From NCBI RefSeq assembly GCF_017876535.1, contig NZ_JAGIOF010000001.1, forward strand, positions 3,286,001 through 3,350,000: DNA of 64,000 nt, given 5' to 3'. Below, one piece after another: positions 1 to 64,000 of the stretch. The stretch is from Paeniglutamicibacter kerguelensis. GTDB taxonomy: Bacteria; Actinomycetota; Actinomycetes; Actinomycetales; Micrococcaceae. The stretch's first letter is position 1. Each line of letters begins with the position of its first letter. The notes beneath the pieces were generated by a model that was given only the letters and a program-made list of their open reading frames with translations, made no database searches and had not been told where the DNA came from. The position numbers and the translations under genes are program-made.

Positions 1-245
1 CGATTGGCATCCGCGTGAATTCCCTTTCGCCGGGAACAACCGACACCCCCATGCTTGCGGCAGGATTCGCCAACGACGCCGAACGTTTGCGAGACCAAGC
101 ATCGGTTCCCCTGGGGCGTTTTGCTTCGCCGGAAGAAATCGCCGCGGCTGCGCTGTGGCTTCTAGGACCAGAATCCTCATATGTCACCGGCACAAACCTT
201 GTGGTCGATGGTGGCAGAACCGGAACCTTTTCGCTCAACGGTTAA
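1..245 (+). CDS. Short-chain dehydrogenase/reductase, C-terminal part (5' end outside window)
   Basis: The reading frame is open from the first bases of the window and ends with TAA at 243-245, so only about 80 C-terminal residues are present. They carry the usual end of a classical SDR: an IRVNSLSPG stretch after the lost YxxxK site, a TPM motif, a 'PEEIAAAALWLL' helix and the final 'SYVTGTNLVVDGG' signature. The family uses NAD(P)H to oxidise or reduce alcohols, ketones and sugars; the substrate cannot be read from this fragment. It lies 36 bp upstream of an NAD-dependent epimerase on the same strand and is probably in the same operon. Confidence 0.9.
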   Translation, partial: IGIRVNSLSPGTTDTPMLAAGFANDAERLRDQASVPLGRFASPEEIAAAALWLLGPESSYVTGTNLVVDGGRTGTFSLNG

Positions 246-281
246 GAAACGCAGCAACGAATACTCACAGAAGGTAGTCAA

Positions 282-1205
282 ATGAGCAATATCCTAGTTA
301 CCGGTGGTGCCGGATTCACTGGCCGCCACATCGTCAATGACCTGGCCGACGCCGGCCACAACGTCATCAGCTACAACCGCGACTTCCTTGAGGCTCCGCG
401 CCCGGACGTCACTGCCATCCAGGGCGAGCTGTTCGACATTCCGCGCCTTTTGGCGGCATTCAAGGATCACGATGTCGACGCGATCATTCACACTGCTGCC
501 ATGTCGCATCCAACCTATTCCTTGGACTTTCCACTGGCCACTTTCTCGGCCAACGTTGAAGGTACCGTATCCGTTTTCGAAGCAGCCCGGATCCACGGGA
601 TCAAGCGGATCGTGAACTTCTCGTCGGAATGCGTCTATGGAAAAATCTCGGTCGCCACGGTTCTCGAATCCGAACCGCACAACCCGACGACTCCATACGC
701 GATCACGAAAGTCGCAGGTGAATGGCTTGGCCAGGTCTACCAGGAGCGGTACGGGATCGACGTCATCTCACTTCGCATCGGCCAAGTCTATGGTCCAGGC
801 AATCGCATGGATGAGGTGGTCCGTGACGTGATGCGGGGCGTAATCCACGACGGTTCTTTCTCCATCGATCACGGGGCAGACCACCGATACAACCTGGTTT
901 ACGTTCGAGACGTCGCCAACGCAGCCATCGCCGCAGTCCAGGCACCGATGGCCACTGCCCCGCGGCAGCTTGGCTACAACGTTTCCGGGCCGGAGCATGC
1001 AACGCTTGCGGAAATCGCGGACGTGGTTCGAGCCGCCTTCCCGGGGAACCCCATTGAAATCGGGCCGGGGCTTGATCCGACGCTTGATCTGCAGGGACAC
1101 TTCAGCGTTGCAGCTGCGGCTGCCGATCTGGGCTACGTTCCCAGCTGGCCGTTGGAGCGCGCCATTCCCGATTACGGAGAGTGGCTGGCAAAGCACGACA
1201 GCTAA
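282..1205 (+). CDS. NAD-dependent epimerase/dehydratase family protein
   Basis: A 307-residue extended SDR. The N-terminus carries the TGGAGFTG dinucleotide-binding loop (about residues 7-14), and the catalytic YxxxK is visible as Y139-AIT-K143 with a preceding FSSECVYG strand. Length and layout fit the epimerase/dehydratase family acting on nucleotide sugars or sugar-like lactones. The start at 282 follows a purine-rich AGAAGG about 6 bp upstream. The partial SDR just upstream suggests a small carbohydrate or polyol oxidation operon, but no substrate-specific feature is visible. A strong hairpin 25 bp after the stop probably ends the transcript. Confidence 0.9.
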   Translation: MSNILVTGGAGFTGRHIVNDLADAGHNVISYNRDFLEAPRPDVTAIQGELFDIPRLLAAFKDHDVDAIIHTAAMSHPTYSLDFPLATFSANVEGTVSVFEAARIHGIKRIVNFSSECVYGKISVATVLESEPHNPTTPYAITKVAGEWLGQVYQERYGIDVISLRIGQVYGPGNRMDEVVRDVMRGVIHDGSFSIDHGADHRYNLVYVRDVANAAIAAVQAPMATAPRQLGYNVSGPEHATLAEIADVVRAAFPGNPIEIGPGLDPTLDLQGHFSVAAAAADLGYVPSWPLERAIPDYGEWLAKHDS

Positions 1206-1230
1206 CAAACTGGCCTGCCAGTCGTGCAGA

Positions 1231-1280
1231 GCCGAAGAGCGGTTTCTGGCCCCACGGGGGCTTGGAAACCGCTCTTCGGC
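1231..1280 (+). terminator. Perfect 16-bp stem-loop after the epimerase gene
   Basis: GCCGAAGAGCGGTTTC at 1231-1246 is exactly complementary to 1265-1280, with an 18-base loop, followed by ATTTAACTTG. It lies 25 bp after the stop at 1205 and fits a rho-independent terminator with a poor T-tract. A second, smaller stem (GCAGTCCC at 1308-1315 with 1328-1335) follows. Confidence 0.75.
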
Positions 1281-1904
1281 ATTTAACTTGCCGTTCCTTG
1301 GAAGGGAGCAGTCCCGGGCTCTGGGGGGGGACTGCTTGGCGGCTTGGCCCAACGTTGGACAAAGCGCCCCCATCGGCCAGAATCAGGCCCGGTCGGTGGT
1401 TGCCGATGTCGTGCTGCCCGGTAACACCGCGTGAACCTTCGATGACGACACCGACGGCTTCAGTCGATTCGTCGGAAGCGTTTTGGTGCCGGTTCGTCTG
1501 CCCTGGCAGACCAGCGATGCGAGAGGGACTTGGGCCTTCTTGGGTGGGGCGCCCCAAGCCCGGTTTCAGATTTTTATGTCTACGACGAGCCGCGATGCGC
1601 CGACGACATCCGCCCGGCCGGCCCGCGGGTGGGCCAGCAATGGCGCCACCCAAGTCGACCTGCATCATTGGAATCGGGATTCTCTCGGGAGTTGGCCGGT
1701 GCTATGTGGCCCGTGAAAGCTTCCGGAATGGTACTGGGTCCTTCCCGGAGGCGTCTGCTGTCACTGACTGTTTGGAAACAAGATTCGAACCCCGGAAGTC
1801 AGCCAGCTAACGGAACCGGCAATTGTCGACCGAGAATCTCTGGCTTAATCGCCAAGGGCAGTAGGACGGCCGAAACGACACCGCTCGCCTCGTTCCGAGC
1901 AAAC
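1281..1904. other. Intergenic stretch without a supported gene
   Basis: About 620 bp between the epimerase terminator and the terminator of the APC permease gene. Short open frames exist in several phases, but none shows a recognisable motif, ribosome binding site or domain. The stretch holds a small stem at 1308-1335 and several short C/G-rich inverted repeats. It may be eroded coding DNA like the zone further downstream, but no homology could be recognised. Confidence 0.4.
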
Positions 1905-1949
1905 GAACAGCTGCCTCTTGCGAAACGTGTTCACAGGAGACAGCTGTTC
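1905..1949 (-). terminator. Stem-loop downstream of the APC permease gene
   Basis: GAACAGCTG at 1905-1913 pairs with CAGCTGTTC at 1941-1949, extended after one mismatch by CTC/GAG. It starts 11 bp past the end of the minus-strand gene that stops at 1960 and is followed on that strand by GTTTG. It is a likely transcription terminator. Confidence 0.65.
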
Positions 1950-1959
1950 TTACTGCACT

Positions 1960-3402
1960 TTAGATAAGACTCGAGCTTTTCTTTCTCAGTTTTTTCTCAA
2001 GCACGTACCCGCTGATTCCAAGTAATACAAAGATGATGATTACGGAGTAATTTTGGTACCACGGCCCGTCGGTCATCCGGGGCCATGCAATGTTGATGAT
2101 CTCAAAGCCCAACCAAAGAACCGCGGCCACGTTGATTACCAGGCCAAACTTCCCAAGGCTGAATGGACCTTGCTTCCATTCCCCCTTCAACCTCACGATC
2201 AGCGCGGCAACGACAGGGAATGCAAAGGCGATGTAAAAACCAACTGTTGCAAAGGAAATCAGCGCACCGTATACCTGTGAAGCCGAGATCGCCAGGATCA
2301 GCATTGAAGCCACAGCCGATACCAGGACCGCGTTGATGGGGAGGCTGTCGGACTTGCTCAAACGCCTCAGCGTCTTGGCGGCTGGCAGCGCATCAATTCT
2401 GGCAAATGCAAAGATTGCTCTTGAAACCGCCGCCTGAAGCGCAACCACGCCAGCGATGAATCCAAGGACGATGAGGATCAGGAGTGGCCTGGAAATCCCG
2501 ACGCCGAAGTGCGTTGTAAGCGTTGTGGAAATCGGATCCGGATCAGCGCCTGAAACAGCTGCTTTCAAATCAGGGATGGCCAGCAGCAGGGCCAAGGCCG
2601 AGAAGGTAATGACGGAAGCGACAGTGATCAAAGAAGTAATAATGGCACGCGGAACCTTGCGCTCCGGCGACCGCACCTCTTCAGCAATTGCTCCAGCGCT
2701 CTCAAACCCAACAAACGACCAGCCGATGATTGCGACGGCAGCGAGGAAAGGGCCGAAAATGTATGCGGAGGAATCGGAAGGCGAACTGAACGATTCAAAA
2801 ATCGTGCTAAGCGAGTTCTTGCGGTAGAAGATGATCAACACAAGTCCAACACCAAGGCTGGCAATAACTTCGCAAATGATACTGATGGTGACAAACAGGC
2901 TGAGCCATCGTCTGCCTGCGGAATTTGCAATGGTGCTGATTGCCAAGATTACCGCGCCCAGCAGGACCTTTGTTAGGGAACTCGGGTTCTCCCAGCCCAG
3001 GAACGAAGCAAGAAATGTGCTTCCTCCGTATGACACTGCGGCCACGGTGATCACCAAGGTCCAAATGTACGCCCATCCGGCATACCAGCTGTACGTGTGG
3101 CCCAAAAGGCTTCGCGACCAGAGGCATACACCGCCAGCAACCGGCCACCTCGATGCCAATTCGGCAAGAACGAGCGCAACCAAACACTGACAGGCAAGCA
3201 CCACGAGCATGCCCCACCAAAATGACGGACCGGCGGCAGTGAGCGCCAAGGCAAAGACGGCGTATAGACCGATGATCGGCGACATGAAAGCAAAAGCCAA
3301 TGAGAAAGATGACCAGAAGCCCATCTCCCGTTTGAGGACAGGGCCTCCTTCCAGTGGCGCGTCAGATGCACTGCTCTGCTCCACTTTCAGCGTTTCACTC
3401 AT
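1960..3402 (-). CDS. APC-superfamily amino acid/amine permease
   Basis: A 480-residue integral membrane protein with about 12 hydrophobic segments. A short polar N-terminus ends in 'LKREMGFWSSFSLAFAFMSP', typical of APC permeases. The diagnostic cytoplasmic loop 'GFESAGAIAEEVRSPERKVPRAI' is intact around residues 230-252. The family imports amino acids, GABA or polyamines by cation symport or exchange; the exact substrate is not readable. The ATG at 3402 has AGGAAA 7-12 bases upstream. The gene points away from a broken aminobutyraldehyde-type dehydrogenase and a broken NCS1 permease about 1 kb away, which hints at a former amine or nucleobase catabolic locus. Confidence 0.88.
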   Translation of the reverse strand: MSETLKVEQSSASDAPLEGGPVLKREMGFWSSFSLAFAFMSPIIGLYAVFALALTAAGPSFWWGMLVVLACQCLVALVLAELASRWPVAGGVCLWSRSLLGHTYSWYAGWAYIWTLVITVAAVSYGGSTFLASFLGWENPSSLTKVLLGAVILAISTIANSAGRRWLSLFVTISIICEVIASLGVGLVLIIFYRKNSLSTIFESFSSPSDSSAYIFGPFLAAVAIIGWSFVGFESAGAIAEEVRSPERKVPRAIITSLITVASVITFSALALLLAIPDLKAAVSGADPDPISTTLTTHFGVGISRPLLILIVLGFIAGVVALQAAVSRAIFAFARIDALPAAKTLRRLSKSDSLPINAVLVSAVASMLILAISASQVYGALISFATVGFYIAFAFPVVAALIVRLKGEWKQGPFSLGKFGLVINVAAVLWLGFEIINIAWPRMTDGPWYQNYSVIIIFVLLGISGYVLEKKLRKKSSSLI

Positions 3403-3413
3403 GAGAAATTTCC

Positions 3414-3439
3414 TATCAAATGATTATTAATCGTTGATA
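3414..3439. promoter_or_regulatory. Candidate operator overlapping the leader of the APC permease gene
   Basis: TATCAA at 3414-3419 is mirrored by TTGATA at 3434-3439 around an AT-rich centre, in otherwise GC-rich DNA. It lies 12-37 bp upstream of the start codon at 3402, where a repressor would block transcription. No dedicated regulator gene is next to it. Confidence 0.4.
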
Positions 3440-4375
3440 ATTTATGGAATGAAATCCTTGTGAAAGTTATTCGCAGGGATTGCATCGCCCGCGATGGAGC
3501 TGAGACCTCGCCCGCCCGCCAAGTGCTTGCCGTGGGGGCAGGGCCGACACATATCCGGTCCATCGAAGGCGCCCTTCGCATGCGGTTTCCCATCCGCCCT
3601 CATGCTCGTTGTCGCCATAAAAATGCTTACATCTCCATGATTAGTGACCCGAGTCACCCGGGATAGGTGCCGATTAGCTAGAGACGTCGAAATGATTCAT
3701 ACATGTGTACAAATCATGACCACCGGGCGACCTTGCCCACCGGTCGATTGAAGCACCTGTCACCATGGCGCTTCCCGCTGAAATCGACCTCAGGGGTTCC
3801 GGCTGGATCCCCCCGAGCTCTTCAGGCCCAGACATGTGCACAGCTGCCAAAAGGTTCCGCTCCCCCATCACGTTTCGCTTTGCCGATGTCCCGCGCATGC
3901 CGATGCGGCACTTCGCTCCGCCTCCCCTTTTTTGGGAGGGCAGCACTACTCCTTGGCGCCTCAAGTCTTGACTGGACTCTTGGCAGGCAAACCGAGTCGC
4001 GTTCGCCGGCGCCATAAGGTTCCGGCTAACTTGGCCCCAGGCCCGCATTTCGCGCAGTCCTTCGCGCGCCGAAACGGAAGGAGCCTCGATGCGTTGCCTT
4101 GGCGGCAACCCTCCGCAACACTTTTCGATCAGGAGCCAATTGCGCCCCGCCCGCACCCCCATCTGCATCGATCAAGACAATTTTCATGGGCCGCATCCGT
4201 CCCGAATGAACCTCAATAGACAAATGCAGAAGTCACAACAACATTTCTAGTCATTCCATGAATACCTTGAGTGATCCGGGCCGCCAATACTATAAATGAC
4301 AGCTTCCGTGGACCAATGCCTCGGGCAAGGTCTCCTGGAGACAATGACGTTTGCAGCAAACTCTGGGAATACACG
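3440..4375. other. Long intergenic stretch without an intact gene
   Basis: Roughly 940 bp between the APC permease promoter and the NCS1 permease relic. Several short open frames exist on both strands, but none has a recognisable domain or a convincing start. It contains a well-formed dyad at 3693-3716 and a small stem around 3921-3939 (CCTCCC/GGGAGG). Given the broken genes immediately to the right, it may be decayed coding sequence. Confidence 0.4.
3693..3716. promoter_or_regulatory. Interrupted palindrome, candidate operator
   Basis: The sequence has the symmetric layout TGATT-N2-TACA-N2-TGTA-N2-AATCA: nine paired positions per half in a 24-bp dyad, in the middle of a gene-free region. 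The size fits a dimeric helix-turn-helix repressor site. It lies about 290 bp upstream of the APC permease start and 660 bp upstream of the NCS1 relic. Confidence 0.4.
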
Positions 4376-4640
4376 ATGAGCGGCACTGCCACACTCGCAG
4401 GAACGCAAACAGTTCCGAGCATTGACGACAGCAAGATCCGGCCCATTCCAGCGGATGAGCGCCACGGAACGGCGCAGCATCGCCACATGATCATGTTTGG
4501 GTCCAATTCCGCAATCCTGGCCATCGTCATCGGCGCTCTGGCCGCGCACGGTCTTACACTCTGCCCCAGGTCCCCGGTCAGGCATCGCCCGAATGATTCA
4601 GGTCCGCAGCCAGTTCGGTTCCCGTGGGGTGCCGGGCGGG
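4376..4640 (+). pseudogene. Relic of an NCS1-family nucleobase/cytosine permease
   Basis: From the ATG at 4376 one frame gives the N-terminal signature of NCS1 transporters: 'PIPADERHGTAQH' followed by 'MFGSNSAILAIVIGALA'. The next conserved element, 'LHSAPGPRSGIARMIQVRSQ' with FGSRG, appears in the +1 frame from about 4555. The roughly 25 residues normally between the two elements are missing, so a deletion combined with a frameshift is the simplest reading. Nothing recognisable remains of the other ten or so helices before the aldehyde dehydrogenase relic at 4839. The family imports purines, cytosine, allantoin or hydantoins by cation symport; this copy cannot make a transporter. Confidence 0.75.
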
Positions 4641-4838
4641 GTTCAAATCTCCTGGAGCATGGGACCGTTCGCCATCACGTCGATCTGCCATTTCGAAGCC
4701 CGCATTTTCCAGAAGGCGCCATCCTTCGAAGCCCCGAAGCTGCCCGACCCGTCAATGCCATGGCCTGATCCAAGTCATACCTTTTCGAAGCAAAATTACA
4801 AACCGCGCACAGCGCGCAGAAAGCAATGGTGAATCGTC

Positions 4839-6342
4839 ATGACTCAGGTTGAAATCGAAAAGGTAATCGTCCTCCGCCCCTCCTCGTGCAGCGTCCCGAT
4901 AGCGGAATTGCCGCCAGCGGGCCACTACATCGATGGATCGTTCGTTGCAGGCTCGTCAAACACCGCCACCGAAGTCACCAATCCGTCCACCGAACAAGTA
5001 CTGGCCAAGGTTCCGGAAGGAACATCCGAGGACGTCGATCTGGCAGTAGAGGCAGCGGTTCGTGCCCAGGAATCCTGGGGCAACACCACTCCCAAGGAAC
5101 GATCCGAGGTACTTATCTTGATCGCCAACATCATTGAGGCAAACAAGGAAGTGCTGGGGGTGATTGAGTCGGCCAACACCGGCAAGCCCACCGCCGTGGC
5201 CGAGGACGACGTCGCCAGCTCGATTGACGCCTTCAGGTTGATGGCCGGTGCCGCCAGCACCCTGACCGCGCTGGCCAGCGAGGATCATGTAGCCGGCCAC
5301 ACCTCGGTCCTGATGCGCGAACCCGTTGGCGTCGTGGGTGTCATCACCCCGTGGAACTACCCGTTGCTCTTGGCGGCCTGGAAGATCGCTCCCAGCTTGG
5401 CCGCGGGCAGCACCGTCGTGCTGAAGCCTTCCGAGCAGACCCCGCTTTCCGTCTTGAAGCTGGCCGAACTTGTCAGCAGGCATATTCCCGATGGAATCCT
5501 GAATATCGTCACGGGCCACGGTCGCGTGGTTGGACAGCGCATCGCCGAGCACCCGGATGTGGCTCTTCTTGCGCAAACCGGCGGCGTGCGAAGCGGCGAA
5601 GGCGTGGCCGAAACGGCCGCGCACTCCAGCAAGCGCGTCCAGCCTGAGCTCGGCGGAATTGCACCCGTGGTCGTTTTCCCGGATGCCGACCTCAAGGCAG
5701 CGGCAGAGGGCGTTCGCGCCGCCGGCTTCAGGAACTCCGGCCAGGATCGCGGAGCCGCCTGCCGCGTGCTGGTCCACGAATCCGTGGCCGAAGAATTCAC
5801 CAAGCACCTTGTCGACGGGGTCAACAGCCTCGTGGTCGGCGCCCCCGGAGGTGGCGAAGAAGTCGAGATCGGTCCCATGATCTCCAAGGAACACTACGAT
5901 CAGGTCTTGGAGCTCCTCGGCGAAGCCATCGAGGCCGGCATCGAGGTGGCCACCGGAGGCGCAGCCTGCGAAGGCCCCGGATACTTCATCCAGCCGACGG
6001 TCTTGAGCAACGTTCCGGCCGGCGCCAAGGTCACCAGCCACGAAATCTTCGGCCCCGTGGTCACCGTCGAGTCCTTCAGCAACACCGATGAGGCCATCGC
6101 CCGGGCCAACGAGACCCCCTATGGATTCTCAGCATCGGTATGGACCAAGGATTCGGCACTTTCACTCAACGTCCCCAGGAAGCTTTCCTTCGGCACCGTT
6201 TGGGTCAACTCGCACCTCGCTCTGGCCAGCGATCGTCCCTGTTGGCGGCTTCAAGTGCTCGGGATACGGCAGGGATCTCTCGCTCTACGCGATCGCGGAT
6301 TTCTACCGCACCAAGCACGTCATGATCAACCATGGCGACTAG
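4839..6342 (+). pseudogene. Aldehyde dehydrogenase (aminobutyraldehyde-type), degenerate
   Basis: The first ~460 residues align by eye with the ALDH superfamily: 'PWNYPLLLAAWKIAPSLAAG', 'LKPSEQTPLS', 'ELGG' and 'EIFGPVV' are all visible. Three features argue against function. The catalytic Cys of the GQ[D/R]C motif is Arg304 (GQDRGAAC, codon CGC at 5748-5750, one transition from TGC). The NAD-binding 'TGS' reads TGG and ELGGK reads ELGGI. A one-base insertion near 6227-6236 throws the frame off, while the proper end ('GGFKCSGYGRDLSLYAIAD', then 'KHVMINHGD') continues in another phase to TAG at 6342. The family resemblance is to gamma-aminobutyraldehyde dehydrogenases of putrescine breakdown. 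Left in the original frame, it would end at 6356 with an unrelated tail. Confidence 0.82.
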
Positions 6343-6374
6343 TGCGTGACTCCTAATCCCCGGCAACCGGGTTT

Positions 6375-6820
6375 GGCAGGATTGACGGGTGAAATCCCGT
6401 TGCACCGTACCGTGACGGGGGGATCATCCACGGCGTCGAACAGCGAGTTGATGGCCGGGACGGACGCGGGGTCGCCCACATCCACACGCGCCGCGATGCC
6501 GGCTCCGGGAGCTCGAAGGTGCTGCCCTGGACCGTGGCTTCGGTGGTGTCCCCGGCTTGGGCTTCCCGGGCGCAGTCCGCGGCGAGGCCGTCGTGCAGGG
6601 CGACGCCCAGGGTGAATGTCCCGGCCAAGGGAACGGGCTCCACCTGGGTGTAGGCGCGCTGGTGGGGTTTGCTGGCGTCGTCGAACCAGATGCGGATTCA
6701 CATGGCGGGGTGGATGCCGCAGCGCTCCAGGAGCCCGCCGTCGCGCAAGTGCAGGCGTAGGAAGTCCGGGGTGACCTGCGCGCGGCCGGTGACCCCCAAG
6801 GCGAAATCCTTGGCCCCCAT
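6375..6820 (-). pseudogene. Siderophore-interacting (ferric-siderophore reductase) protein, degenerate
   Basis: Read on the minus strand from the ATG at 6820, the translation is that of the FAD-binding siderophore-interacting family: 'FALGVTGRAQVTPDFLRLHL', 'GIHPAM', then after an in-frame TGA (where the family has the Trp of WIRLWFDD) 'IRIWFDDASKPHQRAYTQVE' and 'GTFTLGVALHDG'. Near 6500 a frameshift moves the conserved 'GDPASVPAINSL' into another phase, and homology stops about 150 residues in, against about 280 in intact proteins. So there are at least one nonsense mutation, one frameshift and a lost C-terminal NAD(P)H domain. Intact members reduce ferric siderophores in the cytosol. It is divergent from the acylase gene, with an IdeR-like box between them. 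Confidence 0.8.
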
Positions 6821-6918
6821 GACCTTCAGGACGACCCCTTGCCAGCTGCGCTTCGTGCAACACTCCTTCACGAACAGCCCCGGTTTTGAGAATCCGCCCC
6901 AAGCCACCTATCTTTGAC

Positions 6919-6937
6919 TAAAGTAAGCCTAACCTAA
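6919..6937. promoter_or_regulatory. DtxR/IdeR-type iron box
   Basis: TAAAGTAAGCCTAACCTAA matches the known 19-bp consensus TWAGGTWAGSCTWACCTWA at 18 of 19 positions. It sits between the divergent siderophore-interacting relic and the acylase gene, about 16 bp before the acylase GTG. Iron-loaded IdeR/DtxR binding here would repress both directions when iron is plentiful. Confidence 0.85.
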
Positions 6938-6952
6938 CTTCGAGAGCGCCTT

Positions 6953-9107
6953 GTGACCATGACGCCTGCCCCCGCCAGCCCCGGCAACCACACCTCCGGC
7001 AACGCCCCGGGCGCGGGCATCTACCGCGATGCCTGGGGAATCCCACACCTGCGGGCCACTTCCGCCGACCAACTGGCGCGCCTGCAGGGCCTGAACGCCG
7101 CCACGGACCGCTCATGGCAGATCGAGCTGGAACGCTGGCGCTCCGAGGGACGAACCGCCGAAATGCTGGGCGCCGACGGCGTGCTGTGGGACCGATTCTC
7201 CCGCCAGTGCCGGATTGACGACACCGCGCGCCGCTGCTTCGACACCCTCGACGCCGACACGCAGCGCTGGTGCAGCAGCTACGTGGCCGGCATCAACGAG
7301 GCGCTCGACGCCGGCCTGCGCGGCGGGCCGGAATTCGAGGAGTCCGGCACCGCTCCGGCACTGTGGAACCCGTGGACCCCCCTGGGCGTGTTCCTCGTCC
7401 AGCACATCCTCTTCTCCACGTTCCCGAACAAGCTCTTCCGCGCCCATGTCGCCCGGACCCTAGGCCCCGACGCCGTCGCCCTGTTCAGCATCGAGGCCCC
7501 CGTGTGGTCCGGCAGCAATGCTTGGGCAGCCCATGGTTCGGCCACCGCGAGCGGTGCGCCGCTGATCGCCGGCGACCCGCACCGCCTCCTGGAACTGCCC
7601 GGCGTCTACCAGCAGGTACACCTTGCCTGCCCGGATTTCGACGCCGTCGGCTTCGCCTTCCCCGGCGTCCCGGGCCTGCCGCACTTCGGCCACACCGGCC
7701 ACACCGCCTGGGCCATCACCAACGCCATGGCCGACTACCAGGACCTCTTCGAAGAAGAGCTGCGCCGGAGCGCGGACGGCGGTATCCAGGCGCGCGGCCC
7801 CCTTGGCTGGGAATCCGCCGTCGCGGGCGTCGAGACGATCCTGGTCCGAGGCGGCGCGTCCGAGGACGTGGAGGTCGTCGAGACCGCCCGCGGTCCGGTA
7901 ATCGCCGGAGGGCCCGACGGCGGCGCGTTGAGCCTGCGGGTGCCGGCCCGGGTCGAGGGACGGCTGGGTTTCGACGCACTCCTGCCGCTGCTGCGCAGCC
8001 GCCGCGTCGCCGACGTGGAGACGGCCCTGCAGCAGTGGGTGGAGCCGGTGAACAGCGTGGTCGCCGCAGACACAGAAGGAACCGTGCGGCATTTCCTCGC
8101 CGGGCTGGTGCCGCAGCGGAACCACGACAACCGGCGCGTGCCGGTGCCGGCAGCCTCAGCCGAACATTCCTGGGACGGCAGCTATGTGGAGCTGCCGAGG
8201 ACCGGGGTGGACCGTTTCGCGGTGAGCGCCAACGACCGCGAGGCAGGCGGCGGAGACCCCGTCGGGATGGAATTCGCCCCCCGCCCACCGCGCCCGGCGG
8301 ATCCGCGAACTCCTGGAAGTCCCTGACGCCGCACCCCTCACGGTGGACGCCATGCAGGCCATCCACTCGGACACCCTGCTCGGCTCGCTGCCCGCGTTCC
8401 GTGCCCTGCTGGAAACGCTCGATGCCAGGCTGTTGCCGCCTGCCGCCGCCCGGCTCCGCTCCCGCATCCTCGCATGGGACGGCCACATGCACGCGGGCGG
8501 GGCAGACGCCGGGGCGTTCGCCGCGTGGCGCTCGGCCCTGGTCCGCAGGATTGCGCGGCACCCGGCCTTGAAACCACTGGCCGGAGCACACGGGTATTCG
8601 CCGCTGTTCGGGCCGTGGCTTTCCGTGGCCTCCCGGGTGGGCTTCGCCGTTGAGACGCTGCTGCTTCGCGGCACGGAGCTGGGGATCGACCCGGCGGTGG
8701 AGGCCGCGACCGCCCTGGCCGAGGCCGCTGCCGTGCCGGAGGAAAGCTGGGGCGGGCGCCACACGATGCTCCCCGTGCACGAGCTCCCCGGCCGGCTCGC
8801 GGCCCGCATCCCGGCCACGGCCCTCTCAGGCGACACCGGCTGCGTGCTCTCCACCGAGAGCCTGCCCGGCGTCGAGGACCGCAGCTTCCGCGGCCCGGTG
8901 GCCCGCTACGTCTGGGACCTCGCGGACCGCGCCAATTCCCGCTGGGTTGTCCCGTTCGGCGCGGCCGGCAACCCTGGAAGCCCCCATTTTTCCGACCAAC
9001 TGCCGCTCTGGGCAGCCGGCGGCCTCGTTCCGGTCATCACGGACTGGAATCTGCTTGTCAAAGACCCTTTGCTTGCCACGGAACCCCCATCGAGAAGGAC
9101 CCCATGA
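6953..9107 (+). pseudogene. Penicillin-acylase-family (Ntn) hydrolase with a C-run frameshift
   Basis: Two adjoining frames together encode one ~717-residue penicillin acylase. The first (6953-8326) holds the alpha chain, the autocleavage site 'WSG|SNAW' with nucleophile Ser188, and 'GDPHR'. The second runs to TGA at 9107. They join if one C is removed from the six-C run at 8277-8282, giving EFAPAHRARRIRELL and continuing into the second frame without loss. A real one-base insertion, a phase-variable tract or a base-calling error are all possible. The family cleaves or transfers acyl groups on amides; members occur beside desferrioxamine genes. The start may be GTG 6953 or ATG 6959. The stop overlaps the next gene by 4 bp (ATGA). 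Confidence 0.8.
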
Positions 9108-9712
9108 ACACCACCCCCGCAACGGCCCAGGACTTCAGCCTCCGCACCACCCTCTATACCGAGGACCTTGGGTCCTGGGGGACGGTGCGGATCGTGCCGC
9201 TGTCCCCGGAGGGAGACCTCGATCTCATCCACGGCTGGGTCACGCAGGATCGTGCCCGGTTCTGGGGCATGACGGAGTACTCCCGCAGCGACGTCCTGGA
9301 GGTCTACCAGTTCCTCGAGTCGCTCGAGACGCACCACGCGTTCCTGGTGGTGCTCGATGGTGAACCGATGGCCCTGTTCCAGACCTACGAGCCCCTGCAT
9401 GATCCCGTGGGCGAGGCCTACCCGGCCCGTGCTGAGGACATCGGCATGCACCTGCTGCTGGCGCCGGCCACCCGGCCCGTCCCGCATTTCACGCCGCGGC
9501 TGGTCACCTCGCTGATCAACTTCATGTTCTCCAACCCCGCCATCGACCGGATCGTAGTGGAACCCGATGCCCGGAATGACAAGGCCGTGCGCCGGCTTGA
9601 ATCCACGTGCTTCGAGCTCGGGCCCATGATCCAGCTGGCGGAGAAGGAAGCGCAGATGGCCTTCCTGACCCGGGAACGCTTCGAGCGCACGGAAGCGCTG
9701 CGCACGCGCTAG
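9104..9712 (+). CDS. Siderophore-type GNAT N-acyltransferase (DesC / IucB / MbtK-like)
   Basis: A 202-residue protein with the fold signature of the hydroxamate-siderophore acyltransferases: 'YSRSDVLEVYQFLESLETHH', 'DIGMHLLLAPA', and 'IDRIVVEPDARNDKAVRRLE' near the C-terminus, where the family binds acyl-CoA. Such enzymes acylate N-hydroxylated diamines (N-hydroxycadaverine in desferrioxamine synthesis) or lysine. The ATG at 9104 has AGAAGGA upstream and overlaps the acylase stop by 4 bp, so the two are translationally coupled behind the iron box. The diamine decarboxylase, the monooxygenase and the IucA/IucC-type synthetase that would complete the pathway are absent, so its present role is unclear. 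Confidence 0.8.
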   Translation: MNTTPATAQDFSLRTTLYTEDLGSWGTVRIVPLSPEGDLDLIHGWVTQDRARFWGMTEYSRSDVLEVYQFLESLETHHAFLVVLDGEPMALFQTYEPLHDPVGEAYPARAEDIGMHLLLAPATRPVPHFTPRLVTSLINFMFSNPAIDRIVVEPDARNDKAVRRLESTCFELGPMIQLAEKEAQMAFLTRERFERTEALRTR

Positions 9713-10889
9713 GCCGAGGCCAGCGCCGCGGTCGGCGCCGTGCGTGCCGCGCGAACCGCGGGCAGAACGCCGGCAATGGCACCCACCGCGATGGTGACAA
9801 GGATCCCGGCAAACAGCACAGCGGGCGGGATCGCCACGGCCCAGCCGTTTGACCGTGCGGCAATCGCGGTGACCAGCCAGCCCAGCAGCGTGCCCGCTGC
9901 CCCGCCCAGGGCCGAGAGCAGCATGGCCTCGAAGAGGAACTGCAGGCGGATGTGCCGCCGCGTGGCACCGAGCGAGCGCCGCAGCCCGATCTCCGAGCGG
10001 CGTTCAAGCACCGAGATGACCATGGTGTTGGCAACCCCGATCCCGCCGACCAGCAGGGCGATCGAGCCAACGCCCACCAGCAGACCGGTGAACGCTTGGT
10101 CGACGGTGTTCTTCGCGGCCAGCGCGTCCGAGGGGCGCGAGACCTTGACCTCGTTGGGTGCCTGCGGGTTGATGGTCGGCGGCAGCAGCTCGCGCACCGC
10201 GGCCACCCGGTCCTCGACGGATCGTTCAAAGATCCGCGTCGGGATGCCGGTATAACCCAGCAACTTGCGGGCCACCGGCTCCCCCACCAGCGCGATGGAG
10301 TCCAGCTCGGGGGCCAACGGGGAGGAATCCAGGATTCCCACCACCGTGAATTGCTGCCCGCCAAGCCAGACAATTGATCCCGCTTTCTGGATACCTAGGC
10401 GTTCGGCGGTGGTGCGCCCCAGCACCGTGGCCGGGAGTCTCTCCGTGGCATCGTTGAACCAGGAACCATCGAGTAGGTTCACTCCGGTGGCCGAGAGCAA
10501 ATCTCCTCCGGCCACGGCCACGGTGAGTCCCCCGGTGCGCGAGGGCTCGATCCGGTCGTTGCGGTAGATGTTCACCCCTTCCATGGTGCCGATGGATCCC
10601 GCGTGCTGGACCCCGGGAATCCGCTTTATGTTCGCTACGGCGTCCTTGGGAAGCTCGGTCTCCTGCCCCAAAACATCGGTGCCGGCAGAAACGGTGAGCA
10701 GGTTGGTGCCCAACACCGCGAGTTTCTCCTTGACCAGCGCCTGGCTGGAGGTGGAGATGCCGATCACCGCGATCATCGCCGCGATGCCGATGGCGATGCC
10801 CAGCGAGGAGAGCACCGCCCGCATGGGGCGGGCGCGCAGCCCGTGGAAGCCCAGCGCGAGCAGGTCTCCGGACCGGAGCTTGGAGCGTT

Positions 10890-10902
<13 letters not shown>
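9709..10902 (-). CDS. MacB/FtsX-type ABC transporter permease
   Basis: A 397-residue permease with one N-terminal helix ('[20 protein letters not shown]'), a large extracytoplasmic MacB-like core domain (about residues 45-270), and three C-terminal helices of the FtsX domain containing '[20 protein letters not shown]'. It is the last gene of a four-gene minus-strand operon with the ATPase, an adaptor and a lipoprotein. MacAB-type systems export peptides, lipids or antibiotics from the outer leaflet by mechanotransmission. The start overlaps the ATPase gene by 13 bp; the stop overlaps the convergent acyltransferase by 4 bp. Confidence 0.93.
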
Positions 10903-11584
<682 letters not shown>

Positions 11585-11588
<4 letters not shown>

Positions 11589-12688
11589 TTGGCGACCACC
11601 ACGGTGTCGCCGGCCTTCAGTTCGACCGACTGCACCTGAACCAACCCGTTGGCGAAGACGCCGGGCTTCACGGGAACCAACTTGACGCCGCCGCCCGCGG
11701 TAATCTCGACGGCGAATCCGCCGCCGGGCTGGGCGAGCAGCGCCGAGACCGGAACCTGCACCACGTTCTTGGCCTTGACCTGGGTGAACTGCACGCCAAC
11801 GGGTACGTCTTGGAGGCCCGCGCCGGCCTTCTCCTTGTCCAGCACCACCGTCACGGGGATCTTGCGGGTGGCGCCCTCGGTGCCTTCCTTCTCCACCGGC
11901 GTGCCGACCGAGCGCACGGTGCCCTTCTCGGTGGCACCGCCCGGCAAGGATACTTCTACCTTGGTATTCTTCTTGGCCAGGGACCGGGCTGAGGTGTCAA
12001 GGAAGACCGCGATCTCCTTCTGGACTCCGGTGACGGAGATGATCTCGCCGCTGGCCACCGAACCCGCCTTCGCCTTGGCCGCCTGGATGCGCACGTCCTT
12101 GGAGGAGAAGACGATGCGGCCGTGCTCGATGATCCCGGTTTGCTTCATCCCCAAAGACTTTTGCCAGTACTTGACGGCGTTCTTGGTGGCCGGGGTGAAC
12201 CTGGTATCCGGGGTCAGCCGGAAGTAGCCAAGTTTGGCCAGCGATTTCTCCAGCTGCAGTACGTCGTTACCGTTGCTCATGCCCTCGGAGAAGGCACGCC
12301 ACACCGGAAGCTCGCCGTGCATCATGACAACAGGAAGATCATCGATGCGGAAAAGCTCATCGCCTACCGAAACGATGGTTCCCGGGGCCGGGATGGACGT
12401 GAGCGTACCGTCTAGGCGGGTTCCCATGTCGCGGCGTGTACCGTGGCCCAAGGTGCCCTGGACTCGTACCGTCTCGATCAAATCTCCGCGCACCACCTGT
12501 GTGCGTTCAAGGTTGAGCGGAGCTGGCCCCTCGGCCTCGGTGACCGGTGGCCGAACCAAGGCCAGGATGCCCGCTACCAGGGCCACTACCACTATGCCTA
12601 AGAGCGTGAAGAGTATCGCACGCTTGCTGCGGCGAGGCCGCTTCATAGTTGGTTCACCGTCACGGTGCGCTGTGTGTTCGGCGCTCAC
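11585..12688 (-). CDS. Efflux periplasmic-adaptor-like (MacA/HlyD-type) subunit with peptidoglycan-binding domain
   Basis: A 367-residue membrane-anchored protein. After a basic N-terminus comes one helix ('AILFTLLGIVVVALVAGILA'), then a barrel-like region, and a PG_binding_1-type module ('LQLEKSLAKLGYFRLTPDT', about 130-190), then a second barrel with 'VPVGVQFTQVKAKNVVQVPV'. Gram-positive relatives link an ABC exporter to the cell wall. The GTG at 12688 overlaps the preceding TAG by one base (TAGTG) and has AGGA upstream; the ATG at 12646 is the alternative start. It is second in the operon, after a lipoprotein gene and before the ABC ATPase. Confidence 0.88.
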
Positions 12689-13188
12689 TAGTTGTTTTCC
12701 TGTCCGTTGGCCTTGGCAGAGCACTTGTCGACGACGTTCACATCGATTTCCGGGCCCAAAGCCGAGCTCATGCCCATGCTGCCCTTGACCGGGTCCGGGT
12801 AGTCGTACCCTGCCTCGCGCATGCAGGAGGCGAAGGCCAGCTGGGATTCAAACATTTCCTGCTCGGTGGGCTGGTTTTCGTCGACCGGCGGATCCCCGAT
12901 AGTTTCCGCGCACTTCGCGTAGGCCGCGTCGAAGGCCACCATGTCGTACTTCGAGAGGTCCACCGAGCCGGTCATACCGTCCTCACCGGTAGCCGGGCCG
13001 GTGATGTCGAAGCCCGCGGCTTTCATGCAGTCGTCGGTCTTTTGTCGCCAGTCAATCAGCGAGAGCTGGTAGTTGTCGGTCTTCAGCTCGGTGCTCTGCG
13101 GTTTTGCCGGGGAACAGGCCGTCAGGCCCAGCACCAGGGCGATCCCGGTGAAGGCCGTGATGCGACGGGCGATGGAGGTGTTCTTCAT
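12688..13188 (-). CDS. Efflux-operon lipoprotein of unknown function
   Basis: A 166-residue lipoprotein precursor: a short basic start, a hydrophobic stretch and lipobox 'LGLTAC' (lipidated Cys about residue 25). The mature part has two similar Cys-containing helices, 'DDCMKAAGF' and 'ASCMREAGY', plus single Cys at 'YAKCAET' and 'VDKCSAK', suggesting disulphides outside the membrane. The ATG at 13188 is preceded by AAGGA; longer upstream frames lack a signal peptide. It is the first gene of the MacAB-like operon and is divergent from the two-component system, so it may bind or present the exported ligand. No named family was recognised. Confidence 0.8.
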   Translation of the reverse strand: MKNTSIARRITAFTGIALVLGLTACSPAKPQSTELKTDNYQLSLIDWRQKTDDCMKAAGFDITGPATGEDGMTGSVDLSKYDMVAFDAAYAKCAETIGDPPVDENQPTEQEMFESQLAFASCMREAGYDYPDPVKGSMGMSSALGPEIDVNVVDKCSAKANGQENN

Positions 13189-13359
13189 GGTGCTGTCCTT
13201 ACATTCGATAAGCAGGCGCTTCGGTCTCTTGGGTTCCAGCACACCAGAACCGGGGTTTAAGGAAGGTAAAGGTCGATATTTACCTTTTCCCAACCGACTT
13301 CCTGATTGACTGGTAGCAGTAACCAGCAGCCGAACCGCGAAGAGAACGGGAAGTCACAC

Positions 13360-14016
13360 GTGCGCGTCCTGATCGTTGAAGATGAAGAATTCTTGGCCGA
13401 GGCGATCCATGATCGGCTGGCGATGGAATCGATCACCGCTCAGGTGGTGGGCGACGGTGACGCCGCGCTGGCCGCGCTGCTGGAACAGGACTTTGATGTG
13501 GTGCTGCTGGACCGGGACATTCCCGGGGTGCACGGCGATGAGGTGGCCCGCCGGCTGGCGGCCGACCCACAGGGACCTGCGGTGCTGATGCTCACCGCCG
13601 CCGGGGACTTGGAGGAGCGCGTCGCGGGCCTGGAATTGGGCGCCGACGACTACATGTCCAAGCCGTTCGAGTTCGCCGAGCTGATTGCCCGGCTGCGGGC
13701 CCTGTCCCGCAGGAAATTCACCACGCTGCCGCCGGTGCTCGAACGCGGCGGGATCCGCGTTGATTCGGTGCGCCGTGAAGTCAGCCGCGACGGGACCCCG
13801 ATCGCGCTGACCCCAAAGGAATTCACGGTCCTGGAACTATTGATGCAAGCGGGCGGCGGAGTGCTCAGTGCGGAGACCCTTTTGGAGCAGGCCTGGGATG
13901 CGAACGCCAACCCGTTCACCCATGCCGTCAAGGTCACCATCAGCACACTTCGCCGCAAGCTCGGCGAACCCAGCCCCATCAAGACCGTTTCGGGAGCCGG
14001 GTATGGCTTTGTCTAG
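13360..14016 (+). CDS. OmpR-family response regulator
   Basis: A receiver domain of about 120 residues with acidic pair E7/D8 and phospho-acceptor D51 ('VVLLDRDIPG'), the conserved Lys in 'YMSKPFEFAEL', and a C-terminal winged helix with 'LTPKEFTVLELLM' and 'VTISTLRRKLGEPSPIKTV'. The GTG at 13360 follows GGGAAG and gives the canonical 'VRVLIVEDE' start; a TTG-led extension upstream is less likely. It overlaps the sensor kinase gene by 14 bp. The divergent MacAB-like efflux operon, about 170 bp away, is its most likely target, as in BceRS- and MacRS-like pairs. Confidence 0.93.
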   Translation: MRVLIVEDEEFLAEAIHDRLAMESITAQVVGDGDAALAALLEQDFDVVLLDRDIPGVHGDEVARRLAADPQGPAVLMLTAAGDLEERVAGLELGADDYMSKPFEFAELIARLRALSRRKFTTLPPVLERGGIRVDSVRREVSRDGTPIALTPKEFTVLELLMQAGGGVLSAETLLEQAWDANANPFTHAVKVTISTLRRKLGEPSPIKTVSGAGYGFV

Positions 14017-15256
14017 GACCACGAACCAAGAAACTACAGTTCCCGGGATCCGCAGGTACCGGGCCACGGTCCGCATGCGCCTGGCCCTGACCTATTCCGC
14101 GTTGCTCACCGGGTCCGGGATCATCATGCTCGGCCTCGTCTATGTCTTCATGCGTTTTGTGCCGACCTACGACCTGGCTGCCGCCACCGTAACCCCCGCG
14201 ACGACCGCCGTTCCCGGCTCCACGCCCGATCCGTCGGCTCCGGTTCCCGGGGTCCCCGAAGGAAGCACCCCCGCGGTTCCCTCGGGGACCGCCTCGGAAT
14301 TGCTGGTCACCTCCACCGACCAGATGCTCAACCTGCTGCTGGTGATTTCACTGGTGGTACTGGTGGTCTTGGCCGTCATCGGAGTGGTCGTCGGCTGGGC
14401 GGTCGCGGGACGCATGCTCAAGCCACTTCAGTACATCAACGCGGCAGTCCGCGGAGCGACGCACGGCGACCTGGGCCAGCGCATCGGGCTCGCCGGTCCG
14501 CGTGACGAGATCTCCGAGCTTGCAACGAATTTCGACACCATGCTGGAGCAGTTGGAACGCTCCTTCGCCGCGTCCAAGCGCTTCGCATCGAACGCCTCCC
14601 ACGAGCTGAGCACCCCGCTGGCCACCAGCCGCGCCATGCTAGACGTGGCCATCGCAAAACACGATGGCCCCGAGTTCACCAAGGTGCTTCATCGGCTGCG
14701 GATCATGAACGAGCGCAGCATCGAGATAACCCGTGCGCTGCTGGAACTGGCACGGGTGGATTCCGCAACCGCGCGCACCGAGCCGATCGACCTGGCCGCG
14801 ACAGCGGCCGAAGTCGCACGGGCCTGTGCTGCAGAAGCTGCAGCGCACGGGATCAAGGTCGAGCTCTCGCTGGATCCGGCCGCCATGGCAGGGGACCCGG
14901 TCCTGATCCGCCAGCTGCTGACAAACCTCGTGCAGAACGCCATCCGGCACAACACCGACGGTGACGGGCACCTGTCCATCCAAACGGCATCGTCGGGAGC
15001 TCACGGCGAGGCGACTCTTGTGGTCGCCAACAGCGGTCCCGTGCTCGAACCGGGCATCGTGCAAAGCCTCACCGAACCGTTCTTCCGGGCGGCCGGGCGC
15101 ACCTCCTCGTCGGGCAGCAAGGGACACGGGCTGGGCCTGTCGATCGTCTCTGCCATCCTCGAACGGCATCGCGGCACGCTTGACCTGGAAGCACAGCCAA
15201 CGGGCGGATTGCGGGTGACGGTCACGTTCCCCGGCGCGGGCGTTTTCGCCGAGTAG
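14003..15256 (+). CDS. Sensor histidine kinase
   Basis: A 417-residue membrane kinase. The first helix (about 22-45) and second (about 110-135) flank a ~60-residue extracytoplasmic loop unusually rich in Pro, Thr and Ser. A HAMP segment and the phospho-acceptor H200 ('SNASHELSTPLATSR') follow, then the ATPase N-box 'LLTNLVQNAIRHN' and G-box 'GHGLGLSIV'. The ATG at 14003 lies inside the regulator gene, so the pair is translationally coupled. The short, low-complexity sensor loop suggests detection within the membrane or through a partner, possibly the neighbouring exporter or its lipoprotein. The same frame stays open upstream but has no better start. Confidence 0.93.
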   Translation: MALSRTTNQETTVPGIRRYRATVRMRLALTYSALLTGSGIIMLGLVYVFMRFVPTYDLAAATVTPATTAVPGSTPDPSAPVPGVPEGSTPAVPSGTASELLVTSTDQMLNLLLVISLVVLVVLAVIGVVVGWAVAGRMLKPLQYINAAVRGATHGDLGQRIGLAGPRDEISELATNFDTMLEQLERSFAASKRFASNASHELSTPLATSRAMLDVAIAKHDGPEFTKVLHRLRIMNERSIEITRALLELARVDSATARTEPIDLAATAAEVARACAAEAAAHGIKVELSLDPAAMAGDPVLIRQLLTNLVQNAIRHNTDGDGHLSIQTASSGAHGEATLVVANSGPVLEPGIVQSLTEPFFRAAGRTSSSGSKGHGLGLSIVSAILERHRGTLDLEAQPTGGLRVTVTFPGAGVFAE

Positions 15257-15290
15257 CGGGTTGTCCCGCGCGGGCGGCGCGGTTCTTTAG

Positions 15291-16046
15291 CTACATGTAC
15301 ATCTTGATTTCGGCGCCCTTGCGGAGCTTGTCCACATAGGCCTTGACCGCGGCTGCTTCCTTTTGCAGCTTCAGCTGCTGGCCCAGCTCGGATTTGATCT
15401 GGTCGAACTTCGGGACCTCGGTGTTTGCCGGCGATCCCTTGGCTTTCTGCTGCTGCAGCAGCACGTCATACGCGGCCTTGAGTTCCTCTTCGGTGGGTTT
15501 GAAATCGCCCACCTCCTTGGCAATCAGGCGTTCGACTTCCAGCTGGGTACGCAATTGCGCGCGGACGGATTTTTCGTCAAGCCCCTGGGCTTCCATGGAC
15601 TTCAAGAATTCGGCGCTACTCATCTTGTTGCTCTTGGCAACATCGGCAAGCGCCTGTTCCAGGTCCTTCGGGGTGGCAAAGATCTTTTCCTTCGCCGCCT
15701 GCTGGATCAGCAATTCGGTGTTCACCAGGCCTTCGGCCGTCTGCTTCTTCAGCTGTGCCTGATCGAGTTCCTGGCCCGACATTTGCGCCTGCAACGCCAC
15801 CTGCTGAAACTGTCCCTCATAGATGCGGGTGAAGTCGGCCTTGGAAATCTTCTCGCCGTTCACCGTGGCCACCAGATCCGGAACGCCCGACAGGTCAGGT
15901 TTTGGCGCAGTTGCCTCGGCACCGGGTGAAACCGGGGAAGATTCGCTGGTCGATGGGCTGGTTTCCGGCTTGGCCGATGAACTGCACGCGGTCATAAACG
16001 ACAACGATGCAATCAGGACGATGGAGGCCATCCATTTTTTGTTCAC
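15291..16046 (-). CDS. SurA-N-domain lipoprotein (PrsA-like chaperone without a rotamase domain)
   Basis: A 251-residue lipoprotein precursor with lipobox 'SFMTAC' and a Ser/Pro-rich linker (about 22-50), then a SurA N-terminal-like domain beginning 'VATVNGEKISKADFTRIYEG'. It is largely helical, with many Lys, Gln and Glu, to the end. The usual parvulin-type PPIase insert is not seen, so it is probably a chaperone acting on secreted proteins at the outer face of the membrane. The stop is 35 bp from the convergent kinase gene. Other secreted-protein genes lie just upstream on the same strand, but no shared promoter was identified. Confidence 0.82.
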   Translation of the reverse strand: MNKKWMASIVLIASLSFMTACSSSAKPETSPSTSESSPVSPGAEATAPKPDLSGVPDLVATVNGEKISKADFTRIYEGQFQQVALQAQMSGQELDQAQLKKQTAEGLVNTELLIQQAAKEKIFATPKDLEQALADVAKSNKMSSAEFLKSMEAQGLDEKSVRAQLRTQLEVERLIAKEVGDFKPTEEELKAAYDVLLQQQKAKGSPANTEVPKFDQIKSELGQQLKLQKEAAAVKAYVDKLRKGAEIKMYM

Positions 16047-16221
16047 GGTTCACTCCCGATGTTTAGACAACCCTTGGAACACTAACAGCTACAGCTGAAA
16101 CGACGCTGTGCGCCCAAACGCCCTGCCTGCCCGTTGTTTCACGCCGATGAAAATTGCCTCGTCCGGAACCCGTTTCATGGGGCCGACCGACGTAAATCCC
16201 CAAATGGGCACCGCGATCGCG

Positions 16222-16878
16222 TTAGCCGCCAAAGGGCCAGGACCAGCCGCCTTTGCCTTCGGGGTCATAGACAACCCTTCCCTTGGGGGCGGCCACATCC
16301 AGCACGATATTGCCCATGGCCTTCTCGCCGGGATTCAGGAAACTCGGTGCGAGCTCGGAATCCTCATAGCACTCCCAGGCCTTGTCGGAAGAGACATCCC
16401 CGTCGCCCCTTCCATCTGCATCGATGACGGAGAATGCCTCGGTAACCAGCGGCATGAAGAGTTCCTCGGAGCTTCCGCCGGCCTTTTCACCCGCTTGCTT
16501 CTTCAACTCGGTTTTCACCTCAAGCACCAAAAAATGGGATCTCGTGGGGCGCAGCTCGGGGCCGCCCATCCGCGACGGACAGCTGTCGAGGAGCCGGGCA
16601 GTGACGACCTCAAAGGTGAAGTAGCTTTCATTGGTCTTTTCATCGACCAGGCCCGCTTCTTCGCCCAGCTGCTTTTGGATGTTGCCGAAGCGGTCGGTCG
16701 TGACGCTTGCATCGGGCGTGGGAGTTGCCATAGCGGTGTCGGCGCTTGCCTGCAACTGGGTCGGAGGCTGCGACGCACCACCCTGGGCCAAATTCGATGC
16801 CAGCAGGATCGCTCCAACCACCAACAATCCGGACAACACCGAGGACACAGTGATCAGGACCTTTTTCTTCAAGCCCAC
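16222..16878 (-). CDS. Membrane-anchored DUF4352-like protein
   Basis: A 218-residue protein with one N-terminal helix ('VLSGLLVVGAILLASNLA') and a Ser/Thr/Pro/Ala-rich linker to about residue 60. The beta-rich exported domain has 'SHFLVLEVKTELKKQ' and 'AMGNIVLDVAAPKGRVVYDP', the layout of the DUF4352 immunoglobulin-like domain. Members are extracellular and of unknown role. It begins 2 bp downstream of the end of the SH3-repeat gene on the same strand, so the two are probably cotranscribed. Confidence 0.7.
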   Translation of the reverse strand: MGLKKKVLITVSSVLSGLLVVGAILLASNLAQGGASQPPTQLQASADTAMATPTPDASVTTDRFGNIQKQLGEEAGLVDEKTNESYFTFEVVTARLLDSCPSRMGGPELRPTRSHFLVLEVKTELKKQAGEKAGGSSEELFMPLVTEAFSVIDADGRGDGDVSSDKAWECYEDSELAPSFLNPGEKAMGNIVLDVAAPKGRVVYDPEGKGGWSWPFGG

Positions 16879-16880
16879 GA

Positions 16881-18212
16881 TCAGTACCGCTTCAGGTAGT
16901 CACCGGACTTGACACGGATGCCACTCTTGGTGAGATATTTGCTCATCTTGGCAGATCCGACATAGGCCCATACCTGGTTGCCTTGCTGGTCCTTGACCAG
17001 TTTCCGGTTGTAGCTCTGGTTCGCCATGGGCTTGCGCGGGTCAAAGCGCTCATAGCGGTCCAGCGCCGCCAGCGTCGAGGCGTAGGACCCTGTCTTCAAC
17101 GTCATCCGTTCGGCCACCACGAGGTGTCCCCGGTCCTTGGACGGAACCATGTAGGAAAGCCAAGTGAGGTCGCGACGCAGGAACAAATTGTGTGAAACGA
17201 CCTTGGTCTTGACCTCGCTGCTGGTCTTCCCCTTGACCAGGCGATAAGCCTTTTGTCCCTTACGCAGGGTGCCATAGACGGCCACGGGATACTGCTTCGT
17301 TTTCGTGGCCGTCAGGTACGAATTCTTGATCCAACCCGTTCCCTTGGACGACTTGACCTGCGACCAGCCCTTGGAAGTCTTGAGATAGGCAACCTTTTCA
17401 CCGCCAGGAATGAGGCCCCGGCTCCCATGGGACGTGGAAGTTCCCTTGCGCAGGTTTACATTCGACTTGGTCCATCGGTACTGGACCGCGTTGTTGGCCA
17501 CCGATGCGGACCGTACCCAGCCATGGCCCGAGGATGACTTGACTCTCTGCCAGTCACCGGAGTTGCGCAGCCACTCAACTCGCGTGTTTTCCTTGAGCCG
17601 GGAAATCCTTGGGGTCTTGTCGCTCGGATCCTTATGGATGGATATTTCTTTTTTCGACCACCGGTAAACAGCTTTCGGGTTGTCCTTTGACAGATGTGAT
17701 GTCTGGATATAGCCAGTCTTGCCCGAAATCCCTACCTTCGAAAATGCGCCCGATTTCCCGAGGTATTCGACCTTGGTACGTCGCTCATGAGTTCCGAGGC
17801 GCTCCGACTCTGTTGAGGCGTCCTTGCGCAGCGTTGTGTATTTGGTGGTGTAGTTGTACACCTTCGCCTTGGACGTTGGCTCGTTGCCGAGGCTATCGGT
17901 GGGGACCCAACCAGTCATCGCCTTGTAGGAAATCCTGGACCAGTCCCCCCGGGTCTCGGTCACAGTCACGGTCGCATTCTTTGGGATATCCGCCAGCGAT
18001 TTCGACGTCGTACTCGCCGATTCCAGCAACTGCAGGAACTCCGACGTCGTTTTTTGCTGTTCCGCCTTTGCAGACGTCAGATCGATGCGCTGGTTCTGCC
18101 CCGCAGCAAAAGAAGACACCTTCGGTGCATCGGCCAGCGCGAAAGCAGTCGTATTTCCAGTTACTGCAATGATCACGGCAAGCGTAAGGGCAATACCTCG
18201 TTGTTGCACCAA
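16881..18212 (-). CDS. Secreted protein: four SH3b repeats fused to a gamma-glutamylcyclotransferase-like domain
   Basis: A 443-residue secreted protein. Residues 1-29 form a signal peptide ending near 'AFALADA'. Four bacterial SH3-type repeats follow (about 75-110, 120-175, 185-240, 245-305), each ending in a GW/GY turn ('TGWVPTDSL', 'TGYIQTSHL', 'HGWVRSASV', 'TGWIKNSYL'). From about 310 the fold changes: 'VAVYGTLRKGQ' and later 'LDRYERFDP' are the hallmark glycine loop and candidate catalytic Glu of the GGCT/AIG2 superfamily. SH3b repeats usually bind cell wall. The inference is a wall-anchored enzyme acting on gamma-glutamyl or related peptides. The next gene downstream starts within 3 bp. 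Confidence 0.78.
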   Translation of the reverse strand: MVQQRGIALTLAVIIAVTGNTTAFALADAPKVSSFAAGQNQRIDLTSAKAEQQKTTSEFLQLLESASTTSKSLADIPKNATVTVTETRGDWSRISYKAMTGWVPTDSLGNEPTSKAKVYNYTTKYTTLRKDASTESERLGTHERRTKVEYLGKSGAFSKVGISGKTGYIQTSHLSKDNPKAVYRWSKKEISIHKDPSDKTPRISRLKENTRVEWLRNSGDWQRVKSSSGHGWVRSASVANNAVQYRWTKSNVNLRKGTSTSHGSRGLIPGGEKVAYLKTSKGWSQVKSSKGTGWIKNSYLTATKTKQYPVAVYGTLRKGQKAYRLVKGKTSSEVKTKVVSHNLFLRRDLTWLSYMVPSKDRGHLVVAERMTLKTGSYASTLAALDRYERFDPRKPMANQSYNRKLVKDQQGNQVWAYVGSAKMSKYLTKSGIRVKSGDYLKRY

Positions 18213-18476
18213 TTCCTCGTTCCCCCAAGGCGATCATAAAATCGCGTTACTGCAACAAATCTATCAACAAAAATCGAACCTTCTTTGACATTCAAAAAAC
18301 GTTGGGAAGAAAACATCGAGTTTGTTGCTGTCTGCTTTTTCTTCCAGCGCATACGCCTCCCAGGCACCGCATCAAAAACCATGGCGAATGTGCCCGGCCG
18401 ACAGTCCAACAACGAATTCATCACAAATTCCCCATGCTCATTTCAGATGCCTTCCACCGCGGGAATACTTGGCAGC

Positions 18477-18986
18477 ATGGCCAGCAGAAGAAGCGGAACG
18501 CACCGGCATGCAGTGCTGGGAACCACCACGGTGCTTTTGCTCGGCGGCGGAATGCTGCTCGCCACCACGGCCTGCATCCCGCAGTATTTCGGCAGCCGGC
18601 CATGCATGCCCCCGGACTACGTCGTTGCTCCTTCGAGCTTGCGCGCCGGCGAGGATCTGAAGATCTCGGCACCGGATGCCACCTGCGACCCCCGTTACGG
18701 CGAGCGCGCCCAAATCCAGATCGAACTCTTGAATGGGCAAAACGAAGTCCTGCTCACCAAGCTGGCACCCATGGGTGATGCCGGCTCCTTCGAGCACACC
18801 CTGCGTATTCCGGCCACCACCAAACCCGGCAGCTACAGCATCTCCGCCTCGCCATTCAACGTGGATTGGTGCGATGACACGGGCAAGAACAACCGCCTGG
18901 AAAACCCGGGATTCGGCCAGTCCGGCGTCATCGAGGTGCGCGCCGCTTGCGCCACGCCGTACGTGGCGTTCCGGGTCGTCAAATAG
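18477..18986 (+). CDS. Small lipoprotein of unknown function
   Basis: A 169-residue lipoprotein precursor starting at ATG 18477: twin-Arg-like basic start, hydrophobic stretch 'GTTTVLLLGGGMLLATTAC' with lipidated Cys at its end, then a mature beta-rich domain of about 130 residues with 'VVAPSSLRAGEDLKISAPDA' and 'PGSYSISASPFNV', resembling an immunoglobulin-like fold. Four further Cys (including 'CMPP', 'ATCDP' and 'DWCDD') may form disulphides. No family was recognised. The frame is open 190 bp further upstream, but that part has no signal peptide. It is divergent from the SH3-repeat gene. Confidence 0.7.
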   Translation: MASRRSGTHRHAVLGTTTVLLLGGGMLLATTACIPQYFGSRPCMPPDYVVAPSSLRAGEDLKISAPDATCDPRYGERAQIQIELLNGQNEVLLTKLAPMGDAGSFEHTLRIPATTKPGSYSISASPFNVDWCDDTGKNNRLENPGFGQSGVIEVRAACATPYVAFRVVK

Positions 18987-19142
18987 CGCGCTGACAGCCG
19001 CTTTCCCTGCCGCCGGCGTCAGCGTGGCGTAGGTCTTTGGCGCCGGGGCGTAAGGATTTCGTGAGGATCGGGTTCACGGCGCACCGGCGGGTATCTGATG
19101 GAAATGTCATCACCTCATCCATCAGGAGGGCCGTCGCCCATC

Positions 19143-19226
19143 ATGCTCGACATCTTGTATCTACTCACCACCCTCGTGCTGTTCGGCGCGTTGGGCCTCG
19201 TGGTGCGGGCGGTGGAGAAGCTTTGA
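19143..19226 (+). CDS. 27-residue membrane peptide upstream of kdpF
   Basis: The ATG at 19143 is preceded by AGGAGGG at 19124-19130 and encodes 27 residues: an acidic start '[18 protein letters not shown]', then 'LVVRAVEKL' and TGA at 19226. It is one predicted helix with a positive C-terminus. The stop overlaps the kdpF start (TTGA), so translation is coupled. It is too short for most gene finders. Position and coupling suggest a small subunit or a leader of the Kdp potassium ATPase; no function is demonstrated. Confidence 0.6.
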
Positions 19227-19312
19227 TCATTTTCGAGCTTGTCGCCGTCGCGCTGGGCATCGCCGGCGTCGCCTACCTACTTGTTGCGTTGCTGAAGCCG
19301 GAGCGATTCTAA
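19223..19312 (+). CDS. kdpF: KdpF, potassium ATPase small subunit
   Basis: A 29-residue single-helix peptide ('[19 protein letters not shown]' then 'ALLKPERF') starting at TTG 19223, with GGAG 7 bp upstream. The 'LLxPERF' ending is typical of KdpF, which stabilises the KdpABC complex in the membrane. Its TAA overlaps the ATG of kdpA by one base, so kdpF and kdpA are translationally coupled. Confidence 0.88.
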
Positions 19313-20979
19313 TGTGGTTCACCATCGCCCAGGCCGCCGCCCTGGCACTGGTCCTTGCAGTTCTCTACCGTCCGCTGGGCGACTACATGGCTAGGGTATA
19401 CACGTCCACCAGGGACACCAAGGTTGAACGTGGACTCTACCGGGTCATGGGCGTGAATCCCTCCGCCGCCCAGACATGGCAGGCCTACGCACGTTCGGTC
19501 CTGGCCTTCTCGCTGATCGGCGTGCTCCTGCTCTACGCGCTCCAGCGCCTGCAGGCATGGTTGCCGCTGGCCCTGGGATTGCCGGCGGTCCCTCCGGGCA
19601 TCGCCTTCAACACCGCAGCATCGTTCGTGACCAACACCAACTGGCAGTCATACTCCCCCGAAGCAACCATGGGCTACTTTGTGCAGGCCGCCGGATTGGG
19701 CGTGCAGAACTTCGCCTCGGCCGCCGTCGGACTGGCCGTTTCGGTGGCGCTCATCCGGGGCCTGGCGGCGCGTCGGGCCTCCACCATGGGGAACTTCTGG
19801 GTGGACCTGGTCCGCGGCACCGTGCGCCTGCTGCTGCCACTGTCCGCAATCGCCGCAATCCTGCTGCTGGCAGGCGGGGTCATCCAGAACCTGAACGGGT
19901 TCACGGACATCACCACGCTCAGCGGCGGGGTGCAGTCCATCCCCGGCGGGCCCGTCGCCTCCCAGGAGGCCATCAAGCTCCTGGGGACCAACGGCGGCGG
20001 ATTCTTCAACGCCAACTCCGCCCACCCCTTTGAAAACCCCTCTCCGCTGACCAGCCTGTTCGAGTGCGTCCTGATGCTGGCCATCCCCTTCGCGCTGACC
20101 CGCACCTTCGGGGTCATGGTCGGGAACAAGAAGCAGGGCTACACGATCCTGGCCGTCATGGCCGGGTTGTTCCTGGTCTCGCTCACCGCACTGACCCTGC
20201 TTGAATATGCGGGGGCCGGAACAGGTCCGCAGGCCGCGGGCGCCGCACTCGAGGGCAAGGAACAGCGCTTCGGCATCGGCGGGTCGACGCTTTTCGGCAC
20301 CACCAGCACGCTGACCTCCACCGGCGCCGTGAACTCCATGCATGATTCCTTCACCGCGCTGGGCGGAATGCTGCCGCTGCTGAACATGATGTTGGGCGAG
20401 GTCGCTCCCGGCGGCGTCGGATCCGGCCTCTACGGCATGCTGGTCCTGGCCATCATCACGGTGTTCATCGCCGGCCTCCTGGTGGGCCGCACCCCCGAAT
20501 ACCTGGGCAAGAAGATCGGCGCGCGCGAGATCAAGCTTGCCTCGCTCTACCTGCTCACGGTTCCGACGCTGATCCTTTCCTTCACCGCGCTGAGCTTCGC
20601 CATCCCGGGGATCCGCGCCGACATCGAGTCGGTCTCCATCCTGAACCCCGGCCCGCACGGCTTCTCCGAGGTGCTCTATGCCTTCACCTCCGCCGCCAAC
20701 AACAACGGCTCGGCCTTTGCCGGGCTCACCGCCAACACCCCGTGGCTGAACACGACCTTGGGCATCGTCATGTTGCTCGGTCGGTTCCTGCCCATCCTCT
20801 GGGTGCTTGCACTGGCCGGCACCCTCGCGGCCCAGGATCGCGTCCCCGTCACCGCTGGAACCCTTCCCACCCACAAGCCCCAGTTCTCCATGCTGCTGGG
20901 CAGCATCACCCTCATCGTCACGGCGTTGACGTTCTTCCCGGTCCTTGTCCTGGGCCCCCTAGCCGAAGGATTGCTCTAA
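19312..20979 (+). CDS. kdpA: KdpA, potassium-transporting ATPase channel subunit
   Basis: A 555-residue membrane protein of the normal KdpA length, with about ten helices and the four repeated selectivity-filter loops; '[11 protein letters not shown]', '[20 protein letters not shown]' and '[14 protein letters not shown]' are visible. KdpA selects K+ and hands it to the KdpB pump for high-affinity uptake under potassium limitation. It starts by a one-base overlap with kdpF and is followed 6 bp later by kdpB. A long open frame on the opposite strand is a codon-bias shadow. Confidence 0.97.
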
Positions 20980-20985
20980 CTTCCC

Positions 20986-23157
20986 ATGTCCACTCTCACC
21001 AAGCCCCCAACAGAACCTCCGGTCGGATCGCCGGCCCATTCCCACCACCATCCGCACACCCCGCAGCCCAGCGCCCTGAGCCTTGCCCAGATCCGCGCCG
21101 CCCTGCCGGGTGCATTCAGGAAGCTGGATCCGCGGCAGATGTGGCACTCCCCCGTGATGTTCATAGTGCTCATCGGCGCGGTGCTCACCACGGCGCTGGC
21201 CATTGCCGAGCCCTTCCTGCCGCCGGCGTCCGGCGCGGAAAACGCCAGCACCCCCGTCGGCTTCAACGCCGCGGTGGCCCTCTGGCTGTGGCTGACGGTG
21301 CTCTTCGCGAACCTGGCCGAGGCAGTGGCCGAGGGCCGCGGCAAGGCCCAGGCCGCGTCGCTGCGCGCCTCCCGCACCTCCACCATGGCCGCCCGGTTCG
21401 GGAACTACGAACCGGCTGCGGACCCGGCGGGCACCAACCAGCCGACCACCCTGGTTTCCTCCACGGACCTGCGCATCGGCGACTACGTGCGGGTCGTCGC
21501 GGGCGAGCTGATCCCGGGTGACGGGGAAATCGTCCACGGCATCGCCGCCGTCGACGAATCGGCCATCACCGGCGAATCGGCACCCGTCATCCGCGAATCC
21601 GGCGGCGACCGCTCGGCGGTCACCGGCGGCACCAAGGTCATCTCCGATGCGATCGTCGTGCGGATCACCACCGCGGTCGGCGATTCGCTGGTGGACAAGA
21701 TGATCCGCCTGGTCGAGGGCGCCCAGCGCCAGAAGACCCCCAACGAGGTGGCGCTGAACATCCTGCTGGCCACGCTCTCGATCATCTTCCTGGTGGTGGT
21801 GCTGGCGCTGAACCCGATCGCCGCGTACTCCAACGCCCAGGTGAGCCTGCCGGTGCTGATCGCGCTGCTGGTCTGCCTGATCCCGACCACCATCGGGGCG
21901 CTGCTCTCGGCGATCGGCATCGCCGGCATGGACCGGCTCATCCAACACAACGTGCTGGCCCTGTCCGGGCGCGCGGTGGAGGCCGCGGGAGACGTGACGA
22001 CGCTGCTGCTGGACAAGACCGGCACCATCACCTACGGCAACCGCCAGGCGGCCGAATTCCACCCGCTGGCCGGATACACCGAACAGGAACTGGCACGTGC
22101 CGCGGCCGACGCCTCGGTCGCCGACGCGACGCCCGAGGGCCAGTCGATTCTTGCCCTCGCCGCGACCCTCGGGGTGGAGGCCAACCGCAACCCGGACGGC
22201 GTGGCCGTCGAATTCACAGCCCAGACCCGCATGAGCGGCATCGACTTTGCCGACGGTCATGCGCTGCGCAAGGGGGCAGGCTCCGCGGTCCTGGCCTGGG
22301 TGGCCGAGGTCGCGCCGCTGGGTGCCGCACGGCACCGGGAACTGGACGCGGTCGTCGAGAAGATCTCCACCGTCGGCGGAACCCCGCTGGTGGTTGCCAC
22401 CCGCACCGGGGACACGGCATCGGTCCTTGGCGTCGTCTACCTCAAGGACGTGGTCAAGGAGGGGCTGAAGGAACGCTTCGCCCAGCTGCGCGCCATGGGC
22501 ATCCGCACGGTGATGATCACCGGCGACAACCCGCGCACCGCCGCGGCCATTGCCGCTGAGGCCGGCCTTGACGACTACCTGGCGGAGGCCACCCCGGAAG
22601 ACAAGATGGACCTGATCAAGCGCGAGCAGGCCGGAGGCAACCTGGTGGCGATGACCGGCGACGGCACCAACGATGCCCCGGCCCTGGCCCAGGCGGACGT
22701 GGGCGTGGCGATGAACTCCGGCACCTCCGCCGCCAAGGAGGCCGGGAACATGGTGGACCTGGATTCGGACCCCACCAAGCTGATCGACGTGGTGCGCATC
22801 GGCAAGCAGCTGTTGATCACCCGCGGCGCGCTGACCACGTTCTCCATCGCCAACGACGTGGCCAAGTACTTCGCGATCATCCCCGCAATGTTCTCCGTGG
22901 TGTTCCCGGGCCTGGCGGTCCTGAACATCATGGGGCTGTCCACGCCGGCCTCCGCGATCCTTTCCGCCGTGATCTTCAATGCCGTGGTGATCGTCTTCCT
23001 GATCCCGCTGGCGCTGCGCGGGGTGAAGTACCACCCGCGTTCGGCCGCCGCCACGCTGAACCGCAACCTGTTGATCTACGGGGTCGGCGGGGTGCTGGTC
23101 CCGTTCATCGGCATCAAGCTCATCGACATGCTCATCTCGTTGATCCCGGGGTTCTGA
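20986..23157 (+). CDS. kdpB: KdpB, P-type ATPase catalytic subunit
   Basis: A 723-residue P-type ATPase with actuator motif 'ITGESAPVI', phosphorylated D343 in DKTGT, '[18 protein letters not shown]', and hinge motif '[20 protein letters not shown]'. It has a somewhat long, Pro/His-rich N-terminal tail of about 45 residues ('[11 protein letters not shown]'). It hydrolyses ATP to drive K+ entry with KdpA and KdpC. It lies in the middle of an uninterrupted kdpFABCDE run. Long antisense frames here are shadows. Confidence 0.97.
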
Positions 23158-23215
23158 TGCACACCGCGCTTGTCAGGCCGTTTGTCCCATCCTTCGTCCC
23201 ACCCTTCGAAAAGAA

Positions 23216-23839
23216 ATGACTTCCACCATGGCCACCATTCGATCCTGGCCCCGCACCCTCTGGGTGTCGGTGCGCACCATGCTCATCCTCACCCTGGCGC
23301 TCGGCGTGCTTTTTCCCGCGGCAATCCTGGGCGTGGGGCAGCTCGCCTTCCCCGGCCAGGCCAACGGCTCCCTGCTGGAAGTCCCGGGCCATGCAGCCTC
23401 CGTCGGCTCGGCCCTGCTCGGGCAGACCTTCAACGACGCCTCCGGCAACCCCGACCCCGCCTACTTCCAGCCCCGTCCCTCGGCCGCCGGCGACGGCTAT
23501 GACGGGGCAGCCTCCTCCGGTTCCAACATGGGCCCGGAGAACCCCAAGTTCCTGGAGGCGATCGACGAGCGCAAGGCCGCCTACCTGACCGAAAACTCGG
23601 GAACCACCGTGGTCCCGGCCGACGCGCTGACCGCCTCGGCCTCCGGGCTGGACCCGGACATCTCCGTGGCCAACGCCCTGGAGCAGGCCGCACGCGTTGC
23701 CAAGGCCCGCTCGCTGGATCCGGCCAAAGTGGTGGAACTGGTCCACGAGCAGACCATCGGCAGGGACCTCGGATTCCTCGGGGAACCCCGGGTAAACGTG
23801 TTGAAGCTGAACATTGCCCTGGTGGGGCTGGACAATTAA
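23216..23839 (+). CDS. kdpC: KdpC, potassium ATPase accessory subunit
   Basis: A 207-residue protein with one N-terminal helix ('MLILTLALGVLFPAAILGVG') and an extracytoplasmic domain with the family motifs 'GSALLGQTF', 'YFQPRPSAAG', 'ASGSNLGPENP'-like 'SSGSNMGPENP', and a C-terminal 'LVHEQTIGRDLGFLGEPRVN'. KdpC raises the ATP affinity of KdpB. The start is ATG 23216 or ATG 23228; neither has a strong ribosome site. The stop is 3 bp before kdpD. Confidence 0.95.
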   Translation: MTSTMATIRSWPRTLWVSVRTMLILTLALGVLFPAAILGVGQLAFPGQANGSLLEVPGHAASVGSALLGQTFNDASGNPDPAYFQPRPSAAGDGYDGAASSGSNMGPENPKFLEAIDERKAAYLTENSGTTVVPADALTASASGLDPDISVANALEQAARVAKARSLDPAKVVELVHEQTIGRDLGFLGEPRVNVLKLNIALVGLDN

Positions 23840-23842
23840 CCC

Positions 23843-26371
23843 ATGACACGCGGAACGCTGCGGGTATTGCTGGGCGCCGCCCCCGGCGTCGGGAAGACCT
23901 ACGCCATGCTCCAGGAGGGGCACCAGCTGGCGGCCGAGGGCCGAGACGTGGTCCTGGCGCTGGTGGAAACCCACGACCGGGAACCCACCGCCGCCCTGGT
24001 GGACGGCCTGGAAATGGTGCCGCGCCGCGGGTTCACCCACCGCGGGGTGCAGCTGAGCGACATGGACCTTGCGGCGGTGCTGGCCCGGGCCCCGGAGATC
24101 GCGCTGGTGGACGAGCTGGCGCACACCAACGTGGGCACCGGCGGCAACGAGAAACGCTGGCAGGACGTGCACGCGTTGCTCGATGCCGGGATCGACGTGA
24201 TCTCCACGGTCAACGTGCAGCACATCGAGTCCCTGGGCGACGTGGTGTACGACATCACCGGGGCCGCCCAGCGCGAGACCATCCCCGATGCCGTGTTGCG
24301 GGCCGCGGACGCCATCGAACTGATCGACCTGACCCCGCAGGGCCTGCGCGCCAGGCTGGGCGAGGGCCTGATCTATCCGCCCGGGCGCATCGACGCGGCC
24401 CTGTCCAACTACTTCAGGCTGGGCAACCTGACCGCGCTGCGCGAGATCGCGCTGCTCTGGCTGGCCGACGAGGTCGATTCGGCGCTGGAAAAGTACAGGG
24501 CCGAACACGGGATCTCCGCGCGCTGGGAAACCCGGGAACGCGTCATGGTCGCGCTGACCGGCGGCGAGGAGGGCGAGACGCTGCTGCGCCGCGGGGCACG
24601 CATCGCGGCGCGCAGCAGCGGCGGGGAGCTCTCCGCGGTGCATGTCACCGCCCCCGACGGGCTGCTCGCCGCGCACCCCAAGGTGCTGGCGGACCAGCGC
24701 CTGCTCGTCGAACGGCTCGGCGGCACCTACCACCAGGTGATCGGGGAGGACGTTCCGGCCGCGCTGGTCGAGTTCGCGCGTGCCTCCAACGCAACGCAGC
24801 TGGTCATCGGCGCCTCGCGCCGGTCCAAGCTGGCCACGGCGCTGACCGGGCCCGGCATCGGGGCGGGCATCGTGCGCCTGAGCGGGGACATCGACGTGCA
24901 CATGGTCAACCACGCGGCCGCCGCCTCCGGGCACCGGCTGCCGCGCTCCCGCGGGGCGCTGACCCGGGGCCGGACGCTCGCCGGATTCGTGCTGGCCCTG
25001 CTCGGCGGGCCGCTGCTGACTTGGTTCCTGACCGGGCTGCAGGCCTCGGACGACTCCATCACCGTCGATGTGCTCGCCTACCAGCTGCTGGTGGTCATTG
25101 TGGCGCTGGTCGGCGGGCTCTTCCCCGCGGTCTTTGCCGCGCTGCTCTCAGGGCTGACGCTTGACTTCTTTTTCATCAACCCGCTGTACACCATCACCAT
25201 TGCCGAACCCACGCACCTGGTGGTGCTCATCCTGTACATCCTGATCGCCGTCCTGGTTTCCGTGGTGGTGGATCAGGCCGCCCGGCGGCACCGCGCCGCC
25301 ACCCGGTCCGCGGCGGAATCGGCGCTGCTGGCCACCGTCTCCGGCTCCGTGCTGCGCGGGGCCGACGCGTTGGAGGCCCTGGTCAACCAGACCTGCGAGG
25401 CCTTCTCACTGCGGGGCGTGCGGCTTGTCGAGTCCAACGGCGAGGTGCACAGCGCCGGAACCCCCGGGCCCGGTCCCGCGGACACCGTGCTGCCGGTCGG
25501 CGGGCACGCGACGCTCGAGCTGCACGGGCGGGACCTGCCCGCCTCAGACCGGCGCGCGCTGGCCGCGATCGTCTCCCAGCTGGAGGCCGTGCTGGATTTC
25601 CGGGCCGTCTCCGCCGCCGCCAGCGAACTGGCCCCGCTGGCGGAGGCGGACAGGGTCCGCAGCGCCCTGTTGCAGGCCGTCGGGCACGACCTGCGCCGCC
25701 CGCTCACGGCCGCGACCACAGCAGTGACCTCGCTGCGGTCCACCGAGGTCGCCTACAGCGCGCAGGACCGGGCGGAACTGCTGGAAACCGCCGACGAGTC
25801 CCTGCACGCGCTCTCCGTCCTGGTCACCGACCTCCTTGATGTTTCACGCCTGCAGGCGGGCATGCTGGGCGTGAACAACACCGTCATCTCCGTGGAGGAC
25901 GTGCTGCTGCCCGCGCTCGAGGAAGCCGGGCTGGGACCCGCCGACATCGAGGTGGACGTGCCGCAGGACCTGGACCAGCTCACCGCGGACCCGGTCCTGA
26001 TGCAACGCATCGTGGTGAACCTGCTGCTCAATGCGCTGCGCTACGGGGCGGGCACCCGGCGCCCGATCCTTGCCGCCAGCCAGTTCGCCGGCCGCACCGA
26101 GGTCCGCGTCATCGACTTCGGCCCCGGCATCCCCGCCGCGGCACGGGAGGCGGTCTTCGTTCCGTTCCAGCGCCACGGGGACACCGACAACCTGACCGGC
26201 CTGGGCCTGGGCCTGGCACTGTCCCGCGGTTTCGCGGAGGGCATGGGCGGGTCGCTGGCCGCCGAGGACACCCCCGGCGGAGGATTGACCATGGTGCTGT
26301 CGCTGCCGGCGGCGCCGGAACCGACGGAACCCACCACCCCGGCCGAACCGACAGGAGGCGCCAGCGCATGA
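23843..26371 (+). CDS. kdpD: KdpD, potassium/turgor sensor histidine kinase
   Basis: An 842-residue sensor with the KdpD N-terminal domain (Walker-like 'GAAPGVGKTYAMLQEGHQLA'), a Usp-like domain (about 230-360), four clustered helices (about 380-480), a GAF-like region, and a kinase core with H615 ('AVGHDLRRPLTAATT'), 'NLLLNALRYG' and 'GLGLGLALSRG'. It senses low K+ or cyclic-di-AMP-linked signals and phosphorylates KdpE. The 3' end overlaps kdpE by 4 bp (ATGA). Confidence 0.96.
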   Translation: MTRGTLRVLLGAAPGVGKTYAMLQEGHQLAAEGRDVVLALVETHDREPTAALVDGLEMVPRRGFTHRGVQLSDMDLAAVLARAPEIALVDELAHTNVGTGGNEKRWQDVHALLDAGIDVISTVNVQHIESLGDVVYDITGAAQRETIPDAVLRAADAIELIDLTPQGLRARLGEGLIYPPGRIDAALSNYFRLGNLTALREIALLWLADEVDSALEKYRAEHGISARWETRERVMVALTGGEEGETLLRRGARIAARSSGGELSAVHVTAPDGLLAAHPKVLADQRLLVERLGGTYHQVIGEDVPAALVEFARASNATQLVIGASRRSKLATALTGPGIGAGIVRLSGDIDVHMVNHAAAASGHRLPRSRGALTRGRTLAGFVLALLGGPLLTWFLTGLQASDDSITVDVLAYQLLVVIVALVGGLFPAVFAALLSGLTLDFFFINPLYTITIAEPTHLVVLILYILIAVLVSVVVDQAARRHRAATRSAAESALLATVSGSVLRGADALEALVNQTCEAFSLRGVRLVESNGEVHSAGTPGPGPADTVLPVGGHATLELHGRDLPASDRRALAAIVSQLEAVLDFRAVSAAASELAPLAEADRVRSALLQAVGHDLRRPLTAATTAVTSLRSTEVAYSAQDRAELLETADESLHALSVLVTDLLDVSRLQAGMLGVNNTVISVEDVLLPALEEAGLGPADIEVDVPQDLDQLTADPVLMQRIVVNLLLNALRYGAGTRRPILAASQFAGRTEVRVIDFGPGIPAAAREAVFVPFQRHGDTDNLTGLGLGLALSRGFAEGMGGSLAAEDTPGGGLTMVLSLPAAPEPTEPTTPAEPTGGASA

Positions 26372-27048
26372 AGATCTTGATTGCCGACGACGACCCGCAG
26401 ATCCTGCGCGCCCTGCGGATCACCCTGGGCGCCTACGACTACGAGGTGGTCCCCGCCGCGGACGGGGCCGCCGCGGTGCGCCTGGCCGTGGCAACCCACC
26501 CGGACCTGGTGCTGCTGGACCTTGGCATGCCCAAGCTGGACGGGCTGGAGGTGATCGCCGCGCTGCGCGGCTGGTCGTCAATCCCCATCCTGGTGATCTC
26601 CGGGCGCAGCGATGCATCGGACAAGGTCGCGGCACTTGACGCCGGGGCCGACGACTACGTCACCAAGCCGTTTTCCACCGAGGAGCTGCTGGCGCGGATC
26701 CGTGTGCTCTCCCGGCGCACCCCCGGCGCGCCGGAGGTTCCCGCCATACGGTTCGGGGACGTCGTCGTCGACCTGGCGGCCAAGCAGGTCACCCGGGGAA
26801 CCCCGGAAAAACCGGTCAGGCTGACGCCCACCGAGTGGCGTGTGCTGGAAGTGTTGCTGAACAACCCGGGCAAGCTGGTCACCCAGCAGACGCTGCTGCG
26901 CGAGGTGTGGGGGCCGCACCTGGTCAAGGAGACCGGCTACCTGCGCCTGTATTTGGGGCAGCTGCGCAAGAAGCTCGAGGCCGCCCCGGCGGAGCCCCGC
27001 TACCTGCTCACCGAGCCCGGCATGGGCTACAGGTTCGTCCCGGACTGA
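26368..27048 (+). CDS. kdpE: KdpE, response regulator of the kdp operon
   Basis: A 226-residue OmpR-type regulator: acidic triad D7-D9, phospho-acceptor D51 ('LVLLDLGMPKLDG'), Lys in 'YVTKPFSTEELLARI', and a C-terminal winged helix ending 'YLLTEPGMGYRFVPD'. The product activates kdpFABC transcription under potassium limitation. It is coupled to kdpD by a 4-bp overlap. The stop is 8 bp from the convergent ABC ATPase gene, with no obvious terminator in the gap. Confidence 0.96.
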   Translation: MKILIADDDPQILRALRITLGAYDYEVVPAADGAAAVRLAVATHPDLVLLDLGMPKLDGLEVIAALRGWSSIPILVISGRSDASDKVAALDAGADDYVTKPFSTEELLARIRVLSRRTPGAPEVPAIRFGDVVVDLAAKQVTRGTPEKPVRLTPTEWRVLEVLLNNPGKLVTQQTLLREVWGPHLVKETGYLRLYLGQLRKKLEAAPAEPRYLLTEPGMGYRFVPD

Positions 27049-27056
27049 GTCCCCTG

Positions 27057-27866
27057 CTAGATCACGTTTTCCAGGAAGGCCCGCGTGCGTTCGTGGACCG
27101 GGTTGTCCAGCACCGCGGAAGGCGGCCCGGATTCGACCACCACGCCCCCGTCCATGAACACCACCTCGTCGGCGACGTTCCGGGCGAATCCGACCTCGTG
27201 GGTCACCACGATCATGGTCATGCCGCTGGCGGCCAGGCCCTGCATGACATCGAGCACGTCCCCGACAAGTTCCGGGTCCAGGGCGGAGGTCGGCTCGTCG
27301 AAGAGCAGGAGCTTGGGTTCCATGGCCAGCGCCCGGGCAATGGCAACCCGCTGCTGCTGGCCTCCGGAGAGCTGGGAGGGGTGCAGCGACGCCTTGTCCC
27401 CCAGCCCCACCTGTTCCAACAGGTCGCGCGCATGGGCCACGGCCCGTGCCTTGGGAATCTTCTTGATGCCGATGGGTGCGGCGATGATGTTTTCCAGCGC
27501 GGTCATGTGCGGGAACAGGTTGAACCTTTGGAAAACCATGCCGATGCCGCGGCGCTGCTTGGCCACCTCGACGGGCTTCATTTCATGGAGCTTGCCGTTG
27601 CGCTGCGCATAGCCGATGAGCTGGCCGTCGAAGTTGATCCGCCCTCCGTCGATGCGTTCCAGGTGGTTGATGCAGCGCAGGAAGGTGGATTTGCCGGATC
27701 CGGAGGGTCCCAGCAGGCACATGACCTGCCCGGCCTGCACCGAGAGGTCGATTCCCTTGAGCACCTCGATCGGGCCGTAGCTCTTCCGGACGCCTTGGGC
27801 CTGGACCAGCGGTTGGCGGGCCTCGTCGATATGGAGCGGGGTTGTAATTTCCAGGGTTCCGTTCAT
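27057..27866 (-). CDS. Polar amino-acid ABC transporter ATP-binding protein
   Basis: About 269 residues with Walker A 'GPSGSGKSTFLRCINHLE', Q-loop 'MVFQRFNLFPHMTALENI', signature '[19 protein letters not shown]' and Walker B 'LLLFDEPTSALDPELVG'. The HisP/GlnQ/ArtP-like sequence, with a C-terminal 'HERTRAFLENVI', places it with importers of polar amino acids. The ATG at 27866 is chosen; a GTG at 27878 with AGGAAA just upstream is an equal alternative. It is the last gene of an operon with the permease, binding protein and a decarboxylase. Confidence 0.95.
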   Translation of the reverse strand: MNGTLEITTPLHIDEARQPLVQAQGVRKSYGPIEVLKGIDLSVQAGQVMCLLGPSGSGKSTFLRCINHLERIDGGRINFDGQLIGYAQRNGKLHEMKPVEVAKQRRGIGMVFQRFNLFPHMTALENIIAAPIGIKKIPKARAVAHARDLLEQVGLGDKASLHPSQLSGGQQQRVAIARALAMEPKLLLFDEPTSALDPELVGDVLDVMQGLAASGMTMIVVTHEVGFARNVADEVVFMDGGVVVESGPPSAVLDNPVHERTRAFLENVI

Positions 27867-27882
27867 GGTGGTCTTCACTTTC

Positions 27883-28836
27883 CTAGCTGTGGCGTGCGCG
27901 GTTGAACAGGGCTGCTACCCGGCCGATGGGCGTGGGGCCCAGGGCCCGGGAACCCCGCCCGTAGTGGCGTTCGAGGTAGTACTGCGGTACGGAAAGGACC
28001 GAGGTCAGGGCCAGGTACCAGACGCTGACGACGATGAGCAGTTCCACCTGGTGCAGGTTTTGCGCGGAGATCCTGGCCGCAACGGTGTAGAGCTCGGCCA
28101 CGGCGATCAGCGAGAGCAGCGCCGTGTCCTTGAGCATCGAAATCGTTTCGTTTCCCATGGGCGGGATGATGACCCGCATGGCCTGCGGCAGTTCGACCTT
28201 GAACAGGGTATACAGCGGGGTCATGCCCAGCGAGTAGCAGGCCTCCTTTTGCCCCGGGTCCACCGAGAGCATCCCGGCACGCACGATCTCGGCCGTGTAG
28301 GCGGCCTGGTTGGTGGTCAACGCAATGACACCGGCAACGAAGGCCGGGATCAACGCGTTGGTGTCCACGGTGAACACCGTGAAGTCGGTGAACGGAACCC
28401 CGAGCGAAAGCTGCTTGTACAGCAGGCCCAGGTAGCCCCAGAAGACGATCTGCACCAGCAACGGCGTTCCCCGGAAGATCCACACGTAGAGCCAGCCGAC
28501 ACCCGCAAGCACCGGGTTGGCCGAGAGCCGCATCAGGGCCAGAACGATGCCGAGGAGCGTTGAGAGAACCATGGTGATAACGGTCAGCACGACCGTCAGC
28601 ACCGCGCCCTGGACGATGCGGTCGTTGAACATGTACTTGGAGATCGTGGCGTGGTCGATGTTCGGGTTGTTCCATAGCGAGGTGCACACACCCACCAGTA
28701 CCAGCAGGATGACGGCCGCCAGGACCCACCGGCCCGGGTGTCGCAGCGGGACCGCCACGATGTCGTGAGGGTTCGGACTTGCCACCGACCGCAGTTCCTC
28801 CGCGCTTGCGCCTTGCAACGTGTCATTTCCCGCCAT
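27883..28836 (-). CDS. Polar amino-acid ABC transporter permease
   Basis: About 317 residues. A ~30-residue cytoplasmic tail precedes the first helix ('WVLAAVILLVLVGVCTSLW'), then a periplasmic-side loop and the HisM/GlnP-type core with EAA-like motif 'EACYSLGMTPLYTLFKVELPQAMR'. Probably a homodimer, because only one permease gene is present. The ATG at 28836 lies inside the end of the binding-protein gene (14-bp overlap; 28845 is an alternative start). The longer N-terminus resembles permeases of actinobacterial basic amino-acid importers. Confidence 0.94.
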   Translation of the reverse strand: MAGNDTLQGASAEELRSVASPNPHDIVAVPLRHPGRWVLAAVILLVLVGVCTSLWNNPNIDHATISKYMFNDRIVQGAVLTVVLTVITMVLSTLLGIVLALMRLSANPVLAGVGWLYVWIFRGTPLLVQIVFWGYLGLLYKQLSLGVPFTDFTVFTVDTNALIPAFVAGVIALTTNQAAYTAEIVRAGMLSVDPGQKEACYSLGMTPLYTLFKVELPQAMRVIIPPMGNETISMLKDTALLSLIAVAELYTVAARISAQNLHQVELLIVVSVWYLALTSVLSVPQYYLERHYGRGSRALGPTPIGRVAALFNRARHS

Positions 28837-29764
28837 TGTTGACACCGGCCTCGGTCACGGCGAAGTCGCCCAGGTCGTACTTTTCCATCAACTTGGCGTA
28901 GGTCCCATCGTCGACCAGGGACTGCAAGGCCAGGCGCAACGCCTCGGTCAGCTCGGTGTTGTCTTTCAGCAGGCCGATGCCGGTGTAGACGGGGTTGTAG
29001 CCGGACGCAAACTCCGGGTCCCTGACCAGTTCGAAGATCTTTCCGTCCCCCGCGGTTGCCGCGGCGTAGGACGCAACCGCCGCATCCACGACGTCTGCGA
29101 CGGCCTTGCCCGAACGCACGGCGGTCTGTGCGTCGAGTTCGCTGGGCAACTGCACCAATTCAATGGGGCCCTTGCCTGCATCCTTGCACTTGGAGGCGTA
29201 GGCATTCAGGTATTCGCCCTGGATCGTGGCCTTTTGGACCGCAACCGGCTTGCCGCACAGATCGACCAGCGACTTGACCCCGTCGGGATTTCCCGCGTTG
29301 ACCAGGATCATGAATCCGGCGTGGAAGTAGTCGACGAAGTTGAGCACCTTTTGGCGCTCGGCCGTGTCGTTCATGCCGGCAAAGATGATGTCGTTCTTCC
29401 CTGCCTGCAACGAGGGGATGGATGCGTCGAAGGCCTGCTGCTGGAAGTTGAACTTGACCCCGAGCTTGGCACCCATGGCCTGCGACAGGTCGTAGTCCAG
29501 CCCCGTGGGGTTGTCGTTTTCGTCGAGCATCTCCATGGGCGGGTTCGGGATGTCCGCCGCCACGTTGATGACTCCCGATTCCTTGAACTTGGCGGGCAGT
29601 GCCGCGGCCGCGGTGCTGTCAACGCTGATGTCCAGGGCGGCGGAGCCCGGCCCGGCGTTTGCCGGCTCGTCCGAGGAACATCCGGCGAGGGTCAATGCCA
29701 GGCCGAGCGCGGCGACGGAGAACATTTTCAGTCCGGGGCGGAAGCGATTTTCAGTGCTGATCAT
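28823..29764 (-). CDS. Amino-acid ABC transporter substrate-binding lipoprotein
   Basis: A 313-residue lipoprotein with lipobox 'LTLAGC' and a mature SBP_bac_3-type fold: 'INVAADIPNPPMEMLDENDN', 'GLDYDLSQAMGAKLG', 'FAGMNDTAERQKVLNFVDYF', and 'ALQSLVDDGTYAKLMEKYDL'. It captures a small amino acid outside the membrane and delivers it to the permease encoded next. The ATG at 29764 is chosen because longer starts lack a signal peptide. Ligand identity is unknown; the decarboxylase encoded immediately upstream suggests a diamino acid. Confidence 0.93.
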   Translation of the reverse strand: MISTENRFRPGLKMFSVAALGLALTLAGCSSDEPANAGPGSAALDISVDSTAAAALPAKFKESGVINVAADIPNPPMEMLDENDNPTGLDYDLSQAMGAKLGVKFNFQQQAFDASIPSLQAGKNDIIFAGMNDTAERQKVLNFVDYFHAGFMILVNAGNPDGVKSLVDLCGKPVAVQKATIQGEYLNAYASKCKDAGKGPIELVQLPSELDAQTAVRSGKAVADVVDAAVASYAAATAGDGKIFELVRDPEFASGYNPVYTGIGLLKDNTELTEALRLALQSLVDDGTYAKLMEKYDLGDFAVTEAGVNNGGK

Positions 29765-29833
29765 GACGGGTTTTCCTTTGGGAGTCCGGGGGCACACAGG
29801 TGGGGAGCGAAGGTTGGGGAGGGACGATACGGA

Positions 29834-31135
29834 TTACCAGCGGCGCTGGAGCGCGGGTTGCTGCGTGTGCAGCAGGTCTTCGTAGGTTTCCCGCGCCACC
29901 GCCAGGGTGGAGGAACCGTCCGCGCAGAAGATGACCGGCGGCTTGCAGGCGCCGTTGTAGTTGTTGGCCAGCGTGTAGGCGTAGGCACCGGTGGCCGGCA
30001 TGACAACAAGGTCCCCGACTTGCGGGTCCGGGAGCGCCACGTCCTGGCACATGAGGTCCCCGGACTCGCATTGGCGCCCCACCACGTCGGCCACCACTGT
30101 GGGTTCGACCCCGATCTTGGTGGCCAGCAGCGCCTCATAGCGCTGCCCGGTCAGTGCGATGTCCATGTTGTCGGCCATGCCGCCGTTGACGGCCACGAAG
30201 GTCTTGCCAGTGGTCTTGACCGTGTTGACCGTGTACAGGGTGATGCCGGCGCGGGCCACGATGGAGCGTCCCGGTTCGATGATGAGCTTGGCGTCGGCCG
30301 GCAGCAGCCTGTCGGCCGCCTCGGTGATGGTGTCGAGGTAGGAATCGACGCTGGGTGCGACCTCGTCGTACGTGTATTTCACGCCCAGCCCGCCTCCCAC
30401 GTCGTAGGTGGAGAAGCTGCCGAACTCGGCCACCGAGCGCACGGCCGCGGCGAATGGCTCGGTTTCCAGCACCTGGGAGCCGATGTGGACGTGGATTCCC
30501 TCGAACTCAAGCATGGGGTGTGCCTCGATGCGGGCAATGGCCCGGGTGATGTCGGCCGGTGGCAGGCCGAATTTGGAATCGTTTCCACCGGTTACCTGGG
30601 AGGCATGGGTGGCCGGGGTGATTCCCGGAATCATCCGCAGCAGTACCTTTTGCGGTTTGGCGGCCAGCTTCTCGATGCGGTCTAGGTCGTCGAAGTTGTC
30701 CACGATGATGGCCCGGATTCCGGCTTCCAACGCCATCTGGATTTCCTGGTTGGATTTGGCGTTGCCGTGCAGATAGATGCGCTCGGGACTGACTCCCGCG
30801 GTGAGGGCCATCATCAGTTCACCGCCGCCGGCAACGTCGACGCTCAGTCCCTCTGCCTGCGCGATGGCGTACATGGCCACGCAGGGAAGGGACTTCGAGG
30901 CGAAGAGCACCTCCGAGTTCGGACGGCGGCTGCTGATTCCGTCGACGAAACGACGGATCTGCCGGCGGAGTCCCGTTTCGTCCATGATGTAGGCCGGGGT
31001 ACCGTACTGGCGGGCAAGTTCGGTGACGGGAACGCCGCCGATGGACAGTTCGCCGGTGTCGGAAATGGTTGATTCCTCGGGGAGGATCTCCATGAGGAGA
31101 TCCACCGAGGGCGCTGCTTGCTGGGTCACTGTCAT
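29834..31135 (-). CDS. Diaminopimelate-decarboxylase-like PLP enzyme
   Basis: A 433-residue fold-III PLP decarboxylase. The PLP lysine lies in 'FASKSLPCVAM', followed by 'YLHGNAKSNQEI', 'FEGIHVHIGSQV', 'IIEPGRSIVA' and the catalytic Cys in 'GRQCESGDLM', all diagnostic of LysA. LysA converts meso-diaminopimelate to lysine. This copy is not beside lysine genes but heads an ABC amino-acid importer operon divergent from a PucR regulator, so it may serve catabolism of an imported diamino acid rather than synthesis. The ATG at 31135 is preferred over an upstream start 27 bp earlier. It cannot be told apart from the biosynthetic enzyme by motif alone. Confidence 0.85.
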   Translation of the reverse strand: MTVTQQAAPSVDLLMEILPEESTISDTGELSIGGVPVTELARQYGTPAYIMDETGLRRQIRRFVDGISSRRPNSEVLFASKSLPCVAMYAIAQAEGLSVDVAGGGELMMALTAGVSPERIYLHGNAKSNQEIQMALEAGIRAIIVDNFDDLDRIEKLAAKPQKVLLRMIPGITPATHASQVTGGNDSKFGLPPADITRAIARIEAHPMLEFEGIHVHIGSQVLETEPFAAAVRSVAEFGSFSTYDVGGGLGVKYTYDEVAPSVDSYLDTITEAADRLLPADAKLIIEPGRSIVARAGITLYTVNTVKTTGKTFVAVNGGMADNMDIALTGQRYEALLATKIGVEPTVVADVVGRQCESGDLMCQDVALPDPQVGDLVVMPATGAYAYTLANNYNGACKPPVIFCADGSSTLAVARETYEDLLHTQQPALQRRW

Positions 31136-31321
31136 ATTGATGGGATTCCTTCGAGCTGGCAATCACTCCCGCCTCGCAGCTGGAGCGATCAAGTGTGAAT
31201 GTGATCTGCGTCAAGCGTAGGATTGCCAGCATCGAAAGATTTAGTAGTACCAAACAATATTGATGCGCTCGATTTGTCCTATCCGCTAAAGACGTGGGGG
31301 CAGGCGCCGGAAGGGACTCCC

Positions 31322-32935
31322 ATGAACAACAGCGGTCGACCGCTCAGCCTCGGCGGATTGCTTGGCATCCTGGGCGCCCCGTTGCTGACTCCACTCACCG
31401 GTGCCGCCGGACTCGAGTCTTCGATCTCGGTCCCCGTCATCCACGACCATTTGGATACGCTGCCGGAAACCCCCGGCGGGATCCTGTTGTTGGTGGGGGT
31501 GCAGCCGCAGGACCCGGGGTTTGGCGAACTGTTGGTGCGCGCGGCCGAAAACGGCTACAGCGCGGTCGCGCTGAAGACCCATGGCCAGCCGCCGGAAAGC
31601 GGGATCCATGATTCGGCGCCGCTGCCAGTAATTCAGGTCGACGACCAGGTGCCGTGGTTGCACCTGGACAACCTCATTACCGCGGTCACCAGCGGCAGGC
31701 CCGCCGGCAGCGCATCGGCCGAGTCATACGGCCAAGACTTGTTTGTTCTGGCCAATGCGTTGGCCACGGCCACCGACGGCGCGGTGGCCATCGAGGACCT
31801 AGATCGCAACATCCTCGCCTATTCGAACCTTGAGCGGCATGTGGTCGACCCGCTGCGCCGGAGCGGAATCCTGGCGCGCCAAGTGCCTGACATGGAAAAG
31901 AACATCGACCAGTACCGCTCCGTGATGCTCACCGACACGGTGGTGCATTTTCCGTACGACCCCTCGGACGGCGAGTTGCCCCGATGCGCCGCCCCGGTCC
32001 GTGCCGGACGCCAAATGCTAGGATCGATTTGGGTCATCGAGGACAAGGAACCTCTGGGGCCGGAGGCCGAGAGCGCTCTTCTGGAGGTCTCCCGGCTGGC
32101 CGCGGTTCATATCCTGCGCGCGCAGAATGCCGTGGACCTCGAACGCCAGGTGCGTACCGAGTGGCTGCGTTCGGCGCTGGACGGGCATGGCTCGGACCCG
32201 GCCACCTCGGCCCGCTTCGGGTTGATGGAGGGCCTATCCCCGGTGTTGCTGGGCTTCATGTTTGCCTCCGAAACGGCGGTCGGTGCCGGTGCGCCGCCGC
32301 TGCCTCTGACCCGGCAACTCGGAATCGCCGCCGAGCAGTACTGCTCGATTTTCCACGCCAACGTCTCCGCGCTGGAATCCGGCCGCGTGGTTTACGTCCT
32401 GGTGCCGGCCATCCGCTCGGAGGCTGCGGCCCTCCGCTTGGCGTCCGGGGCGACCGCCGCATTGGGCGCACGGCTGGGACACCAGGTCAATGTGGCGGTC
32501 AGTTCGGTGGGCGAGAGCCCCGGAACCGTGGCGGATCTGCGCCGCGAGATCGAAGACATCATCGGCGTGATTGAGCGACCGGAGCCAGGCCGGGAAATTG
32601 CGCAGGTGGTGAGCACCCGTGACGTTAATGCAGCGCTGCTGCTGCGCCAGCTCACCTCGCTGCTTGGCAACCAGCCACGGCTCATTCATCCGGGGGTGCA
32701 TGAGTTGCTGGATCACGATGCGCGCACCGGAAGCGAGTACCGGGCGAGCCTCTGCGCGTATTTTGCGCACACTGGCGACATGGCGGCCGCCGCACGGTCG
32801 CTGAATGTCCACCCGAATACGCTGCGCTATCGCGTACGGCGGGCCACCGAGCTGTTCGGCCTGGACTTCACCCGGGGCGATGACCAATTGGCGCTCTGGG
32901 TGCAGTTGCGGCTGGCCGAGTCCGCCGCAGGCTGA
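31322..32935 (+). CDS. PucR-family transcriptional regulator
   Basis: A 537-residue regulator. The N-terminal sensor region starts 'MNNSGRPLSLGGLLGILGAP', a GAF-like segment contains 'AIEDLDRNILAYSNLE', and the C-terminus has the PucR helix-turn-helix 'MAAAARSLNVHPNTLRYRVR'. The ATG at 31322 has GGAAGGGA 5 bp upstream; a TTG 99 bp earlier is open but has no ribosome site. The family usually activates purine or amino-acid catabolic genes in response to a ligand. The divergent decarboxylase/ABC operon, 186 bp away, is the natural target. Confidence 0.9.
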   Translation: MNNSGRPLSLGGLLGILGAPLLTPLTGAAGLESSISVPVIHDHLDTLPETPGGILLLVGVQPQDPGFGELLVRAAENGYSAVALKTHGQPPESGIHDSAPLPVIQVDDQVPWLHLDNLITAVTSGRPAGSASAESYGQDLFVLANALATATDGAVAIEDLDRNILAYSNLERHVVDPLRRSGILARQVPDMEKNIDQYRSVMLTDTVVHFPYDPSDGELPRCAAPVRAGRQMLGSIWVIEDKEPLGPEAESALLEVSRLAAVHILRAQNAVDLERQVRTEWLRSALDGHGSDPATSARFGLMEGLSPVLLGFMFASETAVGAGAPPLPLTRQLGIAAEQYCSIFHANVSALESGRVVYVLVPAIRSEAAALRLASGATAALGARLGHQVNVAVSSVGESPGTVADLRREIEDIIGVIERPEPGREIAQVVSTRDVNAALLLRQLTSLLGNQPRLIHPGVHELLDHDARTGSEYRASLCAYFAHTGDMAAAARSLNVHPNTLRYRVRRATELFGLDFTRGDDQLALWVQLRLAESAAG

Positions 32936-32973
32936 GCCGGAACCCTGTTTTGCCCCGGTCCGGAGCAATCCGC

Positions 32974-34221
32974 CTAGGCCCGCGTGTGCGGCTTCGTTGA
33001 CGCCGCGGATGGATCCACGCGCTCGAGGGCGTGCGGCAGGTGCTTCCGAGAGTTGATTGCGACCATGCCCAGCGACGCGGCACACAGCAGGACCATGCCC
33101 GCCAGGATCCAGGCGCCGCCGATCCACTGGGCCAGGAACGCCACGATGGTCGGGGCCAGGAAGCCGGCATAGGCCAGCGTGTAAAAGTACCCGGTGAGCG
33201 CACCGAGCTCGTGCGGCTCGGCGGCACGCTGGATCTCCAGCAGGCCGCCGACCATGAGCAGGCCGCTTCCCGATCCAAGGGTCGCCGAGGCTACCAGGCC
33301 CAGCGCCGGGCTGGCCAGGAGAATAGCCAGCAACACCAGGCACAGCCCGATGAGTACCACGCCGGTTCCGGTCAGCAGGGACCTGGCGTTGCGGACGGTG
33401 TCCACGCGCCGGGCCAAAGGCTGGATGAGCACGCTGCAGCCCAGCGTGATGGCCACGGCCGCCGTGGCATAGGCCAGACGCCCGTCCCCCAGCCCGGGAA
33501 CCACGGCCGGAATGACGGCAAAGCCGGTGGTACCGGCGGCGAACACCCACGGTGCGGCAGGGGCAACCACCAGCCGAAACCTCCTGCGCCCCTCGCCGTG
33601 GTGCGGTTCGCCGGCTGACCGGGAGGCCTGGGAATGTTGCCGCGTCAGGGTTTCGGGCAGCCTCGCCAGGATGACCAGCAGCGGAACGCACAACAGGATG
33701 TGCACGGCATAGGGCAGGACCTCCGGGGCAGGGGCCCACGCCGCCAGCAGCCCGCCCGCGACCGGGCCCAGCCAGAATCCGGCCGCGGTCAGCAACGAGG
33801 CCCGACGGGCCCCCGACCCCGGAACCGATTTCAGGTCCCAGGGCGCCTGGGAAAGTTCCTTGACCCAGCTGGTCGCCGCCGCCATCGTCAGGCCCGTGGC
33901 TGTTCCCGCCATGAGGCGGCCGACGAACAGCGGCGCGGCCCCGAAGACCGCGCCCATCATGGCCACGCTCGCGGCCATCGACAGGGACACGGCAAAAATC
34001 GTCACGCGCTTGCGACCGGTCCTGTCCGAGTACCGCCCGCCCAGCAGCAGTGCCGGAACCAGGCCCGCGACATAGATGCCCAGCATCGAGGTGACAAGGA
34101 CCTCGGAGAAGCCGTGGTGCTGCCGGTAGTAGACCAGCAATGAAACGAATTGGTTGGCACCCCAGCCGACCATCGTCAGGGACAGTGCTGCGGGGAACCA
34201 GGGTCTTGCGGGTCGTGACAC
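32974..34221 (-). CDS. MFS transporter
   Basis: A 415-residue protein with about 12 helices and MFS motif A-like 'LLLGGRYSDRTGRKRV' after helix 2. The GTG at 34221 is chosen because the open frame further upstream is polar, Arg/Cys-rich and runs into the divergent transporter gene. No substrate-specific motif was recognised; relatives include drug and sugar exporters. It is convergent with the PucR gene and divergent from another MFS gene. Confidence 0.85.
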   Translation of the reverse strand: MSRPARPWFPAALSLTMVGWGANQFVSLLVYYRQHHGFSEVLVTSMLGIYVAGLVPALLLGGRYSDRTGRKRVTIFAVSLSMAASVAMMGAVFGAAPLFVGRLMAGTATGLTMAAATSWVKELSQAPWDLKSVPGSGARRASLLTAAGFWLGPVAGGLLAAWAPAPEVLPYAVHILLCVPLLVILARLPETLTRQHSQASRSAGEPHHGEGRRRFRLVVAPAAPWVFAAGTTGFAVIPAVVPGLGDGRLAYATAAVAITLGCSVLIQPLARRVDTVRNARSLLTGTGVVLIGLCLVLLAILLASPALGLVASATLGSGSGLLMVGGLLEIQRAAEPHELGALTGYFYTLAYAGFLAPTIVAFLAQWIGGAWILAGMVLLCAASLGMVAINSRKHLPHALERVDPSAASTKPHTRA

Positions 34222-34347
34222 GACGGCGGGGACTCGACTTTCAATTCGGCAGGGGGCGCACCAACCGCCTCGGCACGCCGGCCGGCGGGAGCTGCGCAAA
34301 CACATTTCAGGCCAGTGTTTCATGTTTGGCCCCGGCTCACGGGGTTG

Positions 34348-35835
34348 ATGACGGCCCGCCCGGCCTTCAAGCTGGTGTTTGCCGGGCTGCTTCTGGCCGT
34401 CCTGCTCAACGCCCTTGACCAAACCATCGTGGCTACGGCGCTTCCCACCATCGTCGGCGAGCTCAACGGCTTCGACCAGCTCGCCTGGGTCATCACCGCC
34501 TACATCCTGGCCTCCACCATCGGCCTGCCGATCTACGGCAAGCTCGGCGACCAGTTCGGCCGCAAGCCGGTCTTCGTCTTTGCCGTGGTCCTCTTCCTGG
34601 CGGGCTCGGTCCTCAGCGGCCTGGCCACCTCAATGCCGATGCTCATCGCCTTCCGCGCCCTGCAGGGCCTGGGCGGCGGCGGGCTGATGATCGGCGCCCA
34701 GGGCATCATCGCGGACATGGTCCCGCCGCGAGACCGCGGCAAGTATATGGGCCTGCTCGGCGCCGCCTTCGCCGTCGCCTCCATCAGCGGCCCGCTGCTG
34801 GGCGGGGTCATCACCGAATTCTGGGGCTGGCGCTGGATCTTCTACATCAACGTGCCGCTCGGCGCGATCGCCCTGGCCTTCATCCTCAAACACTTGCACC
34901 TGCCCAGGCAGGAAAAGCGCAGCGGTTCCCTGGACTACGCCGGAATGGCCCTGCTCAGCTCGGCGTCCGTGGTGCTGGTCCTGGTCACCAGCTGGGGCGG
35001 CACCCACGACTGGACCTCCCCGCTGATCCTGGGCCTGGGAGCCCTGCTGCTGGCGCTGGTGGCTGCCTTCATCCTCGTTGAGCGACGCGCCGTTTCGCCC
35101 CTCATGCCCGGCCACCTCTTCAGGCACCGCCAGGTGCTGCTGGCAACAATGGTCGGCATCCTCGTCGGGGTCGTGATGTTCTCCACGATTTCCTACCTGC
35201 CCACGTTCTTCCAGCTGGTCAACGGGGCAACGGCCGTCGGCTCCGGGCTCATGATGATCCCGATGACCCTGGGCAACGTCATCGGGTCGATGGGCAGCGG
35301 ATCGATCGTTTCCAAGACCGGGCGCTACAAGCTCTTCCTGCTCGGCGGACCGGTCCTGATGCTCGGCGGACTCGCGCTGCTGGGAACCATGGGGGCCAAC
35401 ACCCCGTACGCCTCGGCCGCGGCCGGCATGTTCCTGGTGGGCCTGGGCATCGGCGTCATGATGCAAAACCTCGTGGTCATTGTGCAGTCGCAGGTCGAGC
35501 GCTCCGACCTGGGCGTGGCCACCAGCACCACGAACTACTTCCGCATGATCGGCGCCTCGGTGGGCATCGCCGTCTTCGGGTCGATCTTCATCTCGTCCTT
35601 CTCGTCCAAGCTGGCGGGTGCGGACCTCGGCTTCACCGCCGGCGGCGAGGGCGGGCTGGGATCGCTGACCCCGGAATTCGTGCACAGCCTGCCGGCGGGA
35701 ACGCAGGAGATGATCGCAGATGCGCTGGCCGGGTCCATGCCTCAGATCTTCCTGATCTCGATGGGACTCGCGGCAGGCGCGCTTGTCCTGGGGTTCCTGA
35801 TCCGGGAGACGCCCCTGTCCACCAGCCGGAGCTAG
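34348..35835 (+). CDS. DHA2-family (EmrB/QacA-type) multidrug MFS transporter
   Basis: A 495-residue protein with 14 predicted helices. Motif D1 'LLNALDQTIVATALPTIVGE', motif A 'GLPIYGKLGDQFGRKPVFV', and motif C region 'GLLGAAFAVASISGPLLGGV' identify the drug:H+ antiporter-2 family. Such pumps export dyes, detergents or antibiotics. The ATG at 34348 begins 'MTARPAFKLVFAG'; an in-frame start 33 bp upstream is unlikely. The 12-bp-stem hairpin just downstream ends the unit. No TetR or MarR regulator is adjacent. Confidence 0.92.
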   Translation: MTARPAFKLVFAGLLLAVLLNALDQTIVATALPTIVGELNGFDQLAWVITAYILASTIGLPIYGKLGDQFGRKPVFVFAVVLFLAGSVLSGLATSMPMLIAFRALQGLGGGGLMIGAQGIIADMVPPRDRGKYMGLLGAAFAVASISGPLLGGVITEFWGWRWIFYINVPLGAIALAFILKHLHLPRQEKRSGSLDYAGMALLSSASVVLVLVTSWGGTHDWTSPLILGLGALLLALVAAFILVERRAVSPLMPGHLFRHRQVLLATMVGILVGVVMFSTISYLPTFFQLVNGATAVGSGLMMIPMTLGNVIGSMGSGSIVSKTGRYKLFLLGGPVLMLGGLALLGTMGANTPYASAAAGMFLVGLGIGVMMQNLVVIVQSQVERSDLGVATSTTNYFRMIGASVGIAVFGSIFISSFSSKLAGADLGFTAGGEGGLGSLTPEFVHSLPAGTQEMIADALAGSMPQIFLISMGLAAGALVLGFLIRETPLSTSRS

Positions 35836-35845
35836 CACCGACGCA

Positions 35846-35893
35846 CGCTTCCTGCCGCGCCTTCGGGAGCTTCGGGGGCTTCGGCAGGAAGCG
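35846..35893 (+). terminator. Stem-loop after the DHA2 transporter gene
   Basis: CGCTTCCTGCCG at 35846-35857 pairs perfectly with 35882-35893. It starts 11 bp after the stop of the MFS gene; the 24-base loop is G-rich. There is no T-tract, so termination may be inefficient. Confidence 0.6.
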
Positions 35894-36003
35894 CCGGCAG
35901 CTGGAACCGCGATAGGGGCAGACACCGGGAGTCAACGCCGGCTCCCCGTAACATGGCGGGTATCCTTGTAGCCAACTCGCACGCTCAAGCCAAGGATCAA
36001 CGC

Positions 36004-36993
36004 ATGAACACCACCCCCGACAACGCCCCGGTTTTCCTCGATTGCGACACCGGGATCGACGACGCCCTGGCGCTGGCCTACCTGCTCGGATCCGGGGCCA
36101 ACCTCGTGGGCGTCGGCTCGGTCAGCGGCAACACCGATGCGCTGCAGGGAGCGACCAACACGCAGAACCTCCTGGCGCTGGCCGGACACGGGCACGTCCC
36201 GGTGGCCCTGGGCCACCACCACCCGCAGGCACGTCCCTACGGCGGCGGCGCACCGCACGTGCACGGCCAGAACGGCATCGGCGAAGTCGAGTTGCCCGAC
36301 GCCGGCCTGGAACTCGCGCCCGAGTCGGCACCCGAGATGCTGGTCCGGCTGGCCCGGGCCACCCCCGGCCAATTGCGTGTCATCGCCATCGGCCCGCTGA
36401 CCAACATCGCCGCGGCACTGCGCCTGGACCCGGAGCTTCCGGGCCTCATCCGGGAACTCACCATCATGGGCGGCGCGGCCATGGCCCCGGGCAACATCAC
36501 CCCGGCCTCCGAGGCCAACATCCACAACGACCCGGAAGCTGCGGCGGAGGTCTTTGCCGCGGACTGGGAGATCGTTCTGGTGCCGCTGGACGTGACGATG
36601 TCCCACGTGCTTGAGGAAGCCGACCTCGAACGCCTGCAGGCCAGCGAATCCCCCGCGGTGCAGGCCGTCGGGTCGATGCTCGGCTACTACTTCGATTTCT
36701 ACAAGGGCGTCTTCGGCCGACGTTGCTCGGTCATGCACGACCCGCTGGCCGCGGCCATCGCCGTCGGGCGGGTGCAGGCAACCTCCGCCCCCTACGCTCG
36801 CGTGGTCGTGGATGCCACCGACGGCCCCGGGCGCGGGCAGACCATTTGCGATCTGCGCGGACTCTACAAGGGCTACCCCAAGCCGTCGGGTGCGCACTGC
36901 CGAGTGGTGCTGGAAGCCGGGGAGGGCGCCATCGACGAGATCCTGCGCGGCACCCTGGCGCTGGCCGATGCGTCGTCAGTGGCGCGCCCGTGA
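36004..36993 (+). CDS. Inosine-uridine-preferring-type nucleoside hydrolase
   Basis: A 329-residue protein with the Ca2+-binding aspartate cluster 'FLDCDTGIDDALALAYLL' at the N-terminus, 'GPLTNIAAALRLDPEL', 'MGGAAMAPGNITPASEANIHNDPEAA', and 'MHDPLAAAIAV' near the C-terminus, as in nucleoside N-ribohydrolases. It splits ribonucleosides to base and ribose in the cytosol. The ATG at 36004 is used because upstream residues are not conserved in type. Its TGA overlaps the next gene's GTG by 4 bp, so a purine base released here can be passed to the deaminase. Confidence 0.93.
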   Translation: MNTTPDNAPVFLDCDTGIDDALALAYLLGSGANLVGVGSVSGNTDALQGATNTQNLLALAGHGHVPVALGHHHPQARPYGGGAPHVHGQNGIGEVELPDAGLELAPESAPEMLVRLARATPGQLRVIAIGPLTNIAAALRLDPELPGLIRELTIMGGAAMAPGNITPASEANIHNDPEAAAEVFAADWEIVLVPLDVTMSHVLEEADLERLQASESPAVQAVGSMLGYYFDFYKGVFGRRCSVMHDPLAAAIAVGRVQATSAPYARVVVDATDGPGRGQTICDLRGLYKGYPKPSGAHCRVVLEAGEGAIDEILRGTLALADASSVARP

Positions 36994-37979
36994 AATTGCC
37001 TGTTGCCGAACTGCACATTCACCTGGAAGGGACGCTGGAGCCAGAGACCATCCTGCGTCTAGCAGGGCAAAACAACATCGAGTTGCCGTGGCCTTCCTTG
37101 GAGGAGCTGCGCGCGCAGTACAACTTCAGCAACCTGCAGTCCTTCCTTGACCTGTTCTACGCGAACATGGCAGTGCTGCGCACCGCAGCGGACTTCCAGG
37201 AGATCACCACCGCCTACCTGCTGCGCGCCCACGAATCGGGCGTGCGGCACGTTGAGTTGTTCTTCGACCCGCAGGCCCACCTCGAGCGCGGCCTGATACT
37301 TGCCGAGGTGATCGCCGGGATCCGCGCGGGCCTCGACGAGGGCCTGGCACGCTGGGGCATCACGCACCGCCTCATCGCCTGCTTCTGGCGCCATGCCCCC
37401 GCCGAATCCGCCATGGAGATTCTGCGCACCCTGGTGCAGGAAAAACACGCCATCGATGGCATCGGGCTGGATTCCTCCGAGCTCGGCTACCCGCCGATCC
37501 TGTTCCAGGAGGTCTTCGCCTACGCCCGTGAAAACGGTTTGCACGTCGTGGCCCATGCCGGCGAGGAAGGCCCCGCCGAGTACATCGTCCAGGCCATCGA
37601 CCTTCTGAAAGTCGAACGCATCGATCACGGAATCCGCTGCCTCGAGGACCCGGCCCTGGTGCAACGGCTGGTGGCCGAACAGATGCCGCTGACTGTGTGC
37701 CCGCTCTCGAACGTGCGGCTGCGGGCGGTGGATACCATCGCCGACCATCCCCTGCGGCAGATGTTGGACCTGGGCCTGAAGGTATCCATCCACTCGGATG
37801 ACCCCGCCTACTTCGGCGGCTACCTGGACGCGAATTTCGCCGCGGTCATCGGTCAGTTCGACCTGAGCCGCGAGGACCAAGCGGTGCTGGCCAGGAACTC
37901 GGTCGAGGGTTCCTTCCTCGACGCCCCGGCCAAGGCCATGCTTCTCGCCGAAGTGAACGCCTGGCTGGGATCACACTAG
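36990..37979 (+). CDS. Adenosine deaminase family, probably adenine deaminase (Aah1-type)
   Basis: A 329-residue TIM-barrel metallohydrolase. Zn ligands are in 'ELHIHLEGTLEPETILRLA', the active-site 'VAHAGEEGPAEYI', and 'SIHSDDPAYFGGYL'. The 'HLEGTLEPE' plus 'YNFSNLQSFLDLFY' and 'HVELFFDPQAHLERG' pattern resembles the yeast Aah1-like adenine deaminases more than adenosine deaminases. With the nucleoside hydrolase it would turn adenosine into hypoxanthine. The GTG at 36990 overlaps the upstream TGA (GTGA); no longer start fits. A strong bidirectional terminator follows. Confidence 0.9.
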   Translation: MKLPVAELHIHLEGTLEPETILRLAGQNNIELPWPSLEELRAQYNFSNLQSFLDLFYANMAVLRTAADFQEITTAYLLRAHESGVRHVELFFDPQAHLERGLILAEVIAGIRAGLDEGLARWGITHRLIACFWRHAPAESAMEILRTLVQEKHAIDGIGLDSSELGYPPILFQEVFAYARENGLHVVAHAGEEGPAEYIVQAIDLLKVERIDHGIRCLEDPALVQRLVAEQMPLTVCPLSNVRLRAVDTIADHPLRQMLDLGLKVSIHSDDPAYFGGYLDANFAAVIGQFDLSREDQAVLARNSVEGSFLDAPAKAMLLAEVNAWLGSH

Positions 37980-38003
37980 GTTCAAGCCAAGGCCCCCAGA
38001 GCA

Positions 38004-38042
38004 AAGTAGTGCCCGCCCGGTTGGACCGGGCGGGCACTACTT
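38004..38042. terminator. Bidirectional rho-independent terminator
   Basis: An 18-bp perfect stem (38004-38021 with 38025-38042; core GTAGTGCCCGCCCGGT) with a 3-base loop, AA-rich before and TTG-TTGTTTC after. It separates the purine deaminase gene from the convergent DUF1445 gene, so it can end transcripts from both sides. Confidence 0.92.
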
Positions 38043-38071
38043 GTTGTTTCTGCGTTTGGATGCGGCCGGCG

Positions 38072-38890
38072 CTACGGCACCAGGTAGTTGCTGTCGCGTG
38101 CGTCGGTGATCAGCATGTGCCCCGGGGCGTGGCCGATTGCCAACGCCGGGCGGGACTCCATGACGGCGGCCTGGGGCGTGACCCCGCAGGCCCAGAACAC
38201 CGGGATGTGTCCGGCCGGGATCTCCACCGGATCGCCGAAGTCGGGCTTGGACAGGTCTATGATGCCCAGTTCCTCAGGGTTGCCGATGTGCACCGGCGCA
38301 CCGTGCACCGCCGGGTAGCGGGAGGTGATGCGCACCGCGTCAGCCACCTGGGAGGCGGGGATCGGGCGCATCGACACCACCATGGGGCCGCTCATGGAAC
38401 CGGCGGAGGCGCTGCGGATGTTCGACTTGAACATGGGCACGTTCACGCCCTGGTCGATGTGGGCGATCTTGATGCCGCCCTCCATCAGCGCCGTCTCGAA
38501 CGTGAACGAGCAGCCCACGATGAACGTCACCAGGTCATCGCGCCAGTACTCGGACAGGTCCGTGGGTTCGGCGATCTTCACCCCGTTTTCGTAGACGAAG
38601 TACTGCGGAACATCGGTGCGGATGTCCCCGCCGGCCAGCAGCTCGCCGCTAACCTCGCCCGCATCCAGCACGCCCAGGATCGGGCAGGACTTGGGGTTGC
38701 GCTGGGCGAAGAGCAGGACGTCGAACGCTTGGTCCTTGGGAACGATGATCAGGTTCGCCTGCGCATAGCCCAGCGAGAAACCGGCGGTCGGGACCACCAA
38801 GCCGTCGCGGAACAGTTCGCGCGCCTCTGCCGGGGAAAGCCCGGCACGGTTTTCAGGAAGCTGGGCAGTTCGTGCACCGGCGTTCGTCAT
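38072..38890 (-). CDS. DUF1445 putative hydro-lyase (YcsI / D-glutamate-cyclase-like)
   Basis: A 272-residue protein of the DUF1445 family, with 'DIRTDVPQYFVYENG', 'FIVGCSFTFETALMEGG', 'MVVSMRPIPASQVADAVRIT' and C-terminal 'WACGVTPQAAVMESRPALAI'. The family is annotated as putative hydro-lyase and some members as D-glutamate cyclase. Bacillus ycsI lies in the ycsF-ycsG cluster with the 5-oxoprolinase genes; here too the neighbour is an NRAMP-like ycsG homologue, 65 bp upstream. The biosynthetic step is not defined by sequence. Confidence 0.85.
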   Translation of the reverse strand: MTNAGARTAQLPENRAGLSPAEARELFRDGLVVPTAGFSLGYAQANLIIVPKDQAFDVLLFAQRNPKSCPILGVLDAGEVSGELLAGGDIRTDVPQYFVYENGVKIAEPTDLSEYWRDDLVTFIVGCSFTFETALMEGGIKIAHIDQGVNVPMFKSNIRSASAGSMSGPMVVSMRPIPASQVADAVRITSRYPAVHGAPVHIGNPEELGIIDLSKPDFGDPVEIPAGHIPVFWACGVTPQAAVMESRPALAIGHAPGHMLITDARDSNYLVP

Positions 38891-38955
38891 CTGGATGTCC
38901 TTTCAATGCGCATGGCGGTAGGGGCGAAGGGTGTGTTGGGAGAAACCCGTCCGGG

Positions 38956-40173
38956 TCAGGCCCAGAGCTTGGCCAGGCCGGCCAGCGAGTTCCAGCCCAG
39001 GAACAGGGTCAGCAGCCAGGTGGCAACGCCGATCAAGAGCAGCCACTTCGGGTAGGCGTAGCCGTGCAGCAGGTCCTTGCGTCGCCAGGCCGCGTAGAGC
39101 AGGATGGCCAGGCCGAAGGGCAGGATCAGCCCGTTGAAGGCGCCGGCGAAGATCAGCAGCGTCTGCGGGGCCTGGCCCAGCAAGAGGTAGATGACGGTGC
39201 AGACCGCGATGAAGGCCACGGTGATCAGGTTGCGGGTGCGCTCGGGGGTGGTGGACTTGGTGATGAAGGAAACCGAGGTGTAAGCGGCGCCGATCACGGA
39301 GGTCAGGGCCGCTGCCCAGAGGATGATGCCGAAGGACCGCATGCCGATTTCGCCTGCGGCAATGCCGAAGGCCTCGGCCGCCTTGTTGTCGGTGACCAGC
39401 ACTGCGCCGCCGGCGACAACGCCGAGGACCGCCAGGAACAGCAGCACCCGCATGATGCCGGTGACAATGACGCCCAGGATCGAGCTCTTGGAGATGTCGC
39501 CGACGTTCTCGATGCCGGTGGCACCGGAGTCCAGCATGCGGTGCGCACCGGCGTAGGTGATGTAACCGCCGACGGTTCCACCGATCAGCGTGGTGATGAT
39601 CAGGAAGTCGATCTGCTCCGGAAGCACCGCATTCTTCAGCGCCTCGCCCACCGGAGGGGCGGCAACGATGGCCACGTAGAGCATCAGCAGGATCATGATG
39701 GCGCCGAGCAGCACCACGATCTTGTCCAGGGCCATGCCGGCGCGCTTGGAGAGGAAGACAAGGATGGCAACGGCTGCAGAAATGGCGCCGCCGATCTTTG
39801 GGTCGATGCCGATCATGGCATTCATGCCCAGGCCGGTGCCGGCGATGTTGCCGATGTTGAAGACAATGCCGCCGATGAAGACGAGGACTGCAAGGGCCCA
39901 ACCGGCGCCCGGGAGCACCTTGTTGCCAAGTTCCTGAGCGCGCAGGCCCGAGACGCCGATGATGCGCCAGACGTTAAGCTGTACTGCGATGTCCACGAGA
40001 ATCGAAACGACAATAGCGAAGGCGAACGAAGCCCCGATCCTGACGGTGAATTCAGTGGTCTGGGTGATGAAGCCCGGGCCGATGGCGCTGGTCGCCATGA
40101 GGAACATGGCACCGAGGAGTGCCGTGCGCCGAGCTGAGGTACTGAGCTTCGGTTTTGTGCTGGGAGTAGCCAT
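38956..40173 (-). CDS. NRAMP-like divalent metal/organic transporter (YcsG type)
   Basis: A 405-residue protein with about 11 helices; 'ATSAIGPGFITQTTEFTVRI' replaces the usual DPGN metal-binding motif of NRAMP helix 1, and 'GGTVGGYITYAGAHRM' corresponds to helix 6. Lack of the DPGN motif suggests it does not carry Mn2+/Fe2+ but something else. Its pairing with DUF1445 resembles Bacillus ycsG-ycsI. The ATG at 40173 is preferred to one 15 bp upstream. A twin palindromic site lies about 70-105 bp upstream. Confidence 0.83.
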   Translation of the reverse strand: MATPSTKPKLSTSARRTALLGAMFLMATSAIGPGFITQTTEFTVRIGASFAFAIVVSILVDIAVQLNVWRIIGVSGLRAQELGNKVLPGAGWALAVLVFIGGIVFNIGNIAGTGLGMNAMIGIDPKIGGAISAAVAILVFLSKRAGMALDKIVVLLGAIMILLMLYVAIVAAPPVGEALKNAVLPEQIDFLIITTLIGGTVGGYITYAGAHRMLDSGATGIENVGDISKSSILGVIVTGIMRVLLFLAVLGVVAGGAVLVTDNKAAEAFGIAAGEIGMRSFGIILWAAALTSVIGAAYTSVSFITKSTTPERTRNLITVAFIAVCTVIYLLLGQAPQTLLIFAGAFNGLILPFGLAILLYAAWRRKDLLHGYAYPKWLLLIGVATWLLTLFLGWNSLAGLAKLWA

Positions 40174-40241
40174 GATTCCGTCCATCAAGAGTGCGGGTGA
40201 CAGCTGTCACAAGTGGGGAGCGATGAAAGGTACATTACATG

Positions 40242-40277
40242 TTGTTGAACAATCATGGCAAGAGGGTTGTTCAACAA
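40242..40277. promoter_or_regulatory. Twin palindromic operator upstream of the YcsG-like gene
   Basis: TTGTTGAACAA at 40242-40252 and TTGTTCAACAA at 40267-40277 are each nearly self-complementary (TTGTT-N-AACAA) and are inverted copies of each other; their centres lie 25 bp apart. They lie 70-105 bp upstream of the transporter start at 40173. Repressor sites of GntR type often have this size; no regulator gene is adjacent. Confidence 0.65.
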
Positions 40278-40593
40278 TTGAGGCAATTTGGGTGCGCCCA
40301 CAATGCTTGGAGACCATCGTCCTCTCATTGAAACGCCCCGACCCATAGGAGACAACACCTATTCGAAAGCAATAGCCCTACTACGGTCCCGTCACCATGA
40401 AGAAGGCGGAACCGACCTCCCCAAGCTGCCCCCTCACCAAGCCGGCGCGGAGTCATTCAACGGACAACGACGACACCACGGTGCGCACGCGCAACAATGA
40501 ATCCGAGGTCTGACCCGGACACAAGATTGATGGCATGGGGCAACGCTCGCCAGGCAGCAACCGGCGAGCGTCGGCAAACAGCCCAAACAGCAA
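40278..40593. other. Gene-free stretch with a small hairpin
   Basis: About 316 bp between the operator and the DUF1540 terminator. Only a 9-bp stem (ACGCTCGCC at 40543-40551 with 40563-40571) stands out; no open frame has a domain or a ribosome site. Confidence 0.5.
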
Positions 40594-40643
40594 ATGCCGC
40601 CGACCCGAACCTGATGTTTTCACAGGGTTCGCGCCGACGGCAT
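40594..40643 (-). terminator. Imperfect stem-loop downstream of the DUF1540 gene
   Basis: The arm ATGCCGCCGACCCGAACC at 40594-40611 pairs with few mismatches to 40624-40643. It lies 17 bp past the minus-strand stop at 40660 and is followed on that strand by TTTGCTGTTTGGG. Probable terminator. Confidence 0.6.
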
Positions 40644-40659
40644 TATGCGTTGGTTGGGC

Positions 40660-40953
40660 TCAGAGCTTGTGCTCATATGTCAGGCAGTCGGCATTGTCCG
40701 CACCAGGACCAACGCGAACCTCTTTGGCAGCACACATGAGGTGATCATTGTGTGAGCATTCGGAGCGCTGACAGGCACCAACCGAAGCCAGGACCTTCGG
40801 CAAACCGCCATGGACGCCGGTGTCAATAAACGTGGCGCACTGGGCATGGTCCTCATTGCCGCCGATGGTGATTCCAGAGGCACCGCAATGCGAATGATCA
40901 TTGAACGAACAATTTGCCACGGCGCATTCGGCGACGGGGACAGAAACAGTCAT
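40660..40953 (-). CDS. Small protein with two DUF1540 metal-binding-like repeats
   Basis: A 97-residue protein. Two similar modules each follow C-x4-C-x7-C-x15-C: the first begins at 'ECAVANCSFNDHSHC', the second at 'ACQRSECSHNDHLMC'; each ends with a Cys followed by an aromatic or hydrophobic residue. This matches DUF1540, thought to bind metal. There is no signal peptide, so it is cytosolic. The ATG at 40953 has GGGAGA 8 bp upstream; the longer frame upstream is not supported. The role is unknown; relatives often appear in stress regulons. Confidence 0.8.
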   Translation of the reverse strand: MTVSVPVAECAVANCSFNDHSHCGASGITIGGNEDHAQCATFIDTGVHGGLPKVLASVGACQRSECSHNDHLMCAAKEVRVGPGADNADCLTYEHKL

Positions 40954-41186
40954 GACATTCTCCCAAGATTGGCAGCCACGCGGAATTCGAGCCGCTAGTC
41001 CACCCACCATACGCCCGGAAGCAACAATTAAATTAGTGCTGATTTTCGGCCCTAATTTCGTCGGCGAAGCATAGGATCACGCCCTCCTTGCGGCATGTTA
41101 TGGCCAACCTTTCATGCCCTTTTGCCTGCAACCCGTATGACATTGCGCGTGACCGCGATCACACACGCAGCCCCTTCCGCCTGTAG

Positions 41187-42653
<1,467 letters not shown>

Positions 42654-42684
42654 GGCACCTCCGGCTGCTTCCCCAAGATACCGG

Positions 42685-43179
42685 TCACAGCCAGGGCACT
42701 GCGCCCTGGCTGTGTTCGAACACCAACGACGTCTGGGTGGTTGCCACAGCGGGGTTTGCCGAGAGATTGTCGAGCACAAACTGACGCACGTCGTTTGAAT
42801 CCCGCACCGCAACATGGATCAGGAAGTCGTCGGCGCCGCCCAGAAAAAACAGCTGGGTGACGCCCGGCTTGGCCCGCATTTCCTCGGCGAAGGTCGACAT
42901 CAGGTGCCGGGCGCCCGGACGGATCTTCACAAAAATCAGCGCTTCGAGGGCGTGGCCCAAGACGACCGGATCGATTTCCAGGGTGAAACGGCGGATGACC
43001 CCGGCGGAGCGCAGGGCGTTGAGTCGTGCCAGGCACGTTGAGGGGGCTATGCCCAGTTCCTCTGCCAAGGAGTTGTTGGTGCGGCGCGCGTTTTCGGTGA
43101 GCATGCGCAGCAACCCGCGGTCGATGTCGTCCAGTTCGACCGGATTGGTCGGCCGAAGATTCTTTGCTGTAATGGCCAC
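42685..43179 (-). CDS. Lrp/AsnC-family transcriptional regulator
   Basis: A 164-residue regulator: N-terminal helix-turn-helix 'LAEELGIAPSTCLARLNALR' and a C-terminal RAM-like ligand domain ('ALIFVKIRPGARHLMSTFAE', 'VTQLFFLGGADDFLIHVAV'). Lrp proteins sense amino acids and control amino-acid genes. A GTG start at 43179 is chosen; TTG 43200 would add 7 residues. Its last 8 codons form one arm of a terminator stem (42686-42714). No obvious target is adjacent. Confidence 0.9.
   Translation of the reverse strand: MAITAKNLRPTNPVELDDIDRGLLRMLTENARRTNNSLAEELGIAPSTCLARLNALRSAGVIRRFTLEIDPVVLGHALEALIFVKIRPGARHLMSTFAEEMRAKPGVTQLFFLGGADDFLIHVAVRDSNDVRQFVLDNLSANPAVATTQTSLVFEHSQGAVPWL
42686..42714. terminator. 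Terminator hairpin overlapping the 3' coding end of the Lrp gene
   Basis: CACAGCCAGGGC at 42686-42697 pairs perfectly with 42703-42714, with a 5-base loop. It lies 33 bp after guaB1's stop and encodes the last residues (QGAVPWL) of the Lrp protein on the other strand. It likely ends the guaB1 transcript. Confidence 0.75.
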
Positions 43180-43309
43180 CGAGCTACCCGACTTTCGCAA
43201 TCATTTTCCGTTTTCATCGATAGTACCGATGAAAATTCGCAAAATACCCCAACGCGCCGCAGCAAGAATGGTTTGGAATGCGCCGTGGCCGCGGCAGTGG
43301 TTGCGGTGG

Positions 43310-43762
43310 TTAGCCGTCTTGCCGGCGGTAGCGGATCCAGGTGAAGGTCACGATGGCCACGACCAGCGCACCTGCGACAATCCACTGCCAACCCAAGGCG
43401 ATCCACGCGTAGATGACTGCCATTCCCACGGTGGAATATATGGTGGCCCAGATGAGGCAACCGACGATGACCGAAGGGATGTACCTGGCCAGGGGCATGC
43501 GGGCCACCCCGGCGCTGGCGTTGACCGCGGTCTGGATTCCCACCGTCATGAATGAGAGCGGGATGGCGAAGATTCCCCACCTTTGGATGAATCGTTCGGC
43601 GCGCTGGTAGATCGGGCCGGTCATCAGGTGCTGGAATCTAGTGTGTTTCACGCCGGCGGCGATGCCGCGGCCGAGCCAATAAGTGGTGTTGGCCCGCGCC
43701 ATGGCCAACAGGAACAGAAATGCATAAGCCCAACCAAAGGGTGCATCTCGTAACCAGTCCAT
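43310..43762 (-). CDS. DedA/VTT-family membrane protein, short
   Basis: A 150-residue membrane protein with 3-4 hydrophobic segments. It contains 'ARANTTYWLGRGIA' and 'RWGIFAIPLSFMTVGIQTAVN', typical of the DedA/SNARE-associated core, including the conserved Arg and Pro/Gly of the re-entrant loop. Normal DedA proteins are about 200 residues, so this is a shortened version. Members help flip or distribute phospholipids such as undecaprenyl phosphate. ATG at 43762 is used; TTG-ATG at 43768 also possible. Confidence 0.8.
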   Translation of the reverse strand: MDWLRDAPFGWAYAFLFLLAMARANTTYWLGRGIAAGVKHTRFQHLMTGPIYQRAERFIQRWGIFAIPLSFMTVGIQTAVNASAGVARMPLARYIPSVIVGCLIWATIYSTVGMAVIYAWIALGWQWIVAGALVVAIVTFTWIRYRRQDG

Positions 43763-43877
43763 GGTCAAAGCCTATCGGTGCGTTGCATCTATTTGGGCGT
43801 TTGGTGAGCCAGATGACACCCTTCACTCACACCGGTTGTTCGGCGCAGCCACTTGAGCGGGGTGCGGCCCTGCCCCG

Positions 43878-45140
43878 TCAGGGAACCGAACGGATGTTGC
43901 GCACGAGAAGCGCACCGACCAACCCGATGCACGCCGCGACGACAAACAACGCCGTGTAGCTTCCGAGAACCGTCACGGCGAAGAACGCCAGCGCCGGGGC
44001 AATGACCTGCGGCAGGGAATTGGCGATATTGATGACGCCCATGTCCTTGGCCCGCGCACGCGCCGACGGTAAAACCTGGGTCAGCAAGGCAAAGTCAACG
44101 GCCAGGTAGGCGCCAAAGCCGAACCCGAGAACCGCCGCACCAAGAATCGCTCCGAGGAAATTCTGGGAAACCGCAAGGATCAGCGCCGAGCAGGCCACCA
44201 CCACCGAAGAGAAAATAACGTAGACTTTGCGCTTGCCGCTCTTGTCGCTCAACGGTCCAAAAATCACGGCGCTAATGATCACCATCACGGCATATGTACC
44301 AGTCAGAACCAGTACGCCAGCCGCCGGATCCGGATGCTTGACCACATCGGTGAGGAAAAATAGAAGGTAAACGATGGTCATTTGGTTGCCGGTGTTCATC
44401 ATCAAGCGGGTCAACCAGGCCCAACCGAAGTCCGGGTGCTTGGCAGGGTTGATCCAGAAGCCCCTGGCGAATTCGCCCAGCTTGAACGGTGTCCGGTATT
44501 CCTTGGGCAGCTGCGGATCATTCGGTCGCAGCACGTAGGGGATAACCGAAACAACCAATGCCACGGCGCAAATCATGTAACCAACGGCGACATTGCCAGA
44601 AATCACGAATCCGACCACGGCACCGAGAAGAATGCCGACCGTCTGGCCCATCGCGGCCAATCCGCCAACGGACCCCCGTTTGGCCAATGGAACACGATCG
44701 GGAACCGCGGCGGTCACCGTCGAATATGCCGCGTTGACCGCGGCCTGCAGTGCGCACCAACCAATGAGCATCAGTCCCACTGTCGTGGCGCCGGAGAGCA
44801 TCAACAACGAAGCTGCACCAAGAATGGCACCGGCAAGAATCCACGGAGAGCGGCGCCCCATTTTGGAAACGGTGCGGTCCGACAGTGCCCCGAAGAGAGG
44901 ATTTGAGACAAGCGCCACGGCTGCACCGCAGGCGGTCACCAATGACAGGATTGCTTCCTTGTTTCCTGCGTCAATGGCAGTCGCCTGCAACCCCAGCAGG
45001 ATATTCAATGGCGCAAAGATGACAATATTGATGCCCAGGTTGACCAGCACCACCGAGGTGATCCACCCGCGGGAGACCTTTTTCGTGGGTGCTCGCAGCG
45101 CTTCCGGGAGCGTGCCTGTCAGGCCGTCCTCCGTGGGCAC
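43878..45140 (-). CDS. SLC45/GPH-like MFS transporter
   Basis: A 420-residue protein with 12 helices and 'NPLFGALSDRTVSKMGRRSPWIL' (motif A region), 'AYSTVTAAVPDRVPLAKRG', and a matching second half 'FGPLSDKSGKRKVY'. These resemble SLC45-like sugar/H+ carriers. The GTG at 45140 is chosen: it overlaps the stop of a 29-residue membrane peptide by one base (TAGTG), and translation upstream in this frame would be an Arg-rich shadow. Substrate unknown, probably a sugar or glycoside. Confidence 0.83.
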   Translation of the reverse strand: MPTEDGLTGTLPEALRAPTKKVSRGWITSVVLVNLGINIVIFAPLNILLGLQATAIDAGNKEAILSLVTACGAAVALVSNPLFGALSDRTVSKMGRRSPWILAGAILGAASLLMLSGATTVGLMLIGWCALQAAVNAAYSTVTAAVPDRVPLAKRGSVGGLAAMGQTVGILLGAVVGFVISGNVAVGYMICAVALVVSVIPYVLRPNDPQLPKEYRTPFKLGEFARGFWINPAKHPDFGWAWLTRLMMNTGNQMTIVYLLFFLTDVVKHPDPAAGVLVLTGTYAVMVIISAVIFGPLSDKSGKRKVYVIFSSVVVACSALILAVSQNFLGAILGAAVLGFGFGAYLAVDFALLTQVLPSARARAKDMGVINIANSLPQVIAPALAFFAVTVLGSYTALFVVAACIGLVGALLVRNIRSVP

Positions 45141-45229
45141 TAGACCAACCCCGAGAGCAGGCCGGCACCGGCGCCTACCACCAAAGCGCCAATAAGCAGC
45201 CAAGTGATCAATTTTGCACGTTTACGCAT
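45140..45229 (-). CDS. 29-residue membrane peptide preceding the MFS gene
   Basis: The minus-strand ATG at 45229 encodes 29 residues: basic start 'MRKRAKLI', a helix 'TWLLIGALVVGAGAGLLSGL' and TAG at 45140, which overlaps the MFS start. Length, single helix and coupling suggest a small subunit or regulator of the carrier. An in-frame ATG at 45238 could add three residues. No family was recognised. Confidence 0.55.
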   Translation of the reverse strand: MRKRAKLITWLLIGALVVGAGAGLLSGLV

Positions 45230-45342
45230 TGATTCCATAATGCGTTCATCGTAAACGAGTTCTAAATGAATCAGCGACTTGCAAAGCGGAAAAGTGAGGA
45301 AGATTTCTCCATTTGGAGGATCGCCGGATTAGGCTACTGAAT

Positions 45343-46224
45343 ATGAGTGAATCGGGATTCGGGTCGTTGGTGTGGAGACCCCGGCACCACGGCTGGAACC
45401 TGGCTCACCATTTGATGCCCACTTTTTTCCTGATCATCTTTCTGGGTGCGGCCGGTGCTTATGCCATCGCCCATGGAAAAACGGCTCTTTCGACGGCGTT
45501 GTTGGCCAGCGCCGCAGCCCTTCTGCTCGGCGTGATTTCTGCATTCCGTCGCCCTGCCCATGACAGCCCCGTGGAAACCGCGGCAGTCGAAACCAGCACC
45601 GGCCAGCGGGCAGCCACGTGGTTCCCGATCTTCAGGAGCTCGGCCATCCTGGCGGCGCTGGTGGTTGGCCTCTCCGTGGTGGTGTTGGTGGCAAGCGTCG
45701 CGCTCAGTGCCCGGCTTATATTCCTGCACGATTACAACCCGTTGTTCTTGATCGTGCTGTTAGGCATTGCCTTGATCGGTTGCGGAATCTTCCTGATGTT
45801 CCGCGGACTACGGATGGCCCGCATTGCCGCGACCGCCCAGGACCCCGGGGTCTACCTCACGCGCAGCCGCATTGTGCTCTACGGTTCACGGGGCATGCAC
45901 GAAATCTATTGGAACGACGTGTCCTCCATCGAAGCGGCCGATCCCCCGCGGCAACAGCCGCTGGGCAAGCGCGGACCCGCCTGGATTCTTGTCACGTGCA
46001 AGGAAGACGGCAAGCCAGGGCCCCCGTTGCCCGGGCCGAACAAGGGACTCTGCGGATTGCTGGTCCAGGTGCATGAGCTTGCGGCAAACCCGGATGCGCT
46101 GCTCCGCACGCTGGCGCACTACCTGCAACACCCCGAGGAACGTGCCGAGCTCGGCACGGATTCGGCTTTGGCGACGGTGGCCGGGCTGGGCCCGGACGCC
46201 CAAGGACGATCCGCCGCCGCTTAG
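45343..46224 (+). CDS. Membrane protein with a PH-like cytoplasmic domain, unknown function
   Basis: A 293-residue protein with four hydrophobic segments in two pairs ('LMPTFFLIIFLGAAGAYAIA', 'LSTALLASAAALLLGVISAF', 'SSAILAALVVGLSVVVLVAS', 'PLFLIVLLGIALIGCGIFLM'), then a soluble part from about residue 165 with 'GVYLTRSRIVLYGSRGMHEI' and 'WNDVSSIEAADPP', similar in layout to PH-like bPH domains. The ATG at 45343 is chosen over a TTG 30 bp upstream. No function can be assigned. Confidence 0.75.
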   Translation: MSESGFGSLVWRPRHHGWNLAHHLMPTFFLIIFLGAAGAYAIAHGKTALSTALLASAAALLLGVISAFRRPAHDSPVETAAVETSTGQRAATWFPIFRSSAILAALVVGLSVVVLVASVALSARLIFLHDYNPLFLIVLLGIALIGCGIFLMFRGLRMARIAATAQDPGVYLTRSRIVLYGSRGMHEIYWNDVSSIEAADPPRQQPLGKRGPAWILVTCKEDGKPGPPLPGPNKGLCGLLVQVHELAANPDALLRTLAHYLQHPEERAELGTDSALATVAGLGPDAQGRSAAA

Positions 46225-46251
46225 TGTGACGGCTGCGACCCGCGGGACCGG

Positions 46252-47475
46252 CTAGCGGGCCAGTTTTTTCAGCGGCACCGAGGGATCGGCGAGGGCGGCA
46301 GGATCCACGACAATGCGATTGTCTATGATGCGCCGGGCCGCCCGGATGGTCAGCCCGCCGTCGATGGCCGCAGCGCCGAGCATGTGTCCCCCGGCGTCGA
46401 GGCGGAACGCCGCGACCGGCACTCCGTCGACGAGGCGCAACACCGTGTTCCCTTCGGCGTTCATTTCTCCCACGCCCTCGACGTGGACCCCGTGCCTGTC
46501 GGACCAGAACCACGAGGCCCCGTGTAGCGGCAGCTCCTGTCCGAGCAGTGCCGCCGCCGCGGTGGCACCGGTGTTCATCGCGTGTTCCCAGTGCTCGCCG
46601 CGGCGCAGCAATTCGCCGGCTGCGGTTTGGGTTCGGGCCAGGTCGCCGACGGCGTAGATATGCGGGTGGCTGGTGCGCTGGTTCCGGTCGACGATCACGC
46701 CGTTGTCGGTCTTGAGGCCCGCAGAGGCCGCCAACGCGCTGTTGGGCACTATGCCTATTCCGACAAGCACTTCGTCGCTGGTGATTTTCCGTCCGTCGGA
46801 CATCTCGATGAGGTGCTTGCCATCCAAACGGGAAATGCGCTCGGGGCTGCCCTGGATCGTGTCGATCTCCGCGGTGACGTGCATGTCATGCAGGCGTCGG
46901 GCCAGCTCCGGGCCCACGGCCGGCACCAGGGGCGGGTCGATCGGGTCGATCAGGGTCACGCGGGCGCCGAGTACAAGGGCCGCGGAGGCAACCTCTGCGC
47001 CGATGAGCCCCGCCCCCACGATGGCCAGGTGGACGCCGGGGCGGAGCTTGCCGCGCAGCAGGTCCGCATCTTGCCGGTTGCGCAGCGCCAACACCGATTC
47101 CAGCTCCCCGCCCTCGATGGGCAGCGGCCTGGCCGAACCGCCTGTTGCCAGCACCAGGCGATCGGCGTGCACCCGGCTGCCGTCCTCAAGCTGCACGCCC
47201 AGGGGTTCAAGCAGCAATTCGGCGGCGGTGCCCGGGATGATGTCCACCCGGTGCTCGGCGAACCACGAGCGCGGGGCCAGCTCGATGCCCTCGGCATCCT
47301 TGGTCCCCAGCAGGTAGGCCTTGCTCAGCGGCGGCCGGTCATAGGGGATCCCCGCCGGGTCGATGATGCCGATGCTGCCATCAAAGCCGCGGTTGCGCAG
47401 GTTCTGTGCCACGGCAAAGCCGGACAGGCCCCCGCCAATGATGAGAATCGATTCAACGTTCATGGTGTGGGACAT
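46252..47475 (-). CDS. Ferredoxin--NAD(P)+ reductase (Rieske-system FAD oxidoreductase)
   Basis: A 407-residue flavoprotein with FAD motif 'ILIIGGGLSGFAVAQNLRNR', NAD motif 'LAIVGAGLIGAEVASAALVL', 'YAVGDLA', and a C-terminal reductase domain 'SDRHGVHVEGVGEM'. These match the reductases that feed electrons to Rieske or cytochrome P450 ferredoxins (ThcD/BphA4 type). The ATG at 47475 has AAGGACAA upstream. It lies 101 bp downstream of a Rieske ferredoxin gene on the same strand; an oxygenase component is not found beside them. Confidence 0.93.
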   Translation of the reverse strand: MSHTMNVESILIIGGGLSGFAVAQNLRNRGFDGSIGIIDPAGIPYDRPPLSKAYLLGTKDAEGIELAPRSWFAEHRVDIIPGTAAELLLEPLGVQLEDGSRVHADRLVLATGGSARPLPIEGGELESVLALRNRQDADLLRGKLRPGVHLAIVGAGLIGAEVASAALVLGARVTLIDPIDPPLVPAVGPELARRLHDMHVTAEIDTIQGSPERISRLDGKHLIEMSDGRKITSDEVLVGIGIVPNSALAASAGLKTDNGVIVDRNQRTSHPHIYAVGDLARTQTAAGELLRRGEHWEHAMNTGATAAAALLGQELPLHGASWFWSDRHGVHVEGVGEMNAEGNTVLRLVDGVPVAAFRLDAGGHMLGAAAIDGGLTIRAARRIIDNRIVVDPAALADPSVPLKKLAR

Positions 47476-47576
47476 TTGTCCTTCTGCTTGGGTGCTGGGT
47501 GGCCGTGTGGACGCTGGGCCGCGGGGACCTGCGCGCGGGCGGTGGTGCGTCCGGCCTTGCCGTGTTCGGAGGCGTC

Positions 47577-47915
47577 TTAGACGGCCGGGGTATCCGGGTA
47601 GAGCATCAGTTCCCCGTCCTCGACCTGGATCTTGTGGGTGCGCGCGGCGACGGTGGCCGGCAGGCAAAGCGCTTCGCCGGACTTGAGGCAGAACTTTGCT
47701 GCGTGCACGGGGCACTCGACCTCGGTGCCTTCGATCCAGCCGTCTGCGAGCGAGGCGGTCTCGTGCGTGCATTCGTCGTTGATGGCGTAGAAGTTGCCGT
47801 CCTCGGCGTGGAACACCGCGATGTCGTCCTTGGTGCCGTTTTCTTCGGCGGGAATGACAATGGCTTCGCCTTCGTCGATGCTGTCGACGGAACCGATGTT
47901 GATGGCTTCGCTCAT
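47577..47915 (-). CDS. Rieske-type [2Fe-2S] ferredoxin
   Basis: A 112-residue protein with Rieske ligands C-x-H and C-x2-H: 'ECTHETASLADG' and 'VECPVHAAKFCLKSG'. Length is right for the small ferredoxins of multicomponent dioxygenases, which carry electrons from the reductase to the oxygenase. The ATG at 47915 is preceded by AGGAGG with normal spacing. It is cotranscribed with the reductase gene downstream. Confidence 0.95.
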   Translation of the reverse strand: MSEAINIGSVDSIDEGEAIVIPAEENGTKDDIAVFHAEDGNFYAINDECTHETASLADGWIEGTEVECPVHAAKFCLKSGEALCLPATVAARTHKIQVEDGELMLYPDTPAV

Positions 47916-48091
47916 TAGGGTGCCTCCTGGTGGTGTCATCGCCGCCGCGGACCGCACGGGGAGATAAGTTCTCAATACATGTGACTCCATCATCCCGCGC
48001 AAAGCCCGCCAGACCCAAAGCCTGATCGCTGACAGCGTCGAAGTCGCAGCTTCCTCTGGAAGCATGCTGGACTTCCGCCTAAGCTCTGACC

Positions 48092-49195
48092 ATGACGGCG
48101 GTGCAGCCCGGAGTGCCAGCAGGTGTGGTTCGGCGGTCTTTTCTGCTCTTGGCCGGGGCGGGAACGCTGGCCGTCTTGTCTTCCTGCTCGGATCCGCTCA
48201 AGCCCAATCCGAATTCCCCGGAACAAGTGAACCGCCCGGTGGTGGTCGCCAGCGGTTTGGCCACCCCGTGGTCAATGGCCCGGCGCAGCGACGGCGGCAC
48301 CCTGGTTTCCGAACGCGACACGGCGCGGGTCAAGCTTCTCTCCCCCGACGGGACGCTCGAAACCTTTGCCGAGGTTCCCGGTGTTGTCCCGGGCGGTGAG
48401 GGCGGCCTGCTGGGGCTCGAAGTACTGGAGGAAGACGGCCGCGAATGGCTGTACGCCTACGCCAGCACCGAGACGGACAACCGGGTGCTTCGATTCGAGA
48501 TGGGCCCGGACGGACTCGGGGCGGCCCAGCCAATTATCAGGGGCATTCCGCGGGCCAGCATCCACAATGGCGGGCGGATCAAGTTCGGCCCCGACGGACT
48601 GCTTTACATAGGCACCGGGGACGCAACGGATTCGGCGGCGGCCCAGGACCCAGCTCGGATGAACGGGAAAATCCTTCGCCTGAATCCCGACGGCAGCATT
48701 CCGGTCGGCAATCCGTTTACCGGATCGCCCGTCTACTCGTATGGACACCGCAATGTGCAGGGGTTCGCCTGGGATTCGTCTCGTCGGTTGTGGGCCAGCG
48801 AGCTGGGCCCGGACAAAAACGACGAATTGAACCTGGTGGTCCCGGGCAGCAACTACGGTTGGCCGCAGGTGACGGGCGCACCACACAAGGAGGGCTTCAT
48901 CGACGCCGTTCATGTGTGGAAATCGACGGCCGACGCTTCCCCTAGCGCCTTGGCGATCGTGGACGGCGCCGCCTACGTGGCATGCCTGCGCGGGGAAAAG
49001 CTCTGGCGGTTGGGGCTCCCTGCTGGCGAGCCGGCGTCCAGAGGCGCCCTGCCTGATGCCCGCGGGATTCTCAAAGGCCAGGGACGCTTGCGCGATGTGC
49101 TTGCGGTGTCCGGTTCCGGGTTGTGGATCGCCACCAACGAGGGCGAAAGCTCACGAATCATTTCGCTCGCCCTGCCCGGGCCGGGCCCGGCCTAG
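48092..49195 (+). CDS. PQQ-dependent sugar dehydrogenase-like lipoprotein (GSDH family)
   Basis: A 367-residue exported protein. The N-terminus 'VRRSFLLLAGAGTLAVLSSC' is a twin-arginine-like signal with a lipobox Cys. The six-bladed propeller shows 'ATPWSMARRSDGGTLVSERD', 'GEGGLLGLEVLEED', 'RASIHNGGRIKFGPDGLLYI', 'TGDATD', 'YGHRNVQGFAWD' and 'NYGWP', typical of the GSDH/aldose sugar dehydrogenase family. It would oxidise sugars at the cell surface with PQQ; PQQ synthesis genes are not in view. The last 4 bp overlap the convergent gene. Confidence 0.9.
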   Translation: MTAVQPGVPAGVVRRSFLLLAGAGTLAVLSSCSDPLKPNPNSPEQVNRPVVVASGLATPWSMARRSDGGTLVSERDTARVKLLSPDGTLETFAEVPGVVPGGEGGLLGLEVLEEDGREWLYAYASTETDNRVLRFEMGPDGLGAAQPIIRGIPRASIHNGGRIKFGPDGLLYIGTGDATDSAAAQDPARMNGKILRLNPDGSIPVGNPFTGSPVYSYGHRNVQGFAWDSSRRLWASELGPDKNDELNLVVPGSNYGWPQVTGAPHKEGFIDAVHVWKSTADASPSALAIVDGAAYVACLRGEKLWRLGLPAGEPASRGALPDARGILKGQGRLRDVLAVSGSGLWIATNEGESSRIISLALPGPGPA

Positions 49196-49602
49196 GACGG
49201 TTCGGAAATCATCATTTGGTGCAGGACCAGCGGCACGACATTGCACAACGCCCACAGGCCCAACATGGTCCAGGCCAGGACCAACATGAAACGCACATGG
49301 GAGCGGGGCTTCTCGATCTGGATCCTCTGGGGTGCGGAGACCTTGTAGTACACCCGATCGGGGTTGCCGGACGGAGCCGGTTCCAATTCGTCGAACGCAC
49401 TGCTGTGGGCCGTGCCGTCGGCACTGGTCCAGACAAGGCAATCTTGGCCCTCGAGCTTGGTGACTTCGCAGGGCGCCTCCCGCCAAGCGGCCTGGCTGCG
49501 GCGGGAAACCCGCGCCACCACAAAGAAACCGATGGCACCGAACAGTGCGATCCAGCCAAAGAGTTCGAGTGCAGGCCCAATGGCCGCAAGGATTTCACGC
49601 AC
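49192..49602 (-). CDS. DUF3592-like small membrane protein
   Basis: A 136-residue protein with a helix near each end ('ALELFGWIALFGAIGFFVVA' and 'VRFMLVLAWTMLGLWALCNV') and a beta-rich loop between ('EVTKLEGQDCLVWTSADG', 'DRVYYKVSAP'). The layout resembles DUF3592. The GTG at 49602 is chosen; the frame upstream is unlike protein. Overlaps the sugar dehydrogenase gene end by 4 bp. Function unknown. Confidence 0.65.
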   Translation of the reverse strand: MREILAAIGPALELFGWIALFGAIGFFVVARVSRRSQAAWREAPCEVTKLEGQDCLVWTSADGTAHSSAFDELEPAPSGNPDRVYYKVSAPQRIQIEKPRSHVRFMLVLAWTMLGLWALCNVVPLVLHQMMISEPS

Positions 49603-49745
49603 AGCTACATGATATGGCCTGGGCCCGGTTACGGAAGGTGGTTTCCGCAAACGCCACGCAGTGTATGCGGGCCGGCCATCTTGTTGGCCAAGTCGCTTGT
49701 GGCCACTCGTTTGACAATGCGGCGGGCAACTTCTGCCCGAAAGAA

Positions 49746-49798
49746 CAGCGGCCCCGGTGGAAGAACCCAAATGCTGGGTTGTTCCACCGGGGCCGCTG
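49746..49798 (-). terminator. Strong terminator of the hydroxyproline operon
   Basis: A 17-bp perfect stem (CAGCGGCCCCGGTGGAA at 49746-49762 with 49782-49798), extended after one mismatch by AACCCA/TGGGTT. It lies 12 bp beyond the last gene (stop at 49810) and is followed on the minus strand by TTCTTTC. Confidence 0.88.
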
Positions 49799-49809
49799 AA
49801 GTCATGCTG

Positions 49810-51273
49810 CTAGCGCTTGCCGTTGACCATCTGCGGCACGTTCAGCGGGTTGCCGTCCTGCAGCGCCTCGGGAAGCAACGCCTGCGGGAAGCCCTGGTAG
49901 GCAACCGGGCGCAGGAAGCGGGAGATCGCCGCGGTGCCCACGGAGGTGCTTCCCACGGAGGTGGTTGCCGGGTACGGGCCGCCGTGCTGCTGCGCGTAGG
50001 TCACCGAGACGCCGGTCGGCCACTGGTTCCACAGCACGCGGCCCGCCTTGCGGGAGAGCACCTCGATCAGCTCGGTGACTTCGCAGCTCTCGGTGCCCAC
50101 GAGGGTGGCGGTCAGCTGGCCCTCGAAGCTTTCGGCCAGCGCAACCAGTTCCGACTCGTCCGTGTACTCGACGACCAGGGCGGTCGGGCCGAAGCACTCG
50201 GTCTGCAGGGACTCAGGGTGCGCCAGCAGGTCCTCGGCGCTGGTGAGCAACAGGGTGGGGCTTGGCGGATCGGCCAGCGGGTCAGAGCCCTGGGCCAGGA
50301 CCTTGACCTTGTCGTGGCCCTGCAACGCCTCAAGCACCTCGACGTAGCCGGCCTGGATGCGGCCGTTGAGCAGCGCGGCAGCGGCCGGAAGCTCGGTGGC
50401 GCGCAGGGTCTCGACGATCTGGGAACCGCGCGGGACAAAGATGGTTCCCGGCTTGGTGCAGAACTGTCCGGCGCCCATGGTGAAGGACGCGACGAATTCG
50501 CCGGCGATCGCGGCGCCGCGCTCGGCGGCCGCGGCGGCGGTGACGAAGACGGGGTTGTTGGAACCGAGTTCGCCGTAGAACGGGATCGGCTCCGGGCGGG
50601 CGTTGGCCATGTCGAAGAGGGCGCGGCCGCCGGGGATCGATCCGGTGAAGCCGGCCGCCTTGACGCGCGAATCCTTCAGTGCGGTGGCGCCGGCCTCGGT
50701 GCCCATGACCAAGGCGAAGACGCCGGCCGGGACGCCGGCGGAAGCCAGTGCCGCTGCAACGGTGTTTGCCGTGGCGATCGAGAGTTCCGGGTGGCCCGAG
50801 TGGGCCTTGAGGATGACCGGGTTGCCCGCGGCCCATGCGGAGGCGGTGTCGCCGCCTGCCACGGAGAAGGCGAACGGGAAGTTGCTGGCCGCGAAGACGA
50901 CGACCGGGCCCATTGGCTCGAGCACGCGGCGCAGGTCCGGGCGCGGGGCGCCCATCGGCCACTGGGCATCGGCGTGGTCGATGCGCGCGTCCAGGTAGGC
51001 GCCGTCGCGCAGCACCTCGCCGAAGAGGCGCAGCTGGAAGGTGGTGCGCTTGAGCTCGCCGGTCAGGCGGGCCTGCGGCAGGTTGGTCTCGGCCATGGCG
51101 ATCGGGATGAGGATGCCGGCGGCCGCATCAAGGGCGTCCGCAACCGTATCCAGCACGCCGGCGCGCTCGGAGGGGCGCAGTGCCGCCCACGGGGCCGCAG
51201 CCTGCTGTGCGGCAACGAGGATTTCCTCGAGCTCGGTGGCTGTCGTCGGGGTGACGGTGATGGTGGTCGTCAT
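49810..51273 (-). CDS. 2-oxoglutarate semialdehyde (2,5-dioxovalerate) dehydrogenase
   Basis: A 487-residue ALDH-superfamily enzyme. The cofactor pocket 'AGFTGSIPGGRALFD' and catalytic Cys272 ('MGAGQFCTKPGTIFVP') are intact, with 'FYGELGSNNPVFV' and 'TECFGPTALVVEY'. The Phe-Cys-Thr-Lys-Pro-Gly pattern is that of KGSADHs, the final step of hydroxyproline and pentose/aldarate breakdown, giving 2-oxoglutarate. It is the last gene of the operon, after the dehydrogenase subunits. Unlike the broken ALDH at 4839, it has all catalytic residues. Confidence 0.94.
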   Translation of the reverse strand: MTTTITVTPTTATELEEILVAAQQAAAPWAALRPSERAGVLDTVADALDAAAGILIPIAMAETNLPQARLTGELKRTTFQLRLFGEVLRDGAYLDARIDHADAQWPMGAPRPDLRRVLEPMGPVVVFAASNFPFAFSVAGGDTASAWAAGNPVILKAHSGHPELSIATANTVAAALASAGVPAGVFALVMGTEAGATALKDSRVKAAGFTGSIPGGRALFDMANARPEPIPFYGELGSNNPVFVTAAAAAERGAAIAGEFVASFTMGAGQFCTKPGTIFVPRGSQIVETLRATELPAAAALLNGRIQAGYVEVLEALQGHDKVKVLAQGSDPLADPPSPTLLLTSAEDLLAHPESLQTECFGPTALVVEYTDESELVALAESFEGQLTATLVGTESCEVTELIEVLSRKAGRVLWNQWPTGVSVTYAQQHGGPYPATTSVGSTSVGTAAISRFLRPVAYQGFPQALLPEALQDGNPLNVPQMVNGKR

Positions 51274-51364
51274 GATGGGTGTGGTCCTTTCACGGGGAAG
51301 TTCGGTGGTGACCCGGATGGTGAGTCAAAGGTCAAGATTCGGGGATGGCGGGTAGTGCGAGCGC

Positions 51365-52816
51365 TCAGGAGTCCTGGGGCTGCCGGGAGTCCAGGGTGCT
51401 GATCTCGCCCAGGGTCAGCGGGGCTGCGACGGGGCGCTTGGCGAAGGCAGCAAGCGAGGCTTGTTCGGTCCCGGCGTCGTCGGCCCCCTTGGTGGAAAGG
51501 CAGGAGACGGCAAAGCCGCAGACCTTGCCCTGGCACCAGCCCATGCCGGTGCGGGTGAAGGACTTCATGGTGCGCGCATCCGTGGCGCCCAGTTCGACGC
51601 GCGCGTGCACGACCTCGCCGTGGCTGACTTCCTCGCACCTGCACACCAGGGTGTCGTCGGCGAGCAGGTCGTCCCACTTTTCGGGGACGGGGTGCGCCCG
51701 GTGCATGGCCCCGGCGAACCGGCGGTGGCGCTGGATCTGCCGTGCGGTGCCGGCGCTTGGCGCCTCGCCGTTGGCCGCGGCGGCCCCGGCAACGAGCCCC
51801 TCGGCCACGGCCAGCACGGCCCCGCCTACGCCCGTCACTTCACCGGCAAGGTAAAGGCCCGGCACGTTGGACGCCTGCTGGCCGTCGACGACGCAGACCA
51901 GCGAACCGTCGGCGTCGATGCGCGTCGTGGCCCCCAGGGCCACGGCAAGTTCGACCTGCGGGGTGAAGCCCCAGCCGAAACCGACGACGTCCACGTCCTC
52001 AAGCAGCTGTTCGGTTCCGGCAATGACGGCGCCGTCGGCGTCTACCTTGGCGATGCGCACCGACTTGGCGCTGGACTCCCCCAGCACCTCGGTGACAACC
52101 GTGCGGGTGCGGTAGCGGATGCGGTGCTTGGCAAAGATGCCCGCGTATTCCGCGCCCTCCAGTGCCTTGCCCGGCACGCCGCTTGCGGCCCCCAGGTGCG
52201 GGAGCCAGTTGGCCAGCGAGGCCGATTCGCACACGGCCACGACCTTGCCGCCGGCCTCTGCGATGTTTGCGGCCACCGGAAGCAGGAAGGGCCCGGTCCC
52301 GGCGACCACAAAGCGTTTGCCCGGCAGGGTGCCGTTGGCCTTGATGAACGCCTGGATTCCGCCGGCGGCCATGACGCCGGGCAGTTCCCAGCCGGGCAGC
52401 GGCAGCTGGCGGTCGTAGCCGCCGGTGCAGGAGACAAGCTTGGCGGCGCGGACCGTTGCCGCTTCGATGGCGGTGCCGGTGGCGGGGGTCAGGCGCAGCA
52501 CAAAGCGGCCGGCGTCCTCGCGTTCGGTCATCCACACCTGGGTGTTGGGCAGGTAGCGCAGCAGGCCGCGGGAAATGGCCGCGTCGAAGCGCGCGCGCAG
52601 GTCCAGGTAGGTCTTCCAGCCGTGGTGGCCGTGGCCGTCGGGCTCGGGGAAAACCGATTCCGGGCGGTGGCGCCAGAACTGGCCGCCGGGCTGGGTGCCG
52701 GTGTCGCACACGACGACCTTGGCGCCGCGTTCGGCCGCGGCAACGGCCGCGGACAGGCCCGCCGGGCCTGCGCCGATGACTGCTACGTCGAAGGCAAATT
52801 CCTCGTGGGCGCTCAT
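51365..52816 (-). CDS. D-hydroxyproline dehydrogenase-type FAD/[2Fe-2S] subunit (NAD(P)-like oxidoreductase)
   Basis: A 483-residue flavoprotein: FAD motif 'VAVIGAGPAGLSAAVAAAER', a second nucleotide fold 'RFVVAGTGPFLLPVAANIAE', and a C-terminal Cys cluster ('VCRCEEVSHGEVV' and 'GMGWCQGKVCG'). This matches the alpha subunits of HcnB/OoxA/LhpB-type multi-subunit imino-acid dehydrogenases. It overlaps the small ferredoxin-like gene upstream by 4 bp, implying a complex with it and with the DAO-type subunit. In this pathway it would pass electrons from cis-4-hydroxy-D-proline. Confidence 0.88.
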   Translation of the reverse strand: MSAHEEFAFDVAVIGAGPAGLSAAVAAAERGAKVVVCDTGTQPGGQFWRHRPESVFPEPDGHGHHGWKTYLDLRARFDAAISRGLLRYLPNTQVWMTEREDAGRFVLRLTPATGTAIEAATVRAAKLVSCTGGYDRQLPLPGWELPGVMAAGGIQAFIKANGTLPGKRFVVAGTGPFLLPVAANIAEAGGKVVAVCESASLANWLPHLGAASGVPGKALEGAEYAGIFAKHRIRYRTRTVVTEVLGESSAKSVRIAKVDADGAVIAGTEQLLEDVDVVGFGWGFTPQVELAVALGATTRIDADGSLVCVVDGQQASNVPGLYLAGEVTGVGGAVLAVAEGLVAGAAAANGEAPSAGTARQIQRHRRFAGAMHRAHPVPEKWDDLLADDTLVCRCEEVSHGEVVHARVELGATDARTMKSFTRTGMGWCQGKVCGFAVSCLSTKGADDAGTEQASLAAFAKRPVAAPLTLGEISTLDSRQPQDS

Positions 52817-53079
52817 GCGTCGAAGTCCCCTTCAATGTTCATGGAGTCGCAAACCTCGACCATGCAGGCGCGCTGGTTGGGTTGGCCGTCGATGGTGACC
52901 AGGCAGTCGTAGCAGGCGCCGATGCCGCAGAAGAGGCCGCGGGGTTTGCCCTCGTTGCGGGTGGTGCGCCAGGCCTTGATGCCCTCGCCCATCAGGACGG
53001 CGCCGACGCTCCGGCCCTGTTCGGTGCCCACCGGCTTCGAATTGAGTGTCACGGTGATCCGCTGCGGGGTGGTGCTCAT
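52813..53079 (-). CDS. [2Fe-2S]-binding small subunit of the imino-acid dehydrogenase
   Basis: An 88-residue plant-type ferredoxin-like protein with 'LFCGIGACYDCLVTIDGQP' and a fourth Cys in 'NQRACMVEV', giving the Cys spacing of HcnA/OoxA-type gamma subunits. It is coupled at both ends by ATGA overlaps with the two flavoprotein genes, which supports a three-subunit alpha-beta-gamma enzyme. AGGAG lies upstream of its ATG. Confidence 0.92.
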   Translation of the reverse strand: MSTTPQRITVTLNSKPVGTEQGRSVGAVLMGEGIKAWRTTRNEGKPRGLFCGIGACYDCLVTIDGQPNQRACMVEVCDSMNIEGDFDA

Positions 53080-54257
53080 GCTGCTGACTCCTGGTGGTTC
53101 TTTCCGGCCGGGGTGAATTCGCCGAAGCGTTCGGGGGCGAAGGGCACCAGGGACATGTCCGGGGGCAGCCCGGCCAGCGCCTGGGCGACCAGCTTCCCGG
53201 TGCCCGCGGACAGGCCGATGCCGGCGCCCTCGTAGCCGCTGGCGTGCCAGAGGCCCGGTGCGCGCGGATCGTGCCCGATGACCGGAAGGTGGTCCGGGCA
53301 GTAGGGGCGGAAGCCGTGGTAGTGGCGGATGATGCGCGTGTTCTCCAGGAACGGGAAGAGCGCGATCGCGTTGGCCGCCATCTGGCGCAGCGCGTCGGTG
53401 TTGACGCTGCGGTCGAATCCGACGCGCTCGCGGGAGGAGCCGATCAGGATGGAGCCGGCGGGGGTGCCCTCGACCACCGGGGAGGACTGCAGCCCGGCAT
53501 CGGAGCTTCCGACGTTGTCCACGTACTCGGCCGCGTACACCTTGTGGTGCACCATCGGCGGCAGCGGTTCGGTGACCATGACAAATCCCTTGCGGGGCTT
53601 CACCGGCACGTTGACCCCGGCCAGCGCCGCGATGTCCTCGGACCAGCTGCCCGCGGCGTTGACGACCGCCGGGGCGTGGAATTCACCGCGGTCGGTCTTG
53701 ACGCCGGTGACGGTGCCTCCATTGCGCACGAAGCCGGTGACCATGGTGTGGGTCTGCACCTTTGCCCCTGCGGCGCGGGCCAGCTTCAGCAGGTGCCCGG
53801 CCACGAGCATCGGCTGCACCTGGCAGTCGTCAGGGTACCAGGCGGCACCCAGCGCGTTCGGGGAAATGTTGGGTTCGAACTCGCGCAGCCGCGGGATGTC
53901 GACCCATTCGACGTCGATCCCGTGGTTGGTCTGGGCCTTGGTCAGGCGGTCCAGCGATGCCATGGAGGATTCCCGCGAGGCGACGATGATGCCGCCCTTG
54001 GACTCGAATTCCCAGTGCGAGGCGTGTTCGGCCAGGTCGCCGCGCCAGGTGTCCAGCGAGAACTTGGTCAGCTCGAGTTCCGGGCCGAGTTCCTTGTCGG
54101 AGACCAGGATGTTGCCCTCGCAGGCGGAGCTGGTTCCGCTGGCGGGCAGTCCGCGCTCCAGCACGGTGACGGAGAGTCCTTGTTGGGTGGCGAAGTATGC
54201 AATCGCCGAACCGATTACTCCCGCACCAATGACGATGACGTCGCTGGGCGCATTCAT
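53076..54257 (-). CDS. D-amino-acid-oxidase-type FAD subunit (D-hydroxyproline dehydrogenase beta)
   Basis: A 393-residue DAO-family flavoprotein with N-terminal 'VIVIGAGVIGSAIAYFATQQ', 'PRKGFVMVTEPLPP', and C-terminal 'GHDPRAPGLWHASGYEGAGI'. The family oxidises the alpha C-N bond of D-amino and imino acids. Coupled to the [2Fe-2S] gene and preceded by AAGGAG. In the context of a hydroxyproline epimerase it most likely oxidises cis-4-hydroxy-D-proline to pyrroline-4-hydroxy-2-carboxylate. Confidence 0.92.
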   Translation of the reverse strand: MNAPSDVIVIGAGVIGSAIAYFATQQGLSVTVLERGLPASGTSSACEGNILVSDKELGPELELTKFSLDTWRGDLAEHASHWEFESKGGIIVASRESSMASLDRLTKAQTNHGIDVEWVDIPRLREFEPNISPNALGAAWYPDDCQVQPMLVAGHLLKLARAAGAKVQTHTMVTGFVRNGGTVTGVKTDRGEFHAPAVVNAAGSWSEDIAALAGVNVPVKPRKGFVMVTEPLPPMVHHKVYAAEYVDNVGSSDAGLQSSPVVEGTPAGSILIGSSRERVGFDRSVNTDALRQMAANAIALFPFLENTRIIRHYHGFRPYCPDHLPVIGHDPRAPGLWHASGYEGAGIGLSAGTGKLVAQALAGLPPDMSLVPFAPERFGEFTPAGKNHQESAA

Positions 54258-54269
54258 GATTACTCCTTG

Positions 54270-55016
54270 TTACTGGGTGTGCTTCTTGGACTCGGCCGGG
54301 GCCTCGTCGTCCGGGCTGCCGGTGTTCCACATGCCGCGTGCGTGGCTGATGTGGCGGACCATCAGTTCATAGATGGCCTCGCCGTCGCCGCGTTCCACGC
54401 AGTCGATCATTTCGTGGTGTTCCTGCGCGGAGCCGTCGAGCTGGTGGTTGTCCATCAGCGTCTTGAGACCGTACATGCGGGTGCGCAGGCGCAACGACGT
54501 GGCAAGTTCCACGAGTTGCTTGTTTCCCGCGAAGCTCAGCAGTCGGGCATGGAACTCGCGGTCCGCGGCAAGGTAGGCGTCGGAATCCTTGTCGCGGGCG
54601 GTGCGCACGATGACGTCGGCCAGCGCACGCAATTCGGGGATCCTGTCGGCGGGAATCAGGGGCATCGCCCGCTTGGTTGCCTCCGGTTCGATCAGCAGGC
54701 GGATCTCCGCGATTTCGTCGAGCTCGGCATCGGTCATGCCGGTGATCCGGAATCCCTTGTTCTTGACTGTCTCCACCAGGCCCTCGCGGACCAGGTCCAT
54801 CATGGCCTCGCGGACGGGGGTCGCCGAGACGCCGAAGGCTGCGCCCAGGCTCGGCGCCGAGTACAGCTCGCCTTCCACCAAGTCGCCCGAGATGATCGAG
54901 GTGCGAAGCCGTTCGGTGACGGTTTCGCGCAGGCTCATCTGGCGGTCAAGTTTTTCAATGGTGAACCTTGAATTGCCGGTCATGGTTTGTTCTCCGATTT
55001 CCACAGGTGCGCTCAC
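54270..55016 (-). CDS. GntR-family (FCD-type) regulator of the hydroxyproline cluster
   Basis: A 248-residue regulator: winged helix 'LGAAFGVSATPVREAMMDLV' and an all-helical FCD ligand domain with the metal-binding Asp/His pattern ('ADREFHARLL', 'EHHEMIDCVERGD', 'VRHISHARGMW'). Such proteins bind a small organic acid or amino acid. GTG 55016 (AGGAG upstream, overlapping the reductase stop) and ATG 54983 (GGAG upstream) are both credible starts. It sits within the operon it probably controls; matching palindromes upstream of the first gene of the cluster and of the deaminase gene are likely targets. Confidence 0.92.
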   Translation of the reverse strand: MSAPVEIGEQTMTGNSRFTIEKLDRQMSLRETVTERLRTSIISGDLVEGELYSAPSLGAAFGVSATPVREAMMDLVREGLVETVKNKGFRITGMTDAELDEIAEIRLLIEPEATKRAMPLIPADRIPELRALADVIVRTARDKDSDAYLAADREFHARLLSFAGNKQLVELATSLRLRTRMYGLKTLMDNHQLDGSAQEHHEMIDCVERGDGEAIYELMVRHISHARGMWNTGSPDDEAPAESKKHTQ

Positions 55017-55966
55017 GCGTTTTTACTCCTGTGATCTTCATACACCACTGCGGCGGAAACCAAGTCTTCCCATGCCATGCCCACACCCGTGTAAAGCGTC
55101 GGCTTGCCTCCGGTGCGGCTGAATTTGCCGTTGACAAGGTCCTTGAGGTTCGGCGGATTGATCTCTTTCCATTCCTCGACGCTGCGTGCGGGGATCAGGT
55201 CCCCGCTTTCGCGCCACGAGGATGCGCGTCCCTCGACGACGACCTCGGAGCGCTTGACGAGCGTCTCGTCGACCTCGCGGGCATCAAGTCCGTGCTGTCC
55301 CACCGAGGCGATGATTGCGTGGTCGGCCGGTAGCGCTCCGTCAAAGAGCGGGGTCGGCGAGGAGGTCACGCACAGGATCACGTCCGCGTCCGGAACGTCT
55401 TCCAGGCTTCCGCGGGTGACGGCGATGCCTTCGGCGGCCAGCTGTTCGATCAGTGCCTGGATCCGCTCGGCGCGTTGGCCCACCACGGCGAAGGTGCCCT
55501 CGGGGAAGACCGCCTTGGCCGCACGGAAGTGGTTGACCGCCTGGATGCCGGCCCCGAAGACCAGCACCTTGGGGGTCCGGGTGAACGGCGCGTCACCCGG
55601 CGCGTCGGCAATGTTCTTGACGGCGGTCAGGGTGGCCGCCGGGGTGCGGATGGCCGTGAGCTCGGCGCCGTCCATCGAGGCAATCGGAGTGAGGTTCGAG
55701 GAACCGAAAAGCAGGTAGACGCCCTGGATCTTTTCCTCGCCCTTGGCCGGGTTCAGCGGGGCGATGGTCGCGACCTTGAGTCCGGTGTAGCCCTGGCCGA
55801 TCGCCGGCATCAGCAGGAATTCACCGTCCGGTGCCGGGGCGAAGATGCGCGGCCCGTCGATTTCCGGATCGGTCTGGCCGCGCAACGCATCCTCGATGGC
55901 GGCGATGGCGCGGTCGAAGGGAAGCGAGGCGCGAACCTCGGCGGCGTCGAAATATGGCAGGTTCAC
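55013..55966 (-). CDS. Ornithine cyclodeaminase/mu-crystallin-family reductase (pyrroline-2-carboxylate reductase-like)
   Basis: A 317-residue protein with the OCD-type Rossmann fold: 'VLVFGAGIQAVNHFRAAKAV', 'IASVGQHGLDAREVDETLV', and N-terminal 'PYFDAAEVRASLPFDRAIAA'. In hydroxyproline clusters homologues reduce Delta1-pyrroline-2-carboxylate to proline, using NAD(P)H, which handles the trans-3-hydroxyproline branch. Start is GTG 55966, overlapping the epimerase stop (GTGA). A true cyclodeaminase activity is unlikely here. Confidence 0.85.
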   Translation of the reverse strand: MNLPYFDAAEVRASLPFDRAIAAIEDALRGQTDPEIDGPRIFAPAPDGEFLLMPAIGQGYTGLKVATIAPLNPAKGEEKIQGVYLLFGSSNLTPIASMDGAELTAIRTPAATLTAVKNIADAPGDAPFTRTPKVLVFGAGIQAVNHFRAAKAVFPEGTFAVVGQRAERIQALIEQLAAEGIAVTRGSLEDVPDADVILCVTSSPTPLFDGALPADHAIIASVGQHGLDAREVDETLVKRSEVVVEGRASSWRESGDLIPARSVEEWKEINPPNLKDLVNGKFSRTGGKPTLYTGVGMAWEDLVSAAVVYEDHRSKNA

Positions 55967-56964
55967 AGCAGGAATCCCTCCGGGAACGGGTCGGTCGGGT
56001 CAAGGAAGTACTGGGCGGTGCCGGTGATCCAGGCCCGTCCGGTCACGGTGGGGATGACGGCGGGCAGCCCGCCGACGGTGGTTTCCTCGACCAGCCGCCC
56101 GGTGAACTGCGAGCCGATGTAGGACTCGTTGATGAAGTCGGTGTCCATGGCCAGTTCGCCGCGGGCGTGGAGCTGGGCCATGCGTGCGCTGGTGCCGGTG
56201 CCGCACGGCGAGCGGTCGAACCAGCCCGGGTGGATGGCCATGGCGTGGCGGGAATGCTCGGCGGTGGAGCCGGGGGCCTTGAGGTAGACGTGGTGGACGC
56301 CGCGGATGTCGTCGCGTTCGCGGTGCACGGGCTCGTCGGTCGCGTTGATGGCGCCCATGATGGCCAGGCCGGCGGTGATCAGGTCGTCCTTGCGTTCGCG
56401 TTCGAACGGCAGGCCCAGGTCCTCGAGCTCGACGACGGCGTAGAAGTTGCCGCCGAAGGCGAGGTCGTAGTTCACGGTGCCGTAGCCCGGGACCTCGACG
56501 GATGCGTCCAGGCGGTCGCTGTAGGAGGGCACGTTGCGGATGGTCACGGATTCGGCCGCCCCGTCCTTGACGGCGACCTCTGCGATGACCAGGCCAGCCG
56601 GAGTGTCCAGGCGCACGGTGGTCACGGGTTCGTGGACCTCGACCATGCCGGTTTCCACCAGCACGGTGGCAACGCCGATGGTTCCGTGTCCGCACATCGG
56701 CAGCAGTCCGGAGACCTCGATGTACAGGACGCCGTAGTCGGCGTCGGGGCGCGTCGAGGGCTGCAGGATCGCGCCGCTCATCGAGGCGTGTCCGCGCGGT
56801 TCGCACATCAACAGGGTGCGGATCCAATCGCTGTGCTCCATGAACCAGAGGCGGCGCTCTGCCATGGTGGCTCCGGGAATGGTGCCAATGCCTCCGGTGA
56901 TGACGCGGGTGGGCATGCCTTCGGTGTGGGAATCCACTGCGTGGAAGATCCTGTTGGTGCGCAT
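55963..56964 (-). CDS. 4-hydroxyproline 2-epimerase (proline racemase family)
   Basis: A 333-residue member with both catalytic cysteines: C91 in 'LLPMCGHGTIGVATVL' and C254 in 'FDRSPCGTGTSARMAQLHA'. This Cys/Cys pair defines racemases and epimerases, as opposed to 3-hydroxyproline dehydratases, which have Thr in the second position. It should interconvert trans-4-hydroxy-L-proline and cis-4-hydroxy-D-proline, the first step of the pathway. The ATG at 56964 is the best start. A hairpin separates it from the upstream deaminase gene. Confidence 0.93.
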   Translation of the reverse strand: MRTNRIFHAVDSHTEGMPTRVITGGIGTIPGATMAERRLWFMEHSDWIRTLLMCEPRGHASMSGAILQPSTRPDADYGVLYIEVSGLLPMCGHGTIGVATVLVETGMVEVHEPVTTVRLDTPAGLVIAEVAVKDGAAESVTIRNVPSYSDRLDASVEVPGYGTVNYDLAFGGNFYAVVELEDLGLPFERERKDDLITAGLAIMGAINATDEPVHRERDDIRGVHHVYLKAPGSTAEHSRHAMAIHPGWFDRSPCGTGTSARMAQLHARGELAMDTDFINESYIGSQFTGRLVEETTVGGLPAVIPTVTGRAWITGTAQYFLDPTDPFPEGFLL

Positions 56965-57006
56965 GGTGCAAACTCTCTGGGTAATCGTCGTTGATCGGGT
57001 GGTGCC

Positions 57007-57040
57007 GTTGGCCGGCCCCGCTTTCACGGGGCCGGCCAAC
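57007..57040. other. GC-rich intergenic hairpin within the hydroxyproline operon
   Basis: GTTGGCCGGCCCCG at 57007-57020 pairs perfectly with 57027-57040, leaving a 6-base loop, in the gap between the deaminase and epimerase genes. There is no T-tract, so it is more likely an attenuation, processing or mRNA-stability element than a full terminator. Confidence 0.6.
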
Positions 57041-57058
57041 AACACGGCAACTTCGAGG

Positions 57059-57964
57059 TTACTTGTAACCCTTGGCCACTGCGGCCTCGGTGTCGGCGAT
57101 GACCGCGGCGCGCACGGCGTCGGTCAGCGGGCCGCGCGGCGGGCGGCACACGCCACCGTTGAGGCCGACGACGTCCATCGAGAGCTTGATCGACTGGACG
57201 AACTCGGTCTTGGTGTCCCAGCGCAGCAGCGAGTGCAGGTCGCGGTAAATCTCGCGGGCGCGCTCCATGTCCGAAAGGTTGCCGGAGGTGGCCAGGCGGT
57301 AGAGCTCGACGGTGGCGTGCGGAATGGCGTTCGGGTAACCGGCAACCCATCCAACGGCGCCGGCGAGGCCCATTTCCAGGACGGTGTCATCGGTGCCGAT
57401 GAGGATGTCCATGCCCGGTGCCAGTTCCTTGATTTCGTAGGCACGGCGCGGGTCGCCGGTGAATTCCTTGATGCCGACGATCAGGCCTTCGTGGAACAGG
57501 CGTGCAACCAGGGCCGGGGTCAGGTCGACCTTGGTGTCGATCGGGTTGTTGTAGGCAACAACCGGCAGGCCGGCGGAGGCGGCGAGGCGGAAGTGCTCAA
57601 CGACCTCGTCGTCGGTAGCGCGGTAGGTGTTCGGCGGCAGGCACATGATGGCGTGTGCGCCGGCATCCTTGGCCTGCTGTGCCCACTTCTGGGTCTGCAG
57701 TCCACCGTAGGCGCCAACGCCGGCCATGACTACGAAGCCCTCCGGAGCTGCGGCAACGGCGGTCTCGATGACCTTGGCGCGCTCTTCGTCGGACAGGGTC
57801 TGGTATTCACCAAGCGAACCGTTCGGGGCGATGCCGTCGCAGCCGCTGCTGGCAAGGAAACGAACGTGGTCTGCGAATGCCTCATAGTCGACCGAGTAAT
57901 CGTCCTTGAACTGCAGCGCCGATGCGACGATGACTCCGTGCCAGGGCTTCTTGGTGGTGCTCAT
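57059..57964 (-). CDS. DapA-family deaminase (pyrroline-4-hydroxy-2-carboxylate deaminase-like)
   Basis: A 301-residue DapA-superfamily TIM barrel. The Schiff-base Lys is K166 ('GLIVGIKEFTGDPRRAYEI'), the Tyr is in 'VVAYNNPIDTK', and 'GIAPNGSLGEYQTLSDEERA' is the substrate carboxylate loop. Family members include dihydrodipicolinate synthase and the hydroxyproline-pathway deaminase; the cluster favours the latter, producing 2-oxoglutarate semialdehyde. The ATG at 57964 follows AAAGGA. A palindromic operator lies about 90 bp upstream. Confidence 0.88.
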   Translation of the reverse strand: MSTTKKPWHGVIVASALQFKDDYSVDYEAFADHVRFLASSGCDGIAPNGSLGEYQTLSDEERAKVIETAVAAAPEGFVVMAGVGAYGGLQTQKWAQQAKDAGAHAIMCLPPNTYRATDDEVVEHFRLAASAGLPVVAYNNPIDTKVDLTPALVARLFHEGLIVGIKEFTGDPRRAYEIKELAPGMDILIGTDDTVLEMGLAGAVGWVAGYPNAIPHATVELYRLATSGNLSDMERAREIYRDLHSLLRWDTKTEFVQSIKLSMDVVGLNGGVCRPPRGPLTDAVRAAVIADTEAAVAKGYK

Positions 57965-58051
57965 GTTGTGTTCCTTTCAAGGGGACTTTTCAATGATTTT
58001 CAAAGTTGTGGGTGACGCTTTCGACTCCATGCCGTACATCACATTCAAATA

Positions 58052-58070
58052 GTATCATGTGACATTGTAC
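58052..58070. promoter_or_regulatory. Palindromic operator upstream of the deaminase gene
   Basis: GTATCATGTGACATTGTAC is a 19-bp imperfect palindrome (7 of 9 pairs match around a central G). It lies 88-106 bp upstream of the deaminase start. Its core ATGT-G-ACAT is the same as the ATGT-C-ACAT core at 61072-61080, upstream of the first gene of the cluster. Probable GntR-regulator site. Confidence 0.65.
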
Positions 58071-58092
58071 AGACGGAAGGGGTCGGGAGAAA

Positions 58093-59571
58093 TTAGTTCT
58101 TTCGGGTCTCACCCGAGGCCAAAAGCGCCTGGTTTCCGGCGATTTCCGCCGCTTCCTCGACCCAGAAGTCGGCCCCGCGGATGCCCAGGGCGACGGGGTT
58201 GAAGACGGGGTCGAGGCCGGCCTTGCACTGCCTGTCGTAGTCGCGGGTGACCTTGAAGACCACCGAGGTGAGGGCAAGCAGGCAGAGCATGTTGATCCAG
58301 CCCAGGGTTCCATAGCCGATGTCGCCAATGGCCCACATCGCATCGGCGCTGATGATGCCGCCGAGGAAGGTGATGCCAAGCATGCCCAGCTTCAGGGCCC
58401 AGTCCAGCACCGGGCTGTCGTCGCGGCCAACGAGGTAGACCAGGTTGGTCTTGGCGATGTAGAAGAACGCGACAAGCGTGGTGAAGGCGAAGAAGAAGAG
58501 TGCGACCGCCACGAAGCCCGGCCCGACGCCCGGCAGCACGGTGCTGATGGCCTGCTGCGTGTACGCGGCGCCGGCCTTCAGGTCTGGCACGCCCTGGATC
58601 AGGACCGTGCCGTCGGGGGCCGTGACGTTGTAGGAGCCGGTCATGATGATCATCAGGCCAGTGGCGGAGCAGACAACGACCGTGTCGATGTAGATCGAGA
58701 AGGCCTGGACCAGGCCCTGCTTGGCGGGGTGTGAAACCGATGCCGCGGCGGCACCGTAGGTCCCCTCCCCCACGCCGGCGACATTGGAGAACACCGCACG
58801 TCGCACGCCCCAGGCCACGGCCGCGCCGACGATGCCGCCGAAGACCTGGTGGGCTCCGAAGGCGGAAGAGATGATCAGGCTGACGGTCGGAACGATCTGC
58901 TCGAAGTTCACGGCAACGATCACCAGTGCGGCAAGGATGTAACCCACGGCCATGACCGGGACCATCAGCTGCGCGGCACCGACGACGCGCCTGGTTCCGC
59001 CGATGATGACAAATGCCATGAGCGCGGTGATGCCGATGGCGCTCACGAGCGGCGGCACGTTGAATGCCGTCTCGACGCTGGAGGCGATGTTGTTGGACTG
59101 GACGCCCGGGAACACAAATCCGTAGCCGACCATGGCCATGAGCGACACCGCGACGGCCAGCCACTTGAGCTTCAGGCCGTGCTCGATGTAGAACGGCATG
59201 CCGCCGCGGTGCTCACCGTTGATGCGGCGCTTGTAGACCTGGGCCAGGGTGGATTCGGCGAAGGAGCTGGCCGATCCGAGCAGCGCGCAGACAACCATCC
59301 AGAACAGCGCGCCGGGGCCGCCTGCGGCAATGGCGGTTGCCACGCCGGCGATGTTTCCCACGCCCACCCGGCTGGCCAGGGTCAGGAGCAGCGCCTGGAC
59401 CGGCGAGATGCCGTCCGAGCTGTTCTTCTTGCTGAGGATCTGGCGGATCATGTCCGGGAACCGCCGGAACTGGACGAATCCGGTCAATACGGTGAAGAAC
59501 AGTCCGACGGCCAGGGCGAAGTACGCCATGGGGTTCCAGATCGCATCGTTGATGCTGGTGAGCATGTCCAT
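58093..59571 (-). CDS. Alanine/glycine:cation symporter family (AGCS) transporter
   Basis: A 492-residue membrane protein with about 11 helices, containing the AGCS hallmarks 'ALLLTLASRVGVGNIAGVAT', 'GGPGALFWMVVCALLGSASS', 'ESTLAQVYK' and 'FSNVAGVGEGTYGAAAASVS'. The family imports small amino acids with Na+ or H+. In this cluster it may carry hydroxyproline or proline, but no residue proves that. ATG 59571 has AGGAAAAA upstream. It lies between the MHS transporter and the deaminase. Confidence 0.93.
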   Translation of the reverse strand: MDMLTSINDAIWNPMAYFALAVGLFFTVLTGFVQFRRFPDMIRQILSKKNSSDGISPVQALLLTLASRVGVGNIAGVATAIAAGGPGALFWMVVCALLGSASSFAESTLAQVYKRRINGEHRGGMPFYIEHGLKLKWLAVAVSLMAMVGYGFVFPGVQSNNIASSVETAFNVPPLVSAIGITALMAFVIIGGTRRVVGAAQLMVPVMAVGYILAALVIVAVNFEQIVPTVSLIISSAFGAHQVFGGIVGAAVAWGVRRAVFSNVAGVGEGTYGAAAASVSHPAKQGLVQAFSIYIDTVVVCSATGLMIIMTGSYNVTAPDGTVLIQGVPDLKAGAAYTQQAISTVLPGVGPGFVAVALFFFAFTTLVAFFYIAKTNLVYLVGRDDSPVLDWALKLGMLGITFLGGIISADAMWAIGDIGYGTLGWINMLCLLALTSVVFKVTRDYDRQCKAGLDPVFNPVALGIRGADFWVEEAAEIAGNQALLASGETRKN

Positions 59572-59612
59572 AATTTTTCCTTAGGTCTTTCGGGCAGCTG
59601 CGGGAATCGGGA

Positions 59613-61004
59613 CTAGGCCGGGGCGTTGGTGCGCAACGCCGACTCGGCATCGACCTCGCGCAGCGACTTGCCCCTGGTTTCCTTGGCGAACGAAACGGCG
59701 ACGATGGAAATGACCGCGGCCCCGACAAGGTAAAGGGCGATCGGAGTCGACGAATCGAACTTCTGCAGCAGCGAGAGCGCAATGAGCGGGGCCAGGGAAC
59801 CCGCCAGGATCGGCGCAAACTGGTAGCAGAGCGAAAGCGCCGTGTAGCGCACGTTGGTGGGGAACATTTCGGTCATCAGCGCCGAGTACGGCGCGTAGGT
59901 CAGGGACTCGATGGCCAGGCCCAGGGTGATGGCCGCCATGACGATCCAGTCGTTGCCGGTGTCCATCATCGGGAAGCCGACAAATCCCCAGAATGCGGTC
60001 AGCACGGCGCCGGTCAGGTAGACGGGCTTGCGGCCAACAATGTCAGAGAGCAGCCCGACGAGCGGGATCATGCAGAAGTGCAGGAAGTGGGCGCCGAACA
60101 TCAGCAGGAGGATGCGCGAGGTGTCCATCTCGACGACCAACTTGAGGTAGGTGATCGAGAAGGTGACAACGAGGTAGTAGAGGATGTTCTCCGCGAAGCG
60201 GGCGCCAATGCCGATCAGCACGGCACGCCAGTGGTAGCGAAGGACGTGCAGGACGCCCGGCTGGGCTTCCTGCGAGGCGGCCTGGCGGGCCTGCGCTTCC
60301 TTGAAGATCGGCGCGTCGTCGACCTTGGTGCGGATCCAGTAGCCGATCAAGACCACCACGGCGGAGAACCAGAACGCCACGCGCCAACCCCACGAAAGGA
60401 ACGCCTCTTCGGGCAGGGTGCTCGACAGTCCGAGGAGGACGAGTGTGGCTACCAGGTTGCCCATCGGGACCCCGGCCTGCGGCCAGCTGGCCCAGAAGCC
60501 GCGCCTGTTGTCGGGGCTGTGCTCGCTCACCAGGATGATCGCGCCTCCCCACTCGCCGCCGAAGGCAAAGCCCTGGATGAGGCGCAGGGTCACCAGGAGT
60601 GCGGGCGCCCAGTAGCCGATGACATCGAAGGTGGGCAGGCATCCCATGAGGAACGTCGTGATGCCGACGACCACAAGGCTCAGCTGGAGCAACGCCTTGC
60701 GGCCAATGCGGTCGCCGAAGTGCCCGAAGACCAGTCCGCCGATCGGACGGGCGGCGAAGCCCACGGCGTAGAGCGCAAACGCGGCGATGACGCCATCGAC
60801 CGGGTTGCCGGTCTGCCGGAAGAAGTGGGTGCCGAAGACCAAGGCCGAAGCCGTTCCGTACAGGAAGAACTCGTACCATTCGGCGACGGTTCCCGCCATG
60901 GCGGCGGCCACAACACGTTTGAGACCCGCCGGCGTCGAGGTTTCGTGCCCAGCGTCGGGGCGGCCGCCAAGGGCCTCCCTTTCAAGCGTTTCGTTGTTGC
61001 TCAT
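59613..61004 (-). CDS. MHS-family (ProP/shikimate-type) MFS transporter
   Basis: A 463-residue carrier with 12 helices and MHS signatures: '[20 protein letters not shown]', '[15 protein letters not shown]' (motif A), '[20 protein letters not shown]' and the second-half '[20 protein letters not shown]'. This family includes ProP (proline/betaine) and other carboxylate carriers, so it is a second candidate for hydroxyproline uptake. The ATG at 61004 has AAGGAG upstream; it is the first gene of the cluster. The candidate GntR operator lies about 65-80 bp upstream. Confidence 0.92.
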
Positions 61005-61066
61005 TTGGTCTCCTTGAGAAGGTGGGCAACCTCGCCCACGTGTTCTGCATCACGAATCTATGCAAT

Positions 61067-61085
61067 GGTACATGTCACATTTTCG
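61067..61085. promoter_or_regulatory. Second GntR-type palindromic site, upstream of the MHS transporter gene
   Basis: GGTACATGTCACATTTTCG has the core ATGT-C-ACAT (61072-61080), matching the core of the site at 58052-58070. It lies 63-81 bp upstream of the first gene of the cluster, at a normal promoter distance. The outer flanks are less symmetric. Confidence 0.6.
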
Positions 61086-61206
61086 CGAATCAAGGATTTT
61101 ATTGCCCGATTTTTGGGCGCCAACGGATCGAAACGATGCCGGACTGCGCAGATTGCAGCATTCCGACCCTCACTGGTGTTTATGCAAATATGCAGACATG
61201 TGGAAA

Positions 61207-61244
61207 GAGCCCGACCCGTGGAAATCAATCCACGGGTCGGGCTC
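61207..61244 (-). terminator. Terminator of the peptide transporter/peptidase operon
   Basis: GAGCCCGACCCGTGGA at 61207-61222 pairs perfectly with 61229-61244, with a 6-base loop, 52 bp past the last stop (61296), followed on the minus strand by TTTCC. Confidence 0.85.
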
Positions 61245-61295
61245 CAAGGTCCACCGCAGCGGCCATCCCGAACAAGCTCGGACCGTACTCCGTCG

Positions 61296-62585
61296 CTAGG
61301 CCAGCGGACCGCCAACAGCGTCGACCATCGAAACCAGCCGCGGGAACACACCGGGGGCCGAGATGCCGTCATGCTCGAACTCGTTGGTCACCCAGGCCTG
61401 CAGGTTCCCGACCTGCGCGGCCGTTTCCAGCGAGAGCGGCGCGTCCACATACATGTCGTCGTGGTAGACGACGGCGGAGACAGGAACCTGGTTTTCCGCC
61501 AGTATCCGCGGGTCGTAGAGCGGGCCCCAGTCGTCCCGGCGGGCCATTTCGTTCACCGCGGCGCCGAAGGGCTTTAGCAGGCGGATTTCCTCGAACATCC
61601 ACGGGAACATCATTTCGCCGGTCATCAGCAACGGGCGGGCGGACTCGGCGAACTCCGGGTGCCGCTCGATTTCCCGCTGCGCCGCCCAGGCCGTTGCACC
61701 GCTTGCCCCGTCGGCGAAGATGCTCTCCTGCATCACGGCAAACAACGGGTTCTCCGCGTAGTTGCTGCGCGCTTGGACCTGGGCCAGGAAGGTGTCGCTC
61801 AGCTCGCCGCCGTCGTCGAACGCCTCGTCGATCAGCCACGCCATCCTTTCGAACCCCGGCTTCATGCCGTAGTCGATGCCCAGGGACTGGAAACGACGCA
61901 CCGTGAGCAGGTCTCCGTCCGGCAGGTGGACGTCGCCGACGGCCAAACGGTCGGCGATCTTCGCCATCGTTTCCACGTGGTTCCCGTAGCGTGCGTAGAA
62001 CTCCCCGTTCTTCGCCCTCGTGCGCACGTAGGTTCGGCGGTAGACCTCCGAGGCGTCGGGCGCCAGGCTCGGCAGCCCGCCGGCGATGTAGCAGGCGTTC
62101 AGCGCCTCGGGCGCCTGGCCAAGGTAGGTCAGCGTGAGGAATCCGCCGTAGCTTTGGCCCAGTGTCGACCACTTCCGCCCGCCGAAGACGGTCTTGCGCA
62201 GGAACTCGGCGTCGGAAACGATCGAATCGGCACGGAAGTGGCCCAGGTACTCGGCGCCGTCCGCCGCGCTCGGGAAGCGTTCCATCGAAGCTGCCGTGAT
62301 CCGGCTGCTGCGTCCGGTTCCGCGCTGGTCGAGCAGGAGCACGCGGTGGGTCTTCAGCGCCTCGCCGATCCACCCGGACTTGTCGAGCGGTCGCGGGCCC
62401 TTGCCGCCCGGGCCGCCCTGCAGGAACAACAGGACCGGCAGGTCCTGCCGCGCCTTCTCCGCGGAGCACAGCTCGCGGGCAAACACCTGGATGGTCCTCT
62501 CGTCGGGCCGCGCCCAGTTCAACGGCACCGTGACCACATGGTCACGGACCTGCATGCCTGCTGCCACATATTCGGCGGTGATCAA
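61296..62585 (-). CDS. Prolyl-aminopeptidase-like alpha/beta hydrolase (S33 family)
   Basis: A 429-residue alpha/beta hydrolase. 'VLLFLQGGPGGKGPRP' (oxyanion loop), 'LLLDQRGTGRSSR' and nucleophile elbow 'LGQSYGGFLTLTYLG' (catalytic Ser in GQSYGG), plus a late 'EFEHDGI' region with candidate catalytic His, match the prolyl aminopeptidase family. It would trim N-terminal Pro from peptides in the cytosol. It overlaps the upstream ABC ATPase gene by 4 bp, so it is cotranscribed with an oligopeptide importer, and it lies next to hydroxyproline catabolism. Confidence 0.9.
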   Translation of the reverse strand: MITAEYVAAGMQVRDHVVTVPLNWARPDERTIQVFARELCSAEKARQDLPVLLFLQGGPGGKGPRPLDKSGWIGEALKTHRVLLLDQRGTGRSSRITAASMERFPSAADGAEYLGHFRADSIVSDAEFLRKTVFGGRKWSTLGQSYGGFLTLTYLGQAPEALNACYIAGGLPSLAPDASEVYRRTYVRTRAKNGEFYARYGNHVETMAKIADRLAVGDVHLPDGDLLTVRRFQSLGIDYGMKPGFERMAWLIDEAFDDGGELSDTFLAQVQARSNYAENPLFAVMQESIFADGASGATAWAAQREIERHPEFAESARPLLMTGEMMFPWMFEEIRLLKPFGAAVNEMARRDDWGPLYDPRILAENQVPVSAVVYHDDMYVDAPLSLETAAQVGNLQAWVTNEFEHDGISAPGVFPRLVSMVDAVGGPLA

Positions 62586-63442
62586 TGTGCCATTCCCCCC
62601 ATGTATTGCTGCCTACGGATTTCCCATTCGGGATTGATGACGGGAACTGCCTTCAGCAGCGCCCGGGTGTACTCTTCCACGGGGTTCTCGAAGACCTGCG
62701 CCGTCGTGCCCTGTTCCACGATCCTGCCCTTGTTCATGACCGCGACGTCGTCGGCGATCTGCCGCACGACCGCCAGGTCGTGGGCGATGAAAAGGTAGGA
62801 GTAACCGGATTCCTGCTGCAGGTCGCGCAACAGGTTGATGACCTGCGCCTGGACGGAGACGTCCAACGCGGAGACGGCCTCGTCGCAGATGACCAGCTTG
62901 GGCTCCACCGCAAGGGCGCGGGCGATGCCGATGCGCTGGGCCTGCCCGCCGGAGAACTGGTTCGGGTACCTGGTGCTGTGGTCGGGGTTCAGCCCGACGC
63001 GTTCCAGCAGCGACTTCACCAGCAGTCGCCGGTCGACGCCCTTGATCCCCTGGTAGTCCAGCGGCGCGGTGATGATGCGCTCGACGGTGTGCTTGGGGTT
63101 CAGCGAGGAAAACGGATCCTGGAAGACCACCTGCACGTTGGCCCGGAAGCGGCGCAGCATCGTGTCGCCGGCGCGGGTCACGTCCTGGCCCTCGAAGTGC
63201 ATCGACCCGGAGGTGACGTCCAGGAGCTTGGCGATCATGCGCGCCGTCGTCGACTTGCCCGACCCCGATTCGCCGACCAGTGCCATGGTCCGGCCCGCGT
63301 GCAGGGCAAGCGAGACGTCGTCGACGGCGCGGAAGGTCTCCGTTCCGGCGAATGCGCCGCCCTTGCTGACCTGGAATTCGCGCACCAGGTTCTTCGCCTC
63401 GAGCAGCGGTTCGTTCCGGAGGTCTTCGATGACGACGCTCAT
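62582..63442 (-). CDS. Oligopeptide/dipeptide ABC transporter ATP-binding protein (DppF/OppF-like)
   Basis: A 286-residue ATPase with Walker A '[16 protein letters not shown]', '[19 protein letters not shown]' (Q-loop), signature '[19 protein letters not shown]', and Walker B '[20 protein letters not shown]', as in peptide importers. The ATG at 63442 is chosen: it overlaps the stop of the neighbouring ATPase gene by 4 bp (ATGA), and the frame beyond is shadow. It provides energy for peptide uptake together with the partial gene next to it. Confidence 0.93.
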
Positions 63443-64000
63443 GCTTCCTTCACCAGTCCTGAATTCACTTTCTTCATGGCCCGGATCGGATCGTCGATCC
63501 GCGGGATGGCATCCAGCAGGGCCTGCGTGTAGGGGTCGCGCGGATTCGAGAAGACGTCTTCGGTCGTCCCGTTTTCCACGACGTGGCCCTTGTTCATCAC
63601 CAGCACACGCTGGGAAACCTGCGAGACCACGGCCAAATCGTGGGTGATGAACACCATTCCGGTTCCCGATTCCGCTTGGAGCTGTGACATCAAGTCCAGG
63701 ATCTGCGCCTGCACAGTGACGTCCAGCGCCGTGGTCGGCTCGTCGGCGATCAACAGGTCGGGCTCGCAGCACATGGCCATGGCGATCATGATGCGCTGGC
63801 GCATGCCGCCGGAGAATTGGTGCGGGTAGTTGTCCACCCGGCGCTTCGGATCGCTGATTCCGACCCGTCCCATGGCGTCGATGGCCACGGCCTGGGCCGC
63901 ACGGAGCGATCCTCCGCGGTGGGCCTTGTAGGCCTCCGCGATTTGCTTGCCCACCGTGTAGTAGGGGTTCAACGAGGACAGCGGGTCCTGGAAGACCATG
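63439..64000 (-). CDS. Oligopeptide ABC transporter ATP-binding protein (DppD/OppD-like), N-terminus beyond window
   Basis: Only the C-terminal ~186 residues are in the window: the Q-loop '[20 protein letters not shown]', signature '[19 protein letters not shown]', Walker B '[20 protein letters not shown]' and '[16 protein letters not shown]' at the end. The Walker A part lies past 64000. With the DppF-like gene downstream it forms a heterodimeric ATPase; the permease and binding-protein genes probably follow outside the window. Confidence 0.93.

Follow-up and report, generated by a model that had tools for sequence, protein, structure and literature searches.

Predicted hydroxyproline catabolism in Paeniglutamicibacter kerguelensis and its possible link to a GH127 and peptide-importer operon

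The HypR regulon of Streptomyces coelicolor (SCO6289-6294) comprises, in the available parts of its description (PMC6608401), an epimerase, a three-subunit dehydrogenase, a deaminase and a GntR-FadR-type regulator; it reaches a collagenase, and those parts place no semialdehyde dehydrogenase nearby. Likewise, the 4HypE neighbourhoods in the available parts of PMC4113996 pair the epimerase with DAAO, DHDPS, ALDH and OCD proteins, and the 4HypE cluster of Streptomyces lividans is up-regulated on t4Hyp. The lhp cluster of Pseudomonas aeruginosa (PMC6608401 in part) also has a three-subunit D-hydroxyproline dehydrogenase, but is controlled by an AraC-family activator, LhpR, where we propose a GntR repressor for P. 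kerguelensis.

Hydroxyproline-rich glycoproteins are a component of the plant cell wall, and the use of their protein part by soil bacteria has been little described. In the HypBA1/HypBA2/HypAA system of Bifidobacterium longum and its homologues in Xanthomonas euvesicatoria, GH127 frees L-arabinose from Ara-Hyp (PMC6085000), and an ABC importer for beta-L-arabino-oligosaccharides is reported for B. longum in the available parts of PMC7263609. For the Latescibacteria, extensin use via GH127, peptidases and oligopeptide importers was proposed from the gene content of single-cell genomes; a linked operon, a shared operator or a hydroxyproline catabolic pathway is not described in the available parts of that paper (PMC4454575). 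The terms ‘glycoside hydrolase’ and ‘arabinofuranosidase’ are absent from the main text of PMC4113996, whose available parts name peptidases with a Bacilli t3HypD cluster. Hydroxyproline and GH127 do co-occur in existing literature. In the literature searched, which covered few subscription journals, we found neither a joint mention of GH127 and hydroxyproline epimerase nor one of hydroxyproline, iminopeptidase and arabinofuranosidase together. The locus described here bridges two literatures, on bacterial hydroxyproline catabolism and on GH127 arabinofuranosidases.

The window analysed is a stretch of 64,000 nucleotides of P. kerguelensis DNA. Positions 49810–61004 hold ten genes, all on the − strand, of the families named in a first-pass annotation. 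The features of this cluster, with the sites and putative terminator upstream, are as follows.

49810..51273, − strand, aldehyde dehydrogenase, predicted 2-oxoglutarate semialdehyde dehydrogenase (PF00171, 152 bits)
51365..52816, − strand, HcnB/LhpE-like alpha subunit, predicted D-hydroxyproline dehydrogenase (Pyr_redox_2 and Fer2_BFD)
52813..53079, − strand, HcnA/LhpF-like [2Fe-2S] subunit (Fer2_4, 77.5 bits)
53076..54257, − strand, HcnC/LhpB-like FAD (DAO) subunit (PF01266, 263 bits)
54270..55016, − strand, GntR-FCD regulator, proposed HypR (GntR and FCD domains; operator matches)
55013..55966, − strand, OCD-family reductase, predicted pyrroline-2-carboxylate reductase for proline salvage (PF02423, 107 bits)
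55963..57045, − strand, predicted 4-hydroxyproline 2-epimerase (PF05544, 442 bits; Cys118/Cys281)
57059..57964, − strand, DHDPS-family deaminase, predicted pyrroline-4-hydroxy-2-carboxylate deaminase (PF00701, 172 bits)
58059..58072, − strand, HypR-type operator CTGTACAATGTCAC, 5′ of the deaminase gene
58093..59571, − strand, AGCS amino acid carrier (TIGR00835, 420 bits, over cut-off)
59613..61004, − strand, MHS-type carrier (TIGR00883, 394 bits, under the cut-off of 443)
61058..61080, + strand, HypR-like double site CTATGCAATGGTACATGTCACAT, 5′ of the MHS gene, with two mismatches to the HypR 14-mer
61207..61244, − strand, putative terminator-like hairpin between two operons, read by eye in the intergenic sequence

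The genes are transcribed in the order MHS, AGCS, DapA-type deaminase, Cys/Cys epimerase, OCD, GntR-FCD, three-subunit dehydrogenase and aldehyde dehydrogenase. The first-pass annotation had placed the four steps to 2-oxoglutarate on consecutive genes of one strand. The genes, strand and families agree with this, but the order does not, as the epimerase gene is preceded by that of the deaminase and is separated from the dehydrogenase genes by those of the OCD and the regulator. The overlapping junctions that it gave for the dehydrogenase are evident from the coordinates as 4-nt overlaps at hcnC/hcnA and hcnA/hcnB, and overlaps of the same length occur at epimerase/OCD and OCD/GntR. Rfam and tRNA searches gave zero matches.

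The predicted epimerase has a Cys/Cys catalytic pair, with C118 in MCGH and C281 in RSPCGTG (the DRSPCGTG motif). As its PRK13971 score falls under the NCBIfam cut-off (358 versus 376 bits), it was assigned by residues and context rather than by the model. According to PMC4364671, 4-hydroxyproline 2-epimerases carry His at pocket site 4, site 5 being Cys or Tyr. In the P. kerguelensis protein site 1 is a HypE-like Ser, in agreement with the absence of Phe described there; site 4 is an alignment gap beside a His, and site 5 holds Ile rather than Phe or Cys/Tyr. The DAO, Fer2_4 and Pyr_redox plus Fer2_BFD subunits of the dehydrogenase share one operon, as expected of the LhpBEF/HcnABC type. For the aldehyde dehydrogenase, the nearest solved chains are 1eyy (385 bits) and 3v4c (360 bits), and its scores lie below the cut-offs of the NCBIfam models AlphKGSA_gudD (73 against 770 bits) and DioxValDhHalo (92 against 750), which may cover other types.

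The families, the Ser at site 1 of the epimerase, the HypR operator and the tested Streptomyces relatives all agree with the earlier reading of a complete trans-4-hydroxyproline cluster. They support assignment of the core to the ordinary pathway of the type tested in Streptomyces (PMC6608401 and PMC4113996, in the parts available), with the substrates predicted here. The MHS and AGCS carriers would bring in trans-4-hydroxy-L-proline, which the epimerase would convert to cis-4-hydroxy-D-proline and the HcnABC-type dehydrogenase to pyrroline-4-hydroxy-2-carboxylate. The deaminase would then give 2-oxoglutarate semialdehyde, and the aldehyde dehydrogenase 2-oxoglutarate.

In all ten relatives whose downstream side was chosen for fetching, the epimerase gene is followed by those for OCD, GntR, HcnC, HcnA, HcnB and ALDH (with GntR placed after ALDH in locus L128), so the cluster is not a product of chance. 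Across 31 related loci, from which the PRS matches L020 and L034 were left out as another type, DapA was present in 30, OCD in 26, HcnA in 23 and HcnB likewise in 23; for these two subunits the ∼4 kb of downstream flank limits the count. As exceptions for DapA, it lies on the opposite strand in L035, and the contig of L028 ends before it. The AGCS carrier recurs in 11 of these loci and a close MHS carrier (>800 bits) in four; the pair, which had been called unusual, is thus uncommon but real.

The OCD gene had been taken to imply that the cluster, regarded as free-standing, handles 3-hydroxyproline as well as 4-hydroxyproline. OCD reductases are indeed described together with 3-hydroxyproline dehydratases in the available parts of PMC4113996, and PrR2, encoded just outside the window (L004:11367-12407), has a Tyr/Gly/Phe pocket, as in 3-hydroxyproline dehydratase. 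Against this, the catalytic pair of PrR2 is Cys/Cys, with a Cys where the dehydratases carry Thr. No Cys/Thr member of the proline racemase family (a 3-hydroxyproline dehydratase) was present among the two genome members over cut-off, both of which are Cys/Cys, and AcnX was not found in the P. kerguelensis genome by a search that was positive in five control genomes. Moreover, the OCD gene is retained in the cluster in 14 of the 18 related genomes with a single strong PRS-family member (Cys/Cys), making proline salvage likelier than 3-hydroxyproline handling, and we give a free-standing cluster for both substrates very little credence. In the likelier role, L-proline slipping through the epimerase and dehydrogenase would become pyrroline-2-carboxylate, from which the OCD reductase would most likely restore L-proline. 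This assigns the reductase a testable role; its scores with the NCBIfam Pyr2C reductase models are 154/322 bits (PRK06141), 153/266 and 121/400. Family members in relatives G024, G211 and G230 have Ser at the second catalytic site.

The first-pass annotation had also claimed a built-in regulator, and a GntR-FCD gene does lie inside the cluster, with matching HypR operators. We propose that this protein is HypR from its domains, the cluster context and the TRCAATGTCAC operator at the promoter, the definition of the HypR class also including zinc-sensitive DNA binding and repression relieved by L-Hyp. The deaminase operator is identical over 11 bases to the footprinted S. coelicolor operator (PMC6608401, in the parts available). 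TRCAATGTCAC occurs once in the genome, 5′ of the deaminase gene, and its reversed control likewise matches once. Allowing at most one mismatch to the HypR 14-mer gives three sites genome-wide: at the deaminase gene, at a GH127 gene upstream of the cluster (where the site, TGCAATATCAC, carries a mismatch) and inside an ORF. With up to two there are 61, versus 19 for the reversed control, and the 7 sites within the window are at chance level (5.9 expected). Since the lone 11-mer equals its control and the matches in the window equal chance, the case for HypR rests on position and conservation.

A wider pattern occurs 5′ of DapA in 24 of 30 relatives and, P. kerguelensis included, 5′ of MHS in 5/8 and GH127 in 3/4, with none 5′ of hcnB (0/23), hcnC (0/26), OCD (0/26) or PIP (0/7); in these counts L030 and L031 belong to a single genome, with the genes in their overlap (AGCS, SBP5, dpp) double-counted, and L046 and L106 duplicate G094 and G143. 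Elements of the CTATGCAATGGTACATGTCACAT type are also found 5′ of MHS in L016, L024 and L025 and 5′ of AGCS in L018. Twenty cluster-bearing genomes have 37 exact sites, 23 inside the cluster and 14 elsewhere; six same-genus genomes lacking the cluster have 5 in total, and the reversed control gave 4 across all 26. The exact-type motif lies 5′ of 14 of 73 GH127 genes (59 are without it), a count that includes several Kribbella sites 10–16 nt inside a guessed and probably wrong start, and whose background rate was computed with the sites left in. As HypR, the GntR-FCD protein would repress at the deaminase and carrier promoters and would also act at that of the GH127 operon.

The site at the GH127 gene suggests that the regulon extends upstream, past the cluster as first delimited and past the window, to a second operon encoding a predicted GH127 beta-L-arabinofuranosidase, an SBP5 lipoprotein, two permeases, two ATPases and a prolyl aminopeptidase.

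61296..62585, − strand, prolyl aminopeptidase (proline iminopeptidase, PIP), at the 3′ end of the operon (nearest solved chain 8jgn, AT3g61540, 345 bits; iminopeptidase models weak, all under cut-off)
62582..63439, − strand, DppF-type peptide ABC ATPase (PRK11308, 321 bits, under the cut-off of 408; start chosen by hand adjoining DppD)
63439..64000, − strand, DppD-type ATPase, truncated by the window end
L004:5296-11031, outside the window and continuing the DppD-type operon, permeases, SBP5 lipoprotein and GH127

Residues E318, E334, C336, C412, C414 and C415 of the GH127 protein align to E322, E338, C340, C415, C417 and C418 of HypBA1. All six compared residues are therefore kept, forming what we take to be the acid/base Glu and the Zn/nucleophile Glu-Cys-Cys-Cys set, and arabinose release is predicted. 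A point on the other side is its score of 368 bits with the aceric acid hydrolase model (cut-off 950). The P. kerguelensis locus differs from S. coelicolor in having carriers, OCD and ALDH in the cluster and a site on the GH127/peptide importer/prolyl aminopeptidase operon, and from B. longum in having an importer of peptide type with hydroxyproline genes alongside.

Several arabinosides serve as substrates for GH127 enzymes, and the cargo of SBP5 importers includes non-peptides and can include sugars. The upstream operon could on these grounds be a beta-L-arabino-oligosaccharide system (for RG-II or arabinan) whose hydroxyproline neighbourhood is coincidental, and in Arthrobacter sp. MYb227 an arabinose operon (araA, class II aldolase, FGGY kinase and LacI) does lie beside GH127, though it fits a system for arabinosylated peptides as well. 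The operator of HypR type common to both operons argues against this, as do the proline-specific peptidases (prolyl aminopeptidase or aminopeptidase P) in 61 of 65 Actinomycetes GH127-anchored loci of this type. A hydroxyproline-catabolism gene was present in the fetched flank of 36 of these loci, two or more in 19, and none over threshold in 29, where some flanks end too early; distant-GH127 loci in the same tally gave 0/9. Of 12 genomes with both a GH127 and an epimerase-family gene (our own included), 5 have the two co-located, against 0.16 expected (P of at least 5, 2.4e-7; of at least 4, 1.2e-5), in a test whose 13-kb distance was set after seeing the data, in which G202 and G230 have weak GH127 scores, and which counts G218 (a 998-aa enzyme of another type, missed by phmmer with our own GH127) and G236 (GH127 cut by a 6-kb contig). 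We consider a coincidental neighbourhood quite improbable.

An unlikely, though better founded, alternative is that the upstream module serves plain hydroxyproline or proline peptides, from collagen or any source, with GH127 an accessory in some strains. In genome G210, where GH127 was not found, a HypR-like site (wider pattern) lies 5′ of SBP5, PIP is present without GH127 in fetched loci L018, L021, L027, L032 and L038, and the collagenase of the S. coelicolor regulon is of the M9 type (PMC6608401, in the parts available). M9 collagenase had no match in the P. kerguelensis genome, and the control genomes also gave none. Opposed to an accessory GH127 are its position directly after the operator in P. 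kerguelensis, MYb227 and Specibacter cremeus, and the presence of the full importer in 61 of the 65 loci with this GH127 type.

Gene families, active-site residues, operator matches and conserved linkage, all read from sequence, instead point to a HypR regulon that probably imports extensin-type arabinosylated hydroxyproline peptides, removes their arabinose, cleaves the peptide and yields 2-oxoglutarate from the hydroxyproline, the substrates, the repression and the glycosylated-peptide uptake being predictions. In that regulon the hydroxyproline cluster would form the amino-acid half; the upstream operon would import the arabinosylated peptides, GH127 would strip arabinose in the cytoplasm and the peptide would then be cut. 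If this is true, hydroxyproline should co-induce GH127, importer and epimerase, and the binding protein should bind hydroxyproline peptides. More tentatively, and with some doubt, many Actinomycetes may possess an oligopeptide ABC importer dedicated to the uptake of arabinosylated hydroxyproline peptides in intact form; an intracellular GH127 would then deglycosylate these, and a single repressor responsive to hydroxyproline would govern the use of both the sugar and the imino acid. Such a glycopeptide system, directed at the hydroxyproline-rich glycoproteins of plants, might in addition rid the rhizosphere of plant peptide hormones that carry arabinose.

A point against the arabinosylated-peptide reading is that AraA (L-arabinose isomerase) was not found in the P. 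kerguelensis genome, in a search with five positive controls. As a gauge of signal peptides, a hydropathy script run from guessed starts gave values >2.0 for 53 of 64 SBP5, 9 of 73 GH127 and 0 of 56 PIP proteins.

The ten genes that the first-pass annotation placed at 49810–61004 were all recovered by gene calls and family searches, on the minus strand and in the families it had named, in a genome of 4,807,802 bases. The features concerned are as follows.

48092–49195, plus strand: PF07995 glucose/sorbosone dehydrogenase-like gene, immediately downstream of the cluster in convergent orientation
49810–61004, minus strand: the cluster, transcribed in the order MHS carrier, AGCS carrier, DapA-type deaminase, Pro_racemase-family epimerase, OCD-family reductase, GntR-FCD regulator, the DAO (HcnC), [2Fe-2S] (HcnA) and Pyr_redox/Fer2_BFD (HcnB) subunits of a predicted D-hydroxyproline dehydrogenase, aldehyde dehydrogenase
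58059–58069: upstream of the deaminase gene, the same 11 bases as in the Streptomyces coelicolor HypR footprint
61296–64000: end of an operon that runs out of the window

The core hydroxyproline pathway is already known. The catalytic motifs of the epimerase hold Cys118 and Cys281. In an alignment with a Thermococcus enzyme whose residues were mutated in PMC4364671, sites 1 and 5 of the epimerase are Ser and Ile, both positions being Phe in proline racemases. With the curated 4-hydroxyproline epimerase model it scored 358 bits, just below the cut-off of 376.

The Pro_racemase cut-off was exceeded in 59 of 245 family genomes, some of the matches being short and low-scoring. The surroundings of 33 strong matches were fetched from other genomes and two loci of another type (L020 and L034) were left out. 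The remaining 31 loci contained DapA (30), GntR (28), OCD (26), HcnA (23) and HcnB (23), together with AGCS (11) and close MHS (4) carriers, a second proline-racemase-family enzyme, PrR2 (11), prolyl aminopeptidase (6), a strong match to the importer's binding lipoprotein, SBP5 (3), and GH127 (3). OCD, GntR, all three dehydrogenase subunits and the aldehyde dehydrogenase were present on each of the 10 downstream sides fetched later.

The OCD gene had been taken as pointing to a 3-hydroxyproline branch. This claim was not supported: the gene is kept in the cluster in 14 of 18 genomes whose single strong (>200 bits) proline-racemase-family member is Cys/Cys, and since no Cys/Thr dehydratase of the family was found in those 18 genomes, OCD is not explained by 3-hydroxyproline. 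OCD enzymes that reduce pyrroline-2-carboxylate are described in PMC4113996. The epimerase and dehydrogenase, if acting on proline, would produce pyrroline-2-carboxylate, and the likeliest role of OCD is to reduce it back. Three genomes (G230, G211 and G024, at loci L042, L043 and L044) encode a third member of the family, whose two catalytic motifs carry Cys and Ser.

The S. coelicolor repressor HypR, of the GntR-FadR type, acts on an operon for epimerase, deaminase and three-subunit dehydrogenase; the HypR footprint reads TACAATGTCAC, and cells without the epimerase gene do not grow on L-hydroxyproline (PMC6608401). TRCAATGTCAC has one match in our genome, before the deaminase gene; its rarity alone proves little because the reversed control pattern also has one. 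Allowing up to one mismatch to the published 14-mer yields three sites: one precedes the deaminase gene, one a GH127 gene that lies 12 kb upstream, and one falls inside an ORF. With at most two mismatches there are 61 sites, compared with 19 for the reversed control, and a double site with two mismatches lies upstream of MHS.

Twenty cluster-bearing genomes have 37 exact sites, 23 at cluster promoters and 14 elsewhere, and six genomes of the genus that lack a strong epimerase match have five in total; the reversed control gave four sites in all 26 genomes. Another exact motif lies at C32:11451–11461 in Specibacter cremeus, a member of the same family, on the same contig as its cluster and outside the fetched part. 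Wider-pattern sites in relatives stand before operon-initial genes and are rare elsewhere. They precede DapA in 24 of 30 relatives and, with our genome included, MHS (5/8), AGCS (6/13), GH127 (3/4), SBP5 (3/6) and PrR2 (2/15). Such sites are scarce before gntR (1/29) and PrR (1/32), and none was found before hcnB (0/23), hcnC (0/26), OCD (0/26), prolyl aminopeptidase (0/7) or the peptide importer (dpp) genes (0/24).

The operon that leaves the window (followed in L004, our own locus extended) encodes a prolyl aminopeptidase resembling Arabidopsis AT3g61540 (8jgn, 345 bits), two peptide ABC ATPases, two permeases, the SBP5 lipoprotein and the GH127 enzyme, for whose family the genome has no other match. 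GH127 keeps all six compared HypBA1 residues and is without a hydrophobic start (0.77); SBP5 does have such a start (2.34), together with a lipobox-like sequence. Bifidobacterium and Xanthomonas GH127 enzymes free arabinose from Ara-Hyp (PMC6085000). PrR2 adjoins GH127 outside the window (L004:11367–12407); its pocket residues match those of a 3-hydroxyproline dehydratase, but its catalytic pair is Cys/Cys.

Using this GH127 as the anchor, a scan identified 74 loci, 65 close (Kribbella, Nonomuraea, Streptomyces, Plantibacter, Agromyces and others) and nine distant. The nine distant loci, only four of which exceed 12 kb, lack importer, peptidases and hydroxyproline genes. Of the 65 close loci, 61 had a full importer; prolyl aminopeptidase was present in 56 and aminopeptidase P (Peptidase_M24 with AMP_N) in 32, and the number with either peptidase was also 61. 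Hydroxyproline-catabolism genes occurred in 36 close loci, 19 of them with two or more and 17 with a single one, often DapA-type; the other 29 had none over threshold. The order GH127, proline-specific peptidase, deaminase, epimerase on one strand was seen in 8 of 19 mapped loci (L060, L085, L087, L091, L092, L094, L105 and L106), the importer of L085 being a weak remnant only. Of the 12 genomes (our own included) that have both GH127 and an epimerase-family gene, 5 have them no more than 13 kb apart, a distance set after the data were seen, compared with 0.16 expected. Exact-type motifs were found before GH127 (14/73) and DapA (7/30), with a background of 0.007 per region, and were absent before dppB (0/62), dppC (0/62), SBP5 (0/64) and prolyl aminopeptidase (0/56).

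From these computed family memberships, residues, operator matches and linkage, our best reading is a putative HypR regulon for arabinosylated hydroxyproline peptides; we infer its substrates, the repression and the uptake of glycosylated peptides. The peptides would be imported, stripped of arabinose in the cytoplasm and then cut by the proline-specific peptidases, and hydroxyproline would be converted to 2-oxoglutarate by the four-step route. No recognisable L-arabinose isomerase was found in our genome, and therefore the freed arabinose may go another route or exit the cell. GH127 use on extensin, with peptidases and importers, was proposed from gene content for Latescibacteria (PMC4454575); searches of an open-access library found no earlier description of GH127, peptide importer, peptidase and hydroxyproline genes linked in one HypR-controlled regulon.

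In Arthrobacter sp. MYb227, a member of the same genus, aldose epimerase, L-arabinose isomerase, class II aldolase, FGGY kinase and LacI regulator genes lie between GH127 and PrR2. In 11 Kribbella loci (L047, L049 and others), RNA-repair genes (Pnkp ligase, Hen1) lie upstream of the GH127 operon. A different GH127-domain protein of 998 aa (L023:12537–16732) adjoins an amidohydrolase ∼4 kb downstream of the hydroxyproline cluster in genome G218.
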